A DNA stretch of 64,000 bases from Methylobacterium sp. Leaf465 (GTDB lineage Bacteria; Pseudomonadota; Alphaproteobacteria; Rhizobiales; Beijerinckiaceae), in NCBI RefSeq assembly GCF_001424705.1, contig NZ_LMRA01000002.1:62001-126000 (forward strand). Direction: 5' to 3'. Below the pieces are notes generated by a model. It was not told the DNA's origin. It saw nothing but the letters and a program-made list of their open reading frames with translations, and did no database searches. Made by a program: the position numbers and the translations under genes. Below, one piece after another: positions 1 to 64,000 of this stretch. Numbering within the stretch: position 1 is the first letter of the stretch; each line of letters begins with the position of its first letter.

Positions 1-372
1 CTCTTCCTCGTCGTTCTCGCGCTGCTCTATGCCCTGGCCAGTCCGGGGGCCGAGACGCTGCGTGCGGTGCTCGCCGTCTCGGTGCTGTTCCAGGGCACAG
101 CCCTGGTGCTCGGTCTGATGCCGATCCCAGGGCTCGACGGCTACGGCATCGTCCGACCTTGGCTCTCCGGCCCGCCGGCTTCGCCGCCATCCCCGCCCTG
201 GGCCTTCGCGGACCGGATGGCCCGGCATTCGGGGCTGGTGCTGCTGGGTCTTTTCCTCGTCTCCGCCGCCTTCACCCGGCCGCTGTTCCGCGCCAGCTTG
301 CTGTTGACGGACCTGCTCGGCATCGATCTCGCAGATGTGATCGCAGGTTTCCGGCTGGTGCGCCTGTGGTGA
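1..372 (+). CDS. Site-2 protease family (M50) protein, C-terminal part
   Basis: The frame is open from the left edge, so only the last 123 residues are present. They are hydrophobic and contain LMPIPGLDGY, which resembles the PxPxLDG motif that carries the second half of the zinc site in M50 intramembrane metalloproteases. A second hydrophobic stretch follows (LVLLGLFLVSAAF). The HExxH motif would lie upstream, outside the window. Family members cut membrane-bound substrates within the bilayer. The substrate here is unknown. The family call rests on the LDG motif and the membrane segments only. Confidence 0.65.
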   Translation, partial: LFLVVLALLYALASPGAETLRAVLAVSVLFQGTALVLGLMPIPGLDGYGIVRPWLSGPPASPPSPPWAFADRMARHSGLVLLGLFLVSAAFTRPLFRASLLLTDLLGIDLADVIAGFRLVRLW

Positions 373-558
373 TCCGCTCGTGCGGGGCGACCACCGCGAA
401 CGGAAGACTTGAACCCATCGTGGAATGATTTGCCGATGCGGTGTGTACGTTAACGAGCCGAGCCGTACTCTTGCGACGCATGCGGAGCCGGCACGCGGTT
501 CGTCTTGAATTCGGGGCGACGCACCGGCCCGTCGCGATCGTCGAGGCGGGAGGGGGTC

Positions 559-780
559 ATGCGGGACGATGCGCCGGGGCAGGGGACGCCGCCGTCGGCC
601 TACCGCGTGTTGCTGCTGAACAATGCCGGCCGCGTCCTTCGCACCAAGTCCCTCGCGGGCTGCACCGAGGCGGAGGCGCTGGAGCGGGCACGGGCCTTCA
701 TGGACGGCCGTTCGGTCGAGCTCTGGGACGGGGGGCGCCTGATCCAGCGGCTCGAGGCACCACACGAACCGACAGCCTGA
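559..780 (+). CDS. Small hypothetical protein (73 aa)
   Basis: I do not recognise this family. The ATG at 559 follows a purine-rich stretch (gggaggggg) that can serve as ribosome binding site; an upstream GTG at 505 would add 18 Arg-rich residues and is less convincing. The product has a beta-strand-like core (YRVLLLNNAGRVL), a helix with the pattern AEALERARAFM, and a second strand pair (SVELWDGGRLIQRLE). This looks like a small single-domain cytoplasmic protein. It sits 125 bases before another small unknown gene on the same strand, and both carry an xALxxAxxxA helix after a strand, so they may be distantly related. Confidence 0.6.
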   Translation: MRDDAPGQGTPPSAYRVLLLNNAGRVLRTKSLAGCTEAEALERARAFMDGRSVELWDGGRLIQRLEAPHEPTA

Positions 781-905
781 GCGGAGGAGCGCGGCCCGGG
801 CCTGTCCGCGGCGTTCGGGTCGCGTGGGAACCGGGCTTTCGTGCTAGGTGCGCTCGGTATCCGGATCCGACGCGATCCGGCGCGGCCCGGTGGAGAGACC
901 CTGCG

Positions 906-1160
906 ATGGCCCTCAAGACGACGTTCCTGGTGCAGACCTTCGTGCTCAAGCGCAAGCGGCTCTCGCCGGGCGACCGTGAGGTGGCGGTGACGGAGAGCGG
1001 GGCCCTGAAGAAGGCCGAGGCGATGGCCGCCCGCTTTCCCGGGACGGCGGCGATCAAGGTCGTGGCCGACGACGAGACGGGGGAACTGGAGAGCGCCACG
1101 ATCCTCGGCAGCTTCGGCGAGGTGCCGGACGACTTCGCCGAGAGCCTGCAGGGCTCGTGA
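906..1160 (+). CDS. Small conserved-type hypothetical protein (84 aa)
   Basis: Not recognised. The start ATG at 906 follows a GGAGAG ribosome binding site. The 84-residue product begins with a basic strand (TTFLVQTFVLKRKRL), continues with a helix (ALKKAEAMAARF) and a second strand region (AAIKVVADDETGELESATIL), and ends in an acidic tail. There is no signal peptide or membrane segment. Proteins of this shape, built to take a residue-spaced helix between strands, are common small unknowns in Methylobacterium and Bradyrhizobium genomes (recollection, not a search). No function is proposed. Confidence 0.6.
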   Translation: MALKTTFLVQTFVLKRKRLSPGDREVAVTESGALKKAEAMAARFPGTAAIKVVADDETGELESATILGSFGEVPDDFAESLQGS

Positions 1161-1212
1161 GGCCCGACGCGTCCGGCCTCCGCACCCCCGATCAAAGTGC
1201 CCCGCGGACGCG

Positions 1213-1243
1213 AAAGGGCCCCGCCGCGCGGCGGAGCCCCTTC
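1213..1243 (-). terminator. Hairpin terminator after the BA14K gene
   Basis: A GC-rich stem (CCGCCG paired with CGGCGG, extended by GGG/CCC after a small bulge) is flanked on the + strand by AAA on the left. Read on the minus strand this is a stem followed by a short T run, as expected for an intrinsic terminator downstream of the leftward gene ending at 1269. Confidence 0.5.
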
Positions 1244-1268
1244 TGATCGTCCCGGAGCCTGTCAGCCG

Positions 1269-2021
1269 TTACGGGCAGGCGTGGCGCTGACCGTCATTGC
1301 CGAGATAGGTCCCGGTGCGGCGGTCGTAGGACCGGAAGCGCTGGACGCAGTAGGCGACGTCCTCGCCGCTGGTCGCGACCTCCGGGGTGGCCTCGTAGCC
1401 CGTCGCGGCATAGCCGCCACCATAGGGCGCGTAACCGCCGTAATAGGCCGGCGCATAGCCGCCGGCGTAATAGTCGTCGCCGTAGTAGCCGCCATAGGCG
1501 CTGCCGAGGCCGTAGCCGATCCCGGCGCCGGCGAGACCCAGGCCGAGCCCGAGGCCGAGGCCGCCATAGCCGCGACGGTAGCCGTAGCCGCGCCCGGCAT
1601 AGGCGCCACCCCGGTTGAACCCACCGCGGTTGAAGCCGCCGCGATCACCCCGGAAGCCGTTACCGGCAGCGAGGCCCGCCCCGGCACCGACGGCACCGGC
1701 GCCCACGCCGATGGTCCCGCCGCGGTTGAACCCGCCGCGGTTGAAGCCACCCTGCGCGAGGCCGCCGCGGAACCCGCCGCCGCCGAAGTTGCCCCCGACA
1801 TTGCCGCCGCGGAACCCGCCGCCCTGGGCGAGACCACCGCGGAAGCCACCGCCGCCGAAGTTGCCGCCGCGGAATCCGCCGCCACCCAGGCCGCCGCCGT
1901 GGAAGCCGCCGCCACCGCCACGGAAACCACCGCCGCCGCCGCCCGGACGTGCGTCCGCGGAGGCGGGAATCATCGAGAGGGCCCCGACCAGGGCGGCCGA
2001 TGCCAGGAGTATGCGCTTCAT
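1269..2021 (-). CDS. BA14K family Gly-rich secreted protein (250 aa)
   Basis: The start is set at the ATG at 2021, which opens a signal peptide (MKRILLASAALVGALSM, cleavage probably after ADA). The next ~150 residues are low-complexity Gly/Phe/Arg/Asn repeats such as GGGFRGGN and RGGFNRGG, followed by a Gly/Leu/Ala stretch and Tyr-rich segments. The last ~30 residues (CVQRFRSYDRRTGTYLGNDG) match the C-terminal signature of the BA14K family, small Hyphomicrobiales proteins first described as Brucella immunogens with lectin-like properties. The N-terminal repeats are much longer than in a minimal BA14K protein. Probably envelope-associated or secreted. Confidence 0.8.
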   Translation of the reverse strand: MKRILLASAALVGALSMIPASADARPGGGGGGFRGGGGGFHGGGLGGGGFRGGNFGGGGFRGGLAQGGGFRGGNVGGNFGGGGFRGGLAQGGFNRGGFNRGGTIGVGAGAVGAGAGLAAGNGFRGDRGGFNRGGFNRGGAYAGRGYGYRRGYGGLGLGLGLGLAGAGIGYGLGSAYGGYYGDDYYAGGYAPAYYGGYAPYGGGYAATGYEATPEVATSGEDVAYCVQRFRSYDRRTGTYLGNDGQRHACP

Positions 2022-2172
2022 GGGAGAACCTGTCGTTCGCATGCCGATCCCGAGGATCGAACTTCTGGTAAAGGAACGCGGGGCCTGACGATAAAGTTCG
2101 TTTCAGGCCCTATTCCGTCTCAGTTCGTCGGGCCGGCGATTGACAAAACGGCCGCCGACCTCAAATCTGGAA

Positions 2173-4252
<2,080 letters not shown>

Positions 4253-4260
4253 GCCCCCGC

Positions 4261-4298
4261 GTCCCGGGCCGGCTAGTTTTCGCTGACCGGCCCGGGAC
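4261..4298. terminator. Bidirectional hairpin between convergent genes
   Basis: A perfect 12-bp inverted repeat, GTCCCGGGCCGG at 4261-4272 and CCGGCCCGGGAC at 4287-4298, with a 14-base loop. It separates thiC from the convergent gene ending at 4273, whose stop codon lies in the loop. There is no good T run, so it may act as a transcript-end stabiliser as much as a terminator. Confidence 0.6.
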
Positions 4299-4842
4299 AG
4301 GCATCGCGGGGAAGGGCCGCCCGCGGTGCGTGGAATTCCAGAGGCGTGTGCGCGCGCGCGTCGTAGGCATCGGAGAGCGCGCCGATCATGACATCGGCCG
4401 CGGCATCGAAGTCGGGCGGCGTGCCCAGCGAAATCTCCCGCTCATAGTTCTCGTTCCGCCGGAACTGCACGAAGCCCAGCCGGTGAAGGGCCGCCTTCGC
4501 GGAGTCGGGCAGGGCATCGCCAGACGCCTCCGGCCCCTGCGCGTACCCGCCCGACGCGGCTTCGCAGCGCATCCACGTATCCATGTCGAAGAAGATGCAC
4601 TGCACGTAGCGCTGATCCGTTCGGACGATGCTCACGGTGAGGAACCGATCCCGGGACGTGCTGCGCGGGCCGCGCAGGTGGATGCTGCTCAGCCGCGCGA
4701 CCACTTCGCAGCGATGGGCCGCGACGAAGGCGGCGCGGCCGCGAGCGTCCGACGCGGCGTCCGAGGTCGGGACGTGGACGATCCCCGGCAGCGCCGCCGC
4801 GAACGGCCGCACCCGATTCCACGCCCGTCCGGTGGGGATCAT
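4273..4842 (-). CDS. TY-Chap-like hypothetical protein (189 aa)
   Basis: The start at 4842 (ATG, MIPTGRAWNR) is the best in-frame choice; the frame stays open far upstream only because of shadow coding of imuB. After an Arg/Ala-rich N-terminus, residues 65-165 contain a strand pair (FLTVSIVRTDQRYVQC), then LGFVQFRRNENYER and DFDAAADVMIGALSDAYDAR. This pattern of strands, an LGF..pN..R segment and a final helix resembles the TY-Chap domain, related in fold to type III secretion chaperones and YbjN. The similarity is judged by eye. It is convergent with thiC and lies 107 bases downstream of imuB on the same strand. Function unknown. Confidence 0.55.
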   Translation of the reverse strand: MIPTGRAWNRVRPFAAALPGIVHVPTSDAASDARGRAAFVAAHRCEVVARLSSIHLRGPRSTSRDRFLTVSIVRTDQRYVQCIFFDMDTWMRCEAASGGYAQGPEASGDALPDSAKAALHRLGFVQFRRNENYEREISLGTPPDFDAAADVMIGALSDAYDARAHTPLEFHAPRAALPRDACPGPVSEN

Positions 4843-4949
4843 TCCGATGGCCCTGCGTTTCCGTCCCGGACGGGCGTGCCCGATCGCGCGGAGTGCTATC
4901 ACAGGTTGTGTGGCGCGGCATCGCCCCGGCGCGGTTCTCCCCCGTCGCG

Positions 4950-6548
4950 TCACGCGAACAGCCCGTGCACGAACCAGCGCGCGGGCGCCTCCATCGTGGG
5001 GAAGCCCTCGCGATAGACCCAGAGGCGGCGGCCGGCCTCGTCTTCGACCACGTAGTAGTCCCGCAGCGGACCCGGCGCCCGCCACCACTCGTCGGCGATG
5101 CGCTCGGGTCCGTCCGCATGGGCGACGTGGTGCAGGCGCCGGCGCCAGCGGAAGCGGTGCGGCGGCCCGTCGGGGGCCAGCGCGATGACGTCCTCGGCCG
5201 CTTCGCCCCGGCTGAGCAGCACCAGCGGGCGCGGCGGCAGGGGCGCGCGAGCCTCCCCGCGCAGGCGGGCTCCCGGATCGGGTCGGCCCGCCTGCGCGGG
5301 GAGGCTCGCGCGCCACGGCTCCACGGCCTCGGCCCGCTCGGGCAGGTGGGTCTGGCGAAACCCGAGGCGCATCATGCGCCGGCCGAGGCGCTGGCGCAGG
5401 GCATCGCCCAGATGCTCGGTGCCTTCGCCCCCGCCGGGGGCCTCCATCAGGGCCGTCTGGCGTGCCGCGATCGGGCCCGTGGCGGTGACCTCGAGGCCCA
5501 CGGTCTCGAAGCCGAAGCCGGCATCGAGGGCCGGGCCGAGGCGGTCGAGGCGCAGGGCGAGCAGGCGTCCGATCTGGGCCGGGCAGCGGGTCGGCAGGCT
5601 CAGGCCGAGGTCGAGGCTGCGCAGGATCCCATCGACGCGGGTCAGGGTCAGCCGTACGGCCCGGGCGCCGAGGCCGGCCGCTTCCAGCCGGGGGGCGATG
5701 CCCTCCATCAGACCCATGGCGGTGGCCACGATGGTTTCCGGCTGCCCGATCGGTTCGAGGAAGCCGCGCGCCGCCTGGAATTCGCGCGGGTCCTCGGCCG
5801 TGACCAGGGGTTCGGGCCGGTATCCGAGGGCCTGGTCGAGGCGCAGCAGCAGGGTTTCGCCGAAGCGCCGGGCCAGCGGCGCCCGGGGCGCCGTGGCGAG
5901 GTCGCCGATCCGGTGCAGGCCGAGGCGGGCCAGGGCCTGCGCCGTGGCCCCATCGAGGCGCAGGGCCGAGACGGGCAGGGCGTGCAGGGCCTCCGCGTTG
6001 CAGCCCGGGGCCACGAGGCCGCCCCCGCCGTGGCGCGCCAGGGCGAAGGCGCAGGCCGGCGTGTCGGCGAGGGCGATCCGGGCCGGCATGTCGCGGGTCG
6101 ACAGCCGCCGGGCGAGGTCTTCCACCAGCGCGGCCTCGCCGCCGAACAGGTGGCTCGCCCCCGCGATGTCGAGGAAGAACCCGTCGCCGCCCTCCGCCGG
6201 GCCGTAGGGAGCGACGACGGGCGTGTAGCGCTTGGCCCACAGGCAGAGGCGGTGCAAGGCGGCGGCATCGGCCTCCGGATCGGCCGGATGGACGGCGACC
6301 GGCATCCCGATCCGGGCGCGGGCCCGGGCCAGGGTTTCACCGGGCACGAGGCCGAGGGCGCGGGCGGCGGAATCCACCGCCACCAGGCGCAGGCCGTTGG
6401 CCTCCATGGCGGCCACGACCATCGGGCCGCTGTCGCGGTCGCCGTCAGCCCGAGCGCTGGGCGCGCCGCTCGGGACGGACGGCGCCTGCGTCCGCCTCAG
6501 CCGCGTGACCGGCCAGTGCTCCAGCCAGACCGAAACGATGCGCGGCAT
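4950..6548 (-). CDS. imuB: ImuB, Y-family polymerase-like mutagenesis protein
   Basis: ImuB is a catalytically inactive Y-family polymerase homologue that links ImuA, the beta clamp and DnaE2 in damage-induced mutagenesis. The 532-residue product starts MPRIVSVWLEHWP. It shows family blocks such as LRLVAVDSAARALGL, GDGFFLDIAGASHLFGG and ARHGGGGLVAPG, and lacks a normal DD catalytic pair, as expected. The C-terminal YYVVEDEAGRRLWVYREG segment is typical. It overlaps the upstream imuA by 104 bases, so the two are translationally linked and share the LexA box before imuA. A 73-bp palindromic insertion-like segment lies in the coding sequence. dnaE2 does not follow. Confidence 0.92.
   Translation of the reverse strand: MPRIVSVWLEHWPVTRLRRTQAPSVPSGAPSARADGDRDSGPMVVAAMEANGLRLVAVDSAARALGLVPGETLARARARIGMPVAVHPADPEADAAALHRLCLWAKRYTPVVAPYGPAEGGDGFFLDIAGASHLFGGEAALVEDLARRLSTRDMPARIALADTPACAFALARHGGGGLVAPGCNAEALHALPVSALRLDGATAQALARLGLHRIGDLATAPRAPLARRFGETLLLRLDQALGYRPEPLVTAEDPREFQAARGFLEPIGQPETIVATAMGLMEGIAPRLEAAGLGARAVRLTLTRVDGILRSLDLGLSLPTRCPAQIGRLLALRLDRLGPALDAGFGFETVGLEVTATGPIAARQTALMEAPGGGEGTEHLGDALRQRLGRRMMRLGFRQTHLPERAEAVEPWRASLPAQAGRPDPGARLRGEARAPLPPRPLVLLSRGEAAEDVIALAPDGPPHRFRWRRRLHHVAHADGPERIADEWWRAPGPLRDYYVVEDEAGRRLWVYREGFPTMEAPARWFVHGLFA
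5242..5314. repeat. In-frame 29-bp perfect inverted repeat inside imuB
   Basis: The left arm at 5242-5270 and the right arm at 5286-5314 are exact reverse complements over 29 bases, with a 15-base spacer that is itself partly palindromic (CCCGGATCGGG). The arms include CGAGCCTCCCCGCGCAGGCG. In imuB this encodes about 24 Ala/Arg/Gly/Pro-rich residues beginning ASLPAQAGRPDPG, placed between the HLPERAEAVEPW block and the PRPLVLLSR block where ImuB proteins normally have a short linker. It looks like a mobile palindromic element tolerated in frame. Confidence 0.8.
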
Positions 6549-7287
6549 GATCCCACTCCAGAAGCCAATGTCCGGTCCGCCCGTTGCGGCTCCGGTCGAG
6601 GGTCACCTGCCAGCACGGCCGCTCGATGCAGCCGAAGCGGTCGCGCAGGGCCTTGCCGGCGGCGACCCGCCAGCGTGTCGCCGCCACGTTGGGGCTCTCC
6701 GCCTCCGGTGGCCTCAGGACAAGGAGGAGCAGGTCGGTCCGGGCCGCCGCGAGGTGGAGCCGGCGGCTCTGGGCGAGGGGCAGGGCGGCATCGATGAGGC
6801 CCGCCACGGCCGCCAGCCCCTGCGCGCGCAGGGATTCCTCCAGGGCCCGGTAGGCGTCCCCGTCGCTCGCCACCTCGAACAGCAGCAGGCGGCCGGGATC
6901 GAGGCCGAGCCCGGCCAGCCCGTGCCCGTAGGGGAGGGGATGCCCCCGGCCCGCCACGAGCAGGGCCTCGCCGCGCACCCGGGCGAGGTGGCGCGCCACC
7001 AGCGCAAGGGCGAAGCCCAGCGCCGCCGGCTCGTCGCCCGCCTGCGCCGGGGCGATCTCGTGCAACTGACCGAGGGCGAGGCCGCCCTGTGCGAGGCGCG
7101 TATCGACGTCGTGGATGCCGAGGGGCAGGGCGCCCCGGAGGACGGATGCGCCTCCGCGATCGGCCACGAGGGCGCGCAGGGCCGCCAGATCCGGGGGCGC
7201 ACCCGGATTCGCGGCATCCGGATTTGGCGGATCCGCCGGCAAAGTCTCGGTCTCGGCATCGGGAGGGTCTTCAGGGCTCTGTCTCAT
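6445..7287 (-). CDS. imuA: ImuA, damage-inducible mutagenesis protein
   Basis: ImuA is a RecA/SulA-like partner of ImuB in the alphaproteobacterial mutasome. The 280-residue product has an acidic/Pro N-terminus followed by the family pattern LALGQLHEIAPAQAG, LVAGRGHPLPYGHGLAGLGLD and LRAQGLAAVAGLIDA. It ends in the typical PCWQVTLDRSRNGRTGHWLLEW segment. No intact Walker A box is visible, as is usual for alphaproteobacterial members. The start at 7287 lies 27 bases from a perfect LexA box. It overlaps imuB by 104 bases in another frame. Expression should rise on DNA damage. Confidence 0.9.
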   Translation of the reverse strand: MRQSPEDPPDAETETLPADPPNPDAANPGAPPDLAALRALVADRGGASVLRGALPLGIHDVDTRLAQGGLALGQLHEIAPAQAGDEPAALGFALALVARHLARVRGEALLVAGRGHPLPYGHGLAGLGLDPGRLLLFEVASDGDAYRALEESLRAQGLAAVAGLIDAALPLAQSRRLHLAAARTDLLLLVLRPPEAESPNVAATRWRVAAGKALRDRFGCIERPCWQVTLDRSRNGRTGHWLLEWDHAAHRFGLAGALAGHAAEADAGAVRPERRAQRSG

Positions 7288-7314
7288 CGGCTCCGCTCCA
7301 TCCCGCTACGCTAA

Positions 7315-7329
7315 GAACAAAACAGGAAC
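7315..7329 (-). promoter_or_regulatory. LexA (SOS) box upstream of imuA
   Basis: On the minus strand the sequence reads GTTCCTGTTTTGTTC, an exact match to the alphaproteobacterial LexA consensus GTTC-N7-GTTC with the usual T-rich centre. It sits 28 bases before the imuA start, in the position of a promoter operator. It is the expected regulator site of an imuA-imuB operon. Confidence 0.9.
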
Positions 7330-7518
7330 GCACTCAATCGGTTTCCGGGGGGATTCGGAATTTCGCCTGCCCACAGGGACTTGGCCTGTGGACGGCTGTG
7401 GACGCTTGTGGACGATGGTTTCCGGGCCGGCCGATCCGCCGCGCTTGACCCTATAGCGAGGGCAGGGCAGCACTCCTCACCTGCCGCGCACAAGACGCGG
7501 ATCAGCCGGGAGAACTCC

Positions 7519-8412
7519 ATGCGTTTCGCTCGTGCCCTCGTGGTCCTGTCGGGCCTGATCACCGTCGCGGGCGGCCTCCCCGCCGCCGCGCAGACGGCGG
7601 CCCAGCCCCGGGGCGAGGCCAAGGCGCGCCGGCCCCAGGTCGTGTCGCAGCCGATCCAGGTCTACGATGCCCGCTTCGAGAACGGGGACCTGCGCATCTC
7701 CGGCAGCGTGCGCAAGCCCGGCACCGTGGTGGTGCTCGACGAGGACATCTCGATCATCGCCGACAGCCGGGGCCGCTTCGTCTTCCGCCTGCCTTACGTG
7801 CCCACCAACTGCATCGCCACCCTGAAGGCGGGCGAGGACGAGCGCGAGGCGGTCATCGCCAATTGCGGCCCCGCCGGCCAGCCCGGCCCGAAGGGCGAGA
7901 CGGGGCAGAAGGGCGACACGGGTGACAAGGGCGAGACGGGCCCCGCCGGCCCGCAGGGCGTCGCCGGCCTGCCCGGTCCCCTGGGGCCCAAGGGCGAGCC
8001 GGGTGTCAAGGGCGAGCCGGGTGCCAAGGGCGAGCCGGGTGCCAAGGGCGAGGTCGGACCGAAGGGGGAACCCGGCCCCAAGGGAGAGACGGGTCCGAAG
8101 GGGGACGCCGGACCGAAGGGCGAGACGGGCGCGAAGGGGCCGGCCGGCGAGCGCGGCCCGGCGGGACAGAAGGGCGAGCCCGGTCAGGCCGCCCTGGCGG
8201 CCGCCGCACCCGCATCCCCGTTCCGGGTGGTGCGCCAGGACACCTGCCCGGCCTCGGGCTGCGCGATCACCTGCGAGGGCACCGAGATCCTCGCCTCGGC
8301 CCTCTGCCTGAAGGGCGGCAGCGCCTTCGTGACGGCGGGCGCCGACGGAACCTTGAGCGCGGCCTGCCCCACCGAGAGCCAGGGCCTCGTCGGCCTCTGC
8401 GCCCGGCGCTGA
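7519..8412 (+). CDS. Secreted collagen-like protein (297 aa)
   Basis: The ATG at 7519 follows GGGAGAACTCC and opens a signal peptide ([19 protein letters not shown], cleavage near AAAQ). Residues ~30-115 form a beta-rich domain ([21 protein letters not shown]) resembling a carbohydrate- or IPT-like strand set. Residues ~117-224 are about 36 uninterrupted Gly-X-Y triplets, mostly GPKGE, GAKGE and GPAG, as in bacterial collagens. The last ~70 residues hold six cysteines ([24 protein letters not shown]) and may be a trimerisation or anchoring head. Bacterial collagen-like proteins form trimeric stalks at the cell surface. That role is inferred here from the repeats. Confidence 0.85.
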
Positions 8413-8569
8413 GGGGACGAACGACCCGGGCGATCGCCCCTCGCCGAAACGGAGCCGTCCGGTGTAAGGACGCGCTTCGTTTCGCGCCGAAGTCGATCCC
8501 ACCCGTGTCGATACCGTCCATGCTCCCTGCCCCTGCCAGCCCCGTTCCCCGCGCCCGCGGGGTCGTCCG

Positions 8570-9295
8570 ATGACCCTGGGCATCTGGGGCAAGCTCGGCG
8601 GGGCCGGCCTCGGCCTCGCCATCGGCGGTCCCCTCGGCGGCCTCGTCGGCGGGGTGGCCGGGCACTTCCTGGTCGACCGCGAGGGCGCGCTGTTCGGCAC
8701 CACGCCGCGCGACGTGGTCTTCACCACCGGCCTCGTGGCCCTGGCCGCCAAGATGGCCAAATCCGACGGCGTGGTGACGCAGGCCGAGGTGGAGGCCTTC
8801 GCCAAGGTGGTGCAGGTGGACGAGCGCGCCCGGCCCGGCGTGCAGCGCCTGTTCGACCTCGCCAAGGGCACCGCGAACGGCTTCGAGGCCTATGCCCGGC
8901 AATTGGCCACCACCTTCCACGACGAGCCGGCCCTGCTGGAGGACGTGCTCGACGGCCTGTTCCACATCGCCAAGGCCGACGGCGCCATCCACGAGGCGGA
9001 GGAGCGCTACCTGCGGGCGGTGGCTGAGACCTTCGGCTACGACGAGGCCGCGTTCCGCCGCATCGCCGCCCGCCACGTCCGGCTCTCCGACGATCCCTAC
9101 CTCGTCCTCGGCCTCGACCACGACGTCGACGATGCCGGGCTGAAGGCCGCCCACCGGGCCCTGGTGCGGGAGAACCATCCCGACCGGGCCATCGCGCGCG
9201 GCCTGCCGCCGGAGGCGGTGGCCATCGCCACCCGCCGGCTCGCGGCCATCAACGCCGCCTATGACCGGATCAGCACCGAGCGGGGCCTCACGTGA
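8570..9295 (+). CDS. DjlA-like co-chaperone with TerB and J domains
   Basis: The 241-residue product has a Gly-rich hydrophobic N-terminus (LGLAIGGPLGGLVGGVAGHF) that may insert in the membrane. A TerB/DjlA helical domain follows at ~45-165 (ALAAKMAKSDGVVTQAEVEAF and its echo FHIAKADGAIHEAEE, two acidic EF-like loops). A C-terminal J domain at ~175-240 carries the diagnostic HPD tripeptide in ENHPDRAI. J domains stimulate DnaK ATPase, and DjlA-type proteins act at the inner membrane. The stop overlaps the GTG start of the amidase gene by four bases, so the two are co-transcribed and probably translationally coupled. Confidence 0.88.
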   Translation: MTLGIWGKLGGAGLGLAIGGPLGGLVGGVAGHFLVDREGALFGTTPRDVVFTTGLVALAAKMAKSDGVVTQAEVEAFAKVVQVDERARPGVQRLFDLAKGTANGFEAYARQLATTFHDEPALLEDVLDGLFHIAKADGAIHEAEERYLRAVAETFGYDEAAFRRIAARHVRLSDDPYLVLGLDHDVDDAGLKAAHRALVRENHPDRAIARGLPPEAVAIATRRLAAINAAYDRISTERGLT

Positions 9296-10047
9296 AACCG
9301 ACGCCCGAGAGCGCCGTCGCCACCAGCGTCCACCCGTCGCCGAATCACGGCGAGCGGCGGTCCGGCCCGGTGGATCTCCTCATCCTGCACTACACCGGCA
9401 TGGAGAGCGCGGCCGTCGCCCTGCAGCGCCTTGCCAACCCCGTGGCGGAGGTCTCGGCCCATTACGTGGTGCTGGAGGACGGCCTCGTGGTTCAGATGGT
9501 GCCCGAGGGGCGCCGGGCCTGGCACGCGGGCCAGGGCTCCTGGGCCGGGCTCAGCGACGTGAATTCGCGCTCCCTCGGCGTCGAGATCGTCAATGGTGGC
9601 CATGCGGGCGGCCTGCCGGCCTACCCCCCGGCACAGATCGAGGCCGTGATCGCCCTGTGCGGCGATCTCGCCAAGCGCTGGAGCCTCGCTCCGCACCGGA
9701 TCCTCGCCCATTCCGACATCGCCCCCGAGCGTAAGGAGGACCCGGGCGAGCACTTCCCCTGGGAGACCCTCGCCCGCGCCGGCATCGGCCACTGGGTGCC
9801 GCCGGCCCCGATCCGCGACGGCCGCTTCTTCGCGCAGGGCGATGCCGGGCCGCCGATCGAGGCGCTGCAGGCGATGTTCGCCCTCTACGGCTACGACCTG
9901 CCGGTGAGCGCCACCTTCGATGCCCGCATGGGCGCGGTGGTGACGGCGTTCCAGCGCCACTTCCGTCCGGCCCGCATCGATGGTGTCGCCGACGCCTCGA
10001 CGATCACGACCCTGCGGGACCTGATCGCGGCGCTGCCGGGACGGTAG
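9292..10047 (+). CDS. N-acetylmuramoyl-L-alanine amidase, AmpD type
   Basis: AmpD-type amidases cleave the lactyl-peptide bond of anhydro-muropeptides in peptidoglycan recycling. The 251-residue product starts at a GTG overlapping the previous stop (GTGA). The amidase_2 domain covers ~20-165 with zinc ligands in LILHYTGM and ILAHSDIAPERKEDPGEHF. A C-terminal peptidoglycan-binding domain follows (~185-245, PPIEALQAMFALYGYDL). There is no signal peptide, so a cytoplasmic recycling role fits. No ampC/ampR genes are nearby. The gene ends before a strong hairpin shared with the convergent terC-like gene. Confidence 0.9.
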   Translation: MKPTPESAVATSVHPSPNHGERRSGPVDLLILHYTGMESAAVALQRLANPVAEVSAHYVVLEDGLVVQMVPEGRRAWHAGQGSWAGLSDVNSRSLGVEIVNGGHAGGLPAYPPAQIEAVIALCGDLAKRWSLAPHRILAHSDIAPERKEDPGEHFPWETLARAGIGHWVPPAPIRDGRFFAQGDAGPPIEALQAMFALYGYDLPVSATFDARMGAVVTAFQRHFRPARIDGVADASTITTLRDLIAALPGR

Positions 10048-10176
10048 GGGACGAGAGGGAGCGCTTCCGCTCGCGTCCTCCTGCGGAAGAGGGTGGGCGC
10101 GGAGCCTCTAGAGAGGAAGGCGCCTGCGCCAGGGCCGACGGGCACTTCGCGGGCGTGCGGCCTGCGATCCCGCTCG

Positions 10177-10205
10177 GGTGAGCCGGGAGATCCCGGCTCA
10201 CCTCT
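10177..10205. terminator. Bidirectional hairpin between ampD-like and terC-like genes
   Basis: A perfect 12-bp inverted repeat, GGTGAGCCGGGA at 10177-10188 and TCCCGGCTCACC at 10191-10202, with a 2-base loop, lies between two convergent genes. The T run is minimal. Confidence 0.6.
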
Positions 10206-10215
10206 GGGAGCCGGG

Positions 10216-11241
10216 TCAGGCCCGGTGCTGTACCGCCCCGCCGCCATGCCCGTGCGCCTCTTCCGTCACCGAGCCGCGGGTGCGCCACAGGCTGTAGGCG
10301 ATGCCCGCGATGAGGAACACGACGGTGACCGCGAGGGAGACCCACGGCGGCACGTGGACGAGGTCGAAAGTGTCGGCGACCACGATCTTGCCGCCGATGA
10401 AGATCAGGATGAAGGCCAGCGCCGTCTTGAGATAGGCGAAGCGGTCCACCATCGCGGCCAGGGCGAAGTAGAGCGCGCGCAGGCCGAGGATCGCGAAGAT
10501 GTTCGAGGTGTAGACCACGAAGGTGTCGGTGGTGATGGCGAAGATCGCCGGCACGCTGTCGACGGCGAAGATCACGTCGGCGCCGTTCACGAGAATGAGC
10601 GCCAGGGCCAGGGGCGTCAGCCAGAGGGCGGTCTTGCCGGTCTTCGGGTCGGGCTTGCGCACGACGAAGTGCTGCCCGTGCAGCTCGGGCGTGATGCGCA
10701 GGACCCGCTGCAGGAACCGGACGGCCCGGTTCTCGCGGATGTCGCCCGGCTCCTCGTCCTTCGAGAGCAGCATCTTGAGGCCGGCGAAGATCAGGAAGGC
10801 GGCGAAGATCGACAGCACCCAGGCGGCCTGGTGCACGAGGGCCGCGCCGAGGCCGATCATCAGCCCGCGCAGCAGGACGGCCGCGAGGATGCCCCAGACC
10901 AGGACCCGGTGCTGGGCGGCGCGGGGGATGCCGAGCGCCGTGAGGATGACGGCGATCACGAAGACGTTGTCCATCGACAGCGACTTCTCGACCACGAGGC
11001 CGGCGACGTATTCCTGGCCCGCCTGGGGCCCGAGATACCACCAGACCCAGCCGCCGAAGATCATGCCCAGGGTAAAGTAGAACAGCGTGAGGAGCAGGCT
11101 CTCCTTCACGCCGATCTCGTGATTCTTGTCGCGATGCAGGAGTCCGAGATCGAAGGCCAGCAACCCGGCCACGAGGGCGTGGAACCCGAGCCACATCCAC
11201 ACGGGCTTGCCGAGCCACTCGTAATACAGAAAATCAACCAT
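10216..11241 (-). CDS. TerC/Alx family integral membrane protein
   Basis: TerC/Alx proteins are multi-pass inner-membrane proteins linked to tellurite resistance and, for Alx and related members, to manganese export. The start at 11241 gives MVDFLYYEWLGKPVWMWLGF, the usual opening of the Alx-like group. The 341-residue product shows the signature acidic motifs SLSMDNVFVIAVI and VNGADVIFAVDSVPAIFAIT, several hydrophobic helices, a cytoplasmic loop (~150-215) and a His-rich C-terminus (HGHGGG). It is transcribed alone, away from the flavoprotein gene at 11430. An in-frame ATG at 11307 is possible but would add a soluble 22-residue leader. Confidence 0.9.
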   Translation of the reverse strand: MVDFLYYEWLGKPVWMWLGFHALVAGLLAFDLGLLHRDKNHEIGVKESLLLTLFYFTLGMIFGGWVWWYLGPQAGQEYVAGLVVEKSLSMDNVFVIAVILTALGIPRAAQHRVLVWGILAAVLLRGLMIGLGAALVHQAAWVLSIFAAFLIFAGLKMLLSKDEEPGDIRENRAVRFLQRVLRITPELHGQHFVVRKPDPKTGKTALWLTPLALALILVNGADVIFAVDSVPAIFAITTDTFVVYTSNIFAILGLRALYFALAAMVDRFAYLKTALAFILIFIGGKIVVADTFDLVHVPPWVSLAVTVVFLIAGIAYSLWRTRGSVTEEAHGHGGGAVQHRA

Positions 11242-11254
11242 GACGCAGGACCGT

Positions 11255-11282
11255 CGATGCTTCTTGAGGTGAGAAAGCATCG
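11255..11282 (-). promoter_or_regulatory. Hairpin in the 5' leader of the terC-like gene
   Basis: CGATGCTT and AAGCATCG form an 8-bp stem with a 12-base loop, ending 13 bases before the chosen ATG, where no clear Shine-Dalgarno sequence is present. The structure could influence translation. I do not see the conserved core of the yybP-ykoY manganese riboswitch that precedes alx in Escherichia coli, so this is a structural observation only. Confidence 0.35.
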
Positions 11283-11429
11283 GCTCCGACATCACGGAAC
11301 GCATCATGCAGCATCCCGCCAGAGGGGCCCGCAGCCGATGAGGCGCAGTTGGGACTCTGAACCGGGCGAATCAAGGGCATCGGGCCGTCACGCTTGACAG
11401 GGCCGGCCCCCGGCGGCTTCCCAAAGCGC

Positions 11430-12677
11430 ATGACTGACAGCGAACGCAACGGCCGCGAGGCTCGCGGCCCCGCGGTGATCGGGGCCGGCCCGGCCGGCCT
11501 CGCGGCGGCGGAGGTGCTGGCGCAGGCCGGCCACGGCGTGACCCTCTACGACCGGATGCCGAGCGTGGGGCGAAAATTCCTCATCGCCGGACGCGGCGGG
11601 CTCAACCTCACGCATTCCGAGCCGCTGCCGGCCTTCCTGGCGCGCTACCAGCCGGCTGAGGACGCCCTCGCCGGGGCGATCGCGGCGTTTCCGCCGAGCG
11701 CCCTGCGCGCCTGGTGCGACGACCTCGGCCAGCCGACCTTCGTCGGGTCGAGCGGCCGCGTCTTTCCCGAGGCCTTCAAGGCCTCGCCGCTGCTCCGGGC
11801 CTGGCTCCAGCGCCTCGACGGGCTGGGCGTCCGCATCCGCACCCGTCACCGCTTCACCGGCTGGTCGGACGCGGGCGGCCCGGTCTTCGAGACCCCGGAC
11901 GGACGGGTCGAGCCCGTGCACCGCCCGGTGCTCCTGGCTCTCGGCGGCGCGAGCTGGCCGCGCCTCGGCTCCGATGGGGCCTGGGTGCCCCTGCTCGAAC
12001 GGGACGGCATCGCGGTGGCGCCCCTCAAGCCCGCCAATGTCGGGTTCACCGTGGCCTGGTCGCCGGTCTTCGCCGCGCGCTTCGCCGGCACGCCCCTGAA
12101 GCGGATCGCCCTCAGCCTCGACGGGATCCGCGTGCGGGGCGAGGCCGTGATCAGCGCCGACGGGATCGAGGGCGGGGCGATCTACGCCCTCGCGCACCGG
12201 ATCCGGGCCGCCACCGAACGCGGCGAGGCCCGGCTGGAGATCGATCTCCGGCCGGACGTGGAGGAGGCCGCGCTGGCACGGGCGCTCCGCGATCCGAAAC
12301 CCGGGCTCTCCCTCGCCAACCGCCTGCGCAAGGCCGCGGCGCTGACGCCCGTGGGGATCGGCCTCCTGCGCGAGGCGGCCCACCCGCTGCCCGCGGCCGC
12401 CGAGGCCCTGGCGGCCCTGATCAAGGCGGTACCGCTCCGTCTCCTGGCGCCGCGCGGCCTCGACCGGGCGATCTCCACGGCGGGCGGGGTCCGCTTCGGC
12501 GACGTCGATGCCGGCTTCATGCTCGTCCGGCGGCCCGGCACCTTCGTGGCCGGCGAGATGCTGGACTGGGAGGCCCCGACGGGGGGCTACCTCCTCCAGG
12601 GGGCCTTCGCCTCGGGCCGCGCGGCTGCGGCGGGCATGCTGGCCTGGATCGCGCGGGACGCCGCCCGAGGCGCGTGA
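11430..12677 (+). CDS. HI0933/YhiN-like FAD-dependent flavoprotein
   Basis: The 415-residue product belongs to the HI0933/YhiN-like flavoprotein family (TIGR03862 subgroup). The N-terminal dinucleotide fold is GAGPAGLAAAEVLAQAGHGVTLYD, with the family motif GRKFLIAGRGGLNLTHSE just after it. The C-terminal FAD contact region is GGVRFGDVDAGF and GEMLDWEAPTGGYLLQGAFASGR. Members are predicted NAD(P)/FAD-dependent oxidoreductases whose substrate is not established. Start ATG at 11430 (MTDSERNG) is preferred over the upstream one at 11394. No partner genes are evident. Confidence 0.88.
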   Translation: MTDSERNGREARGPAVIGAGPAGLAAAEVLAQAGHGVTLYDRMPSVGRKFLIAGRGGLNLTHSEPLPAFLARYQPAEDALAGAIAAFPPSALRAWCDDLGQPTFVGSSGRVFPEAFKASPLLRAWLQRLDGLGVRIRTRHRFTGWSDAGGPVFETPDGRVEPVHRPVLLALGGASWPRLGSDGAWVPLLERDGIAVAPLKPANVGFTVAWSPVFAARFAGTPLKRIALSLDGIRVRGEAVISADGIEGGAIYALAHRIRAATERGEARLEIDLRPDVEEAALARALRDPKPGLSLANRLRKAAALTPVGIGLLREAAHPLPAAAEALAALIKAVPLRLLAPRGLDRAISTAGGVRFGDVDAGFMLVRRPGTFVAGEMLDWEAPTGGYLLQGAFASGRAAAAGMLAWIARDAARGA

Positions 12678-12691
12678 TTCGCCGTCTCACG

Positions 12692-12722
12692 AAAAAGGCT
12701 CCCTCTCGGGGGAGAGGGAGCC
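12692..12722 (-). terminator. Rho-independent terminator of the glycine-zipper gene
   Basis: An 11-bp stem (GGCTCCCTCTC with GAGAGGGAGCC) followed on the minus strand by TTTTT. This is a textbook intrinsic terminator for the leftward gene ending at 12766, and it can also stop readthrough from the flavoprotein gene ending at 12677. Confidence 0.85.
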
Positions 12723-12765
12723 TGATGGTCCGGCGCGGCCGTTCCGGGCCGCGCGCTGCCGGGTC

Positions 12766-13035
12766 TCAGCGGCAGTACACGTCGCCGTAGGCGTCGCGGT
12801 AGGTGCCGTAGGGGCAGCGCGGGGCGGTGGAGGCGCCGACGATGGCACCGCCGGCACCGCCGATGGCGGCACCCGCGAGCGCGCCGCCGGCGCGACCGGT
12901 GGCGGCTCCGCCGATGGCGGCACCCGCGAGGGCGCCGAGGCCGGCGCCGCCGAGGGCGCGGTCCTGCGGCGTGTTGCAGGCGCCGACCGAGAGGGCGAGA
13001 GCACCCGCGAGGGTGGCGGCGATGAGCTTCTTCAT
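12766..13035 (-). CDS. Glycine-zipper lipoprotein (89 aa)
   Basis: The 89-residue product has a lipoprotein signal peptide with lipobox SVGAC, predicting lipidation at Cys20. The mature part is a glycine zipper (GGAGLGALAGAAIGG repeated as GGALAGAAIGGAGG), which can form a transmembrane hairpin, followed by a short C-terminal tail CPYGTYRDAYGDVYC with two cysteines. Such 17-kDa-antigen/YMGG-like proteins are outer-membrane associated and of unclear function. It is monocistronic with a strong terminator. Confidence 0.8.
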   Translation of the reverse strand: MKKLIAATLAGALALSVGACNTPQDRALGGAGLGALAGAAIGGAATGRAGGALAGAAIGGAGGAIVGASTAPRCPYGTYRDAYGDVYCR

Positions 13036-13243
13036 GGTTCCGAGACTCCCTTGTGCGTCGTCGTGACCCGGCCTTCGGCCGTGATGTTCGTGCCGCCCGA
13101 GCTTAAGCATTCCGCGCGAGAAATGCACGCGAAACGGCTCAGGTTCCGTCCTGCCTTTCCGTTTCGTCGAAAAACCCTCTAGTGATGCGCCGATCAGGGC
13201 CCATCCGGGCGGCGCCGTCCGCCCATCCCGCCGCGAGGACTCC

Positions 13244-13924
13244 ATGCAGCGCGCCACCGCCATCGTCCGCAAGGTCGCCGTCCGCGCCGATGCGATCGTC
13301 GACACGATCGTGCTCGACCATGCCGCCCGGCAGGCCCCCCCGGAGAGCCTGACCGGGGAAGGCGGGCTGAGCCTGACCCTCGCGCTCGCCAAGGCGGCGG
13401 CCTTCGAGGACGGCGATGCCCTGCGCCTGGAGGACGGGCGCCTCGTCGCGATCCGCGCCGCCGGCGAGCCGCTCCTCGAGGTCCGTGCCGAGAACCCGGC
13501 CCGGCTCCTGCGCCTCGCCTGGCAGCTCGGCGGCAGCCACGTGCCGGCCGAGATCGCCGCCGAGGTGCTCTACGTGCCCCGCAGCGCCGCCGAGTTGGTG
13601 CGCGGCCAGGGCTGCGCCGCCACGCCGGTCACCCGCGCCTTCAAGCCCGAGCGCGCCGCCCACGACCACAGCCAGTGCGGCCACGATCATCACGATCACG
13701 GGCACCACGCGCACGACCACGCGGATCACGACCACGGCCATACCCATGCGGGGCATGACCATGATCACGGCCATGATCACGGCCATGATCACGGCCATGA
13801 TCACGCGCACACCCATTCCCATGGGCACGATCATGCCCACGCGCACGATCATGCCCAAGACCCTGCCAAAGAGCACGGCGCGCACGGCCACGTGCACGGG
13901 CCGGACTGCAAGCACGACCACTGA
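13244..13924 (+). CDS. ureE: UreE-like nickel metallochaperone with long His-rich tail
   Basis: UreE delivers nickel to urease during active-site assembly. Residues 1-135 show the UreE fold: an N-terminal domain with [10 protein letters not shown], and the metal-binding domain with [25 protein letters not shown] and [15 protein letters not shown]. From ~137 to 226 the chain is almost only His, Asp, Gly and Ala (for example [18 protein letters not shown]), far longer than the tail of Klebsiella UreE. Tandem 12-bp repeats encode part of it. No other ure genes are in the window, so the protein may supply nickel or zinc from a distance or act as metal store. Start ATG at 13244 ([10 protein letters not shown]) follows GAGGACTCC. 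Confidence 0.9.
13760..13805 (+). repeat. 12-bp tandem repeat coding HDHG in ureE
   Basis: The unit CATGATCACGGC occurs three times exactly (from 13760, 13772 and 13784) with a fourth partial copy. It encodes repeated His-Asp-His-Gly. Because the unit is a multiple of three, copy-number change would alter tail length without shifting frame. Confidence 0.85.
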
Positions 13925-13975
13925 GCGGAGCCGCCCCGCGTTGAAGCCGGCGGCGCGGACCGTTATGTCCGCCGG

Positions 13976-15004
<1,029 letters not shown>

Positions 15005-15204
15005 GCCTCCCCGTCCGGGCCTCTATAACTAGAAGCGGGCGTCTTCTTGTTTGCTGGCGCAATATTCAGGAAGTGCATTGCGATTGTTGCTGATATGGCA
15101 CGCAAGATCACAGCTTAGATTGTGACATCATTATGAACAATTTACGGCTGTAGTTTTCGGTATTTCAACCATCGATCCGACCAGCGGATTCGATGGGGCG
15201 AACG

Positions 15205-18200
15205 ATGCGATTCCAATACAGTGTTTCGAGTGCGGCCATCATTCTCGCGGCATCGGGTATAGCCTCTGCGCAGGCACAGACCGCGACTATCACGCCGTCC
15301 AATGCCAATGTGCTGAACCTGCTCGCACCGTTCCTGTCCCTGAACGCCAGTGCGATTGGCCAGGCGACGCTGCAAGGCAACCTCTCGCAAGCCATCGCCA
15401 TCAACAACCAGTCGACGCCGGACCAGCGCGCCCTCGCCATCAGCGGCAAGGCCCTCCCGGGCGGCACCCCCTTCCTCGGCTCGATCACCCTGGTCGACGG
15501 ATCGGTGGTGAAGCTCGGACCGGCCGACAATCTGGCCGGCGGCCTCCCGCTCCAGGCCATCCAGAGCAATCCGGGAGTGCCGGGCACGATCAACCCGATC
15601 CAGCCGGTGGGTGGTTACGGCCCGGTGCTGGGTCCGCTCTATCAGCAGGGCATCCGCGCCAGCACGGACACGACGGGACCGCTGGCCCGGACTTTTGATT
15701 TCCTGAACCGGGCCTACAAGTTCACCAGCTCCGATCTGGGCGTCGCGAAGAACTACTTCGCCAACGGTGCGGCCAACAACCCGAGCGTGACGCCGGCCGG
15801 CTATGTCCCGGTTCCCGCCGTCGCGCCTGCCGGATACACGCTGCCCCGCTTCAACGGGCTGCCCAACACGACGACGAGCGTCCTCGATATCGCTGCCGGC
15901 GTGACCAACACGCAAGCCGGACAGGACGTCTACGGGAGTTCGCGCCCGGTCCAGGTTCGTCCGAAGGGCATCGACCCGTTCGATCCGACCTCGATCAATG
16001 GCCTGACCACCAACCCTTCGTTCCCCAGCGGCCACACCAATTACGGGATTACCGATTCGATTCTGCTCGGCATGCTGACGCCGTCGCTCTACCAGAGCAT
16101 GCTCATGCGCGGCTCGGAATTCGGCGACAGCCGCATCGTGCTCGGCGTCCATTATCCGCTCGACATCATCGGAAGTCGCGCCTTCTCGGCTTATAATCTC
16201 GCGCAGGCCTTCACCAACCCGGCCTATATCGACAATGCCGCCACCACCGGCACGGCCATCAACCTGACCTCGCTCTTCACCCAGGCCCAGGGCGAACTCC
16301 AGAGCTACCTGTCGGCCGGCTGCGGCGCCGCCGTCGCGACCTGCGCCACGAGCGCGGCCAACACGGGGGGCAACCCCTATCTCCCGTCCGCCGCCAATCA
16401 GGCCTTGTACCAGTCGCGCCTGACCTATGGTTTGCCGGTCCTCACCTTCGCCGAGGCGCCGCGCGAAGCCGCACCTGCCGGCGGGCCGGATGCCGCCATT
16501 CTGCTTGCGCCTCTGTATGGCGGTAGCAGCAGCGCGGCCGCGCAGATCGCGCCGAAAGGCGGCCTCTATGGCGCGCTCCAGGACAGCACGATCAATCAGA
16601 TCATCGTCAACACCGAGACGAACGCGCTCAGCGCCTTCTACGGCATGCCGCTGAGCTACTGGGCGCGCATCGACCTCTACAGCGCCGCCGGCTACTTCCG
16701 GAACGTCGTCGGCACGCTGTCGATGGCCGCGAGCGACCGTGTCGCCACCGACGTCACCATCGGCCAGACCGGGGCCCTCTATGCCAACGGCACCATCGCG
16801 GGGACCGTCACGGTGGGCACGGGCGGTCTTCTCGGCGGCGCCGGCACGGTGGGCGGGCTCGTGGCCCAGTCCGGGGCCGTGGTGGCGCCGGGCAATTCCA
16901 TCGGCACCCTGAACGTGGCCGGCAACGCCGCCTTCGCCGCCGGCACCACCCTCCGTGTCGAGGCCAACGCCGCCGGCCAGGCCGACCGCCTCGCCGTGGC
17001 GGGGACCGCGACGCTGTCGGGCGGCACCGTCCAGGTGCTGGCGGCCGACGGCGCCTACGATCCGCGCACCCGCTACACCGTCCTGACCGCCGGCGGCGGC
17101 GTGCAGGGCCAGTTCTCCGGCGTCACCGCCAACTTCGCCTTCCTGACGCCCACCCTGGGCTATGGCGCGAACGCGGTCGACCTGACCCTGACCCGCAACG
17201 ACGTCGCCTTCTCCACCATCGCCCAGACCCGCAACCAGGGCAGCGTCGCCGACGCCATCCAGGCGGCCGGGGCGGGCGCCGCCCTCTACGGCCGCACCGT
17301 CGGGCTGAGCACGCCCGAGGCCCGCGCCGCCTTCGGGGCGCTCACCGGTGACATCCACGCCAGCGCGGCCGGCGCCCAGTTCGAGACCGCCTTCTTCGTG
17401 CGCGAAGCGATCCTCGACCGCCTGCGCTGGGGCGCGGGCGAGGCCACCGACTACGGCGCTCTTCCGGCGACCTACACCGCCGACCTGCCGGGCCGGGCCG
17501 CCCCGGTGGTGCCCGTGCCCATGCGGGTGCTCGATCCGCAGGTGTTCGGGCTCTGGGGCCAGGGCTTCGGCAGCTTCGGCCAGGTCCGCGGTGACGGCAA
17601 TGCCGCGTCCCTGGCGCGCCAGACCTCCGGCTTCGTGCTCGGCGCCGATCTGCGCCTCGAAACCGGCTTCCGCCTCGGGTTCACGGGCGGCTACACGCTG
17701 ACCAGCCTCGACAGCGCCGGACGGCTCGCCACCGGCACGATCGAGAGCGGCTTCGGCGGCGTCTATGGCGGCTTCGCGCGGGGGGCCTTCGCCCTGCGCC
17801 TCGGCGCGGTCTATGCCGATCAGGCGAGCCGCCTGCGCCGGGCGGTGACCTTCGCGGGCGTCTCCGACAGCGACACGGCCCGCATCGGCGGCTCCACCGT
17901 GCAGGGCTTCGGCGAAATCGGATACCGGATCGTGCTGGGTGCGGCGCCGGCGCTCGCGCTCCAGGCGTCCGCCCTGCAGCCGACCTCCCTCGAGCCCTTC
18001 GTGGGCGGGGCCTACGTGTCGATCGGGCGCGACCGCTTCGCCGAGACCGGGGGGCTCGCCGCCCTGACGGGCGCGGCGCAGACCACCGAGGTGGCGACCT
18101 CCACGGTGGGCGTGCGCGGCCAGACCAGCCTGGACCTGGGCCTGGGCTCCGGGGCGCCGGTGTCCCTGCACGGTCTGGTGGGCTATCGCCGGGCCTATGG

Positions 18201-18411
18201 CGACGTGGTGCCGAAGGCGCTCCTCGGCTTCGGCACCGGTCCGAGCTTCCTCGTGGCCGGCACGCCGATCGGCCGGGACGCGCTGGTGGCCGAGGCCGGC
18301 CTCGACGTGCGGGTGGACCGCGCCACCACCCTGGGCGTGGCCTATACCGGCCAGGTCGGCGAACGCGCCCAGGACCACGCGGTGAAGGGCAGCTTCACCT
18401 ACCGGTTCTGA
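15205..18411 (+). CDS. Acid phosphatase (PAP2) - autotransporter fusion (1068 aa)
   Basis: Start at 15205 (MRFQYSV) gives a clean signal peptide ending SAQAQ; an ATG at 15193 adds four residues. Residues ~30-510 resemble class A acid phosphatases of the PAP2 superfamily: PSGH at 274-277 and SRIVLGVHYPLD at 309-320, which fits SR-x5-H-x3-D exactly. Residues ~515-700 are passenger-type beta repeats (GTVTVGTGGLLGGAGTVGG, APGNSIGTLNVAGN). The C-terminal ~280 residues form an autotransporter beta-barrel (VFGLWGQGFGSFGQ onward, ending in FTYRF with terminal Phe). A surface-displayed phosphatase is inferred. A terminator follows. Confidence 0.9.
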   Translation: MRFQYSVSSAAIILAASGIASAQAQTATITPSNANVLNLLAPFLSLNASAIGQATLQGNLSQAIAINNQSTPDQRALAISGKALPGGTPFLGSITLVDGSVVKLGPADNLAGGLPLQAIQSNPGVPGTINPIQPVGGYGPVLGPLYQQGIRASTDTTGPLARTFDFLNRAYKFTSSDLGVAKNYFANGAANNPSVTPAGYVPVPAVAPAGYTLPRFNGLPNTTTSVLDIAAGVTNTQAGQDVYGSSRPVQVRPKGIDPFDPTSINGLTTNPSFPSGHTNYGITDSILLGMLTPSLYQSMLMRGSEFGDSRIVLGVHYPLDIIGSRAFSAYNLAQAFTNPAYIDNAATTGTAINLTSLFTQAQGELQSYLSAGCGAAVATCATSAANTGGNPYLPSAANQALYQSRLTYGLPVLTFAEAPREAAPAGGPDAAILLAPLYGGSSSAAAQIAPKGGLYGALQDSTINQIIVNTETNALSAFYGMPLSYWARIDLYSAAGYFRNVVGTLSMAASDRVATDVTIGQTGALYANGTIAGTVTVGTGGLLGGAGTVGGLVAQSGAVVAPGNSIGTLNVAGNAAFAAGTTLRVEANAAGQADRLAVAGTATLSGGTVQVLAADGAYDPRTRYTVLTAGGGVQGQFSGVTANFAFLTPTLGYGANAVDLTLTRNDVAFSTIAQTRNQGSVADAIQAAGAGAALYGRTVGLSTPEARAAFGALTGDIHASAAGAQFETAFFVREAILDRLRWGAGEATDYGALPATYTADLPGRAAPVVPVPMRVLDPQVFGLWGQGFGSFGQVRGDGNAASLARQTSGFVLGADLRLETGFRLGFTGGYTLTSLDSAGRLATGTIESGFGGVYGGFARGAFALRLGAVYADQASRLRRAVTFAGVSDSDTARIGGSTVQGFGEIGYRIVLGAAPALALQASALQPTSLEPFVGGAYVSIGRDRFAETGGLAALTGAAQTTEVATSTVGVRGQTSLDLGLGSGAPVSLHGLVGYRRAYGDVVPKALLGFGTGPSFLVAGTPIGRDALVAEAGLDVRVDRATTLGVAYTGQVGERAQDHAVKGSFTYRF

Positions 18412-18440
18412 GACGCGACCGGCCGGGTCGGAGACGCGAA

Positions 18441-18476
18441 GACGCCGCCCGCCCCGTCGGCCGGGCGGCGTCTCCT
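18441..18476. terminator. Bidirectional terminator
   Basis: GACGCCGCCCG at 18441-18451 pairs with CGGGCGGCGTC at 18462-18472, followed by TCCTT. It separates the autotransporter gene from the convergent protease gene that ends at 18490. Confidence 0.75.
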
Positions 18477-18489
18477 TCGGCGAAGAACC

Positions 18490-19179
18490 TCAGCGGCCGC
18501 GCAGCACCAGCCGGTCCCCGCGGACCTCGAAGGAAGCGAGGCGGTCGAGGAAGCTCATGCCGAGGAGGTTTTCGCGCAGGGCGCCCGGCCGGCTCACCAG
18601 GGCCGGGACCCGCCGCGCGACGATACCCCCGACCCGGAGGCTGTCGAGGAAGGCCGGGGCCGCCACGGTGACGCCGTTGGCGGTGGAGACCCGGACGCTG
18701 AATTCGGACTCCGCCGGGCGGATGCCGAGGGCGGCCGCGCTCTCGGCGGTGAGCACCACGGAGCTGGCGCCGGTGTCGAACTGGAAGCCTTGGGGCTGGC
18801 CGTTCACCTCGGCCCGGACGTGGAAGTTGCCGTCGCTGCGCCGGGTGATCGTCACCGTGCCGTCCGACCCCGTTACCGCGCTGCCGGGGCGCAAGGCCCC
18901 GAGCATCCGGTCGCCGATGATCCGGGCGTCGTCGCGGTAGGCGTAGCCGGCCACCAGGGCGGCCCCAAGGGCGCCCCAGAGCAGCAGGGCCGTCAGGTTC
19001 GCGCTCATGCGGCCCCGGAACTGGTGCCAGAATCCCGCCGCCACCACGGCGAGGAGGCCGGCGCTCATGGCGAGCTGGGCAAACTGGTCCGGCTCCATCC
19101 CGGCGATGCGCTGGGTGTCATCGGACAGGAGCAGCACCGCCAGGGCGCCGCCCAGGATGAGCAGTCCGACCAGGATCAT
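18490..19179 (-). CDS. TIGR02281-type retropepsin-like aspartic protease
   Basis: The 229-residue product has three hydrophobic N-terminal segments (LVGLLILGGALAVLLL; AMSAGLLAVVAAGF; LTALLLWGALGAALVAGY). A periplasmic-side clan AA domain follows at ~105-229 with the single catalytic motif FDTGASSVVL and the companion LLGMSFLDRLASFEV. This matches the membrane-anchored TIGR02281 family, which would act as a homodimer. The ATG at 19179 overlaps the DUF1289 stop by ATGA, and cobS lies upstream on the same strand, so the three are probably one operon. Substrate unknown. Confidence 0.88.
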   Translation of the reverse strand: MILVGLLILGGALAVLLLSDDTQRIAGMEPDQFAQLAMSAGLLAVVAAGFWHQFRGRMSANLTALLLWGALGAALVAGYAYRDDARIIGDRMLGALRPGSAVTGSDGTVTITRRSDGNFHVRAEVNGQPQGFQFDTGASSVVLTAESAAALGIRPAESEFSVRVSTANGVTVAAPAFLDSLRVGGIVARRVPALVSRPGALRENLLGMSFLDRLASFEVRGDRLVLRGR

Positions 19180-19391
19180 GACGCCGCCGGGGCCGGGGCC
19201 CGGGTCGGGAAGGCGTTCCGCAGGCGTGCGTCGAGCGTGGCCATCACCGCCCGGCGCTGGGGCTCCGACATCGAGCCCCAGAGGGCGATCTCGTCGCGGG
19301 TCCGGCCGCAGCCCTCGCACAGGCCGGTGGCCGCATCGAGGAGGCAGAGCTTCGTGCAGGGGCTGGAGGGTTTGGGGCGGAGCTGGGTCAT
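19176..19391 (-). CDS. DUF1289 family small cysteine-rich protein
   Basis: The product is 71 residues if started at the ATG at 19391 (MTQLRPK); a start at 19415 adds eight. It carries the DUF1289 signature SSPCTKLCLLDAATGLCEGCGRTRDEI, four cysteines in C-x3-C...C-x2-C spacing, likely binding zinc or an iron-sulfur cluster, followed by a helix with MSEPQRRAVMATL. The function of DUF1289 is unknown. The end overlaps the protease start by four bases, implying translational coupling. Confidence 0.88.
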   Translation of the reverse strand: MTQLRPKPSSPCTKLCLLDAATGLCEGCGRTRDEIALWGSMSEPQRRAVMATLDARLRNAFPTRAPAPAAS

Positions 19392-19442
19392 CGCCCCTGT
19401 CCATGCCAGGGCCATGGTGTCCGGATCAAGTCCGGCCGCGGA

Positions 19443-20261
19443 TCAGGCGGGGACCGCCGCCAGGAGACCGATGAGGGCGGCGATCTCGGCCGCCTGCTGG
19501 GCGGCACCGACCACGTCGCCGCTCTGCCCGCCGATCATCCGTCGCGCCAGGGCGGTGACCGCGAGGGACGCGCCGAGGCCGAGGCCGAGCATCAGGACGA
19601 GGCCGGGCACCGGAAGGCCGAGGACCAGGGCCACCAGGGCGACGAGGAGGGTGAGGGCCCCGGCGGTGGCCAGGGTCCGCCGGCTCGGACGTCCCACGGC
19701 GGCGCCGGCGCCGTCCGCACGGGCGGGCGGCAGCAGGGCGAGGGGCGCCAGGGCGGCGCTGCGCGAGAGCGCGGCGGCCAGCAGCAGGGCCGGCGCCGCC
19801 AGGAGCTCGACCCGGTCGAGGAGCGTCGCCAGGGCGCCGATCCGCAGGGCCAGGGACAGCATCAGGGCGACGCCGCCATAGGCGCCGATGCGGCTGTCGC
19901 GCATGATCTCCAGGCGCCGGGCGGGCGTGGTCCCGCCGCCGAATCCGTCGGCGACGTCGGCGAGGCCGTCCTCGTGCAGGGCCCCCGTCACCAGGACGCC
20001 CGCCGTCACCGCGAGGGCGGCGGCGAGGAAGGGCCCGAGGCCGAGGCCCCAGGCGGCGAGCAGCATCCCGGCTCCGGGCAGGCCGAGGAGGAAGCCCGCC
20101 AGGGGCAGCATCCGGGGGAGGGTGCGGAAGTCCGGGACCGCGTGCGGGTCGCCCTCGCCGGGCAGCGCCGGCACGGGCAGGCGGGAGTAGAAGCGCAGGC
20201 AGCCCGCCAGGTCGTAGGCCAGGCGGGCCCCCGGAAAGGCGGGTTCGGCCTCCTCGTTCAT
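19443..20261 (-). CDS. cobS: Adenosylcobinamide-GDP ribazoletransferase CobS
   Basis: CobS joins adenosylcobinamide-GDP and alpha-ribazole to make cobalamin. It is an integral membrane protein. The 272-residue product has the family motifs [27 protein letters not shown] (metal-binding acidic residues) and [10 protein letters not shown], with several hydrophobic helices after ~120. It is divergently placed from cobT with 102 bases between the starts. This is the usual CobT/CobS pairing for lower-ligand assembly. I see no cobalamin riboswitch in the short gap. Confidence 0.95.
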
Positions 20262-20363
20262 CGCGACCCTGCCTCGCCTTCACCACCCGTGCCCGGAGCG
20301 TTATAGCTCCCGCGACGGGCGGCCCGCCATCCTGGCACCGGGGCCGGCCACCGGAATCGCTCC

Positions 20364-21401
20364 ATGACCTCCGAGACGACCGCCCCCGAGAGCCCCTTCG
20401 GCGACATCCGCCGCCTCGTCGAATCCCTGCCGGGGCCGGACCGGGACGCGGTGGCGATGGTGGCCGAGCGCGACGCCACCCTGACCAAGCCCGCCGGCTC
20501 CCTGGGGCGCCTGGAACATCTCGTCTCCTGGCTCGCCGCCTGGCAGGGCAAGGGCCAGCCGAGCCTCGACCGTCCCCTCGTCTGCGTCTTCGCCGGCAGC
20601 CACGGCGTCACCGCCCGGGGCGTCTCGGCCTTCCCGGATGCGGTGAACCGCCAGATGCTCGACAACTTCGCGGCCGGCGGCGGGGCGATCAACCAGATCT
20701 GCGCCGCCTACGGCCTGGGCTTCAAGGTGTTCGACCTCGCCATCGACATGCCCACGGGCGACATCACGGTCGGGCCGGCCTTCGACGAGAAGGCCTGCGT
20801 CGCCACCATGGCGTTCGGGATGGAGGCGGTGGCCGCCGGGACCGATTGCCTGGCGCTCGGCGAGATGGGCATCGGCAACACCACCGTGGCGGCGGCGATC
20901 TACGCGGCCCTCTACGGGGGAGAGGCCGCCCATTGGGTCGGGCGCGGAACCGGCGTCGACGCGGCGGGGCTCGCCCGCAAGGTCGCGGCCGTGGAGGCGG
21001 CCCTCGCCCAGCATGCCGGCCACCTCGACGATCCCCTGGAGATCCTGGCGCGCCTCGGCGGCCGCGAGATCGCCGCCATGGCGGGGGCGATCCTGGCGGC
21101 CCGCCTGCAGCGGGTGCCGGTGGTGCTCGACGGCTATGTGGCGACCGCCGCCGCCGCGCTCCTGCACCGGCTCGACCCGACGCTCCTCGACCATTGCCTC
21201 GCCGGGCACGTCTCGGCGGAGGGGGCGCATGCGGACGTGCTGGAGCGCCTGGGCCTCGTGCCGCTGCTGGCCCTCGGGATGCGCCTCGGCGAGGCCTCCG
21301 GCGCGGCTCTGGCCCTGGGCCTCCTCAAGGGCGCGCTCGCCTGCCACCGGGACATGGCGACCTTCGCCCAGGCCGGGGTCTCGGAGCGCAGCGCGGGCTG
21401 A
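20364..21401 (+). CDS. cobT: Nicotinate-nucleotide--dimethylbenzimidazole phosphoribosyltransferase CobT
   Basis: CobT activates dimethylbenzimidazole to alpha-ribazole phosphate for vitamin B12. The 345-residue product shows the conserved blocks LTKPAGSLGRLE, VFAGSHGVTARGVSAFP, FAAGGGAINQIC, LGEMGIGNTTVAAAI and HVSAEGAHADVLERLGL, the last containing the catalytic glutamate region. Length is normal. It is divergent from cobS. The gene ends five bases before the convergent histidine kinase gene, so the two ends nearly touch. Confidence 0.96.
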   Translation: MTSETTAPESPFGDIRRLVESLPGPDRDAVAMVAERDATLTKPAGSLGRLEHLVSWLAAWQGKGQPSLDRPLVCVFAGSHGVTARGVSAFPDAVNRQMLDNFAAGGGAINQICAAYGLGFKVFDLAIDMPTGDITVGPAFDEKACVATMAFGMEAVAAGTDCLALGEMGIGNTTVAAAIYAALYGGEAAHWVGRGTGVDAAGLARKVAAVEAALAQHAGHLDDPLEILARLGGREIAAMAGAILAARLQRVPVVLDGYVATAAAALLHRLDPTLLDHCLAGHVSAEGAHADVLERLGLVPLLALGMRLGEASGAALALGLLKGALACHRDMATFAQAGVSERSAG

Positions 21402-21406
21402 CGCCC

Positions 21407-22945
<1,539 letters not shown>

Positions 22946-23234
22946 CGTCGCGAGGAGTCGGAGGGGGCGTCGCGGTCGAGATCGGGACCGCGGAGAGGCC
23001 GGGATACAACCGCTCGGAACCTGCGCCGGATATGTTAAGAAGCGCCTGCCGGAACCGGGCGGATTGTCGGAATCCGCATCACGGCGGCGGCCTGTGAACA
23101 GGATTCCGGCAAGGATTTCAGGGGCGCGTGGCCACGGCGCGGCGATGGAATGCGGTCTGCCAGGGTGTGCTGCCGCACATGGTTACGATCAAGCAACGCT
23201 TAGCCTCGTTCCAAACTGCGATCGGGAGGCCGAG

Positions 23235-23690
23235 ATGCTGAAACTCACCGTCAACGGGGTCTCCCACGAGGTCGATGCCGACCCGGAGATGCCGCTCCTC
23301 TGGGCGCTGCGCGACCACCTCAACCAGACCGGCACCAAGTACGGCTGCGGCATCGCCCAGTGCGGCGCCTGCACGGTCCATCTCGACGGCCAGCCCGTCC
23401 GCGCCTGCCAGACCCGCATCGGCGATGTGGGCGCGGCCCAGATCACCACCATCGAGGGCGTCTCCGGCAAGGTCGCCGAAGCGGTGCGCACCGCCTGGCG
23501 CGGCCTCGACGTGGTCCAGTGCGGCTACTGCCAGTCCGGCCAGATCATGTCGGCGATCGGCCTCCTGTCCGGGAACCCGAAGCCCACCGATGCCGACATC
23601 GACGGGGCCATGGACGGCAACGTCTGCCGCTGCGGCACCTACCAGCGCATCCGCGCGGCGATCCACGAGGCGGCGCGAACCCTCGCCTGA
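23235..23690 (+). CDS. iorA: (2Fe-2S) subunit of an IorA-type molybdenum hydroxylase
   Basis: This is the small electron-transfer subunit of isoquinoline 1-oxidoreductase-like enzymes. The 151-residue product starts [13 protein letters not shown] after GGGAGGCCGAG. It binds a plant-type [2Fe-2S] cluster through [15 protein letters not shown] and a second cluster through [10 protein letters not shown] and CRCGTYQRI, the standard two-cluster arrangement. The gene for the molybdopterin subunit follows after 67 bases. Physiological substrate (an aldehyde or N-heterocycle) cannot be read from the sequence. Confidence 0.92.
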
Positions 23691-23757
23691 GCCTCAGGCC
23701 CGCCGCGACCCCGAATTCCCGATCTTTCCGACTCTCGCGTCTGAACTGGAGCCCCCC

Positions 23758-25965
23758 ATGCTGAAGGTCCGTCAGGCCGCCCCGCCCGTGCCGTCCCGCC
23801 GCGCCTTCCTGGGCGGAGGCGCCGTGGCCGCCGGGGCCCTCGTCATCGGCTTCACCCTCGACCCGGCGAAGTTCGCCCAGGCCGCCCCCGGCCCCGACCT
23901 CTCGGCCCTGCCGCCGATGCCGAACGCCTTCGTGCGGATCGCCGCCGACGACACCGTGACGGTGGTGATCAAGCACCTCGACATGGGCCAGGGCAATACC
24001 ACCGGCCTCGCCACCATCCTGGCCGACGAGCTCGATGCGGACTGGGCCACCATCCGCACCACCTTCGCGCCGGCCGACGCCACGCTCTACAACAACTTCG
24101 CCTTCGGCCCCGTCCAGGGCACCGGCGGCTCCACCGCCATCGCCAATTCCTGGGTCCAGCTGCGCAAGGCGGGGGCGGCCGCCCGCGCCATGCTGGTGGC
24201 GGCGGCCGCCGAGCGCTGGACGGTCCCGGCCTCCGAGATCACGGTGGAATCCGGCACGGTGCGCCACGCGGCCTCGAACCGGCAGGCCCGGTTCGGCGAA
24301 CTCGCGGAAGCCGCCGCGGCCCAGCCGGTGCCGAAGGAACCGCGCCTCAAGGAGGCGAGCCAGTTCACCCTCATCGGCAAGAAGGTGCCGCGGACCGATT
24401 CGGTGGCCAAGACCGACGGCACGGCGATCTACTCCCTCGACATCCGCCGCCCCGGGCAGCTGACCGCGGTGGTGGCCCATGCGCCCCGCTTCGGCGGCAC
24501 CGTGAAGACCGTCGACGACAAGGCCGCCCGCGCGGTGGCGGGCGTGGTCGACGTGCTCACGATCCCCACCGGCGTCGCGGTGCTGGCGCGTGACACCTGG
24601 TCGGCCATGAAGGGCCGCGAGGCGCTCAAGATCACCTGGGACGACAGCGCGGCCGAGACCCGCTCGTCCGACGCGATCCTGGCCGATCACCGCAAGCGCC
24701 TGGAGACGCCGGGCCTCGTCGCGTCCAAGAAGGGCGATGCCGCCGGCGCGATCGCCGGGTCGGCCAAGGTGCTGGAGGCCGAGTTCACCTTCCCCTACCT
24801 CGCCCACGCGGCGATGGAGCCCCTGAACGCCACCATCGAGAAGGCCTCGGACGGCACCTACGACGTCTTCGCCGGCTGCCAGCTCCAGACGATCGAGCAG
24901 GCCGTGGTGGCGGCCACGCTCGGGGTGACCACCGACAAGGTCCGGCTGCACACGCAATGGGCCGGCGGCTCCTTCGGCCGGCGCGCGACCCCGGGCGCCG
25001 ACTACTTCGCCGAGACCGCCTCCATCGTCCGCGCCACCGGCGGCAAGGCTCCCGTCCACCTCGTCTGGACCCGCGAGGACGACATGGCCGGCGGCTTCTA
25101 CCGGCCGATGGTGGTCCACCGCCTCCGCGCCGGCCTCGACGCCAAGGGCGGGATCACGGGCTGGGAGCACCGGACCATCGGCAAGTCGATCATGATCGGC
25201 ACCGCCTTCGAGACCATGATCGTGAAGGACGGCGTCGACGCGACCACGGTGGAGGGCGCCTCGGACACCCCCTACGCGCTGCCCGCCTACCGCTTCGAGG
25301 TCCACAACGCCCGCGAGGGCGTGCCGGTGCTGTGGTGGCGCTCGGTGGGCCACACCCACACCGCCCAGGCGATGGAGGTGTTCATCGACGAGCTCGCCCA
25401 CGCGGCCGGCGCCGATCCCGTCGCCTACCGCCTCGGGCTGCTGGGGGGCGCGCCGCGCCTCTCCGCCACCCTGAAGCTCGCCGCCGAGAAGGCCGGCTGG
25501 GATCCGAAGAAGGGCGCCGACAAGAATCGCGGCCTCGGCGTCGCGGCGCACGAATCCTTCGGCTCCTACGTGGCCATGGTGGCGGACGTGACGGCCGAGG
25601 ACGCCAAGGTGAAGGTGAACCGCATCGTGGCGGCGGTGGATGTCGGCATCGCGGTCAACCCGGACGTGATCCGCGCCCAGGTCGAGGGCGCCGTGGGTTT
25701 CGCCCTGTCCTCGGTCCTGCGCAACAAGATCACGCTCAAGGACGGCGTGGTGCAGGAGAAGAACTTCGACGCCTACGAGCCGACCCGGATGAGCGAGATG
25801 CCGGTGGTCGAGGTCCACATCGTGCCCTCCACCGCGGCGCCCACCGGCATCGGCGAGCCCGGCGTGCCCGTCATCGCCCCGGCGATCTCGAACGCGATCT
25901 TCGCCGCCACCGGCCAGCGCCTGCGCTCGCTGCCCCTCGACCTCAGCGGCCTGAAGGGGGCCTGA
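23758..25965 (+). CDS. iorB: Molybdopterin subunit of an IorB-type hydroxylase
   Basis: The 735-residue product starts [11 protein letters not shown] with a twin-arginine signal ([20 protein letters not shown]), so the complex is probably exported folded to the periplasm with its small subunit. Molybdenum-cofactor binding regions include [14 protein letters not shown], the Gly-rich [11 protein letters not shown] and the C-terminal [19 protein letters not shown], where the conserved glutamate is the catalytic base. The duplicated domain layout is typical for IorB proteins with no FAD subunit, so electrons must pass to an external acceptor. No cytochrome or XdhC-type maturation gene is next to it. 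Confidence 0.9.
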
Positions 25966-26026
25966 GCCGGCGCGACGACACGGGCCCTCGCCCGCGGCTC
26001 CGGCGCCGCCTATCTCGGAGGGCATC

Positions 26027-26671
26027 ATGCTCTCCGAGATCAAGCCCACCGAGACGCCCTTCGACGCCACCGTGGCGCGCCTGCGCGCCTGCCGGATCTG
26101 CCGGGATGCGCCGCGCTACGGCGCGCCCCTGCCGCAGGAGCCGCGCCCCATCGTCCAGGGCCTGGCCTCGGCCCGGCTCTGCGTCGCGAGCCAGGCGCCC
26201 GGCAACCGGGCCGACAAGAGCGGCATCCCCTTCATGGATCCCTCGGGCACCCGCCTGCGGGACTGGCTCGGCCTCGACGAAGCGGCCTTCTACGACGCGC
26301 GCCGCCTTGCCATCGTACCCATGGGGGCCTGCTTTCCCGGCTACGACGCGAAGGGGGGCGACAAACCCCCGCGCCGGGAATGCGCCGAGCGCTGGCGGGA
26401 CGAGCTGTTCGCCGGCCTGCCGAACCTCGAACTCATCCTGGTGATCGGGCAATACGCGCAGGCTTGGCATCTCGGCCGCGCCAAGGCCGGGCTCACCGAC
26501 ACGGTGCGGCGCTGGCGCGAGATCCTGGCGAGCCCCGGCACGCCGCGGGTTCTGCCGCTGCCCCATCCCTCCTGGCGCAACAGCGGCTGGCTCAAGGCCA
26601 ATCCCTGGTACGAGGCCGAGCTGCTGCCGGTCCTGAAGGCCGAGGTGTCGCGAGCGATGGCGCCCCGTTGA
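26027..26671 (+). CDS. Uracil-DNA glycosylase superfamily protein
   Basis: The 214-residue product opens with a Cys-containing N-terminal block (LRACRICRDAP). UDG-fold motifs follow: VASQAPGNRADKSGIPFMD (motif 1 region), IVPMGACFPG, LILVIGQYAQAW and the C-terminal LPLPHPSWRN, which carries the motif 2 His. This fits the COG1573-like uracil-DNA glycosylase family. Whether it removes uracil or another base is not certain from sequence. It has its own ribosome binding site (GGAGGGCATC) and is not overlapped by its neighbours. Confidence 0.85.
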   Translation: MLSEIKPTETPFDATVARLRACRICRDAPRYGAPLPQEPRPIVQGLASARLCVASQAPGNRADKSGIPFMDPSGTRLRDWLGLDEAAFYDARRLAIVPMGACFPGYDAKGGDKPPRRECAERWRDELFAGLPNLELILVIGQYAQAWHLGRAKAGLTDTVRRWREILASPGTPRVLPLPHPSWRNSGWLKANPWYEAELLPVLKAEVSRAMAPR

Positions 26672-26750
26672 CGGCGTTCCCCCCGGCGGGATCGCCCGTT
26701 GACAGGAACGGCCCTGCGCGGGATCGCTCGCGGCGGAACCGGAGAGCCCC

Positions 26751-27446
26751 ATGACCGCATTGCTGGACCCGCGCGACCGCCTGATCGTCGCCCTCGACGT
26801 GGGCACCGTGGACGAGGCCGAACGTCTGGTCGACCGGATCGGCGATGCGGCGACCTTCTACAAGATCGGCTACCGGCTGGCCTATGCGGGCGGGCTCGCC
26901 CTGGTGCCGCGCCTCGCCGCCGCCGGCCACAAGGTCTTCCTCGACCTCAAGCTCCATGACATCGGCAACACCGTGGAGGAAGGGGTCCGGGCCCTCACCG
27001 ACCTCGGCGCCACCTTCCTCACCGTCCACGCCTATCCGCAGACCATGCGGGCGGCGATCCGGGGCCGGGGTGCGAACGGCCCCCGGATCCTCGCCGTCAC
27101 GGTGCTGACCTCCTACGACGATGCCGATGCGGTGGAGGCGGGCTATGCCCTGCCGGTGGCGGACCTCGTGGCCCGGCGCGCCGGCCAGGCGGCGGAGGCC
27201 GGGATCGACGGCATCGTCTGCAGCGCCGCCGAGGCCCCGGCGGTGCGCGCCCGGATCGGGGCGGACCGCGCCATCGTCACCCCCGGCATCCGGCCGGCGG
27301 GCGCCGAGGCGGGCGACCAGAAGCGCGTCATGACGCCCGGCGAGGCGCGCCGGATCGGGATCGATCACGTCGTGGTGGGGCGTCCCATCACCCAGGCGGC
27401 GGACCCCCGCGCGGTGGCGCAGGGCATCGTCGCGGAGATGCGATAG
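26751..27446 (+). CDS. pyrF: Orotidine 5'-phosphate decarboxylase PyrF
   Basis: PyrF makes UMP from OMP. The 231-residue TIM-barrel protein has [21 protein letters not shown] (first strand with Asp), [12 protein letters not shown], the catalytic [17 protein letters not shown] (D-x-K-x2-D), [10 protein letters not shown], and the phosphate-binding TPGIRP and [10 protein letters not shown]. Length is normal. The start ATG follows GGAGAGCCCC. Its stop lies four bases from the end of the convergent TetR gene. Confidence 0.96.
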
Positions 27447-27450
27447 GGGT

Positions 27451-28074
27451 TCAGCTCCTGGCGCGCAGGCTTCCCAGCAGGAAGGCGATCATCGCGTCGA
27501 GGGGCGGGGCACCGGCGTCCGGGTAATGGCTGACCAGGGCGGGATGGCAGTAGCGGATGACGGCGGTATGGATGCAGGCCGCCGCGGTCGACGGATCGGC
27601 GACGTCGAACTCGCCGGCCGCCACCCCCGCCTGGACGAGTTCGCGCAGGACCGAGCCGATCTGGTCCACATGGGCGCGGCAGACGTCCCAGCTCTCGGTG
27701 ATGGCCGCTTCCACCATCTCGTGGAGGCGCGGGTTCGCTTCGCAACGCTCGACGCAGGCCTGGTGCATGACCGTGACGACCCCGGCGATCCGCGCGGCGG
27801 CGGTCCGGTCCGGCGCGGCGGCGGCCTGGGCCACCCGCTGCTCCGTGTCGTCCATCAGGCGCTTGATGACGGCCTCGTGGATCGCCTTCTTCGACTCGAA
27901 GAAGCGGTACACGTTGGCTGGGCTCATCCGAAGCGTCTTGGCGATGTCGGCGACGGTGGTCTTCTGGTAGCCGACGAGCCGGAACGCCTCTTCGGCCGTC
28001 GCGAGAATGCGGCAGCGCGTGGTGGGGGCCGCTTCGTCGGGGATGTCGCGGACGAGGGCCGCTGTACGGGTCAT
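27451..28074 (-). CDS. TetR family transcriptional regulator
   Basis: The 207-residue product has a TetR-type DNA-binding domain at ~18-65: TRCRILATAEEAFRLVGYQKTTVADIAKTLRMSPANVYRFF. A divergent all-helical C-terminal ligand domain with HEMVEAAITESW follows. Members usually repress an adjacent gene. The nearest divergent genes are several hundred bases away and tiny, so the target is unclear. pyrF is convergent and is an unlikely target. Confidence 0.88.
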   Translation of the reverse strand: MTRTAALVRDIPDEAAPTTRCRILATAEEAFRLVGYQKTTVADIAKTLRMSPANVYRFFESKKAIHEAVIKRLMDDTEQRVAQAAAAPDRTAAARIAGVVTVMHQACVERCEANPRLHEMVEAAITESWDVCRAHVDQIGSVLRELVQAGVAAGEFDVADPSTAAACIHTAVIRYCHPALVSHYPDAGAPPLDAMIAFLLGSLRARS

Positions 28075-28211
28075 GGCGTTTAACTAGGCTGTTGCCACGC
28101 TGGCGTCAAAAACACGCCGCGCCCTACCGTCCCTCGCCGATGGCCTGCCGACGCACGACGCGGCCCGGCACCGCGCCGGACAGTTTCGGGCTGGAACCGG
28201 ATCGGAACGGA

Positions 28212-28409
28212 TCAGGATCCGAACTGCGAGCCCAGCTGTTCCAGGTACTCGGCCAGATCGACGCCGCCGATCCGCTTGCCGTAGTCGAAGCGCATGCCCT
28301 GGCGGATGTCGACGCTGCTGCTCTTGGTCGTCAACGTGAAGGGCTTCACGCAGACCCAGGCGCCGTCGCGCCGATGTTCGAAGAAATTCAAGATCTCATG
28401 CTTGGCCAT
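28212..28409 (-). CDS. Small hypothetical protein (65 aa)
   Basis: I do not recognise the family. The ATG at 28409 (MAKHEILNFFEHRRDG) follows GGGGAGGCCCTC; an upstream TTG at 28439 would add ten residues. The product is soluble, with a strand-rich centre (AWVCVKPFTLTTKSSSVDI) and an acidic C-terminal helix (GVDLAEYLEQLG). Codon use fits the neighbours. It stands alone between the TetR gene and cysI. Confidence 0.6.
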   Translation of the reverse strand: MAKHEILNFFEHRRDGAWVCVKPFTLTTKSSSVDIRQGMRFDYGKRIGGVDLAEYLEQLGSQFGS

Positions 28410-28627
28410 GAGGGCCTCCCCGGCTGTCTCACCAGACAACGGGCCGGCACGGGAACGGTTGCGCTCCCGGTTAACGAAGTTCGAGCTTGACCGTTAGCTT
28501 TGGGCGTCCCCGCGCCGCACTGTCCGATGGTGCGCCGCAGCTATCCTGGTCTTGCGGAGATTGCCGCCGGGTCCGTGGCCGCGGGGGGGATGGCCTCCCG
28601 GCGTCACGGAGCCCGGGCGCTCCGGGA

Positions 28628-30424
28628 TCAGGCGGCGCTCTTCAGCGCGCCCGTGCTGTCGTGAAAATCCGGGCCGTTGGTCGTCCGGGTCACGTAGCCG
28701 TCGCGGATCAGGTAATCGCCGAACCGTTCGCCGGCCTGCTTGTTCCGGGCATAGGCGGCGAAGAGCGGGTCGAGGAGGGTCTTGATCTCGGAGGCGGTGA
28801 CATCCTCGGCGTAGAGCTTGCCGAGGCGCGAGCCGTCGAAGGCCGCCCCGAGATAGAGGTGGTAGCGCTCGGGCCCGCGGCCGACGAGGCCGATCTCCGC
28901 GATGAACGGCCGGGCGCAGCCGTTGGGGCAGCCGGTCATCCGGATGGTGATCTCGTCGTCCTGCAGGCCGTGGGAGGCGAGGCTCGCCTCCAGCTCGTCC
29001 ATCAGGCTCGGCAGGTAGCGCTCGCTCTCGGCCAGGGCCAGGCCGCAGGTCGGCAGGGCGACGCAGGCCATGGAGTTGCGGCGCAGGGCGCTGGCGCCCT
29101 TCAGCATGCCGTACTGGTCCACCAGGGCCTCGATCTCCGCCCGCTTCTCGGACGGCACGTTGGCGATGATGACGTTCTGGTTGCCGGTGAGGCGGAAGTC
29201 GCCTTCGTGGATCTCGGCGATCCGGCGCAGGCCGGTGAGCAGCTGCGGGCCGTTCTCGTAGTCCTTGATCCGGCCCGAGGCGACGTAGAGCGTGAGGTGG
29301 TGGCGCCCGTCGTCGCCCTCGGTCCAGCCGTAGCGGTCGCCGTTGGCCGTGAAGGCGAAGGGCTTCGGGTCGGCGAGCGGCTTGCCGACGCGCGTCTCCA
29401 CCTCGGCCCGGAACGCGGCGAGCCCGTAGCGCTCGATGGTGTACTTCAGGCGGGCGTTCTTGCGGACCTTGCGGTTGCCCCAGTCGCGCTGCACCGTCAT
29501 CACGGCTTCCGCCACCTTCAGGGCATCCTCCGGCGCCACGAAGCACATCACGTCGGCGGTGCGCGGAAAGGTGTCGGTCTCGCCGTGGGTCATGCCCATG
29601 CCGCCGCCCACCGTGACGTTCCAGCCCGTCACCCCGCCCTTCTCGTCGAGGATGGCGATGAAGCCGAGATCGTGGGCGAAGATGTCGACCTCGTTGGAGG
29701 GCGGCACGGCGACCACGGTCTTGAACTTCCGGGGCAGGTAGGTCTTGCCGTAGATCGGCTCGATCTCCGCCGCGTCCTCGCCGCCGACCACGCGCTCGCC
29801 GTCGAGCCAGATCTCGCGCCAGGCGCTGGTCTTGGGCAGGAGCGAGTCCGAGATGTCCTTGGCGAGCTGGTAGGCGGCCTTGTGGGCGCCGGTCTGGGCC
29901 GGGTTGGTCGCCGCCATCACGTTGCGGTTGACGTCACCGCAGGCCGCGATGGTGTCGAGGAGCGTCGCGTCGATGGCCGCCATCGTGCGCTTCAGGTTCG
30001 ACTTGATGACGCCGTGGTACTGGAAGGTCTGGCGCGTGGTCGCCCGGAGCGCCCCGCCCGCATAGGTCGTGGCGATCTCGTCCAGCGCCAGCCACTGCTT
30101 CGGGGTGACGACGCCGCCGGCGATGCGCAGGCGGATCATGAAGCTGTAGGCCTTCTCGAGCTTCTTCTTGGTGCGCTCGGCCCGGATGTCGCGGTCGTCC
30201 TGCAGGTACATCCCGTGGAACTTCACGAGCTGACCGTCATCCTCGGAGATGGCGCCGGTGGCGTGCTTGAGGAGGCCGTCCGCCAGTGTGCCGCGCAGGT
30301 AGCCGCTGGCGATCTTGATGTGTTCGTTGGCGGCCAGGCCCGCGGCGCGCGCCGCTTCCGCTTCCGAGATCGGGCGGTCGGTGGGCGGGGTCTCGTAGGT
30401 GCGGGTGGTGGTCTTGTCGGCCAT
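28628..30424 (-). CDS. cysI: Sulfite reductase hemoprotein subunit CysI
   Basis: CysI reduces sulfite to sulfide with six electrons delivered by CysJ, using coupled siroheme and [4Fe-4S]. The 598-residue product starts MADKTTTRTYETPP. Family blocks are RATTRQTFQYHGV (siroheme-phosphate arginines), CGDVNRNVMAA, NVTVGGGMGMTHGE, ENGPQLLTGLRRIAEIHEG and NQNVIIANV. The cluster cysteines lie in CVALPTCGLALAE and TGCPNGCARPF. It lies downstream of cysJ on the same strand, with a 106-bp palindromic repeat in the gap. Confidence 0.95.
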   Translation of the reverse strand: MADKTTTRTYETPPTDRPISEAEAARAAGLAANEHIKIASGYLRGTLADGLLKHATGAISEDDGQLVKFHGMYLQDDRDIRAERTKKKLEKAYSFMIRLRIAGGVVTPKQWLALDEIATTYAGGALRATTRQTFQYHGVIKSNLKRTMAAIDATLLDTIAACGDVNRNVMAATNPAQTGAHKAAYQLAKDISDSLLPKTSAWREIWLDGERVVGGEDAAEIEPIYGKTYLPRKFKTVVAVPPSNEVDIFAHDLGFIAILDEKGGVTGWNVTVGGGMGMTHGETDTFPRTADVMCFVAPEDALKVAEAVMTVQRDWGNRKVRKNARLKYTIERYGLAAFRAEVETRVGKPLADPKPFAFTANGDRYGWTEGDDGRHHLTLYVASGRIKDYENGPQLLTGLRRIAEIHEGDFRLTGNQNVIIANVPSEKRAEIEALVDQYGMLKGASALRRNSMACVALPTCGLALAESERYLPSLMDELEASLASHGLQDDEITIRMTGCPNGCARPFIAEIGLVGRGPERYHLYLGAAFDGSRLGKLYAEDVTASEIKTLLDPLFAAYARNKQAGERFGDYLIRDGYVTRTTNGPDFHDSTGALKSAA

Positions 30425-30449
30425 GGCGGGCATCCGGTTCGGGAACTCT

Positions 30450-30555
30450 CCTCCCCCCTGTGGGGAGGAGTTGGAGGTGGGGGTGGTGCAGGAGGCACCG
30501 CGAGCGCTCGATCCTGTGCCACCCCCACCCTTGGTCCCTCCCCACAAGGGGGAGG
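30450..30555. repeat. Imperfect 45-bp inverted repeat between cysJ and cysI
   Basis: The left arm starts CCTCCCCCCTGTGGGGAGGA at 30450, and its near reverse complement runs up to 30555 (ending CCCACAAGGGGGAGG). About 36 of 45 positions match by eye, including GGTGGGGGTGG/CCACCCCCACC. Each arm also has its own short CCCC-TGTG-GGGG hairpin. It fits exactly between the cysJ stop and cysI start. It resembles the dispersed palindromic (MITE/REP-like) sequences of alphaproteobacterial intergenic regions. Confidence 0.75.
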
Positions 30556-30563
30556 GAGGGGTC

Positions 30564-32351
30564 TCAGTAGACGTCCTGCTGGTAGCGGTGGGCGCGCTCC
30601 AGGGCGGCGACGGCGGCCTCGGCCTCGGCGGGGCTGAGGGCCTTCACGTCCTGGAAGGCCTTCACCACGGCGTTGCGCACGTCCTTGGCCATCCGGGTGG
30701 CATCGCCGCAGACGTAGAAGCTGGCGCCGCCGTCGAGCCAGGCAACGACCTCCTTGGCGTGCTGGGCGATCCGGTCCTGCACGTAGACCTTCTCGGGCTG
30801 GTCGCGCGAGAAGGCCACGTCGATCTGCGACAGCGACCCGTCCTCCAGGGCCTCCTGCCACTCGAGCTGGTACAGGAAGTCGTGGGTGAAGTGCCGGTCG
30901 CCGAAGAACAGCCACGAGCGGCCGGGCGCTTCGACGGCGCGGCGCTCCTGCACGAAGGCGCGGAACGGCGCGACACCGGTGCCGGGGCCGATCATGATGA
31001 TGTCGGTGGCCGGGTCCTGCGGCAGGCGGAAGTGCCGGTTGGGCTTCAGCTTCACCCGCAGCTTGGCGCCGTTGCGGATCCGGTCGGCCACGTGGGTCGA
31101 GGCGACGCCGCTGCGCGCCCGGCCGTGGGTCTCGTAGCGCACCGCCGCGATCACGAGGTGGACCTCGTCGCCCACCTCCTTGCGCGAGGACGCGATGGAA
31201 TAGGCCCGCGGCGGCAGGGGCCGGGTGATGGTGGTGAGGTGCTCGGCCGTGACGGTGGCCGGGAAGCTCTGGATGAGGTCGATGAGGTGGCGCCCCTCGA
31301 TCCAGGCCTTGGCCTCGCCGCTGTCGATGAGTTTCTGCGCCTCGGCATGGCCCGTCGCCTTGACGAAGCGCTCGACGGTGGTGGCCGACAGGGTGGTGAT
31401 GTCGCGCTCGGCCAGCAGGGCCTGGCGCAGGGCCGCGTCGCCGGACAGGCCGGTGGCCGCCAGGATCTCGTCCACCAGGGCCGGGTCGTTCTCCGGATAG
31501 ATCTCCAGGGAATCGCCGGGCTCGTAAGCGGGCGCGCCGTCCTCGAATTCGAGGGCGAGGTGGATCGTCTCCTTGTCGGAGCGCGACGAGTTCAGGTTGA
31601 CGTGGTCGATGACCTCCACGACCCGGGGCTCGCGGCTCGGCTCGGCCTCCTCGTCCTCGTCGCCGGCAGCGCGCGCGGCGAAGTCCACCGCCACGACGTT
31701 GTCGGCGCTCGGGGGCGGCGCCAGTGCCTTGAGGGTATCTTTGATCCAGGCGGCGGCCGGCGTCTCGAAATCGAGGTCGAGGTCGGCGCGGTCATGGGCC
31801 CGGGTGCCCCCCAGGGCCTCGAAGCGGGCATCGAGCGCCTTCCCGATGGCGCAGAACTCCGCGTAGGAGGTGTCCCCGAGGGACAGCACGCCGAAGGACA
31901 CGCCCTCGAGGCGCGGCGCACCGTCGGCCATCAGTTCGTTGTAGGCGCGCACGGCCCGGGCCGGCGGCTCGCCTTCGCCCCAGGTCGCCGCGATGGCGAC
32001 GATGCGCTTCTCCTTGGCGAGGCTGGCGATGTCGAGATCGGCGAAGTCGAGGACCTTCGGCTTGAAGCCGTTCTTGCGGGCGAGCTTGGCCATGTCGCCG
32101 GCGAGCTTCTCGGAGTTGCCCGACTCGCTCGCGAACAGGATGGTCAGCGGCTCGGCGGCCTTGGGCGGCGCGGCCGGGACGGTGGCGGCCTGCGGCGCAC
32201 CGCTGGCGTCGAGGCCGGCGAGGAAGCCCGCGAGCCAGGCCCGCTGAATCGGGGAGGCGGCGCCGAGGACGGCGTCGAGGCTCGCGCGTTCGGTGTCGCC
32301 GAAGGGAGCCGTGCGGGGAATGATCGCGTGTCGTGCCATGTGGGAAGCCAT
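30564..32351 (-). CDS. cysJ: Sulfite reductase flavoprotein subunit CysJ
   Basis: CysJ passes electrons from NADPH through FAD and FMN to CysI. The 595-residue product has an N-terminal flavodoxin domain at ~65-210 (LTILFASESGNSEKLAGDMAK, ATWGEGEPPARA, LGDTSYAEFC). An FAD-binding/connection domain follows (RPLPPRAYSIASS, the RxYS motif), then NADP binding (GPGTGVAPFRAFVQER and FFGDRH). The usual C-terminal aromatic Tyr is present (QQDVY). The start at 32351 (MASHMARH) has a weak AGGACG; the Met at 32339 is possible. Operator-like palindrome upstream. Confidence 0.94.
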   Translation of the reverse strand: MASHMARHAIIPRTAPFGDTERASLDAVLGAASPIQRAWLAGFLAGLDASGAPQAATVPAAPPKAAEPLTILFASESGNSEKLAGDMAKLARKNGFKPKVLDFADLDIASLAKEKRIVAIAATWGEGEPPARAVRAYNELMADGAPRLEGVSFGVLSLGDTSYAEFCAIGKALDARFEALGGTRAHDRADLDLDFETPAAAWIKDTLKALAPPPSADNVVAVDFAARAAGDEDEEAEPSREPRVVEVIDHVNLNSSRSDKETIHLALEFEDGAPAYEPGDSLEIYPENDPALVDEILAATGLSGDAALRQALLAERDITTLSATTVERFVKATGHAEAQKLIDSGEAKAWIEGRHLIDLIQSFPATVTAEHLTTITRPLPPRAYSIASSRKEVGDEVHLVIAAVRYETHGRARSGVASTHVADRIRNGAKLRVKLKPNRHFRLPQDPATDIIMIGPGTGVAPFRAFVQERRAVEAPGRSWLFFGDRHFTHDFLYQLEWQEALEDGSLSQIDVAFSRDQPEKVYVQDRIAQHAKEVVAWLDGGASFYVCGDATRMAKDVRNAVVKAFQDVKALSPAEAEAAVAALERAHRYQQDVY

Positions 32352-32383
32352 GTCGTCCTGAGAGGCCGGCTGTCAACGGGGTT

Positions 32384-32399
32384 GTCCGTTTTACAGAAC
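32384..32399 (-). promoter_or_regulatory. Operator-like site before cysJ
   Basis: On the minus strand the site reads GTTCTGTAAAACGGAC, 33 bases before the cysJ start. It matches the palindrome before cysH (GTTCGTTATAGCGAAC) at 11 of 16 positions in the form GTTCnnTAnAnCGnAC. A shared regulator of the two sulfate-assimilation operons is inferred; the Lrp-type gene between them is the first candidate. Confidence 0.4.
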
Positions 32400-32448
32400 G
32401 ACGTCACGGTAGAAGGAGCTGCCTGCGTGTGCAGGGCAAAAGAGAATT

Positions 32449-32955
32449 TTATTCCCCGGCCACCACCGACAGCGTCGGCGTGAAGCGTCCGTTGGCGGGC
32501 GGGGCCGGAAGGGGCAGGGCGGTGGTGGACTTGACCTTTTCCATCGCGAACCGGGATGTCACGTTCTTGAGGGGCAGAGTCGCGATGAGGTGCTTATAGA
32601 ACGTATCGTAGGCGCGCATATCGGCGACGACGACGCGGAGCATGTAATCCACGTCGCCGGCCATGCGATAGAACTCGAGCACCTCCGGCATGGCCGAGAC
32701 GGTCTCGGCGAAGCGTTCCAGCCATTCGCGCGAGTGATCCGCCGTCTCGATGGAGACGAAGACGGTGAGGCCCAGGCCGAGCTTCACCGGATCGAGCACG
32801 GCGACGCGCCGATCGATGACGCCGTCCGCCTCCAACCGCTGGATGCGCTTCCAGCAGGGCGTCTGCGACAGGCCGACCTTCTCGCCGATGGTGGCGATGG
32901 ACAGGGTGGCGTCCTGCTGCAGCAGCGCCAGGATCTTCAGGTCGATCGAATCCAA
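32449..32955 (-). CDS. Lrp/AsnC family transcriptional regulator
   Basis: The product has an N-terminal winged helix (LDSIDLKILALLQQDATLSI, then GEKVGLSQTPCWKRIQRLEADGVI) and a C-terminal RAM/AsnC effector domain (VLEFYRMAGDVDYMLRVVVADMRAYD). I place the start at a TTG at 32955 because GCGAGG lies five bases upstream and the protein then begins with the usual DSIDLKIL. An ATG at 33003 would add 16 Arg-rich residues. It sits between the divergent cysJI and cysHDN operons and reads leftward like cysJ. Control of these operons, perhaps in response to a sulfur amino acid, is inferred from position. Confidence 0.88.
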   Translation of the reverse strand: MDSIDLKILALLQQDATLSIATIGEKVGLSQTPCWKRIQRLEADGVIDRRVAVLDPVKLGLGLTVFVSIETADHSREWLERFAETVSAMPEVLEFYRMAGDVDYMLRVVVADMRAYDTFYKHLIATLPLKNVTSRFAMEKVKSTTALPLPAPPANGRFTPTLSVVAGE

Positions 32956-33120
32956 GCTGGCCTCGCGGGTTCGTGAGACGCGGCGACGTGCTGGTCGGCA
33001 CATCGTGGCCGCATAATGAGAAGGAATTTCCTTCGTCGAGCAACAGAATGCCCCTGCGGCCCGTTTCGGCAATGGGGGTGCGGCACCGGGGAGTTGCCCG
33101 GTATCGATGGCCGCCATGCC

Positions 33121-33149
33121 TTGACAGCGTTCGTTATAGCGAACATTTC
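33121..33149 (+). promoter_or_regulatory. Promoter region and palindromic operator before cysH
   Basis: TTGACA at 33121-33126 is a consensus -35 element. The adjoining 33129-33144, GTTCGTTATAGCGAAC, is a 16-bp palindrome with 14 matching positions, placed where a repressor or activator would meet RNA polymerase. No clear -10 consensus is seen at 17-base spacing. It resembles the site upstream of cysJ. Confidence 0.5.
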
Positions 33150-33221
33150 AGGTGCCAGACAAGTCACATCGCCACATTCGCCGCCAAGCCACCTCCACCA
33201 CGGTACATCGCGAAGTCTCTC

Positions 33222-34049
33222 ATGAGCTCTCAACTGGAACACGCGGCGCGGGACCTCGCGTCCGCGATGGCGGGCCGCGACCTGAAGGCCCGGATCGCCT
33301 TGATCGAGGCGACGGTGCCGGGCCGGCTCGTGTTCACCACCAGCCTCGGCATCGAGGACCAGGCGCTCACGCACGCGGTCGCGATGCACAAGGGCCGGAC
33401 CGAGATCGTCACCCTCGACACCGGGCGGCTCTACCCCGAGACCTACGACACCTGGACCGAGACCGAATCGGCCTACGGCATCCGCATCCGCGCCTATGCG
33501 CCCGAGCGCGAGGCCGAGGAGCGCTTCGTGGCCGAGTCCGGCATCAACGGGTTCCGCCACTCGGTCGCCGCCCGGCAGGCCTGCTGCGGCTTCCGCAAGG
33601 TCGAGCCCCTGGGCCGGGCCCTCGCAGGGGCCGCCGGCTGGCTCACGGGCCTGCGGGCCGGGCAGTCGGCCAACCGGGCCGACACGCCCCTGGCCGAGGC
33701 CGACGAGGGGCGCGGCCTCCTGAAGATCAACCCCCTGGCCGACTGGTCCCGCGCCGACGTCGAGCGCTTCGTCGCGGACAATTACGTGCCCTACAACGTG
33801 CTGCACGATCGCGGCTTCCCCTCCATCGGCTGCGCGCCCTGCACCCGGGCGATCCGCGTCGGCGAGGACGAGCGCGCCGGCCGCTGGTGGTGGGAACAGG
33901 CGTCCAAGAAGGAATGCGGCTTGCACGTCCACGCCCCCGAAGAGCAGCCACCCGACGAGCGATCGCCCGAACGGAATGTCGCGCCCGGCCAGGAAGCGGC
34001 CGCCTTCGAAACGACCCGAACCTCGAACGCCCTGGAGATGGCCCGATGA
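33222..34049 (+). CDS. cysH: Assimilatory adenylyl-sulfate reductase (CysH family)
   Basis: CysH-type enzymes reduce APS or PAPS to sulfite using thioredoxin. The 275-residue product has [16 protein letters not shown] and [14 protein letters not shown]. Two cysteine pairs are present, [12 protein letters not shown] and GCAPCTRAI; these bind a [4Fe-4S] cluster in bacterial APS reductases and are absent from PAPS reductases. The catalytic Cys lies in the C-terminal ECGLH motif, followed by a ~40-residue tail. With no APS kinase in the cluster, APS is the inferred substrate. Its stop overlaps the cysD start by ATGA. Confidence 0.93.
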
Positions 34050-35002
34050 GCGCCGCCCCCCTCACCACCCACGCGGCCACCGCCCAAGGGGCGAGCCGGC
34101 CCGCCCGGCTCACCCACCTGCAGCGCCTGGAGGCCGAGAGCATCCACATCATGCGGGAGACGGTCGCCGAGACCGAGAACCCGGTGATGCTCTATTCCAT
34201 CGGCAAGGATTCCTCGGTGCTGCTGCACCTGGCGCTGAAGGCCTTCGCGCCGGGGCGCCTGCCGTTCCCGCTGATGCACATCGACACCACCTGGAAGTTC
34301 AAGGAGATGATCGCCTTCCGCGACCAGCGCGCGAAGGAACTCGGCCTCGACCTCATCGTGCACACCAACCAGGACGGTCTCGCCCGCGGCATCGGTCCGG
34401 TGAGCCACGGCTCGGAGGTGCACACCGACGTGATGAAGACCCAGGCCCTGCGCCAGGCCCTGGACAAGCACAAGTTCGACGCGGCCTTCGGCGGCGCGCG
34501 GCGCGACGAGGAGGCCTCGCGCGCCAAGGAGCGCATCGTTTCCCTGCGCACGGCGCAGCACCGCTGGGACCCGAAGCGCCAGCGCGCCGAGCCCTGGCAC
34601 CTCTACAACATGCGCAAGAAGCGCGGTGAGTCGCTGCGCGTGTTCCCGCTCTCGAATTGGACCGAGCTCGACGTCTGGCTCTACATCGAGCAGGAGCAGA
34701 TCCCGATCGTGCCGCTCTACTTCGCCAAGCCCCGCCCGGTGGTGGAGCGCGAGGGCCAGCTCATCATGGTCGACGACGACCGGCTGCCGCTGAACCCCGG
34801 CGAGACGCCTCAGGAGGTGTCGGTCCGTTTCCGGACGCTGGGCGACTATCCCCTGACCGGTGCCGTCGAGAGCGGCGCCGCGACCCTGCCGGAGATCATC
34901 GGCGAGACCCTGGCCGCCCGCACCTCGGAGCGCCAGGGCCGGGTCATCGACAAGGACGGCGCGGGCGCCATGGAGCGGAAGAAGCAGGAGGGCTATTTCT
35001 AA
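34046..35002 (+). CDS. cysD: Sulfate adenylyltransferase subunit 2 CysD
   Basis: CysD is the catalytic PP-loop subunit of ATP sulfurylase, forming APS from sulfate and ATP with GTP hydrolysis by CysN. The 318-residue product starts at the ATG overlapping the cysH stop. It shows the pyrophosphate loop [50 protein letters not shown] and the C-terminal [25 protein letters not shown]. Length is normal. cysN starts two bases after its stop. Confidence 0.96.
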
Positions 35003-35003
35003 G

Positions 35004-36404
35004 ATGACGATCCACCAGTCACCCGAAGCCTTCGGCTACGACGCGTTCCTGTCCGCCCACCAGAACAAGGAAGTCCTGCGCTTCATCACCTGCGGCTCCG
35101 TCGACGACGGCAAGTCGACCCTGATCGGCCGCCTGCTGCACGACACCAAGCAGATCTTCGACGACCAGGTGACGGCCCTGCAGCGCGACTCGCGCAAGCA
35201 CGGCACGCAGGGCGCGGAGATCGACCTGGCGCTCCTCGTGGACGGCCTCCAGGCCGAGCGCGAGCAGGGCATCACCATCGACGTCGCCTACCGCTTCTTC
35301 TCCACCGACAAGCGTTCCTTCATCGTGGCGGACACCCCCGGCCACGAGCAGTACACCCGCAACATGGCCACCGGCGCCTCCACGGCGGACGTGGCCGTGA
35401 TCCTGGTGGATGCCCGCCAGGGTCTCACCCGGCAGACCCGGCGGCACGCGCTCCTGGTCTCCCTGCTGGGGATCAAGCGCGTGGCGCTGGCCGTGAACAA
35501 GATGGACCTCGTCGGCTGGTCGCAGACCCGTTTCGAGGAGCTCCTGTCGGCCTTCAACGCCTTCGCAGGCCCCCTCGGCTTCAGCGAGATCCGGGCGATC
35601 CCGCTCTCGGCCAAGAACGGCGACAACGTGGTGCTGCCGGGCGCCGCCGCACCCTGGTACACCGGCACCCCGCTGCTCCAGTACCTCGAAGAGGTCCCGG
35701 TCCGCGTCGAGGAGCAGGCCGCCCCGTTCCGCATGGCGGTGCAGTGGGTGAACCGGCCGAACTCGGATTTCCGGGGCTTTGCCGGCCTGATCGCCAGCGG
35801 CCGCGTGGCCCCGGGCGACGCCGTCATCGTCGAGCCCTCGGGCCGGACCTCGACCATCGCCCGCATCGTCACCGCCGACGGCGACCTGCCGCATGCGGTG
35901 GAGGGCCAGTCGGTGACCCTGGTGCTCGCCGACGAGATCGACGCCTCGCGCGGCTCGGTGATCGTCACCGCGGACGCCCCGATGCGGGTGACGGACAGCC
36001 TCGACGCCCGCCTGTTCTGGGCGGCCGAGACCGAGCTGCTGCCCGGCGCCACCCTGCTCGCCAAGATCGGGACCGTGACGGTGAACGCCGTCGTCACCAC
36101 GATCCGGACCCGGATCGATCCCGAGACCGGCAACCCCGAGCCGGCCGCGCGCCTGACCGCCAACGACATCGCCGACGTGACCCTGACCCTCGACCGGGCG
36201 GTGGCGGTGGACGCCTATACGGCCAACCGCGACACCGGCGGCTTCATCCTGATCGACCGCGAGACCACCGACACGGCGGCCCTCGGCCTGATCCAGGCCG
36301 ATGCGGCGGCGACCCCGGTCAAGGACGAGCCCGCGGAGGTGCGCGAGACGCGCTCCGGCGGCGGCTTCCTGTCGAAGCTACGCTGGGTCTTCGGCGGAAT
36401 CTGA
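35004..36404 (+). CDS. cysN: Sulfate adenylyltransferase subunit 1 CysN
   Basis: CysN is the EF-Tu-like GTPase that drives APS formation by CysD. The 466-residue product has the GTP-binding motifs GSVDDGKSTL (P loop), DTPGHEQYTRNM (G3) and NKMDLV (G4), then two beta-barrel domains. The chain ends shortly after them (GGGFLSKLRWVFGG). It therefore lacks the C-terminal APS kinase (CysC) found in NodQ/CysNC fusions. Start at 35004 is two bases beyond the cysD stop. A strong hairpin follows the operon. Confidence 0.95.
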   Translation: MTIHQSPEAFGYDAFLSAHQNKEVLRFITCGSVDDGKSTLIGRLLHDTKQIFDDQVTALQRDSRKHGTQGAEIDLALLVDGLQAEREQGITIDVAYRFFSTDKRSFIVADTPGHEQYTRNMATGASTADVAVILVDARQGLTRQTRRHALLVSLLGIKRVALAVNKMDLVGWSQTRFEELLSAFNAFAGPLGFSEIRAIPLSAKNGDNVVLPGAAAPWYTGTPLLQYLEEVPVRVEEQAAPFRMAVQWVNRPNSDFRGFAGLIASGRVAPGDAVIVEPSGRTSTIARIVTADGDLPHAVEGQSVTLVLADEIDASRGSVIVTADAPMRVTDSLDARLFWAAETELLPGATLLAKIGTVTVNAVVTTIRTRIDPETGNPEPAARLTANDIADVTLTLDRAVAVDAYTANRDTGGFILIDRETTDTAALGLIQADAAATPVKDEPAEVRETRSGGGFLSKLRWVFGGI

Positions 36405-36460
36405 CCGGTCCGGACCCGGCCCGGCAGCGCCGGCCCCGCAGGACCACCCCCGACGGCCTC

Positions 36461-36494
36461 ACCGCCGCGGCTCCTCCCGGAGCCGCGGCGGTTT
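36461..36494 (+). terminator. Terminator of the cysHDN operon
   Basis: ACCGCCGCGGCTCC at 36461-36474 and GGAGCCGCGGCGGT at 36479-36492 form a perfect 14-bp stem with a 4-base loop, followed by TT. Confidence 0.8.
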
Positions 36495-36638
36495 GCGTTC
36501 GCTGCGCGCCGGTGCCGTTTGCAAGGGGGGATCGATGCGGCGGGGGTCATCTCCCTCGCCCATCTCCCTTGCCCGTGCGCGACGGCGCGACTAGGGTCCG
36601 CGCCGCTCGATCCGACCTTCGAAAACAGACGGGAGTGA

Positions 36639-37847
<1,209 letters not shown>

Positions 37848-37897
37848 CGGCGGCGTCCGGCGCGGCCCGCGGGCCTCGCCCGGATCTTGCGTCCCTC

Positions 37898-37945
37898 GAA
37901 CGACCGCGCCCCGGCCGAGAGCCGCGGCGCGGTCGTTCTCGTTTC
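37898..37945 (+). terminator. Hairpin after the aminotransferase gene
   Basis: GAACGACCGCGCC (37898-37910) pairs perfectly with GGCGCGGTCGTTC (37926-37938), followed by TCGTTTCC. The structure ends only 15-20 bases before the next gene's ATG at 37961, so it can serve both as terminator and as leader hairpin. Confidence 0.7.
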
Positions 37946-37960
37946 CGGAGGTCCGTGCCC

Positions 37961-38812
37961 ATGACGACGATCGCCATCCTGGCCGCCGGCGCGATGGGGA
38001 GCGCACTCGCCGCGCGCCTCACCGGGAACGGCGCCGAAGTCCTGACCGTCCTCGACGGACGCAGCCCGGGGACCCGGGCGCGGGCGCTCGCCGCCGGCAT
38101 GACCGACACCGACCTGCCCGGCCTGATGCGGGCCGACCTGCTGCTCTCCATCGTCCCGCCGGCCGATGCCGAGGCCCTCGCCATCACTCTGGCGCCGATC
38201 CTCGCGGCGGCGGCGCACAAGCCCGTCTACGTCGATTGCAACGCGGTGAACGTCGTGACGGTCCGACGCATCGCCGGGATCGTCGCGCCGACCGGGGCGG
38301 CCTTCCTCGACGGTGCGATCATCGGCCTGCCGCCGAAACCCGGCACGCCCGGTCCGCGCCTTCACGTGTCGGGCGATGCCGCCGAATCCGCGCGACCTCT
38401 TCGCGACCTCGGTGTCGACCTCAGGGTGAATACCGGTGGTATCGGCGCGGCCTCGGGCCTGAAGATGGCCTATGCGGGCATCAACAAGGGCCTCACCGCT
38501 CTGGCCGCCCTCATGGTGCTGGGGGCCGAACGGGCGGGCGCCGGCGAAGCCCTGCGGGCGGAACTCGCCGAAACCGAGCCGGCTCTCCTCGCGCGCTTCG
38601 CCCGCGGCCTGCCCGACATGCTTCCCAAAGCCCAGCGCTGGGTCGCCGAGATGCACGAGATCGCCGATTTCCTCGGTGACGATGCCGCCGGGCGCCAGGT
38701 CTTCGCCGGCGCGGCCGACCTCTATGCGCGTCTGTCCGGCGCGGACGAGGCGGGTGACAGCGCCCGCCTGCGAGCCTTCGCGGCGGCGTGCGGATCGTCG
38801 CAGCCGTCATGA
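37961..38812 (+). CDS. 6-phosphogluconate dehydrogenase-like NAD(P)-binding oxidoreductase (DUF1932)
   Basis: The 283-residue product has an N-terminal Rossmann fold (IAILAAGAMGSALAARL, an A-x-G-x-M-G variant of the nucleotide-binding loop) and MRADLLLSIVPPADA. The substrate/cofactor motif is FLDGAIIGLPPKPG. The helical C-terminal domain is DUF1932-like and contains the conserved lysine region GLKMAYAGINKGLTAL. Members resemble beta-hydroxyacid dehydrogenases. The substrate is not known. The start follows GGAGGTCCGTGCCC. Confidence 0.85.
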   Translation: MTTIAILAAGAMGSALAARLTGNGAEVLTVLDGRSPGTRARALAAGMTDTDLPGLMRADLLLSIVPPADAEALAITLAPILAAAAHKPVYVDCNAVNVVTVRRIAGIVAPTGAAFLDGAIIGLPPKPGTPGPRLHVSGDAAESARPLRDLGVDLRVNTGGIGAASGLKMAYAGINKGLTALAALMVLGAERAGAGEALRAELAETEPALLARFARGLPDMLPKAQRWVAEMHEIADFLGDDAAGRQVFAGAADLYARLSGADEAGDSARLRAFAAACGSSQPS

Positions 38813-39181
38813 CGCGGGGGAAGCCGGTTGCCGGCTTCATCGGCGCCGCCTACATCGGCGGTCCCTGCTGCCGAGGCGCTCGATGGTTTCGCGAACCCTC
38901 TCGGGCTTGGCATGGCAGCGGGGCTTGTCGTGACGGGGCGGTGCGGACCAGTTCTCTGCATGGTTCCTGTGAGGCCTAGTGGGCCGGGTGGCGACAGGCG
39001 TGTCAGGGACGCGGGGAACAGGAACCGCAGCCTTGGCGCAAGGCCCACCTCATCGGCCCCGTCTCATCCCGGGACGGTCTTCCGCTGCATCCCGGTCGCG
39101 TTCGTTAAGGATCCTCGGCAAGTGTAGGGATCGGCCGGGGAACCGGTCGTGTGCCACTGCGTAGTTTCGGGCCAGACCACT
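38813..39181. other. Intergenic region without a supported gene (369 bp)
   Basis: Short open frames in all directions are interrupted and have no good start sites. I see no tRNA, riboswitch core or long repeat. The stretch GTTCGTTAAGGATCC near 39100 may belong to the promoter of the small gene at 39182. Confidence 0.5.
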
Positions 39182-39478
39182 ATGAGACGCCTCCTGACGG
39201 GCGGCATCAAGGCGATCCTCGCGGTCGCTGCGCTCTCCACCGCCGCTCACTGGACCTTGCGCCTGCAGCGCGAGCCGACCCTTCCGCTCCGCGCTCAGGC
39301 GGAGCTTCCCGACCCGATCACCACCGGATCGATCACGCCGCGGCACGCAGAGCCTGCCGTCCCGGCGGAGCCGGCTGCGGACTTTGCCAAGACCCTCGAC
39401 CAGCGCCACCTTTCCGAACTCTTCGCCGGTGCGGCGCCCGAAAAGGCGAAGGTGCAGAAGACGGCCGTCAAGCGCTAG
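39182..39478 (+). CDS. Small membrane-anchored hypothetical protein (98 aa)
   Basis: Not recognised. The ATG at 39182 (MRRLLTGG) gives one hydrophobic segment near the N-terminus (IKAILAVAALSTAAHWTL) that could be an uncleaved anchor. A Pro/Ala-rich periplasmic part follows, with PDPITTGSI (a motif common in small secreted Hyphomicrobiales proteins) and a charged end. A GTG at 39149 would add 11 residues including two cysteines and is less likely. Confidence 0.6.
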   Translation: MRRLLTGGIKAILAVAALSTAAHWTLRLQREPTLPLRAQAELPDPITTGSITPRHAEPAVPAEPAADFAKTLDQRHLSELFAGAAPEKAKVQKTAVKR

Positions 39479-39572
39479 GACCAAAGTCCCGACTGCCCGT
39501 CGGCCGGCCATGCCACGGACCGCACGCCCGAATCCGGGGCGTGCGACCGTCGACGACGGGATCGTGGATCGG

Positions 39573-40148
39573 TCAGGCGGCGGCGCGGCTGGCGTGATTG
39601 CCGTCCTGGATCTCCGCGATGATCTTGGCGCAGAAGGCGTCGAGGTCGCCAGGGTTGCGGCTCGTGATCAGGCCCCGGTCCGACACGACGGGCTCGTCCG
39701 TCCAGTCCGCGCCCGCATTCACCACATCCGTCCGGATCGATTCGAACGAGGTCATCCGGCGTCCCTTCGCGGCGCCGACCTCGATCAGCAGCCAAGGCGC
39801 GTGGCAGATGGCAGCGACCACCTTGCCGGAATCCACGAAGCTGCGAATCACCGCGAGGGCCTTCGGCTCCAGGCGCAGCTTGTCCGGGTTGATCTGGCCG
39901 CCCGGGAGGACGAGGGCATCGTAGTCCTGCGGTGACCCGGACTCGAGATCCTTGTCGACCGCGACGTTCTTGCCCCAATCGGTCTTGTCCCACCCGCGAA
40001 TGGATTCCTTCGCCGTGCGGGACTGCGGCGCCGCGACGTGCACGGTGGCGCCGACCTCCTTGAGCCTGCTCTGCGGGACGGTGAGCTCGGTCTCCTCGAA
40101 GCCATCGGTGGCGAGGATCAAAACCTTGGCCTGCCTGATGTCAGACAT
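39573..40148 (-). CDS. DJ-1/PfpI family protein (type 1 glutamine amidotransferase-like)
   Basis: The 191-residue product is full length for the PfpI family. Visible motifs are VLILATDGFEETEL at the N-terminus, ALVLPGGQINPDKL (oxyanion region) and the nucleophile elbow VAAICHAPWLLIE with the reactive Cys. Members are stress-linked glyoxalases, deglycases or peptidases; the activity of this one is open. Start ATG at 40148 (MSDIRQAKVL) follows CGGAGACAATCC. It is transcribed alone. Confidence 0.9.
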   Translation of the reverse strand: MSDIRQAKVLILATDGFEETELTVPQSRLKEVGATVHVAAPQSRTAKESIRGWDKTDWGKNVAVDKDLESGSPQDYDALVLPGGQINPDKLRLEPKALAVIRSFVDSGKVVAAICHAPWLLIEVGAAKGRRMTSFESIRTDVVNAGADWTDEPVVSDRGLITSRNPGDLDAFCAKIIAEIQDGNHASRAAA

Positions 40149-40301
40149 GGATTGTCTCCGGAATGCGAAAGATATGGCACTGAACAGGTCCCGTGAGATG
40201 CGGGTTCCGCACGGGTAACGGACGGGCCCTTCGGGCGCGGGAACCTGGCCGCGCTCGGCCGTGTTGGTCCGCACATCCCTCAGACAGACAGGAGGCTTCG
40301 C

Positions 40302-40535
40302 ATGGCCAATCACGAGATGGCCAATCCCGGCCTGCCGATTCCCGAGCCGCTGCCGGGTGGAATTCCGGGCGATCTGCCGACGCCGCCCCCGCCGGACGAG
40401 CAGCCCGATATCGGACCGACGGGGCCGCGCACGCCGTATCCGGTCAACGATCCGGGGATCGACGAGCCGGCCGGCCCGGGCTCGGAGCCGGATTACCTGC
40501 CGGGCGGTCCGACCGATCCCGGCGTCCGGATGTAG
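40302..40535 (+). CDS. Proline/glycine-rich small protein (77 aa)
   Basis: Unknown. The ATG at 40302 follows AGGAGGCTTCGC, an excellent ribosome binding site, which is the main reason to accept it. The product is about one-third Pro and Gly (PIPEPLPGGIPGDLPTPPPP), acidic, with no signal peptide, and is predicted disordered. Similar Pro-rich short proteins occur in Methylobacterium. It is convergent with the next gene, seven bases away. Confidence 0.65.
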   Translation: MANHEMANPGLPIPEPLPGGIPGDLPTPPPPDEQPDIGPTGPRTPYPVNDPGIDEPAGPGSEPDYLPGGPTDPGVRM

Positions 40536-40542
40536 GGGGGGG

Positions 40543-40932
40543 TCAGTGGTCCCCGTGCGACGCGCGCACGTCGCGCGGTGCACTCAGGATTTCGGAGAGG
40601 CTCGTCGCCACGTGACGGGCCTCTTCATCCGTCAGGCGAAGCTGAAACGGGGGCAGGGCGCCAGCCCGGAGGGCCACGACGGCCTGGCCTTTTTCGTCCG
40701 TACCGATCTCGATCGCCGACGACGTGACGTCGAGCATCGCAATCTCCTCGTCGGACATGTCCTCGGGCAGATCGCTGTCGTCGGGTTCGTCGATGGCGGT
40801 GAGAAGCTGGCCCACCGCCCGCACCAGGGCGCGAGCCGCCCGGGCATCCATCACGACGGCCGTGGCCTGATCGTCCTTCTGAAATGAAAGCTGGATGTTC
40901 GCCCCTTCGAGGGAAACCGAGATGCCCGCCAT
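40543..40932 (-). CDS. Hypothetical acidic protein (129 aa)
   Basis: Not recognised. With start ATG at 40932 (MAGISVSLEG) it has strands SVSLEGANIQLSFQ, a helix AARALVRAVGQLLTAI, an acidic linker (DEPDDSDLPEDMSDEE), another strand pair and a C-terminal helix (TDEEARHVATSLSEIL). No signal or membrane segment is seen. The symmetry of a strand pair plus helix at both ends suggests a duplicated small domain. Confidence 0.6.
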   Translation of the reverse strand: MAGISVSLEGANIQLSFQKDDQATAVVMDARAARALVRAVGQLLTAIDEPDDSDLPEDMSDEEIAMLDVTSSAIEIGTDEKGQAVVALRAGALPPFQLRLTDEEARHVATSLSEILSAPRDVRASHGDH

Positions 40933-41221
40933 GAATCGCCTAACCGCTTGCTCAGGAACTCTTATATGCGCTGGGCCGCGCAAATAACACAGGGGACGCC
41001 GTTAGGGGCGCTCCGAACCGGGGTCGTTTCCGTCGGGTAGAACGCCTTGTTGCCGCCGCATGATCGGACTACATGAGAGATAGCGGGTATCGGTGAGCTG
41101 GGATCTTGTACCGCAAGCGTCTCACGTCCTGCTGATTCCGTCAGGCCTACCGAAGAGGATCTGCCGCTTGTGTCGAGCAGACGCAGGCTGTTGATCGACG
41201 AACGATACGAGGATCTATTTC

Positions 41222-41431
41222 GTGAATACCGGCACTGTAAAGTGGTTCAACGAGACCAAGGGCTACGGCTTCATTCAGCCTGACGACGGCGGCAAGGATG
41301 TGTTTGTGCACATCTCCGCAGTCGAGCGCGCTGGCATGCGCAACCTCATCGAGGGTCAGAAGATCTCCTACGAGATTCAGACCGACAAGCGCAGCGGCAA
41401 GGACTCGGCTGGTAACCTCCAGGCGGCCTGA
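41222..41431 (+). CDS. Cold-shock protein (CspA family)
   Basis: The 69-residue OB-fold protein starts at a GTG (read as Met) with [18 protein letters not shown]. It carries both RNA-binding motifs, KGYGFIQ (RNP1) and VFVHISAVE (RNP2). The length is normal for CspA-type RNA chaperones that melt mRNA structure. The upstream gap of ~290 bases (from 40933) likely contains a long 5' leader, as is usual for csp genes. A hairpin follows 10 bases after the stop. Confidence 0.95.
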
Positions 41432-41440
41432 TGCTCCCGG

Positions 41441-41460
41441 CGCCAGCCCCCGGGCTGGCG
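41441..41460 (+). terminator. Hairpin after the cold-shock gene
   Basis: CGCCAGCCC at 41441-41449 pairs with GGGCTGGCG at 41452-41460 with a 2-base loop. The T run is absent, so termination strength is uncertain. Confidence 0.5.
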
Positions 41461-41639
41461 TCACCCTGAAGGGCTTCCCACGAAGCCTCCGCCGCCGGTG
41501 ACCGACACCCTTCTGGGGAGAAGGGGTTTAGCATCCGGCATATCCCGCAACACCAACGACGCGCGCGGCTCAACCGGCCCGATGCGTCCGAGACACGGCA
41601 CGCAAAACCTGCACGTTATTGAAAGTACACAAGAAAAAT

Positions 41640-41870
41640 ATGTTGTTTGAATATACCCGACGCCGCGGCGTCCGTTCGCCCGTCACCGATGCGGCGACCT
41701 TCAAGGTGGGTCACCTGAAGCAAACCATGGCTCATGAGGCAAAGACCGTCGACCTCAGCCATCTGATCGACACCTCCTACAACTACCATTCGCCCCGCGA
41801 ACTGCGCTGGCATCTGGCCGAGCGGTTCGGCATGGCCCCAGAGGCGGTCGCTCTCCGCGAGCATCACTGA
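41640..41870 (+). CDS. Small hypothetical protein (76 aa)
   Basis: Not recognised. The frame continues upstream to a TTG at 41619; ATGs at 41640 and 41727 are both possible starts. The C-terminal half (VDLSHLIDTSYNYHSPRELRWHLAERFGM) is the more protein-like part and would be retained from either. The region is less GC-rich than its neighbours up to about 41660. Followed by a good hairpin terminator at 41938. Confidence 0.5.
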   Translation: MLFEYTRRRGVRSPVTDAATFKVGHLKQTMAHEAKTVDLSHLIDTSYNYHSPRELRWHLAERFGMAPEAVALREHH

Positions 41871-41937
41871 TCCGAGGCCGCCCTGATCCTGTCGGGGCGG
41901 ACCACGCGCCTCGTCATCGAGCCGACGTTACGATCGA

Positions 41938-41970
41938 GCCCAGCGCCCAGGTGCTGGGCTTTCCTGTTTC
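41938..41970 (+). terminator. Intrinsic terminator
   Basis: GCCCAGC at 41938-41944 pairs with GCTGGGC at 41953-41959, followed by TTTCCTGTTT. Confidence 0.7.
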
Positions 41971-42002
41971 GAGACACCCGGGCGCCGCCTCCGCCGGCGT
42001 CT

Positions 42003-42830
42003 TCAGCGGGGTGCCAGCGCCGCCACGACGTCGTTTCGCAAGGTCTGGGACACGGCCACGAGTTCTCCATGCACCGGGTCCGGACGGTTGTAGGTCGTGG
42101 GACGGCCTTGAAGATCGCTGACCGTGCCGCCCGCCTCGCGCAGGATCAGGTCGGCACCCGCGAGATCCCAGTCCCGCGCATGGGGCGAGACCAATCCGAC
42201 ATCGATGGAGCCCTCGGCAACCCGCGCGACGCGCAGGGCCAGGGACGGAACCCGCTCGACGGAGACGAGCTCGGCCTGTTGCCCGTTCGTCCCGGCGCCC
42301 CGGGCCAGGCGGTCCATCATCGGCTTCGGACCGGTGACGCGAGCCCCTTCGACGGCGCGCTGGCCGGAGACGGTGATGGTCTGTCCGTTGCGGGTGGCTC
42401 CCGCTCCCGCGATGGCTTCATATAAGGTATTGGTCACGGGCGCGTGGACGAAGCCGAGGACGGGTTGCCCGGCCGACAGCAGCGCCACGGCGATCGACCA
42501 ATCGGGATGCCCGGACATGAAGGCGCGGGTCCCATCGATGGGATCGACGATCCAGACGAGACCGGCATCGAGCCGCACCGGATTGTCGCTGGTCTCCTCC
42601 GAGAGCCAGGCTGCTCGGGGCAGCATCGCGCTGAGGCGAACCTTCAGGAAGGTGTCCACCGCCACGTCGGCTTCCGTCACCGGCGAGCCGCCCGCCTTCG
42701 ACCAGACCCGCGCCCCCGTCTGCCCGCCTGCCTTGTAGAACGGCAACGCGAGGGCGGCCGCTTCGCGGATCGTCTCGCGCAGGGCGGGAACGAGGGCGTG
42801 TGCGGCTTCCGGGGGGATCGGATCGGACAT
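42003..42830 (-). CDS. cysQ: 3'(2'),5'-bisphosphate nucleotidase CysQ family
   Basis: CysQ hydrolyses PAP/PAPS. The 275-residue product is an inositol-monophosphatase-fold enzyme with metal-binding motifs WLSEETSDN (motif with Glu), VDPIDGTRAFM (D-P-x-D-G-T) and the C-terminal ARDWDLAGADLILREAGG. VTEADVAVDTFL is the usual N-terminal block. CysQ normally protects against PAP build-up. Since this genome region appears to use APS directly, the enzyme may instead recycle PAP from 4'-phosphopantetheine transfer. Another IMP-family substrate is not excluded. Confidence 0.88.
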   Translation of the reverse strand: MSDPIPPEAAHALVPALRETIREAAALALPFYKAGGQTGARVWSKAGGSPVTEADVAVDTFLKVRLSAMLPRAAWLSEETSDNPVRLDAGLVWIVDPIDGTRAFMSGHPDWSIAVALLSAGQPVLGFVHAPVTNTLYEAIAGAGATRNGQTITVSGQRAVEGARVTGPKPMMDRLARGAGTNGQQAELVSVERVPSLALRVARVAEGSIDVGLVSPHARDWDLAGADLILREAGGTVSDLQGRPTTYNRPDPVHGELVAVSQTLRNDVVAALAPR

Positions 42831-42963
42831 GCGTCTCCATACGGTTCAGGAGGTCAGGCTGGGCGCTTGTTGAAGAGCCCGTCGCCCCGGCACGGATGCA
42901 TGGAGGGCGGTGCTTCCTTCGTTGTAGGATGCCGGGCGGGTTGTCACAAGGAGAGCGACGCAG

Positions 42964-43047
42964 ATGTCGATACGGACAAATCTCTTAGATCGAAGCAAGG
43001 AAGCGTTGAGCATTCCACGTGCTTCACCCTTGTCCATACTCGCTTAA
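42964..43047 (+). CDS. Possible 27-residue small protein
   Basis: ATG at 42964 lies nine bases after AAGGAGAG, a strong ribosome binding site, and the frame MSIRTNLLDRSKEAL... ends with TAA at 43047. The stretch is notably less GC-rich than its surroundings. The product is short, amphipathic and without known relatives. It lies in the otherwise empty 316-bp gap 42831-43146. It could be a leader peptide for the next gene or chance. Confidence 0.3.
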   Translation: MSIRTNLLDRSKEALSIPRASPLSILA

Positions 43048-43146
43048 CGCTCACTCTTAAGCTGGCCTGAGGAGGTTAGACGTAAATCTGCTTGTCATAG
43101 ACGGGTGGCCGACAGAGGTTGCCGGCGCCAACAGGGTGTACGAGCC

Positions 43147-43644
43147 ATGAACACTTTCGCGAACATGAACGACATGTCGGCGGATGCCACCTTCGTCGGC
43201 GCTGCCCCCGTTCTGACGCTGTCGCGTCTCCCGGTGATCGACCGCCTGGGCCCGGGGCGGCCCGCCGGCGTGGCCCTCGCCTACGCCGAGGATGATTCGG
43301 ATGCTTGCGGCGAGGACCGCTTCGACCTCCTCCTCGTCGACGCCACCGGCCGGGTCGTCACCCGCCTCGGACCGTTCTGCGAGGACGAGGTCGTGGCACA
43401 TTGGCGTGACGTCGCCGCCAAGTCGGGCCTGCCACGGATGATCGTCAAGGAGGACGGCGAACTCGCCAGCGTCTCGAACCAACTCGGCCCGGTAGCCCTG
43501 GGCCGGACCCGGACCCGCCGCCGTCACGGCCTCCTCAACGGCCGCCGCCCGCGCTTCCTCGTCCGCCGCAAGACCGGCGCGCTGCCGGTTCGTCCCCTGA
43601 TCCATCGCGGCGAGAACGAGATCATCTCCGGCGCCCGCTGCTGA
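43147..43644 (+). CDS. DUF6101-like hypothetical protein (165 aa)
   Basis: Start at ATG 43147 (MNTFANMNDM). The first part contains VLTLSRLPVID and RPAGVALAYAEDD. The centre has DLLLVDATGRVVTRLGPF and a helix (DEVVAHWRDVAAKSGLP). The end is the basic RTRRRHGLLNGRRPRFLVRRKTG followed by LIHRGENEIISG. The pattern of a two-strand core, an aa-VA.W helix and a basic RRRPRFL-RRK tail ending in an E-x-E-I-I motif matches what I recall of the Hyphomicrobiales family DUF6101. Function unknown; nucleic-acid contact is suggested by the basic tail. Confidence 0.65.
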   Translation: MNTFANMNDMSADATFVGAAPVLTLSRLPVIDRLGPGRPAGVALAYAEDDSDACGEDRFDLLLVDATGRVVTRLGPFCEDEVVAHWRDVAAKSGLPRMIVKEDGELASVSNQLGPVALGRTRTRRRHGLLNGRRPRFLVRRKTGALPVRPLIHRGENEIISGARC

Positions 43645-43671
43645 GCCGGGTCGCCGTATCCCGAGCGAGAC

Positions 43672-44625
43672 TCAGAGGATGTGCGTCACGGCGGCATCCG
43701 CCGCGAGGCCGACAAACAGGATCAGTCCCGCTTCCCGATTGGAGCGGAAGAGCGTCAGGGCACCGCGCCCGTCGCGCGTGTCGAGGCGCAGCACCTGTCG
43801 CCCGAGATGGACGCCGAACAGGGCGACGCCGAGCAGGCCCACGGGGCCTGCGCCTGCCAGGACCGCAGCGAGCGCGACGAAGCCGACGCTGGTGCCGTAG
43901 CACAGACCGATCGCCCCCCGCATCCGGCGCCCGAAGAAGCGGGCCGAAGAGCGGATGCCCGCGATCTCGTCGTCCTCGATATCCTGTACGGCGTAGATCG
44001 TGTCGTATCCGATCACCCAGGCGATGGTGCCCGCGTAGAGCAGCAGGGCCGGGACATCGAGGCGTGCGAACACCGCGACCCAGCCCATCAGCGCGCCCCA
44101 CGCGAAGGCGAGGCCGAGGACCGCCTGCGGCACCGGCATGACGCGCTTCATGAAGGGATAGATCGCCACCGGGACCAGCGAGGCGATGCCGACGCCGATC
44201 GCCGGACCGTTGAACTGGAGCAGTACCGCGAGGCCCATCAGGGCCTGCAGCACGAGGAAGACGGCGGCTTGGCGCGCCCGGACCTGGCCCGAGGGCAGGG
44301 GGCGCGAGCGGGTGCGCTCCACCTGGGCGTCTAGGTCCCGATCGGCGATGTCGTTGTAGGTCGAGCCCGCACCCCGCATGGCGACGGCGCCGACGAAGAA
44401 CAGGGCCAGATGGATCGGGTCAGGGAAAGCGGCACCGGACCGGATGGCCGCGAGGGAGGCCGACCACCAGCAGGGCAGAAGCAGGAGCCACCAGCCGATC
44501 GGCCGGTCGATACGGGCGAGGCGCAGGTAGGGCCGGGACCAGCGCGGCGCGATCCGGTCGACCCAATGTCCCGCCACCGCATCGGCGACGCGGCGGTCCG
44601 CGTGCGGGGAGCTCACGCCGTCCAT
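43672..44625 (-). CDS. ubiA: 4-hydroxybenzoate polyprenyltransferase UbiA
   Basis: UbiA prenylates 4-hydroxybenzoate in ubiquinone synthesis. The 317-residue membrane protein has the Asp-rich motif NDIADRDLDAQVERTRSRPLPSG that binds prenyl diphosphate and Mg2+. The second motif is DTIYAVQDIEDDEIAGIRSSA. About eight hydrophobic segments are present, and RIDRPIGWWLLLLPCWWSASLA is the typical N-terminal block. Length is normal. It is followed leftward by the convergent unknown gene ending at 43644. Confidence 0.96.
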   Translation of the reverse strand: MDGVSSPHADRRVADAVAGHWVDRIAPRWSRPYLRLARIDRPIGWWLLLLPCWWSASLAAIRSGAAFPDPIHLALFFVGAVAMRGAGSTYNDIADRDLDAQVERTRSRPLPSGQVRARQAAVFLVLQALMGLAVLLQFNGPAIGVGIASLVPVAIYPFMKRVMPVPQAVLGLAFAWGALMGWVAVFARLDVPALLLYAGTIAWVIGYDTIYAVQDIEDDEIAGIRSSARFFGRRMRGAIGLCYGTSVGFVALAAVLAGAGPVGLLGVALFGVHLGRQVLRLDTRDGRGALTLFRSNREAGLILFVGLAADAAVTHIL

Positions 44626-44676
44626 GGACGCACGGGCGCGTCGGGCCGACTCGTCCGGAAAGGTTTCAGCACCGGA

Positions 44677-45141
44677 TCAGAGGGCGCCCTGCGGCATCTT
44701 CAGGCTGCCCGTGAGTCCGGGGCCGCCGAGGAGGCCACCGCCGCCGCCGTTCTGGGCCTGCGCGCGGGCCTGGGCTTCCATCTTGGAGGCCTGGGCCGCG
44801 ACGGTGCAGACCTTGGTCTTGATGCCCGACACCTTGAGGTGGTCGGCCTTGAAGCCTTCCGCGAAGGAATCCGGGATCGAGCACCACTCCTTGTTGGCGG
44901 TGATCCATTTCAGGCCGGCGGTGCCGTTGGCCTGGAGCTTGCCGAACAGGGTGCAGGCCTCGGCCGGCGTCATCTTCTTCTTCGAGTTCGACGCGGCGTT
45001 CGCCTTGCCGATCAGGTCCTTGCGGGCCTGGAGGGTCTGCTGGATCTCGCCGCACTCGGCGGACTGCGCGAAGGCCTGTTCGCTGAAGAGCGCCGTGCCG
45101 GCGAGGGCGACGGCCAGCGTCGCGATGGTCTTGAACGACAT
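44677..45141 (-). CDS. Secreted four-cysteine hypothetical protein (154 aa)
   Basis: Start ATG at 45141 follows AAAGGATCTCAAGGC and opens a signal peptide (FKTIATLAVALAGTALF, cleavage near AFAQ). The mature region is helical with four Cys (AECGEIQ, EACTLFGKL, EWCSIPDSF, TKVCTVAAQ) that could form two disulfides. A Gly-rich tail follows (NGGGGGLLGGPGL). Periplasmic proteins of this layout are frequent in Hyphomicrobiales and are not characterised. Monocistronic. Confidence 0.7.
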   Translation of the reverse strand: MSFKTIATLAVALAGTALFSEQAFAQSAECGEIQQTLQARKDLIGKANAASNSKKKMTPAEACTLFGKLQANGTAGLKWITANKEWCSIPDSFAEGFKADHLKVSGIKTKVCTVAAQASKMEAQARAQAQNGGGGGLLGGPGLTGSLKMPQGAL

Positions 45142-45426
45142 GCCTTGAGATCCTTTCTCCCCCCATCCGCGATCCGATGGGGGTGAGCCCGGCGACCGGA
45201 TGCGGAATGGCCTGATGCGTGCCCGGAAGCGCACAAGAGTTCGCGCCTTTCGGTCTTGGTTTCGTTTCGGCATAGGAATGTGGCGTCTTTCGAGCCGCAA
45301 ACGCCGGGTCGCATTCGAAGGTGGATTTACGGCGCAATGTTGCCGCGTGTTGCGGGTTTGCATCAGCTGCTGCGGTTCGGGACCGCGCCGTTGACAGCCG
45401 ACTCACCCCACGCGACCACGCCGGGT

Positions 45427-46179
45427 ATGGCCGCTTATGACTTCACCGCCCCACGCCTCTTCGTCGAAGCCGACCTCTCCGTCGGAGCGACGCTGCCCCT
45501 CAACCGGGCGCAGGCGAACTACCTCCTCAACGTCCTGCGGCGCGGGCCCTCCGATCCAGTTCTCCTGTTCAACGGGCGCGACGGCGAATGGCGCGCAGAG
45601 ATCGCCCCGACCGGGCGTAAGAGCGCGGACCTGATCGTGCGGGAGCGCACACGCCAGCAGCCGCCACGCGCGGACCTTCATTACCTGTTCGCGCCGTTGA
45701 AGTCGGCCCGGCTCGACTACCTGGCCCAGAAGGCGGTTGAGATGGGGGCCGGCACCCTTCGCCCTGTCTACACCCGCTATACCCAGAGCGAGCGGCTGAA
45801 TGTCGATCGCCTGCGCGCGAACGCCATCGAGGCCGCCGAGCAATGCGGCATCCTCGATCTGCCGGAGATCCAGGAGGCGGCCAAGCTCCCGGCGGCGCTC
45901 GCAAACCTCAACCCCTTGCGCCTGCTCGTGTTCTGCGACGAGGACGCCCCGGTTTCGGATCCTATCCTGGCCCTCCGGCAGGCCGCCGATCCCGCGGCCG
46001 CCCCGCCTCTCGCGGTTCTGGTCGGACCCGAGGGCGGGTTTTCACCGGACGAACGCGCCCTGATCCTGGAACGTCCGAACACGGTGGCCCTCTCCCTCGG
46101 TCCGCGCATCCTGCGGGCCGACACGGCGGCGGTGATGGTGCTGGCCCTGATTCAGGCGGTGCTCGGCGACGCTCGCTGA
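45427..46179 (+). CDS. rsmE: 16S rRNA (uracil1498-N3)-methyltransferase RsmE
   Basis: RsmE methylates U1498 of 16S rRNA with SAM. The 250-residue SPOUT protein starts MAAYDFTAPRLFVE (ATG at 45427). It has an N-terminal PUA-like region (NRAQANYLLNVLRRGP) and the C-terminal knotted SAM site with LVGPEGGFSPDERALI and LSLGPRILRADTAAVMVLALIQ. YLAQKAVEMGAGTLRPVYTRYTQ is also typical. It is followed by gshA on the same strand after 128 bases. Confidence 0.95.
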   Translation: MAAYDFTAPRLFVEADLSVGATLPLNRAQANYLLNVLRRGPSDPVLLFNGRDGEWRAEIAPTGRKSADLIVRERTRQQPPRADLHYLFAPLKSARLDYLAQKAVEMGAGTLRPVYTRYTQSERLNVDRLRANAIEAAEQCGILDLPEIQEAAKLPAALANLNPLRLLVFCDEDAPVSDPILALRQAADPAAAPPLAVLVGPEGGFSPDERALILERPNTVALSLGPRILRADTAAVMVLALIQAVLGDAR

Positions 46180-46307
46180 GGCGTCGCTTGCCCGCGTTGT
46201 TCGCGCGGGTCCCGTGGCCTATGAGGCGCGTTGACCCGATGTAAGGGGCCACGCCGCTGCGGTCCGGCGCGCCTCTCCTTTGAACGACCTTCCTGAAGAG
46301 GCAGCGC

Positions 46308-47675
46308 ATGGCGCGCGACACGTCCGATACGACGCCCCTGACCACGCGGGACGAGCTCATCGCCTGGTTCGCGGAGGGCGAGAAGCCGCGCGCGCGCTTC
46401 GCGATCGGCACCGAACACGAGAAGGTGCCCTTCTACCGCGACGGACACCGCCCGGTCCCGTATGCGGGTGAGAAGGGCATCCGGGCTCTGCTGGAGGGGC
46501 TCGGCCGCGAGACCGGCTGGGAGGCGATCGAGGATGCCGGTAACCTGATCGGTCTCGCCGGTGCCGAGGGCGGCGCCATCTCCCTGGAGCCCGGCGGACA
46601 GTTCGAGCTCTCCGGTGCACCGCTGGCCGACGTGCACGCGACGGCCACGGAGTTGCGGACGCATCTCGACGCGACGACCCGGGTTGCAGACGGTCTCGGC
46701 ATCGGCTTCCTCGATCTCGGCATGAGTCCGAAATGGACGCGGGAGGAAACCCCCGTGATGCCGAAGAGCCGCTACAAGATCATGGCGGCGTACATGCCCA
46801 AGGTCGGCAGCCTCGGCCTGGACATGATGCTGCGTACCGCCACCGTGCAGGTGAACCTCGATTTCGCCTCCGAGGCCGACATGGTGGCCAAGATGCGCGT
46901 CGCCCTGGCGCTGCAGCCGGTGGCGACCGCCCTCTTCGCCAATTCGCCCTTCACGGATGGGCGTCCCAACGGCTTCCTGTCGCGCCGGTCCGAGATCTGG
47001 CGCGACACCGATGGCGACCGCACCGGCATGCTGCCGCGGGCCTTCGAGCCCGGCTTCGGCTACGAGTCCTACGTCGACTGGTTGCTCGACATGCCGATGT
47101 ACTTCGTGAAGCGCGGCGAGACCTACCACGACGTCTCCGGCGCCTCGTTCCGCGACCTGATGGCCGGCCGGCTCGCGACGCTGCCGGGGGAGCGCGCGAC
47201 GGTGTCGGATTGGGCCAACCACGCTTCGACCGCCTTCCCGGAGGTCCGGCTCAAGCGCTTCATCGAGATGCGCGGATCCGATGTGGGCGGTCCGTCGATG
47301 ATCGCTGCGCAGGCTGCTTTCTGGGTCGGGTTGCTCTACGATGAAGCCTCGCTTGCGGCGGCCTGGGACATCGCCAAGAACTGGAACGCCTGCGACCGGG
47401 AGGGGCTGCGCGCCACCGTTCCCCGCCTCGGTCTGGCCGCCCGCATCGCGGGTCGATCCCTCGGGGCGGTGGCGGCCGAGGCGCTGACGATCGCCCGCGC
47501 CGGGCTTGCCGCCCGGGCGCGACGCGACGCTCAAGGTCGGGACGAGACCCATTTCCTGCAGCCGCTGGAGGCCATCGTCGCCGCCGGACGCTCCCTCGCC
47601 GAGGAGCGCCTCGCCGATTACGAGGGCCGCTGGCAGCGCTCCGTGGAGCCTGCTTTCACCGAATGCGTCTTCTGA
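46308..47675 (+). CDS. gshA: Glutamate--cysteine ligase GshA (plant/alphaproteobacterial type)
   Basis: GshA makes gamma-glutamylcysteine, the first step of glutathione synthesis. The 455-residue product shows the type-II (GCL2/plant-like) blocks RFAIGTEHEKVPFYRDG, ISLEPGGQFELSGAPL, GLGIGFLDLGMSPKW, MLRTATVQVNLDFASEADM and EPGFGYESYVDWLLDMPMYF. Length is normal. The start ATG at 46308 follows AGAGGCAGCGC. In combination with the sulfate-assimilation operons it directs reduced sulfur into glutathione, which Methylobacterium also uses in methylotrophic metabolism. Confidence 0.95.
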   Translation: MARDTSDTTPLTTRDELIAWFAEGEKPRARFAIGTEHEKVPFYRDGHRPVPYAGEKGIRALLEGLGRETGWEAIEDAGNLIGLAGAEGGAISLEPGGQFELSGAPLADVHATATELRTHLDATTRVADGLGIGFLDLGMSPKWTREETPVMPKSRYKIMAAYMPKVGSLGLDMMLRTATVQVNLDFASEADMVAKMRVALALQPVATALFANSPFTDGRPNGFLSRRSEIWRDTDGDRTGMLPRAFEPGFGYESYVDWLLDMPMYFVKRGETYHDVSGASFRDLMAGRLATLPGERATVSDWANHASTAFPEVRLKRFIEMRGSDVGGPSMIAAQAAFWVGLLYDEASLAAAWDIAKNWNACDREGLRATVPRLGLAARIAGRSLGAVAAEALTIARAGLAARARRDAQGRDETHFLQPLEAIVAAGRSLAEERLADYEGRWQRSVEPAFTECVF

Positions 47676-47830
47676 ACGACTCGCGCCGTCGCAGCCGGGC
47701 ACATTCGCCGGCAAAAGCGCGAAGGTGCTCGAAAACACCCGCCATCCTGGCTTGACTGTTGCGTATCGGGAACGGATCGCCAATTTTGCCGTTTCCAGGA
47801 CTAACTCTTCCTGTGACGGAGAACGCTCGC

Positions 47831-48232
47831 ATGTCGCGCATCTTGTCCTTCGCCCTCGCGGGCACCACTGCCATCGGTCTCTCGGCCGGTTCCTTCACCG
47901 CCGCTCAGGCCGCCCCGATGCCGACGCTCAGCGCCGCCCAGGTCGGTGGCGGCGCGGCCATCGAAACCGTGCGCTATCGTGGCTATGGCCGGGGCTATCA
48001 CGGTGGCTACCGTCGCGGGCCCGGAGTCGGCGGCGCGCTCGCGGCCGGTGCGGCCCTCGGCATCATCGGTGGCGCCATCGCCGCCAGTCAGGCCCCGCGC
48101 TACGGCTACTACGATCGTGGCTACGTCGGAACGGGCTACGGCTATGGCTACGGCGCGCCCGCCTATGGCTACTATGCCGCCCCGTCTTACGGTTATGGCT
48201 ACGGCTATCCGACCTACGGCTACGGTTACTGA
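47831..48232 (+). CDS. Secreted Gly/Tyr-rich protein (133 aa)
   Basis: Start ATG at 47831 opens a signal peptide (ILSFALAGTTAIGLSAGSF, cleavage near AQA). The mature protein begins with RYRGYGRGYHGGYRRGPG, has a glycine-zipper-like hydrophobic stretch (GGALAAGAALGIIGGAIAASQ) and ends in a Tyr/Gly-rich tail (GYGYGYGAPAYGYYAAPS). The architecture resembles the N-terminal part of BA14K-type proteins but lacks the C-terminal signature seen in the gene at 1269-2021. Probably envelope-associated. Two hairpins follow it. Confidence 0.7.
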   Translation: MSRILSFALAGTTAIGLSAGSFTAAQAAPMPTLSAAQVGGGAAIETVRYRGYGRGYHGGYRRGPGVGGALAAGAALGIIGGAIAASQAPRYGYYDRGYVGTGYGYGYGAPAYGYYAAPSYGYGYGYPTYGYGY

Positions 48233-48278
48233 CGTCTCGCCGTCCGGGTGCGCTTTGCGCCCGGACCGGACGTCCATG

Positions 48279-48314
48279 ATCCCGCTGACGGTCGAAGCCG
48301 TCGGCGGGATTTTT
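48279..48314 (+). terminator. Rho-independent terminator
   Basis: ATCCCGC-x-GACGG pairs with CCGTC-x-GCGGGAT, followed by TTTTT. A second GC hairpin (GTCCGGG...CCGGAC) lies just upstream at 48242-48266. Confidence 0.85.
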
Positions 48315-48339
48315 CATTCCTTCAGGGGGTAGAACAGCG

Positions 48340-48663
48340 GTGAGCGGGAAAGCTGCGGGCTGGGATGCGTTGCCGATGACGGACGGAGGCAGCGAGACCG
48401 AGCATCTCGACCTCACCGGCTTGAAGTGCCCCCTGCCGGCCCTGCGGACCCGGAAAGCGCTGCGCCGGATGCCGTCCGACGCCGTCCTGGTGGTGACGTG
48501 CACCGATCCGATGGCGGGGATCGACATTCCGCATCTGGTCAGGGAGGAGGGCGACACCCTCCTCGCGCAGGCGCGGGACGCGGATCGGATGACGTTTACG
48601 ATCCGCAGAGGCCGCACAATCCCCGAGATTGTTGCCGAAAACACGCGCCTCACGCCTCATTGA
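48340..48663 (+). CDS. TusA family sulfurtransferase-like protein
   Basis: TusA-fold proteins relay sulfane sulfur, for example to tRNA thiolation or molybdenum-cofactor enzymes. The core has the signature LDLTGLKCPLPALRTRKALR (the CPxP motif with the persulfide-carrying Cys), VVTCTDPMAGIDIPHLV and a C-terminal strand (MTFTIRRG). The GTG at 48340 gives 107 residues; an ATG at 48376 would give 95, closer to the usual ~80. It is followed by the NUDIX gene on the same strand after 71 bases. Confidence 0.88.
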   Translation: MSGKAAGWDALPMTDGGSETEHLDLTGLKCPLPALRTRKALRRMPSDAVLVVTCTDPMAGIDIPHLVREEGDTLLAQARDADRMTFTIRRGRTIPEIVAENTRLTPH

Positions 48664-48734
48664 TGCGCCAACGCCCTGTTAGGGCCCTCCCATCCGGTCG
48701 CCGCAGCCTCGGCGATCCGACGGGGGAGAGCAGA

Positions 48735-49307
48735 ATGGCGCCGATTATCCGCGGCACCCGAATCGTGCACGACGGCTGGAGCCGGTTTCTCGTCGCCGAG
48801 GTGACGATGGACGACGGCACACGCCTGGCGCGCGAGATCGAGGATCACGGACGGGCGACAGCGGTACTGCCCTACGACCCGACCCGGCGGGTCGCCCTGC
48901 TGGTCGAGCAGTTCCGGACCCCGGCCTTCTATGCGGCTGGGGTCACCTCCGTGCTGGAGGTCCCGGCCGGCCTCCTCGACGAGTCGGAGCCCGAGGAAGG
49001 CGCACGGCGCGAGGCCTACGAGGAGACCGGCCTGCGTCTCGGTGCCCTCGAACCGGTGACCTGCGGCTGGAGCATGCCGGGAATCTCGACCGAGCAGATG
49101 GACCTGTTCCTGGCCCCGTACGAGGCGCCCGACCGGGTCGGTCCCGGCGGCGGCCTTGCCGGGGAGCATGAGGACATCACCGTTCGCGAGATGGCCCTGA
49201 GCGAACTTGCGGCCATGACGGATCGCGGCGAGGTCACCGACATCAAGACCCTGGCATTGATCCTGACCCTACGCCTGCGGCATCCGCACCTGTTCGCCGC
49301 GGCCTGA
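48735..49307 (+). CDS. NUDIX hydrolase, ADP-ribose pyrophosphatase-like
   Basis: The 190-residue product has a complete Nudix box starting GLLDESEPEEGARREAYEET (G-x5-E-x7-REUxEExGU), preceded by LLVEQFRTPAFYA. It is followed by the GISTEQMDLFLAPY motif that marks ADP-ribose pyrophosphatases and GDP-mannose hydrolases (NudF/NudK group). The nucleotide-sugar substrate cannot be separated by eye. Start ATG at 48735 follows GGGGGAGAGCAGA. Confidence 0.88.
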   Translation: MAPIIRGTRIVHDGWSRFLVAEVTMDDGTRLAREIEDHGRATAVLPYDPTRRVALLVEQFRTPAFYAAGVTSVLEVPAGLLDESEPEEGARREAYEETGLRLGALEPVTCGWSMPGISTEQMDLFLAPYEAPDRVGPGGGLAGEHEDITVREMALSELAAMTDRGEVTDIKTLALILTLRLRHPHLFAAA

Positions 49308-49322
49308 TACCTCCTCGACGCT

Positions 49323-50135
49323 TCAGGGCGTATCGGGCGCGCGCCGCGCGTTGGGGGTCGGACGCGGCCGGGCAGCATGGTGACGCTGGCGGGATGTCCC
49401 GAGCAGCGATCGGCGCAGGGCAATTCCGATCAGCCCCCAGGAGCGGACGAAGTAGCGGCGGAATAGCCGGTGCGGCGCGTGCCAGAACCGGAAGAACCAC
49501 TCGAGCCCGAAGCGCTGCATCAGGGCGGGCGCGCGGGGCACCAGCCCGGCCGCGACGTTCAGCGCTTCACCGACGGCCAGGACCACGGGACCGCCGAGGG
49601 CATTTCCTTGGCGGTCGACCCAGATTTCCGAGCGCGGCGCACCGACGCCGAAGACCAGGAGGGTCGTCCCGTGCGCCCGCACCGCCGCACAGAGTTGCGC
49701 CCCATAGGTCTCATCGTTCTCGAATCCGAAGTGCGGCACCGTGAAGGCGATCGACGCGCGCGGGATCCCCTCCGCCACCAGGCGCTCGGTGAGGTGGAGC
49801 CCGACGGCCTCCGTCGAGCAGACGAGGAAAATCTGCTGGCCGGCAGGCCATGGCGCAGCGAAGGCGGCCGCGATCAGATCGTGGCCCGTGACCCGCTGTG
49901 CCGATCGGCCCCCGCGGAGCCGGGCGAGCCAGACGAGGGGCATGCCGTCGAGGGTGTGAGCGACGGCGCCCTCATACGCTTTCCGGAACGCCGCGTTCTC
50001 CGACAGCGTAACGATGTGATCGAGGTTCGCGGTGACGATCATGCGCGGCCGAGTCGCCGGCTGGCGGGCCGAGGTCGCGAGGATGTCGGAGGCCGATCCG
50101 GGCGTGAACGTGATGTCAAATAAGCGAACGCTCAT
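49323..50135 (-). CDS. WecB/TagA/CpsF family glycosyltransferase
   Basis: The 270-residue product belongs to GT26, which adds UDP-activated ManNAcA, Glc or similar sugars to lipid-linked precursors. Conserved blocks are NLDHIVTLSENAAFRKAYEGA, HTLDGMPLVWLARLRG (catalytic Asp region), VTGHDLIAAAF, FLVCSTEAVG and LLVFGVGAPRSEIWVDRQGN. A basic C-terminal tail (RLFRRYFVRSWGLIGIALRR) probably gives membrane association. Start ATG at 50135. It is the last gene of a leftward exopolysaccharide locus. Confidence 0.9.
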   Translation of the reverse strand: MSVRLFDITFTPGSASDILATSARQPATRPRMIVTANLDHIVTLSENAAFRKAYEGAVAHTLDGMPLVWLARLRGGRSAQRVTGHDLIAAAFAAPWPAGQQIFLVCSTEAVGLHLTERLVAEGIPRASIAFTVPHFGFENDETYGAQLCAAVRAHGTTLLVFGVGAPRSEIWVDRQGNALGGPVVLAVGEALNVAAGLVPRAPALMQRFGLEWFFRFWHAPHRLFRRYFVRSWGLIGIALRRSLLGTSRQRHHAARPRPTPNARRAPDTP

Positions 50136-50279
50136 GTCATCGCCTTTGGGACCTGTCCCGTGCGCACCCCGAGGATGAGCGACGGGAACCCGGGGCTGAT
50201 CCATCGCGCCTCGGGGGAGGCTGGCGCGGGGGAGGTTTGAGGGGATCGATCGTGGGAGCCGTGGCGGACGGCGCTGCGT

Positions 50280-51761
50280 TCAGGCATCGACAGCTCGGAA
50301 GCTGCGGGCCCCGGTCGACCCGCTCGTCCGAGGCGGACGGGTCATCACGCGTCGGTCGCGACGGGCCCCGAGCCAGAGAGCGGCGGCGGCGCCGAGACCC
50401 ATGCCCAGTAGCAGGGCGAGCGGCAGCACCAGCTTGGGGGAGGGTGGCCAGGCTCGGCTCCGCGGCGGCGTCGCCGTCGAAATGACCCGCACGTTGGAGC
50501 TGTTCACGCGCTCCTGTTCGTTGGTCTCCCGTGAGCGGCGCAGGAATGCCTCGTAGATCGACCGCCGGGCATCGAGCTCGCGCTCGAGTTCGCGCAGGCC
50601 GACATTGGCGCGATCGTTGCCCGCCGTCTCGGTCTTGGCCCGCTCCAGGCTCCGGCGTACGGCGGACTCGCTCGCCACGGCCCGGTCGTAGTCCTTCTGC
50701 GAGGTGTCGATGATGCGCTCCTTCTCGCGCTGGATCAGGCGTTGTAGATCGCGCTGCTGCGCATACTGGTCGGCCATGGCCGGGTGGCGGTCGCCGAGGC
50801 GCTGGGCGAGTTCCGCGGTGTTGCGCGAGAGCGTCGCGTATTGCTGCCGCAGGTTCTGCATCTCGAGGGATTGCAGCATCTCCGGCAGGGCGGTCCCGGC
50901 TTCGCCGGTGCGCATGTGCCGCGCCTGATCGAGGCGGGCCTTGGCCTCGGCCATTTTCAGGGTCGCGGTGACGAGCTGTTGGTTGAGGTCGCTGAGCTGC
51001 TGGTCGCTCAGGAGGCGCCCGCTCGACGTCACCAGCTTGTTCGTCACCCGATATTGCAGGACCCTGCGCTCGGCCTCCTCGACCGATTGGCGCAGCGTCG
51101 TCAAACGGCCCGACAGGGCCTCGGAGACACGGCGCGCCGCATCGGTGCGCGCTGCCGCATCCTCCGCGAAATACGCGTCCGCGATGGCATTGGCGATCCG
51201 GGCCGACTTCTCCGGGTCCCGGGTCTGGACGTAGACGTCGATGACGAATGTCCGTTCGGCCCGACGCACGCCGAGCTTGAGGCGGAGGTTGTCGAGGGCG
51301 AGATTGACCGGCTCGCGGCTCGCCGGCGGCGGCTCCATGCCGAGGAGCGCCTTGAGGCTCAGCACCAGAGGATTTGTCGAGGCTGCGGGAACGAACTCCT
51401 CGTCCCGCGTCAGATCGAGGCGGTCGATGACTCGCCGCAGGACGTTGTCGGACTGCATCACCCGCGTCTGGCTCTCGGCGATCGAGACGCCGCTATCCGC
51501 CTGGGGCTGCCGGTTGCTCAAGTCGTTCTGGATCACCGGAAGATCGGCCGGATCGACCAGGATCTGCGTCACGGCGGTGTAAGTCGGTGTCACGGCGTTC
51601 AGCAGCACCACGGCGAGGATCACGGCCGCGAGCCCGCCGAGCAGGATCACGCCGGTGCCGCGCCACAGGCGACGCAGGATCAGGCCGCTGTCGAGCCCGC
51701 TCGGTACTCTGGTCTCGAGGATCACCGGCTCGCCACGGACCGGGCTTCCGAAGTCGAACAT
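50280..51761 (-). CDS. Wzz/GumC-type exopolysaccharide chain-length protein
   Basis: The 493-residue product has the polysaccharide co-polymerase layout. A first transmembrane helix (GVILLGGLAAVILAVVLLNA) and the YTAVTQILVDP beta segment come first. A long periplasmic coiled coil (~200-420) contains LERELDARRSIYEAFLRR. A second transmembrane helix near the end (LVLPLALLLGMGLGAAAALWLG) is preceded by a Pro-rich segment (ATPPRSRAWPPSP). No tyrosine-kinase domain is attached, unlike many Wzc proteins. It controls polymer length or export with neighbouring transferases. Confidence 0.92.
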   Translation of the reverse strand: MFDFGSPVRGEPVILETRVPSGLDSGLILRRLWRGTGVILLGGLAAVILAVVLLNAVTPTYTAVTQILVDPADLPVIQNDLSNRQPQADSGVSIAESQTRVMQSDNVLRRVIDRLDLTRDEEFVPAASTNPLVLSLKALLGMEPPPASREPVNLALDNLRLKLGVRRAERTFVIDVYVQTRDPEKSARIANAIADAYFAEDAAARTDAARRVSEALSGRLTTLRQSVEEAERRVLQYRVTNKLVTSSGRLLSDQQLSDLNQQLVTATLKMAEAKARLDQARHMRTGEAGTALPEMLQSLEMQNLRQQYATLSRNTAELAQRLGDRHPAMADQYAQQRDLQRLIQREKERIIDTSQKDYDRAVASESAVRRSLERAKTETAGNDRANVGLRELERELDARRSIYEAFLRRSRETNEQERVNSSNVRVISTATPPRSRAWPPSPKLVLPLALLLGMGLGAAAALWLGARRDRRVMTRPPRTSGSTGARSFRAVDA

Positions 51762-52074
51762 CTGTCTCGTCTCCCGACCTGGTCGCCGCTCGCGCGGTTC
51801 TTGTCTTCCGCCTCGAACAACTCTGTTCCAGTTTTGTCGCCGGTCTGTTTCGAAACGGAACAGGCGCCCACCGAAAAGTCCTCAACAACGTCGTCTGCGC
51901 AGAACCTATGCCAAGGGAGCTGCTGCGCTGTGCGTCGCGATGGCCGCACCCCACGATGTTCTCGTCCAAGCCGGGAATCGAGATGATATTGGCAAGAACA
52001 GGCTTGATGACAGGTTGCGATCTACGTAGTCCGCCGGACCTTCGTCATTTGCCTGTGCACAACTGCGCCCGACG
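51762..52074. other. Intergenic region with an inverted repeat (313 bp)
   Basis: No supported gene. It lies upstream of the Wzz-type gene and downstream of the glycosyltransferase ending at 52075. CTGTTTCGAAACGGAACAG at 51845-51863 is a near-palindrome (arms CTGTTTCG and CGGAACAG, one mismatch) about 85 bases before the Wzz start and could be an operator. The region is less GC-rich, as expected for a promoter. Confidence 0.4.
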
Positions 52075-53181
52075 TCATGCTGGGTCATGATTGGGTGGCT
52101 GTACGAGCCGATCTTCCGCGACCTCGTAGGCGGATGGGCCGACCTTTAGAAATGTCGAGAAACACGCCGCGTCCCCGGCGGCCAAGCGGTTCCAGCGTGC
52201 CACGTTGGCCCGGGCGGCCGCCGGGACCCCTGCGAATGCGGGATTCTCGACCCAAGCGAGGATCGCGGCCGCGGCACCCTCCGGATCGGAGGGTTCGATC
52301 TGCAAACCGGAGCCGGCCAGGACTTCGGAGAAGACCGGTCCGTGCGGTGAGACGACCGGAAGCCCGCCGTGCTGAGCCTCGAGGAGCGGCAACCCGAGCC
52401 CCTCGGCCTTCGAAGTCGAGAGCAGGAGATGACACCGGGCGACGAGGCCGCGCAGGGCCCCGTCGTCGAGATAGCCGTGCAGGGTGAGGAACGGCGGCGG
52501 TGCGGCGAGAAACGCATGGTGTCCCCAGCCGACCCGGCCGACCACATGGAGTTCCGCCGCGACCCCGCCCGCATTCAGGGCTGCGACGATCGCGAGCGCG
52601 GACGGGTAGTCCTTCCGCGGCTCGATGGTCCCGATGCAGAGCAGCCGAAGCGGCATGCCGGGGGCGGGCGGCGGGCCTGCGGGCAGGTCGGTGAGTCCGA
52701 ATACATCGCGCACGGCGGGCCGCAGCAGGGCCACCAGGGCCTCGCGGGCGCAGAAGGTCCTTACCGCCTCTCCGGTGGTGCGGGAGTTGACGAGGAAGGT
52801 GCGCCCGAAGCGCAGCGCGAAGGCGAAGCTCGGCGCCATGTAGAGGCGGCTCTTCCAGCTGAGGTCGTTTGGGCGCGTCAGCAGAAAGGTGTCGTGCACA
52901 TACGTGATGCATTGGCGACGGCGCAGGACCGAGAGCGGCCCCGGGGGGAACCCCGGAAAGAGGAACAGGGCCGAGGGATCGCGCAGGGCCCGTAGGGGCA
53001 GGCCGAGATGCTGGGCCGCGATCATGCCGGCGATCCCGCGCGCCCGGACCGTGGTGACAGGGTGCGGATGGAGCGTGTCGGACGTGAACAGGTCGAGGGC
53101 GACGCGCTCGATCCCGGTGACGTGCCCGCGCAGATGGGTGTGATCGAGATAGAGGCGGCGCGGCTCGGACGGCACGGTCAT
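52075..53181 (-). CDS. Family 4-type (GT-B) glycosyltransferase
   Basis: The 368-residue product starts MTVPSEPRRLYLDHT at the ATG overlapping the previous stop (ATGA). It has the N-terminal HLRGHVTGIERVALDLF glycine loop of GT-B enzymes, a middle segment YVHDTFLLTRP, and the C-terminal nucleotide-sugar domain with LCIGTIEPRKDYPSAL, LHGYLDDGALRGLVARC and the E-x7-E motif in STSKAEGLGLPLLEAQHGGLPV. It probably adds a sugar to the exopolysaccharide repeat. Confidence 0.9.
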   Translation of the reverse strand: MTVPSEPRRLYLDHTHLRGHVTGIERVALDLFTSDTLHPHPVTTVRARGIAGMIAAQHLGLPLRALRDPSALFLFPGFPPGPLSVLRRRQCITYVHDTFLLTRPNDLSWKSRLYMAPSFAFALRFGRTFLVNSRTTGEAVRTFCAREALVALLRPAVRDVFGLTDLPAGPPPAPGMPLRLLCIGTIEPRKDYPSALAIVAALNAGGVAAELHVVGRVGWGHHAFLAAPPPFLTLHGYLDDGALRGLVARCHLLLSTSKAEGLGLPLLEAQHGGLPVVSPHGPVFSEVLAGSGLQIEPSDPEGAAAAILAWVENPAFAGVPAAARANVARWNRLAAGDAACFSTFLKVGPSAYEVAEDRLVQPPNHDPA

Positions 53182-55277
53182 CGCGCCTCTCCGCCGGGAA
53201 CGGGCCGGAACGTTCTCCGAAGCGCCGCGACCGCGTAGAGGAGCCGGCGCAGCCACGGCGGCATGTCGCGACCCACGAGAGCGTGCTTGGCCCGCCGGGC
53301 CAAGCGGACTCCCCGCGACGCGTCGCCGGGGATCAGGCCCGTACGTCCGGGCGCGCGGTCCAACGCCATCGCGAAGGTCGACAGCATCTCCGGCGCGAAG
53401 CGGAGACGTCCGGCCCCGGCCGAGGCCGGCAGGATCCCGCGCGCGACGAACACGTCGTTCAGGCGCATCGCACAGGCGGCGTGGCTGTTGCGGCTCTCGA
53501 GGGCGATCCGCCCCAGGGCTCCCAGGCGTCTGCGCTCGGAAGCATCGGCGATCAGCGCTCGGAGTGCGTCCTCGAGGGCGCCCCCGTCCGGTGAGACGAG
53601 GCGGCCCGAGACCCCGTCCAGGACGGCGGTGGCGAGACCGGTAGTGCGATAGGCGACGGTCGGAGTTCCGCACAGCCCGGCTTCGACGGGGGTTTGGCCG
53701 AACGTCTCCTGGCGGCTCGCCGTGATGGCGAGATCACAGGCACCGTACCAGGCTGCCAGCGTCGCCTCGTCGCCGATGGGACCCGCCGCGATCAAATCCG
53801 GGATTCCCAGGGAATCCGGATCGTCGAGCCGCCCGACCGCGACGAAACGGAGCCCCGGCCGGGCGACCCGGCGCAGGATCGCGGTCAGCTCGGTGGTCCC
53901 CTTGCTGGGCGCGTCCGCGATCACGGCGGCGAACATGACGAGGACGTCACCGGACGGCAAGCCGAGTTCGCGCCGCAGGGCTTCCCGCGATCCGGGCCGG
54001 AACACCCCCGTCGGAAAAGCCAGGTCGATGCGGTGGACGCGTGTCCCCTCCGGCGCCAGCGCGCGCGCCGCGGATTCCGACCAGTCGGAGGCCGCGAGCA
54101 GGAAGGGTCCCTCGGGTCCCGCGAGGATCGCCTGCTTTTCCGCATAAACGCCGGCGATCCGCTGCGGCAGCAACTGCGGATAGGCGTTGGGCGAGGGGCA
54201 GCGGGCGTCGCATCCCTCGGCGATGATCGGGCAGCCGGACGGGGAGGCGCAGCGCCCGGTGACGGGGAAGAGATCGTGCAGAACGGCGGCGACCGGAACG
54301 GTGCGGGCGAGCCGCCCCAGGATCGTGGTGCGGCGGGTCGCGCCATGAAGGTTACCCGCCAGGACAACATCGTAGCCGCCCTGCGACAGGGCATGCTCCG
54401 TCTGCGGAAACCGCTCGACCCACTCGGCCGCGGCCGGCGGCGATTCTGCCCCGAGGCAGTGATCGCCGACGGCGTGGCCGGCAAGGGCAAGCGCATCGCA
54501 TAGGCGCCGGTGGGCGATCCCGGCGCCGCCAAGCTGACCCTGGTCGGTCAGGCTAGCCACCGAGAGGCCGGAGGCCATCGCGGGCGCAACGTTGCCCGGC
54601 GCATAGTGCAGGAGCACCGGTCGGCCTACGCGTGCGAGTGCGGCGCCCTGTCGGACGAGGTGGGGCCAGAGGGCGGCTACTGGATGCGCGGCCTCGGGGT
54701 CGAGGCCGCCGGCGGCCTGCACGCAGGAGCGCTTGAGCAGAACCTCGCCGCCGGTGAAGGGAGCGAGCGGCCCGTCCGGCGGCGCGGGATCGACGAGCGT
54801 CCCCGGCGCCGCCGCCGGTGCGTCGAGACCGAGTGGTCCCATATCGAAGACGACTCGCAGGCCGACGACGACATCGGCGCCACTGAGAAGGAATTGCAGG
54901 CCAAGGGCCGCGAGCGCATCCGGGGCCAGAAGATCCCCCGGACGAAGGACCAGAAGAGCGTCCCACCCCTCGTCCGCGACGATGACGGGCAACTGCACCG
55001 CGCCCTCTGCCAACGGGATGAGGTCGTGGCGGAGGTTCGGATAGCCCTGAGCCTCCACGGACGCCCGGGTGGCGGCGAGCGGCCCGTCGCACGAGCCATG
55101 GACCAGCGTGACGACACGCAGGCGAGGCCAGGCACGATTCGTCAAGGGCGGAACGACCAGAGCGGGACGGGGTGGTCCGAAGGGCCAGGCCGCGATGCCA
55201 TGCGCACGGGGTCCGAAGCGGTCCGCGACTCCATCGACCGTCGGCTGCGCGACGGATCTGTCCGATAAGTCCGTCAC
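53178..55277 (-). CDS. Two-domain glycosyltransferase (GT-A-like plus GT-B)
   Basis: The frame is open from a GTG at 55439; I use the GTG at 55277 because the sequence further upstream looks non-coding, but the start is uncertain. Residues ~45-260 resemble a family 2 transferase (LRVVTLVHGSCDGPLAATRASVEAQGYPN, LVLRPGDLLAPDALAAL, FTGGEVLLKRS) without a clear DxD motif. Residues ~265-640 form a GT-B transferase with LGGAGIAHRRLCDALALAGH, VLHDLFPVTGRC and the C-terminal ITASRQETFGQTPVEAGLCGTP (E-x7-E). A cysteine-rich loop (CASPSGCPIIAEGCDARC) in the middle is a mark of a particular GT4 subset. The tail is basic. Confidence 0.85.
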   Translation of the reverse strand: MTDLSDRSVAQPTVDGVADRFGPRAHGIAAWPFGPPRPALVVPPLTNRAWPRLRVVTLVHGSCDGPLAATRASVEAQGYPNLRHDLIPLAEGAVQLPVIVADEGWDALLVLRPGDLLAPDALAALGLQFLLSGADVVVGLRVVFDMGPLGLDAPAAAPGTLVDPAPPDGPLAPFTGGEVLLKRSCVQAAGGLDPEAAHPVAALWPHLVRQGAALARVGRPVLLHYAPGNVAPAMASGLSVASLTDQGQLGGAGIAHRRLCDALALAGHAVGDHCLGAESPPAAAEWVERFPQTEHALSQGGYDVVLAGNLHGATRRTTILGRLARTVPVAAVLHDLFPVTGRCASPSGCPIIAEGCDARCPSPNAYPQLLPQRIAGVYAEKQAILAGPEGPFLLAASDWSESAARALAPEGTRVHRIDLAFPTGVFRPGSREALRRELGLPSGDVLVMFAAVIADAPSKGTTELTAILRRVARPGLRFVAVGRLDDPDSLGIPDLIAAGPIGDEATLAAWYGACDLAITASRQETFGQTPVEAGLCGTPTVAYRTTGLATAVLDGVSGRLVSPDGGALEDALRALIADASERRRLGALGRIALESRNSHAACAMRLNDVFVARGILPASAGAGRLRFAPEMLSTFAMALDRAPGRTGLIPGDASRGVRLARRAKHALVGRDMPPWLRRLLYAVAALRRTFRPVPGGEAR

Positions 55278-55632
55278 GCTTGCCCGATCACCCTTCGCCC
55301 GACCACTGCTTGCCTGGGCGCCGTCGGGAATGCCGAGGGCCGCCGCACAGGATGCGGGGGAAGATCTGAATCGTCCGTATGCGCGGAGCTGAATTCCGGC
55401 GGACGACCCCGACGTACCCCCAACGTGCGATCGCCTCACTCCAGACGGACAGTCCGAGCGGACAGGGGCTTGCCTGTCACGCGAACGCGCGGGCCGAATT
55501 TTCAGGCGAAGAGGGACGTCGATCGGCCGAGATCGTGACGTCGCGAGGCGCTCCCGTCAGGATAATTCGCACGAAAAGCCGGACAGCTTCTGGTGTTCGA
55601 TGATCTCGGGAAAGACAGGGTCTTGATGATAC
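55278..55632. other. Region without a supported gene (355 bp)
   Basis: Short overlapping frames only. I see no riboswitch or terminator with a T run. It is bounded by the glycosyltransferase start and the tRNA-Pro remnant, and probably includes the promoter of the exopolysaccharide genes. Confidence 0.5.
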
Positions 55633-55679
55633 TGGTCGGAGTGGCAGGATTTGAACCTGCGACCCCCACGTCCCGAACG
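55633..55679 (-). pseudogene. Truncated tRNA-Pro(CGG) 3' half, att-like site
   Basis: On the minus strand the sequence from CGTTCGGGACGTGGGGGTCG through a complete T arm (GCAGG-TTCAAAT-CCTGC) to CACTCCG-A-CCA is the 3' half of a tRNA-Pro with CGG anticodon. The 5' side is absent: the base pairs needed for the anticodon stem (CCACG) and the acceptor strand (CGGAGTG) are not present to the right of 55679. Such 3' fragments with CCA are left at one end when an element integrates into a tRNA gene. Confidence 0.8.
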
Positions 55680-55828
55680 GCGTGCCCGCCCATTTCCACC
55701 TCGCGCCACCCGGTTCGGGTCCCATCTGAGAATCGCGATTCAGACAACGTTCTCAACCCCTAAGGTAGGGAACCCCGTGCCGTGCCGTTCCGCGGGGTGC
55801 CCTACCATTCCGCTCCGTTCCGCCCTGA

Positions 55829-55850
55829 AAACTTGGCGCAAACTTGGCGC
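55829..55850. repeat. Tandem 11-bp direct repeat
   Basis: AAACTTGGCGC occurs twice head to tail (55829-55839 and 55840-55850), 150 bases inside the presumed element end. Repeated GTTCCG motifs lie just to the left. Paired short direct repeats near an att core are typical arm-type binding sites of tyrosine recombinases, but no recombinase gene is visible. Confidence 0.5.
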
Positions 55851-55887
55851 GGCGTGCTTCATTCTCCGCACGCCCTGGCGGCCTTCG

Positions 55888-56652
55888 TCAGCCCCTGCTC
55901 CGCTCCTGGTAGGTCTCGACGAGGAACGTCGCGATGGCGCCGGCCGCGTTGACTGCGAGGCTCGCGTGCCGGGGCGACGGTCGGACCCGGGGCCGCTCCT
56001 CCGTCGGCGGGTCGTCGGCATGCGCATCCGAGAACCGGTTCCGCAGGGTGCCGAGCCCGTTCACCAGGTTCATGGCGCCGCCGAGGATGGCCCGGATCGG
56101 CTCCTCCCGGTGCTGGTCAGGGGCGAGCTTCAGTCCGCGGGCGACGGCGCCGTAGAGCTTGGGCAGATCGTCCTTCGGGGCGTAGGCGATCCCGAGCCCG
56201 TCGAGGATATGCTTGCACACCGCCTCCAGCAGAGTGCGCGCGACCGTGATGGCGCCCTCGGGATCGGCGGTCCGGCGCGCCAGGGCCTTGGCCCAGACCG
56301 CATGCACGCCGTCGGCGTCGAACGAGGCGAGCGCGTCCCCTACGACAGCGTCCCCGGGAGCCCGGTTGCGCCCTTCGAGGTGGTCCATGACCGGTGCGAA
56401 GGCATCCCGTATGTAGGTCCGCCGCTCCTCGTACCGGTCAAGCCGAGGCTTGATGTGGGACCAGAACGCCCCGAGATCGCGGCAGGTCCGGACGAACTCC
56501 GGCAGCATTGGCTTGAGCTCGCCGTCGGCGAGGACCTCCCGGCGCAGGTACTCGTAGGCGTGTCCGTCGGGCGAGCCCCCGGTCGCCCGCGAGGTGAGGA
56601 TACCCTCCATCATCGCCACCTGCTCGATGCGGGTCTCGGGTATGTCGTCCAT
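55888..56652 (-). CDS. Abortive-infection (Abi_C domain) protein (254 aa)
   Basis: Start ATG at 56652 (MDDIPETRIEQ); an upstream one at 56739 would add 29 residues. The C-terminal ~120 residues carry the Abi_C pattern: AITVARTLLEAVCKHIL, LPKLYGAVARGLKLAPDQHREEPIRAILGG, then GLGTLRNRFSDAH and a closing helix AGAIATFLVETYQ. Abi_C proteins are found in phage-exclusion systems. The N-terminal ~130 residues are helical and not recognised. It is the first gene inside the tRNA-Pro-bounded segment. Confidence 0.75.
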   Translation of the reverse strand: MDDIPETRIEQVAMMEGILTSRATGGSPDGHAYEYLRREVLADGELKPMLPEFVRTCRDLGAFWSHIKPRLDRYEERRTYIRDAFAPVMDHLEGRNRAPGDAVVGDALASFDADGVHAVWAKALARRTADPEGAITVARTLLEAVCKHILDGLGIAYAPKDDLPKLYGAVARGLKLAPDQHREEPIRAILGGAMNLVNGLGTLRNRFSDAHADDPPTEERPRVRPSPRHASLAVNAAGAIATFLVETYQERSRG

Positions 56653-56760
56653 CGGGTCCCTCAGCGTTGCGCCCAGGCTATCGTCGTGCCGCGAGGGGTG
56701 CACGTGCGCACGCGAGATGCGCGCACGGTAACTCTCCACGTGGCAGGCTGATGCACCTAG

Positions 56761-57333
56761 CTAAAAGTCGATGTCCCGGAGCGCCTCGGCGTCCTCCGGC
56801 AGGATCTCGCCCGTGCTGCGTGCCACGGGCTTGACCGTTGGCTTCCTGACCCTCGGCTTCGGGTCCCAAGGGTATGGCGGCCCGTAGGCCTCCAGCCACA
56901 TAGCGCGTTTGGGAAGCCATGTTTCAGCGCTATATAGAGCCTTGGCTACTCGCACCTGTCCGGCCTCGCAATAGAGGAATCGCTGCGTGTAGCGCATCTC
57001 GCCATACCGCCGCTCATCCTTGCGGCGCTTCACCGAGACTATGAGCGGCGTCTCGTCATACCGTGCTCGGAACTCGTCTCCGAACTTGTCGAAGATCAAG
57101 CACAGCCCGACGGTTTCATGAGTGTCGGGCGCGCGGAAAAGCTTGGCCTTGAATGGCTGCTTCATGAGGACTGCCCTAGCATCGTCCGTGATGTCAGCCC
57201 TCTGCCAGTGGTGGTTACGCTGCAGGACGGCTGGGTCCGAGGTGACCAAGCGCTCGAAGAACTCAAACCTGGGACTCAGGCTCAGTCTTACCGCCTCGGG
57301 TTCGAACCACCGGAATTTGCGCCATCTCGACAT
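56761..57333 (-). CDS. Hypothetical protein (190 aa), island gene
   Basis: Not recognised. Start ATG at 57333 (MSRWRKFRWFEPEAVRL). The first third is basic and aromatic (RFEFFERLVTSDPAVLQRNHHWQRADIT). The centre has strands TVGLCLIFDKFGDEFRARY and PLIVSVKRRKDERRYGEMRYTQRFLYCE, and a Pro/Lys-rich tail follows (KPRVRKPTVKPVARSTG). The DNA is visibly less GC-rich than the flanks (around 56900-57050), with codons such as ATA and TTG that are rare in neighbours. Acquired DNA is inferred. Transcribed leftward with the Abi_C gene, 108 bases apart. Confidence 0.6.
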   Translation of the reverse strand: MSRWRKFRWFEPEAVRLSLSPRFEFFERLVTSDPAVLQRNHHWQRADITDDARAVLMKQPFKAKLFRAPDTHETVGLCLIFDKFGDEFRARYDETPLIVSVKRRKDERRYGEMRYTQRFLYCEAGQVRVAKALYSAETWLPKRAMWLEAYGPPYPWDPKPRVRKPTVKPVARSTGEILPEDAEALRDIDF

Positions 57334-57516
57334 GTGAGTTGAGTACCGTGGCGGCGGTTACCGGGCACTCAACGCTGCGGCCGGTCCCGCCTTACCAGAG
57401 TATTAAACCACAGGCCGGGAATCCGACGATCCGTTTTGCCAACGCCAGATCCGACCCTGGCAAGGTGCCCTCCATCGGCTCGGGCGGTCCCCGGGCCTCA
57501 GTGTGGGGAGTGCGAC

Positions 57517-58167
57517 ATGCGCGGCATCAAGCTCGTGGGGGACTACGTTTTCGAGAGGATCGGACTGGAGGCCCAGGAGGTGTACCGGCAGAACTTGCTG
57601 CAGGCGATCAGGGGCGACTGCGACGACCCACTACACAACAAGCTCGGCAATGTAGGCGCGGGCGTAAGTACCTCTTCCCTGGACGAGAACGGGCAACTCA
57701 GCGACGACCGCCTGAGGGACTACCTTGACTCCATGCATCTCGCTCGGGTGGATTCGGCGTACTCTGACGACTGGTACTGGCGGTTCGTCCTCGAACTTGC
57801 GTTCCAACGCAGGGGTTTTGGGTCCTTTCAAGAGCGGGTTCGCCCTCTCTACGTGCAGGCTACCGGCATGAGCGACAGGTTCGCGTTCTCGGATGAGGGG
57901 CAGACGTTCTGCGAACAACTCATGCACGCGTGGCTGCACCTCCCGGGGTGCCGGGAATTCGGCTTCTCGCTGACGCCGGCGTCGATCAGGCTCTACGAGC
58001 GGGCTGGTATCGCGCCGCACGTCGCGGTGATCCCGGCAAAGCGGGGCGGCACGCCCACGGCCTATGTGTCGGACGAACTCCGGGAGGCGCTAGCGACCTG
58101 GAAAGGGCGCTCGGAGGGCTCCTCGGTTGGTCGCCGCTTGCGCAGGCCGAGTCTGCTGTCCGCATAG
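57517..58167 (+). CDS. Hypothetical protein (216 aa), island gene
   Basis: Not recognised. The ATG at 57517 (MRGIKLVGDYVFERIGL) is chosen over one at 57436 because the added part looks like translated non-coding DNA. The protein is predominantly helical, acidic in the first half (SDDRLRDYLDSMHLARVDSAYSDDWYWRF), and has no signal or membrane segment. Its tail is basic (RRLRRPSLLSA). It is divergent from the gene at 56761-57333 with 183 bases between starts, so they may share a control region. Codon use is mixed, and transfer is inferred from position. Confidence 0.6.
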   Translation: MRGIKLVGDYVFERIGLEAQEVYRQNLLQAIRGDCDDPLHNKLGNVGAGVSTSSLDENGQLSDDRLRDYLDSMHLARVDSAYSDDWYWRFVLELAFQRRGFGSFQERVRPLYVQATGMSDRFAFSDEGQTFCEQLMHAWLHLPGCREFGFSLTPASIRLYERAGIAPHVAVIPAKRGGTPTAYVSDELREALATWKGRSEGSSVGRRLRRPSLLSA

Positions 58168-58379
58168 GCCCGCACCAGGTCCTCGTAGCTGCGGACGCCC
58201 CGGCCCCAGACGATGGGCTCCCGCATCGACGCGGGGAACCGCGGGCAGGCTATGCGGAACAGCTTCCGAATCCTTGCAGACGCTGGGAAGATCCGCTTTC
58301 CGGCAGCTTGGTGGACGTAGACCTACGACTGCAACGGGTGGTTATCGGCCTGTCAGCTTTGGGGGGCGCGAATTGAGAA

Positions 58380-58439
58380 AGCGGACGCTTGCTTCGAAGT
58401 CACCGCGAGTTGGCTCGCAGCGAGCCGCAAGCCTCCGCT
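58380..58439 (-). terminator. Long imperfect hairpin after the monooxygenase gene
   Basis: AGCGGACGCTTGC (58380-58392) pairs with GCAAGCCTCCGCT (58427-58439), with one mismatch in the middle, and an inner stem GGCTCGC/GCGAGCC lies within. Read leftward it follows the stop of the gene ending at 58444 and is followed by TTTCTC, so it can act as terminator. On the + strand it is followed by CTTTT. Confidence 0.6.
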
Positions 58440-58443
58440 CTTT

Positions 58444-59841
58444 TCATGACGCGGCCAGCAAGGCCTCCGGCGTCCCGCGGCGGAAGACCGCTCCGGGATG
58501 GCTTGCCTTCAGGAGTGGGCCGCTGCCAGGGAAAAGCTTCTCGCGCAGTGTGCCCTCCGAATACTGAGTCTTGAAGGCGCCACGCGTCTGGAGTTCCGGC
58601 ACGACGAGGTCGACGAAAGCTTCCAGGGTTTCCGGCGCTACCGCGCGGGTCAGGTTGAAGCCGTCGGCGTCAGTGGCCTCGGCCCAGGCGACGAGTTCGT
58701 CGGCGACTTCCGAGGGCGCGCCGACGATGAAGGGCGCCCGGGCCCCGCGCGGGCCGAACGCGGCGAAGTCCGCCCGGGTGAAGGGCCGCTCCCCGGCCTG
58801 CGTCAGGGTCTCCACCAGGGACTGCATGGCGTTCGTCTGGACATAGGCGAGGCCCTCTTCGGGCCCAAGGGTCGAGAGGTCGATGCCGGTCCAGCCCGAG
58901 ACCAGGGCGAGCTGGCCCTCGACGTCGATGTAGCGCGCATACTCGTCGCGTAAGGACAGGGCCTCGGCGCGGGTCGGCGCCACGATCACCGTGGCGCCGA
59001 GGAACATGCGGATGTCGTAAGGGTCACGCCCGGCGGCGCGGGCCGCCTCGCGCAGGTCGCGCACGGCCTTGGCGGCGAGCGGCTTCGTCTGGCCGTTGAA
59101 GAACACGGCCTCGGCGTGGCGCCCCGCGAAGAGCTTGCCCCGCCGGGAGGTGCCCGCCTGGTAGAGCACCGGCGTGCGCTGGGGCGAGGGCTCGGCGAGG
59201 TGGCGGCCGTCGACGCGGTAGTAAGGACCGTCGTGCCGGATGCGGTGGACCCGTTCCGGATCGGTGAAGACGCCGCCGGCCCGGTCGCGCCGCACGGCGC
59301 CCGCCTCCCAGCTGCCCTCCCACAGCTTGTAGGCGGCCTCCAGAAAGTCGTCCCCCGCCTCGTAGCGGGTGTCGTGCGCCCGGGCCGTGTCCTGGCCCAT
59401 GCCGCGGGCGCCGCTCTCGAGATAGCCGGTGACGATGTTCCAGCCGACCCGGCCGCCGGTGAGGTGGTCGAGGGTCGTGATCCGGCGGACGAAGGGATAG
59501 GGGTGCTCGTAGGTCAGGTTGGCGGTGACGCCGAAACCAAGATGGCGCGTCGCCTGCGCCATGGCGGGCACCAGCAGGAACGGATCGAGATTGGGCGCCT
59601 GCGCGGCCCGCGCCAGGGCCGTGTCGGCGCTGCCGCCGTAGACGTCGTATTGCCCGAGCACGTCGGCGAGGAAAATTCCGTCGAAGAGGCCGCGCTCGGC
59701 GGTGCGCGCCAGATCGACCCAATAGTCGAGGCTGTTATAGGCGCTGCCGGTGTCGCGCGGATGCCGCCACAGGCCGGCCCAGGTATGGCCCGGCGAGGCC
59801 ATCTGGAAGGCGTTCAGCCGCAATTCTCGGCGCGTCGTCAT
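58444..59841 (-). CDS. NtaA/DszA-type FMN-dependent monooxygenase
   Basis: The 465-residue product is a luciferase-like (LLM class) flavin monooxygenase of the NtaA/SnaA/DszA/DmoA group. Group-specific blocks are LNAFQMASPGHTWAGLWRHP, GLFDGIFLADVLGQYDVYGG, LTGGRVGWNIVTGYLESGARG, YQAGTSRRGKLFAGRHAEAVFF and a C-terminal VPELQTRGAF. These enzymes use FMNH2 from a separate reductase to oxidise organosulfur or chelate compounds. It is divergent from the SfnB-type gene across a 264-bp control region. Confidence 0.88.
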   Translation of the reverse strand: MTTRRELRLNAFQMASPGHTWAGLWRHPRDTGSAYNSLDYWVDLARTAERGLFDGIFLADVLGQYDVYGGSADTALARAAQAPNLDPFLLVPAMAQATRHLGFGVTANLTYEHPYPFVRRITTLDHLTGGRVGWNIVTGYLESGARGMGQDTARAHDTRYEAGDDFLEAAYKLWEGSWEAGAVRRDRAGGVFTDPERVHRIRHDGPYYRVDGRHLAEPSPQRTPVLYQAGTSRRGKLFAGRHAEAVFFNGQTKPLAAKAVRDLREAARAAGRDPYDIRMFLGATVIVAPTRAEALSLRDEYARYIDVEGQLALVSGWTGIDLSTLGPEEGLAYVQTNAMQSLVETLTQAGERPFTRADFAAFGPRGARAPFIVGAPSEVADELVAWAEATDADGFNLTRAVAPETLEAFVDLVVPELQTRGAFKTQYSEGTLREKLFPGSGPLLKASHPGAVFRRGTPEALLAAS

Positions 59842-59900
59842 CGGAGGATCCGTCCGCAGGGTGGGAAGGTCAGGGTATTGGTCCCGTCCATCCGGTCAAC

Positions 59901-59912
59901 AAGAACGTTCTT
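59901..59912. promoter_or_regulatory. 12-bp perfect palindrome in the divergent control region
   Basis: AAGAACGTTCTT is a perfect dyad between the divergent organosulfur genes, 60 bases before the start of the leftward one. The region 59900-60040 is AT-rich for this genome. A regulator site is inferred; there is no regulator gene in the visible part of the cluster. Confidence 0.4.
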
Positions 59913-60105
59913 TTTCTCAAGGCCTTTGCAGGAGCAGGATCGTTCATTCATAGATGATCGAAGAGATATGCGTCCCAAACTGGTATGATATCACGGTATT
60001 ATCGGCATGAAGACTTGAGTTTTAAGCGATAATCCCGGATTCCAACGGCTGCCGCCGCGTCTGGTCCGTTGGTTCGGACGCGGCTCAGGACGGGATTGCA
60101 GGATC

Positions 60106-61323
60106 ATGTCGCAAACGGATGCGGGCTGGGGTGCCGGCCCGAGCGCTCGCTACGAGGACCTCGCCGCACGCTTCCGACCGGCCTTCGCCGAGATCCGTGC
60201 GACCGCCGTGGCCCGGGACGGCGAACGCCGGTTGCCGCATGCCGAGATCGGCTGGCTCAAGGAGGCGGGCTTCACCACCCTTCGGCTACCGGAAGCGGCG
60301 GGCGGGCACGGGGCGAGCCTGCCCGAACTGTTCAACCTACTGATCGAGCTCTCGCAGGGGGATTCCAACGTCACCAACGCGTTGCGTGCGCATTTCGGGT
60401 TCACCGAGGACGTGCTGTGCTCGACCTCGCCCGAATGGCGGGCGCGCTGGACCGCGCGGATCGCCGCGGGCCAGACCATCGGCAGCGGCGTCTCGGAGAC
60501 CGGGGAGGCCAAGGTCGGCCAGTTCGACACCATCCTCCGCCGGCGCGGGGCCGAGCGGGTCGTCGACGGCCGGAAGTTCTATACGACCGGCTCGCTCTTC
60601 GCAGACTTGATCCACCTCTCGGCCCAGGACGAGGACGGCGCGCCCGTGGTCGCGGCGGTCTCGACCCAGGCCCCGGGCGTTTCCATCGAGGACGACTGGG
60701 ACGGGTTCGGGCAGGCGCTGACGGCGAGCGGCACCGCGCATTTCACCGGGGTGGTGGTCGAGGCCGATTGGATCAAGCCGGACCCGGCGCGCTTCCCCTA
60801 CGCCATGGCGTTCTTCCAGCTCGTGCACCTCGCGACTCTTGCCGGCATCGGCCGGGCGGCGGCCGAGGACGTCGCCCGGCTGGTGGCCGAGCGACGGCGT
60901 GTCTACAGCCACGGCAATGCCGGGCGCACCGGCGACGACCCGCAGATCCAGGCGGTCGTCGGCCGCGTCCGGGGCAACGCCTACGCGGCCGGCGCCATCG
61001 TGCTGAAGGCGGCCGAGGCGGTGCAGCGGGTGTTCGAGGCCCGCCGCGACGGGGCCGATCCGACGGGCCCGGCCGCGCTCGCCGACGTCGAGGTCAACCA
61101 GGCGGTCACGGTAGTGACGAACCTCGTGCTGGAGGCCACCACCGGCCTGTTCGACGCGCTCGGCGCCTCGGCGGTGAAGGAGGGCCTGGGCCTCGACCGC
61201 TACTGGCGCAACGCCCGCACCATCGCCTCGCACAATCCGCGGATCTACCGCGACCGCATCGTCGGGGCCTTCGCGGTCAACGGCACCGCGCCGCCGCGCG
61301 AGTACCGCGTCGGTTCGGCCTGA
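60106..61323 (+). CDS. SfnB/DszC-type flavin-dependent sulfur acquisition oxidoreductase
   Basis: The 405-residue product has the acyl-CoA dehydrogenase fold: N-terminal helical domain (FRPAFAEIRATAVARDGERRLPHAEIGWLKEAGF), a middle beta domain (IGSGVSETGEAKVGQ, VDGRKFYTTGSLFADLIHLSA) and a C-terminal helical domain. The usual catalytic Glu is not obvious. The close is DRYWRNARTIASHNPRIYRDRIVG, typical of SfnB and DszC, which are flavin-dependent oxygenases in organosulfur use. The ATG at 60106 follows AGGATC. The next gene follows after 12 bases. Confidence 0.88.
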   Translation: MSQTDAGWGAGPSARYEDLAARFRPAFAEIRATAVARDGERRLPHAEIGWLKEAGFTTLRLPEAAGGHGASLPELFNLLIELSQGDSNVTNALRAHFGFTEDVLCSTSPEWRARWTARIAAGQTIGSGVSETGEAKVGQFDTILRRRGAERVVDGRKFYTTGSLFADLIHLSAQDEDGAPVVAAVSTQAPGVSIEDDWDGFGQALTASGTAHFTGVVVEADWIKPDPARFPYAMAFFQLVHLATLAGIGRAAAEDVARLVAERRRVYSHGNAGRTGDDPQIQAVVGRVRGNAYAAGAIVLKAAEAVQRVFEARRDGADPTGPAALADVEVNQAVTVVTNLVLEATTGLFDALGASAVKEGLGLDRYWRNARTIASHNPRIYRDRIVGAFAVNGTAPPREYRVGSA

Positions 61324-61335
61324 GGTCAGCCCGCG

Positions 61336-62700
61336 ATGCCGGCCCGCTCCGACCGCATGCGCCTCGGCGCCTTCCTGTATCCCGGCGGGCACCACGTCGC
61401 GGCCTGGCGGCACCCGTCCGCCCAGGCCGATGCCGGGGTCAACGCCGCGCATTACCGGCGGATCGCCAGGACGGCGGAGGCGGCGAAGTTCGACCTGATC
61501 TTCCTCGCCGACGGCGTCGCCGTCCGGGGCGAGGACATCGACGCCCTCAGCCGGACGGCGATCCGCTACGTCGGGCAGTTCGAGCCCCTGACCCTACTCT
61601 CCCACCTCGCGGCGGTGACCGAGCGGATCGGCCTCGTGGCCACGGCCTCCACCACCTACAATGAGCCGTTCCACGTCGCCCGCAAGTTCGCCTCCCTCGA
61701 CCACCTCAGCGAGGGCCGGGCCGGCTGGAACCTCGTGACCTCGGCCGATCCGCGCGAGGCTTGGAACTTCAGCCGCGAGAGCCACCTCGCCCATGGCCAC
61801 CGCTACGCCCGGGCGGAGGAATTCGTCGACGTGGTCCGCGGCCTGTGGGATTCCTACGCGGACGACGCCTTCGTGCGCGACCGGGACTCGGGTCGGTTCT
61901 TCGACCCGGACCGACTGCACCTCCTGGCCCACGAGGGCGCGCACTTCTCGGTGCGCGGGCCCCTCAACGTGCCACGCCCTCCGCAGGGCCACCCGGTCGT
62001 GGTGCAGGCCGGCTCCTCCGAGGCCGGCAAGGCACTGGCCGCCCGCACCGCCGAGATCGTCTTCACCGCGCAAGAGACCCTGGCAGACGCGACCGCCTTC
62101 TACGCCGACGTGAAGGGCCGCATGGCCGGCTTCGCGCGCGACCCCAACCATCTCAAGATCATGCCCGGCGCCTTCCCGGTCGTCGGGCGCACGGAGGGCG
62201 AGGCCCAGGACCGCTACGGGGCATTGCAGGACCTGATCCACCCCGTGGTCGGCCGCTCGCTGCTCGAACAGCTCGCCGGCGCCGACCTGTCGGCCTATCC
62301 GGACGACGCCCTGGTGCCCGACCTGCCCGAGACCGAGGGCGGCAAGAGCCGGCAGGCCCTGATGCTGACGCTGGCGCGGCGCGAGGGGCTGACCATCCGC
62401 GAGCTCTACCTGCGCATCGCCGGCGCTCGCGGGCACTGGACCCTGGTCGGCACCCCGGGCCAGATCGCCGACGCGCTGCAGGAGCATTTCGAGGCTCACG
62501 GCGCGGACGGCTTCAACATCATGCCGCCGACCCTACCCGGCGGCCTTGACGATTTCGCCACCCTGGTGATCCCCGAGCTCCAGCGCCGCGGCCTGTTCCG
62601 CACGGACTACGAGGGCCGCACCCTGCGCGAAAACCTCGGATTGCCGCGCCCGCCCCATCGCCACCCCGCCGCCGCGATCCGGGTGCCGGCCGCCCCGTGA
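61336..62700 (+). CDS. Second NtaA/DszA-type FMN monooxygenase
   Basis: The 454-residue LLM-class enzyme starts MPARSDRMRLGAFLYPGGHH. Blocks shared with the gene at 58444-59841 are FDLIFLADGVAVRGED, ASTTYNEPFHVARKFASLDHLSEGRAGWNLVTS, VVVQAGSSEAGKALAARTAEIVFTA and VIPELQRRGLFRTDY, but the two are clearly diverged. This cluster order is common where sulfonates, sulfones or dibenzothiophene-like compounds are used as sulfur source. Substrate not readable. Confidence 0.9.
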   Translation: MPARSDRMRLGAFLYPGGHHVAAWRHPSAQADAGVNAAHYRRIARTAEAAKFDLIFLADGVAVRGEDIDALSRTAIRYVGQFEPLTLLSHLAAVTERIGLVATASTTYNEPFHVARKFASLDHLSEGRAGWNLVTSADPREAWNFSRESHLAHGHRYARAEEFVDVVRGLWDSYADDAFVRDRDSGRFFDPDRLHLLAHEGAHFSVRGPLNVPRPPQGHPVVVQAGSSEAGKALAARTAEIVFTAQETLADATAFYADVKGRMAGFARDPNHLKIMPGAFPVVGRTEGEAQDRYGALQDLIHPVVGRSLLEQLAGADLSAYPDDALVPDLPETEGGKSRQALMLTLARREGLTIRELYLRIAGARGHWTLVGTPGQIADALQEHFEAHGADGFNIMPPTLPGGLDDFATLVIPELQRRGLFRTDYEGRTLRENLGLPRPPHRHPAAAIRVPAAP

Positions 62701-62735
62701 TTCCGTCCTCCTCCCCGCACCAGGACCCTGAGCCC

Positions 62736-63740
62736 ATGACGATCCGCCAGCGGCGCCGCCACGCCTCGCACACCCGCCGCACCCTCCTCGCCCTCGCCTG
62801 CGCGGCCCTCCTGCCGCTGGGCGCGGCCCGCCGAAGCGAGGCCGCCGAGGTGACGGAGGTTCGCCTCGACTGGGCGACCTACAACCCGGTCAGCCTCGTC
62901 CTGAAGGACAAGGGCTTCCTCGAATCCGCCCTGAAGGCGCGCGGCATCGCCGTGCGCTGGACGCAGTCGCTCGGCTCGAACAAGGCGCTCGAATTCCTGA
63001 ACGGCGGGGCCATCGACTTCGGCTCCTCGGCCGGGGCGGCCGCCCTGCTGGCGCGCATCAACGGCAACCCGGTCAAGGCGATCTACGCCTACTCGCAGCC
63101 CGAATGGACCGCCCTGGTAACCACGAAGGACAGCGGCATCCGGACGCCCGCGGACCTCAAGGGCAAGCGGATCGCGGTGACGCGGGGCACCGATCCGCAC
63201 ATCTTCCTCATCCGCGCCCTGCAGGGCGCCGGGCTCACCGAGAAGGACGCCAAGCTCGTCCTGCTCCAGCACGCCGACGGCCGCACCGCCCTGGAGCGCG
63301 GCGACGTCGACGCCTGGGCCGGCCTCGACCCGATGATGGCGGCCTCGGAGATCGAGGGCAGCACCCGTCTGTTCTTCCGGGACCCGGCCGCCAACACCTG
63401 GGGCGTCCTCGACGTGCGCGAGGATTTCGCCAAGGCCCATCCGGACCTCGTGAAGATCGTCATCGCCGCCTACGAGCAGGCGCGCACCTACGCGATCGCC
63501 AACCCGGAGGCCGTGACGCGCGCCCTGGTGGCCGCGACCAAGCTGCCCGAGGCCGTGATCGCCCGCCAGCTCGCCCGCACCGACCTGAGCCGGCCCGAGA
63601 TCGGCCGGGTCCAGGCCGAGAGCATCCGGGCGGCGGGCCTCGCATTGCAGCAGGCCGGCGTGATCCCGGCGGAGACCAACGTGGCCGCCGCCGTCGATGG
63701 GCTCATCGATCCCCGCTTCACCGCCGGATCCGAGCGGTGA
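62736..63740 (+). CDS. Aliphatic-sulfonate-type ABC transporter substrate-binding protein
   Basis: Start ATG at 62736 (MTIRQRRRHA); a GTG at 62697 overlapping the previous stop is an alternative. The signal peptide is LLALACAALLPLGAARRSEA. The mature protein has the SsuA/TauA-type core TEVRLDWATYNPVSLVLKDKG, TQSLGSNKALEFLNGGAIDFGSSAGAAALLARI and IRTPADLKGKRIAVTRGTDPHIFL. SsuA-like proteins capture sulfonates or related sulfur compounds in the periplasm. It overlaps the permease gene by GTGA. Confidence 0.9.
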   Translation: MTIRQRRRHASHTRRTLLALACAALLPLGAARRSEAAEVTEVRLDWATYNPVSLVLKDKGFLESALKARGIAVRWTQSLGSNKALEFLNGGAIDFGSSAGAAALLARINGNPVKAIYAYSQPEWTALVTTKDSGIRTPADLKGKRIAVTRGTDPHIFLIRALQGAGLTEKDAKLVLLQHADGRTALERGDVDAWAGLDPMMAASEIEGSTRLFFRDPAANTWGVLDVREDFAKAHPDLVKIVIAAYEQARTYAIANPEAVTRALVAATKLPEAVIARQLARTDLSRPEIGRVQAESIRAAGLALQQAGVIPAETNVAAAVDGLIDPRFTAGSER

Positions 63741-64000
63741 GCGCGGGAACCGCGTCCCCGCTCCTCGCGTCCGGCGCGGATGGCGACGGCGCCGCTCCGG
63801 CACCGGCCGGGCTGCACCCGTCCTGGCGACGGGATGCCGGGCGCACGGGCGGGCGCCTCGTCCTCGGAATCCTGATCCCCCTGGTCCTCGCCATCGGCTG
63901 GGAGCTCGCCATCCGGTCCGGCCTTACCCAGGGGCGGCTGCTGCCGCCGCCGAGCCGGGTCCTCGGGACGCTGCTGGCGCTGGCCCAATCCGGCGATCTC
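63737..64000 (+). CDS. ABC transporter permease (SsuC-like), N-terminal part
   Basis: The GTG at 63737 overlaps the stop of the substrate-binding gene. The 88 visible residues have a long Ala/Gly-rich N-terminus, a first transmembrane helix (LVLGILIPLVLAIGWELAI) and LPPPSRVLGTLLAL, the P-P-s-x-V motif typical of SsuC/TauC permeases just after the first helix. The gene runs off the right edge, and the ATPase gene is expected beyond it. Confidence 0.88.
   Translation, partial: MSAGTASPLLASGADGDGAAPAPAGLHPSWRRDAGRTGGRLVLGILIPLVLAIGWELAIRSGLTQGRLLPPPSRVLGTLLALAQSGDL

Follow-up and report, generated by a model that had tools for sequence, protein, structure and literature searches.

An Abi_C/HEPN gene and two recurrent protein families at a putative tRNA-Pro island end in Methylobacterium sp. 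Leaf465

In the genome of Methylobacterium sp. Leaf465 an Abi_C-domain gene lies next to two genes without assigned function. The original prediction took the three for a possible phage-defence module directly inside the end of an integrated island. The locus raises the question whether these genes belong together as one system or are neighbours for another reason.

Gene content and edges of the island segment

The window, i.e. the whole stretch of 64,000 nucleotides that was analysed, corresponds to C2:62001-126000 of a 5.06-Mb draft genome with 48 contigs. Positions below refer to the window, and "genus" in genome counts means Methylobacterium in the broad sense. The features of the locus are as follows.

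55630..55679, minus strand: attachment-site core, consisting of the 3′ part of tRNA-Pro(CGG) and 3 bases beyond it; all 50 bp agree with the intact tRNA-Pro of contig C10
55828..55850, no strand assigned: tandem AAACTTGGCGC repeats, read from the sequence; putative integrase arm sites
55888..56652, minus strand: Abi_C/HEPN protein, 254 aa from ATG 56652
55888-56739, minus strand: the longer Abi open reading frame with GTG start
56020..56043, minus strand: HEPN catalytic motif RNRFSDAH (Rx6H), with R, N and H the same in all 9 aligned sequences
56212..56226, minus strand: second HEPN motif Ex3K (EAVCK), with E and K the same in all 9 aligned sequences
56761..57333, minus strand: orf190, divergent member of an island-protein family not yet seen outside this genus
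57517..58167, plus strand: orf216, member of a second island-protein family, likewise not yet seen outside the genus; alternative start at 57436
58177..58258, plus strand: island-type flank of orf216, 79% identical to the DNA after the orf216 homologue of locus L054
58319..58480, no strand assigned: onset of the genus chromosomal monooxygenase/transport cluster, from comparison with the right flanks of relatives

The three open reading frames proved to be genuine, at the positions first proposed for them, and show a coding pattern of the host type; GC3 is 0.89 for Abi, 0.77 for orf190 and 0.82 for orf216. The middle gene had been described as foreign-looking, and indeed orf190 is the most atypical of the three with a GC content of 60.9% vs. 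70.5% for the window (orf216: 64.1%). All three products had also been taken for soluble proteins, in agreement with the lack of any membrane-span-like stretch (highest 19-residue hydropathy 1.22 for Abi, 0.52 for orf190 and 0.61 for orf216).

The presumed island end was confirmed by the 3′ fragment of tRNA-Pro. Positions 55630-55685 are 96% identical to the region of the intact tRNA-Pro gene, and a 25-base probe of the fragment gave no chance match in 100 shuffles. A 47-base core pattern, with 3 mismatches allowed, occurs exactly twice in the whole genome, in the window and in the intact tRNA-Pro on C10. In the direct-repeat test for a tRNA-integrated island these two core copies sit on separate contigs. 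Since the window holds the sole other copy of the C10 tRNA-Pro 3′ core, the C10 site probably marks the opposite end of the island seen in the window. A motif similar to the AAACTTGGCGC repeats lies between tRNA-Pro and integrase on C10. The same tRNA-Pro fragment adjoins Abi in another genome (L063). To the left of the fragment in the window a glycosyltransferase locus is found, and its counterpart in genome G035 also abuts such a fragment. As a separate observation, genes for an integrase and a phosphoesterase come after the intact tRNA-Pro on C10 (G000, L003 9064-11588).

Island cargo throughout the region right of orf216 was considered and rejected, because the shared chromosome of the genus resumes there. 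For L008 chromosomal similarity begins at 58319; for nine other right-flank loci it sets in at about 58448-58481. All of these loci had been chosen for similarity to the flank of the window. The segment from 55630 to a point between 58259 and 58480 is interpreted as the displaced or decayed end of a tRNA-Pro island. The island remainder in the window measures about 2.7 kb and contains no integrase. Either rearrangement or decay suffices to explain such a short remnant, and a draft assembly cannot distinguish the two. A match to GGTTCGAACC at 57299 falls inside orf190 and was rejected as a tRNA.

The Abi_C/HEPN gene and the two protein families

The leftward Abi_C gene of the original prediction is supported by a match to Pfam PF14355 (4.1e-18; 65.7 bits, exceeding the curated cut-off of 24) and by the presence of both HEPN motifs. 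Translation more likely starts at ATG 56652 (254 aa) than at the upstream GTG 56739 (283 aa), because the aligned homologues begin there; homologues on three annotated plasmids are 254, 252 and 236 aa long. Eight homologues with 68-89% identity to the window protein were aligned with it. HEPN RNases are described as carrying an Rx4-6H motif, typically with a polar residue after the R, and, in many families though not all, Ex3[KR] (PMC3710099). Both patterns, including the polar residue, were found in Abi. AbiJ is counted among the HEPN families, and its N-terminal domains are proposed to be sensors or restraints (PMC3710099). All nine aligned Abi sequences match the PADLOC AbiJ model at some length. 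Like AbiJ, the window protein combines a C-terminal Abi_C domain, Rx6H and Ex3K with a separate N-terminal region, but its match to the PADLOC model (5.6e-18) is confined to 121 residues at the C-terminus (positions 165-279 of the 281 in the model) and is therefore not full-length. As PMC3710099 defines AbiJ by the HEPN domain together with varied N-terminal domains, this whole-length test bears on the PADLOC model only. A near whole-length match was obtained to phrog_23253 (3.7e-69). The Pfam search gave no assignment for the N-terminal part, and sequence search revealed no relative of solved structure. Judged from its domain and motifs, Abi belongs to a known family of predicted phage-defence RNases.

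Relatives of Abi are frequent on plasmids (80 records; in 18 of them a single place accounts for 80% of the query or more), and nine of the 12 plasmid matches listed are named "abortive infection family protein". Unlike these and the phrog_23253 proteins, the window copy is chromosomal and located at a tRNA-Pro attachment fragment. On the three annotated plasmids the neighbours of Abi differ; a recombinase gene is nearby in two, and in one a gene of unknown function overlaps downstream of Abi. The megaplasmid of M. extorquens AM1 carries an 87% identical copy; the stretch around it shows no listed genes, no tRNA and no T-loop match. No member of the orf190 or orf216 families was present in this megaplasmid stretch or in the three annotated plasmid stretches.

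The two other proteins had been said to match nothing recognisable, and in the searches made no phage structural or housekeeping family was matched. Neither orf190 nor orf216 gave a match in Pfam, PADLOC, PHROGs, NCBIfam, phages or plasmids. In order-wide searches of 249 genomes, each single sequence found itself and two weak matches only, one of which was inspected in translation for each protein. Among 111 genus genomes single orf190 found only itself, and single orf216 had matches in six. Pattern scans with the single sequences found nothing, either for orf190 in genome and viral contigs or for orf216 in viral contigs.

For orf190, the family profile became accessible by a motif common to L025, L065 and L104 that was noticed by eye. 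In the first single-sequence comparison L020 (0.0071) had outscored the true relatives (0.038); it was dropped as a relative, its translation reading like a penicillin-binding protein, i.e. an ordinary chromosomal gene. A leave-one-out profile, for which orf190 was withheld and four distinct genes were used (two of the five rows being near-identical), recovered orf190 with an E-value of 9.4e-8 among 6672 ORFs, a score reached by none of 5000 shuffles; this recovery is not a blind test, since the seeds were picked after the resemblance had been seen. The extended profile yielded 26 matches in 21/111 genus genomes, a count that excludes G035, seen only with a larger profile. Nine of the 26 matches came from outside the model and had values of 4e-25 to 9e-32. 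With the larger profile two of 297 genomes in the order sample were matched, both of them from the genus. Conservation within the family is low (23% mean column identity). Twenty-two members gave no match in Pfam or PADLOC, and one of them matches a PHROG of unknown function (7.5e-5). The structure model of orf190, based on one sequence, was too poor for a fold search (pLDDT 37). In L065 three divergent copies of the family lie in one stretch (12433-15226), which suggests rapid diversification.

The orf216 profile matched 20/111 genus genomes, and only its own genome among the 297 of the order sample. The order samples contain few members of the genus, so that restriction of both families to it holds as sampled. 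Methylorubrum zatmanii LMG 6087 carries a 53-55% identical copy of orf216 adjoining an integrase, and the L056 stretch has two copies of the family. The structure model, built from two sequences, was again too poor for a fold search (pLDDT 47). A weak match, L024, was dropped because its translation reads like an ordinary chromosomal protein. Weak matches to chains of solved structure, the best with E-values of 0.25, 1.7 and 1.6, were disregarded. Among the papers listed in searches on Methylobacterium islands, on phage defence and on Abi_C HEPN proteins, none describes either family as far as title and opening of the abstract show. Going by the searches and profiles, orf190 and orf216 appear to represent undescribed but recurrent island families, and Abi a known kind of predicted defence gene.

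Island settings of the three families

Across the genus, members of the Abi, orf190 and orf216 families mostly sit where an integrated island ends, close to the 3′ end of a tRNA gene or a piece of one, and an integrase and a metallophosphoesterase are often among their neighbours. Abi adjoins intact tRNA-Met in L060 and L062 and intact tRNA-Lys in L025 and L061; it adjoins the tRNA-Pro fragment in the window and L063, and a tRNA-Gly-like fragment (label read from the sequence) in L026, L064 and L065. A tRNA-3′-like site was found within 5 kb at 8/9 full-length Abi loci (at 48 to 311 bp), 18/21 orf190 loci and 17/22 orf216 loci. If an integrase within this distance is accepted as well, the counts are 8/9, 20/21 and 19/22. 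Five near-duplicates (L025, L073, L152, L097, L146) were left out of these site counts, as were Abi matches weaker than 1e-100, i.e. truncated copies in G284 and G325, at which no tRNA-like site was seen. One orf190 locus counted, L154, rests on a doubtful site of the GGTTCGAACC kind. None of 2700 random placements in nine stretches had a site nearby; this control comprises about 178 kb that is itself without any site, with window positions 45001-64000 left out. In that part of the window the pattern matches only the attachment fragment and GGTTCGAACC at 57299. The pattern overlooks a tRNA-Ser at 47471 and thus does not see every tRNA. As the GGTTCGAACC match lies inside orf190, the distances it gives for the window, 35 bp for orf190 and 138 bp for orf216, are false; the true site is about 1.1 and 1.8 kb away, respectively. 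No T-loop match was found near Abi in any of five other stretches (viral contig L029, the AM1 megaplasmid and three plasmids), which counts against a tRNA-bound reading.

Of the 54 stretches holding any of the three families, 20 also contain an AAA ATPase gene family (Pfam AAA). An exact second copy of the tRNA 3′ end closes two of six sister islands; for the other four none was found within the stretch compared. Islands bordered by tRNA genes have been described for Methylobacterium (PMC2680597), likewise with an integrase and foreign cargo; the three gene families treated here are not named in that island description. In G326 a tRNA-Met island of 45 kb (C1, ~4642221-4687244; L164, L165, L062) with an exact 48-bp repeat has Abi at one end and an integrase at the other.

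Do the three genes form a system?

Co-occurrence in other genomes had been suggested as a check of the proposed module, and its complete absence as a refutation. For the complete triple it was not found, since only one of 111 genus genomes, that of the window, holds all three families. That all three genes form one undescribed defence module agrees with their contiguity in two divergent transcription units, with an island class that carries defence genes, and with the recurrence of the divergent orf190/orf216 pair in L104. However, Abi and orf216 share one genome where 2.0 are expected, orf190 and orf216 share four where 3.8 are expected, and the divergent intergenic DNA of window and L104 shows no similarity (score 16, shuffle maximum 24). 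We regard such a module as highly improbable. Of the defence role proposed for the locus, the defence-type gene directly inside a tRNA island end is supported and the three-gene system is not. For these counts the Abi set comprised 11 of 17 matching genomes (E up to 2e-28, two truncated copies included; six weak ones left out). Abi and orf190 share five genomes (expected 2.1, P 0.03), but once the genome of the window and a near-duplicate are taken out P rises to 0.19, and G292, one of the five, has the two genes far from each other. Genome-level co-occurrence of the three families is not clearly above chance. Among loci with an orf190 member, an Abi match is present only in the window, L025, L061 and L065. 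In L025 and L061 an orf190-family gene lies directly upstream of Abi on the same strand, as in the window; these are near-identical copies in two genomes (304/313 residues) and count as one other lineage beside the window. Moreover, 33 of 41 bases at the orf190-Abi junction are identical between window and L061 (score 52, shuffle maximum 37), and the recurring order with a related junction is a hint of a functional pair. The orf190 domain of L025/L061 occurs as a fusion with a second domain, which has relatives encoded immediately upstream of Abi in L062 (3e-5) and L060 (0.01). Orf190 and Abi could on these grounds be a two-gene abortive-infection system in which orf190 detects phage or keeps the HEPN RNase in check and orf216 is a bystander. 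We consider this unlikely, as an orf190 member is missing from the stretches compared for six of the nine full-length Abi loci (L026, L029, L060, L062, L063, L064), and in L065 the pair is 2.4 kb apart with an integrase and a phosphoesterase in between.

It is possible, at rather less than even chances, that orf190 and orf216 are mobility accessory factors without a role in defence, for example in the control of excision or integrase. An integrase within 5 kb at 12/21 orf190 and 7/22 orf216 loci, a metallophosphoesterase within 5 kb at 12/21 and 6/22, and the finding of both families in this genus only among the samples searched are compatible with such a function. On the other hand, the low column identity of the orf190 family would be unusual for an excision factor, as would the several copies per stretch in L065 and L056, and the sole family match is the PHROG of unknown function hit by one orf190 member. 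This alternative is a special case of the explanation that we prefer, and the probabilities of both overlap. According to the preferred explanation, which we consider likely, the locus represents the end of a tRNA-Pro island after displacement or decay, with a stand-alone Abi and two island accessory proteins, and no dedicated three-gene system exists.

In the preferred explanation, the window segment would retain three accessory genes from families that live in such islands, mostly near their ends, and the three would be neighbours through island architecture. Abi would most likely be a stand-alone abortive-infection effector. Its N-terminal part may sense infection or keep the enzyme inactive; the C-terminal HEPN domain, with both motifs present, would then cut RNA, and growth would stop. 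Orf190 and orf216 would be fast-evolving island accessory proteins, with a role more likely tied to the island (maintenance, regulation, or defence and counter-defence) than to Abi. A long shot would be a two-part abortive-infection system at the ends of Methylobacterium tRNA islands, in which orf190-family proteins detect infection for the Abi_C HEPN RNases or hold them back; orf190, the domain fused to it and orf216 would then be exchangeable modules that share a single slot at the island end. Independently, a 160-aa gene was seen immediately upstream of Abi in L060 (7260-7742) and L062 (8668-9150); it is related to the C-terminal part of the L025/L061 fusion.

The two former orphans have become families of about 20 genomes each at a repeatable genomic address, which makes their function testable. 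Beyond this, the genus seems to possess a tRNA-targeted island family with phage-defence genes, which should be useful for finding further systems. Ten chosen neighbours from five loci were compared with PADLOC; four matched defence families strongly, two gave weak or generic matches and four none. The strong matches were SduA in L025, PDC-M02A and PDC-M02B in L060, and PDC-M48B in L054, so that three islands of this class carry Shedu or PADLOC candidate defence genes. Shedu (SduA) lies in the sister island near the orf190-Abi pair of L025 and was not seen in the window segment. In G027 a tRNA-Val island of 29 kb (C1, ~1945694-1974953; L161, L143) is closed by an exact 46-bp repeat. An orf190 member adjoins a phosphoesterase there, and the island also contains genes whose translations resemble proteins of the PAPS-reductase and cysteine-desulfurase types, which look dnd-like by eye.
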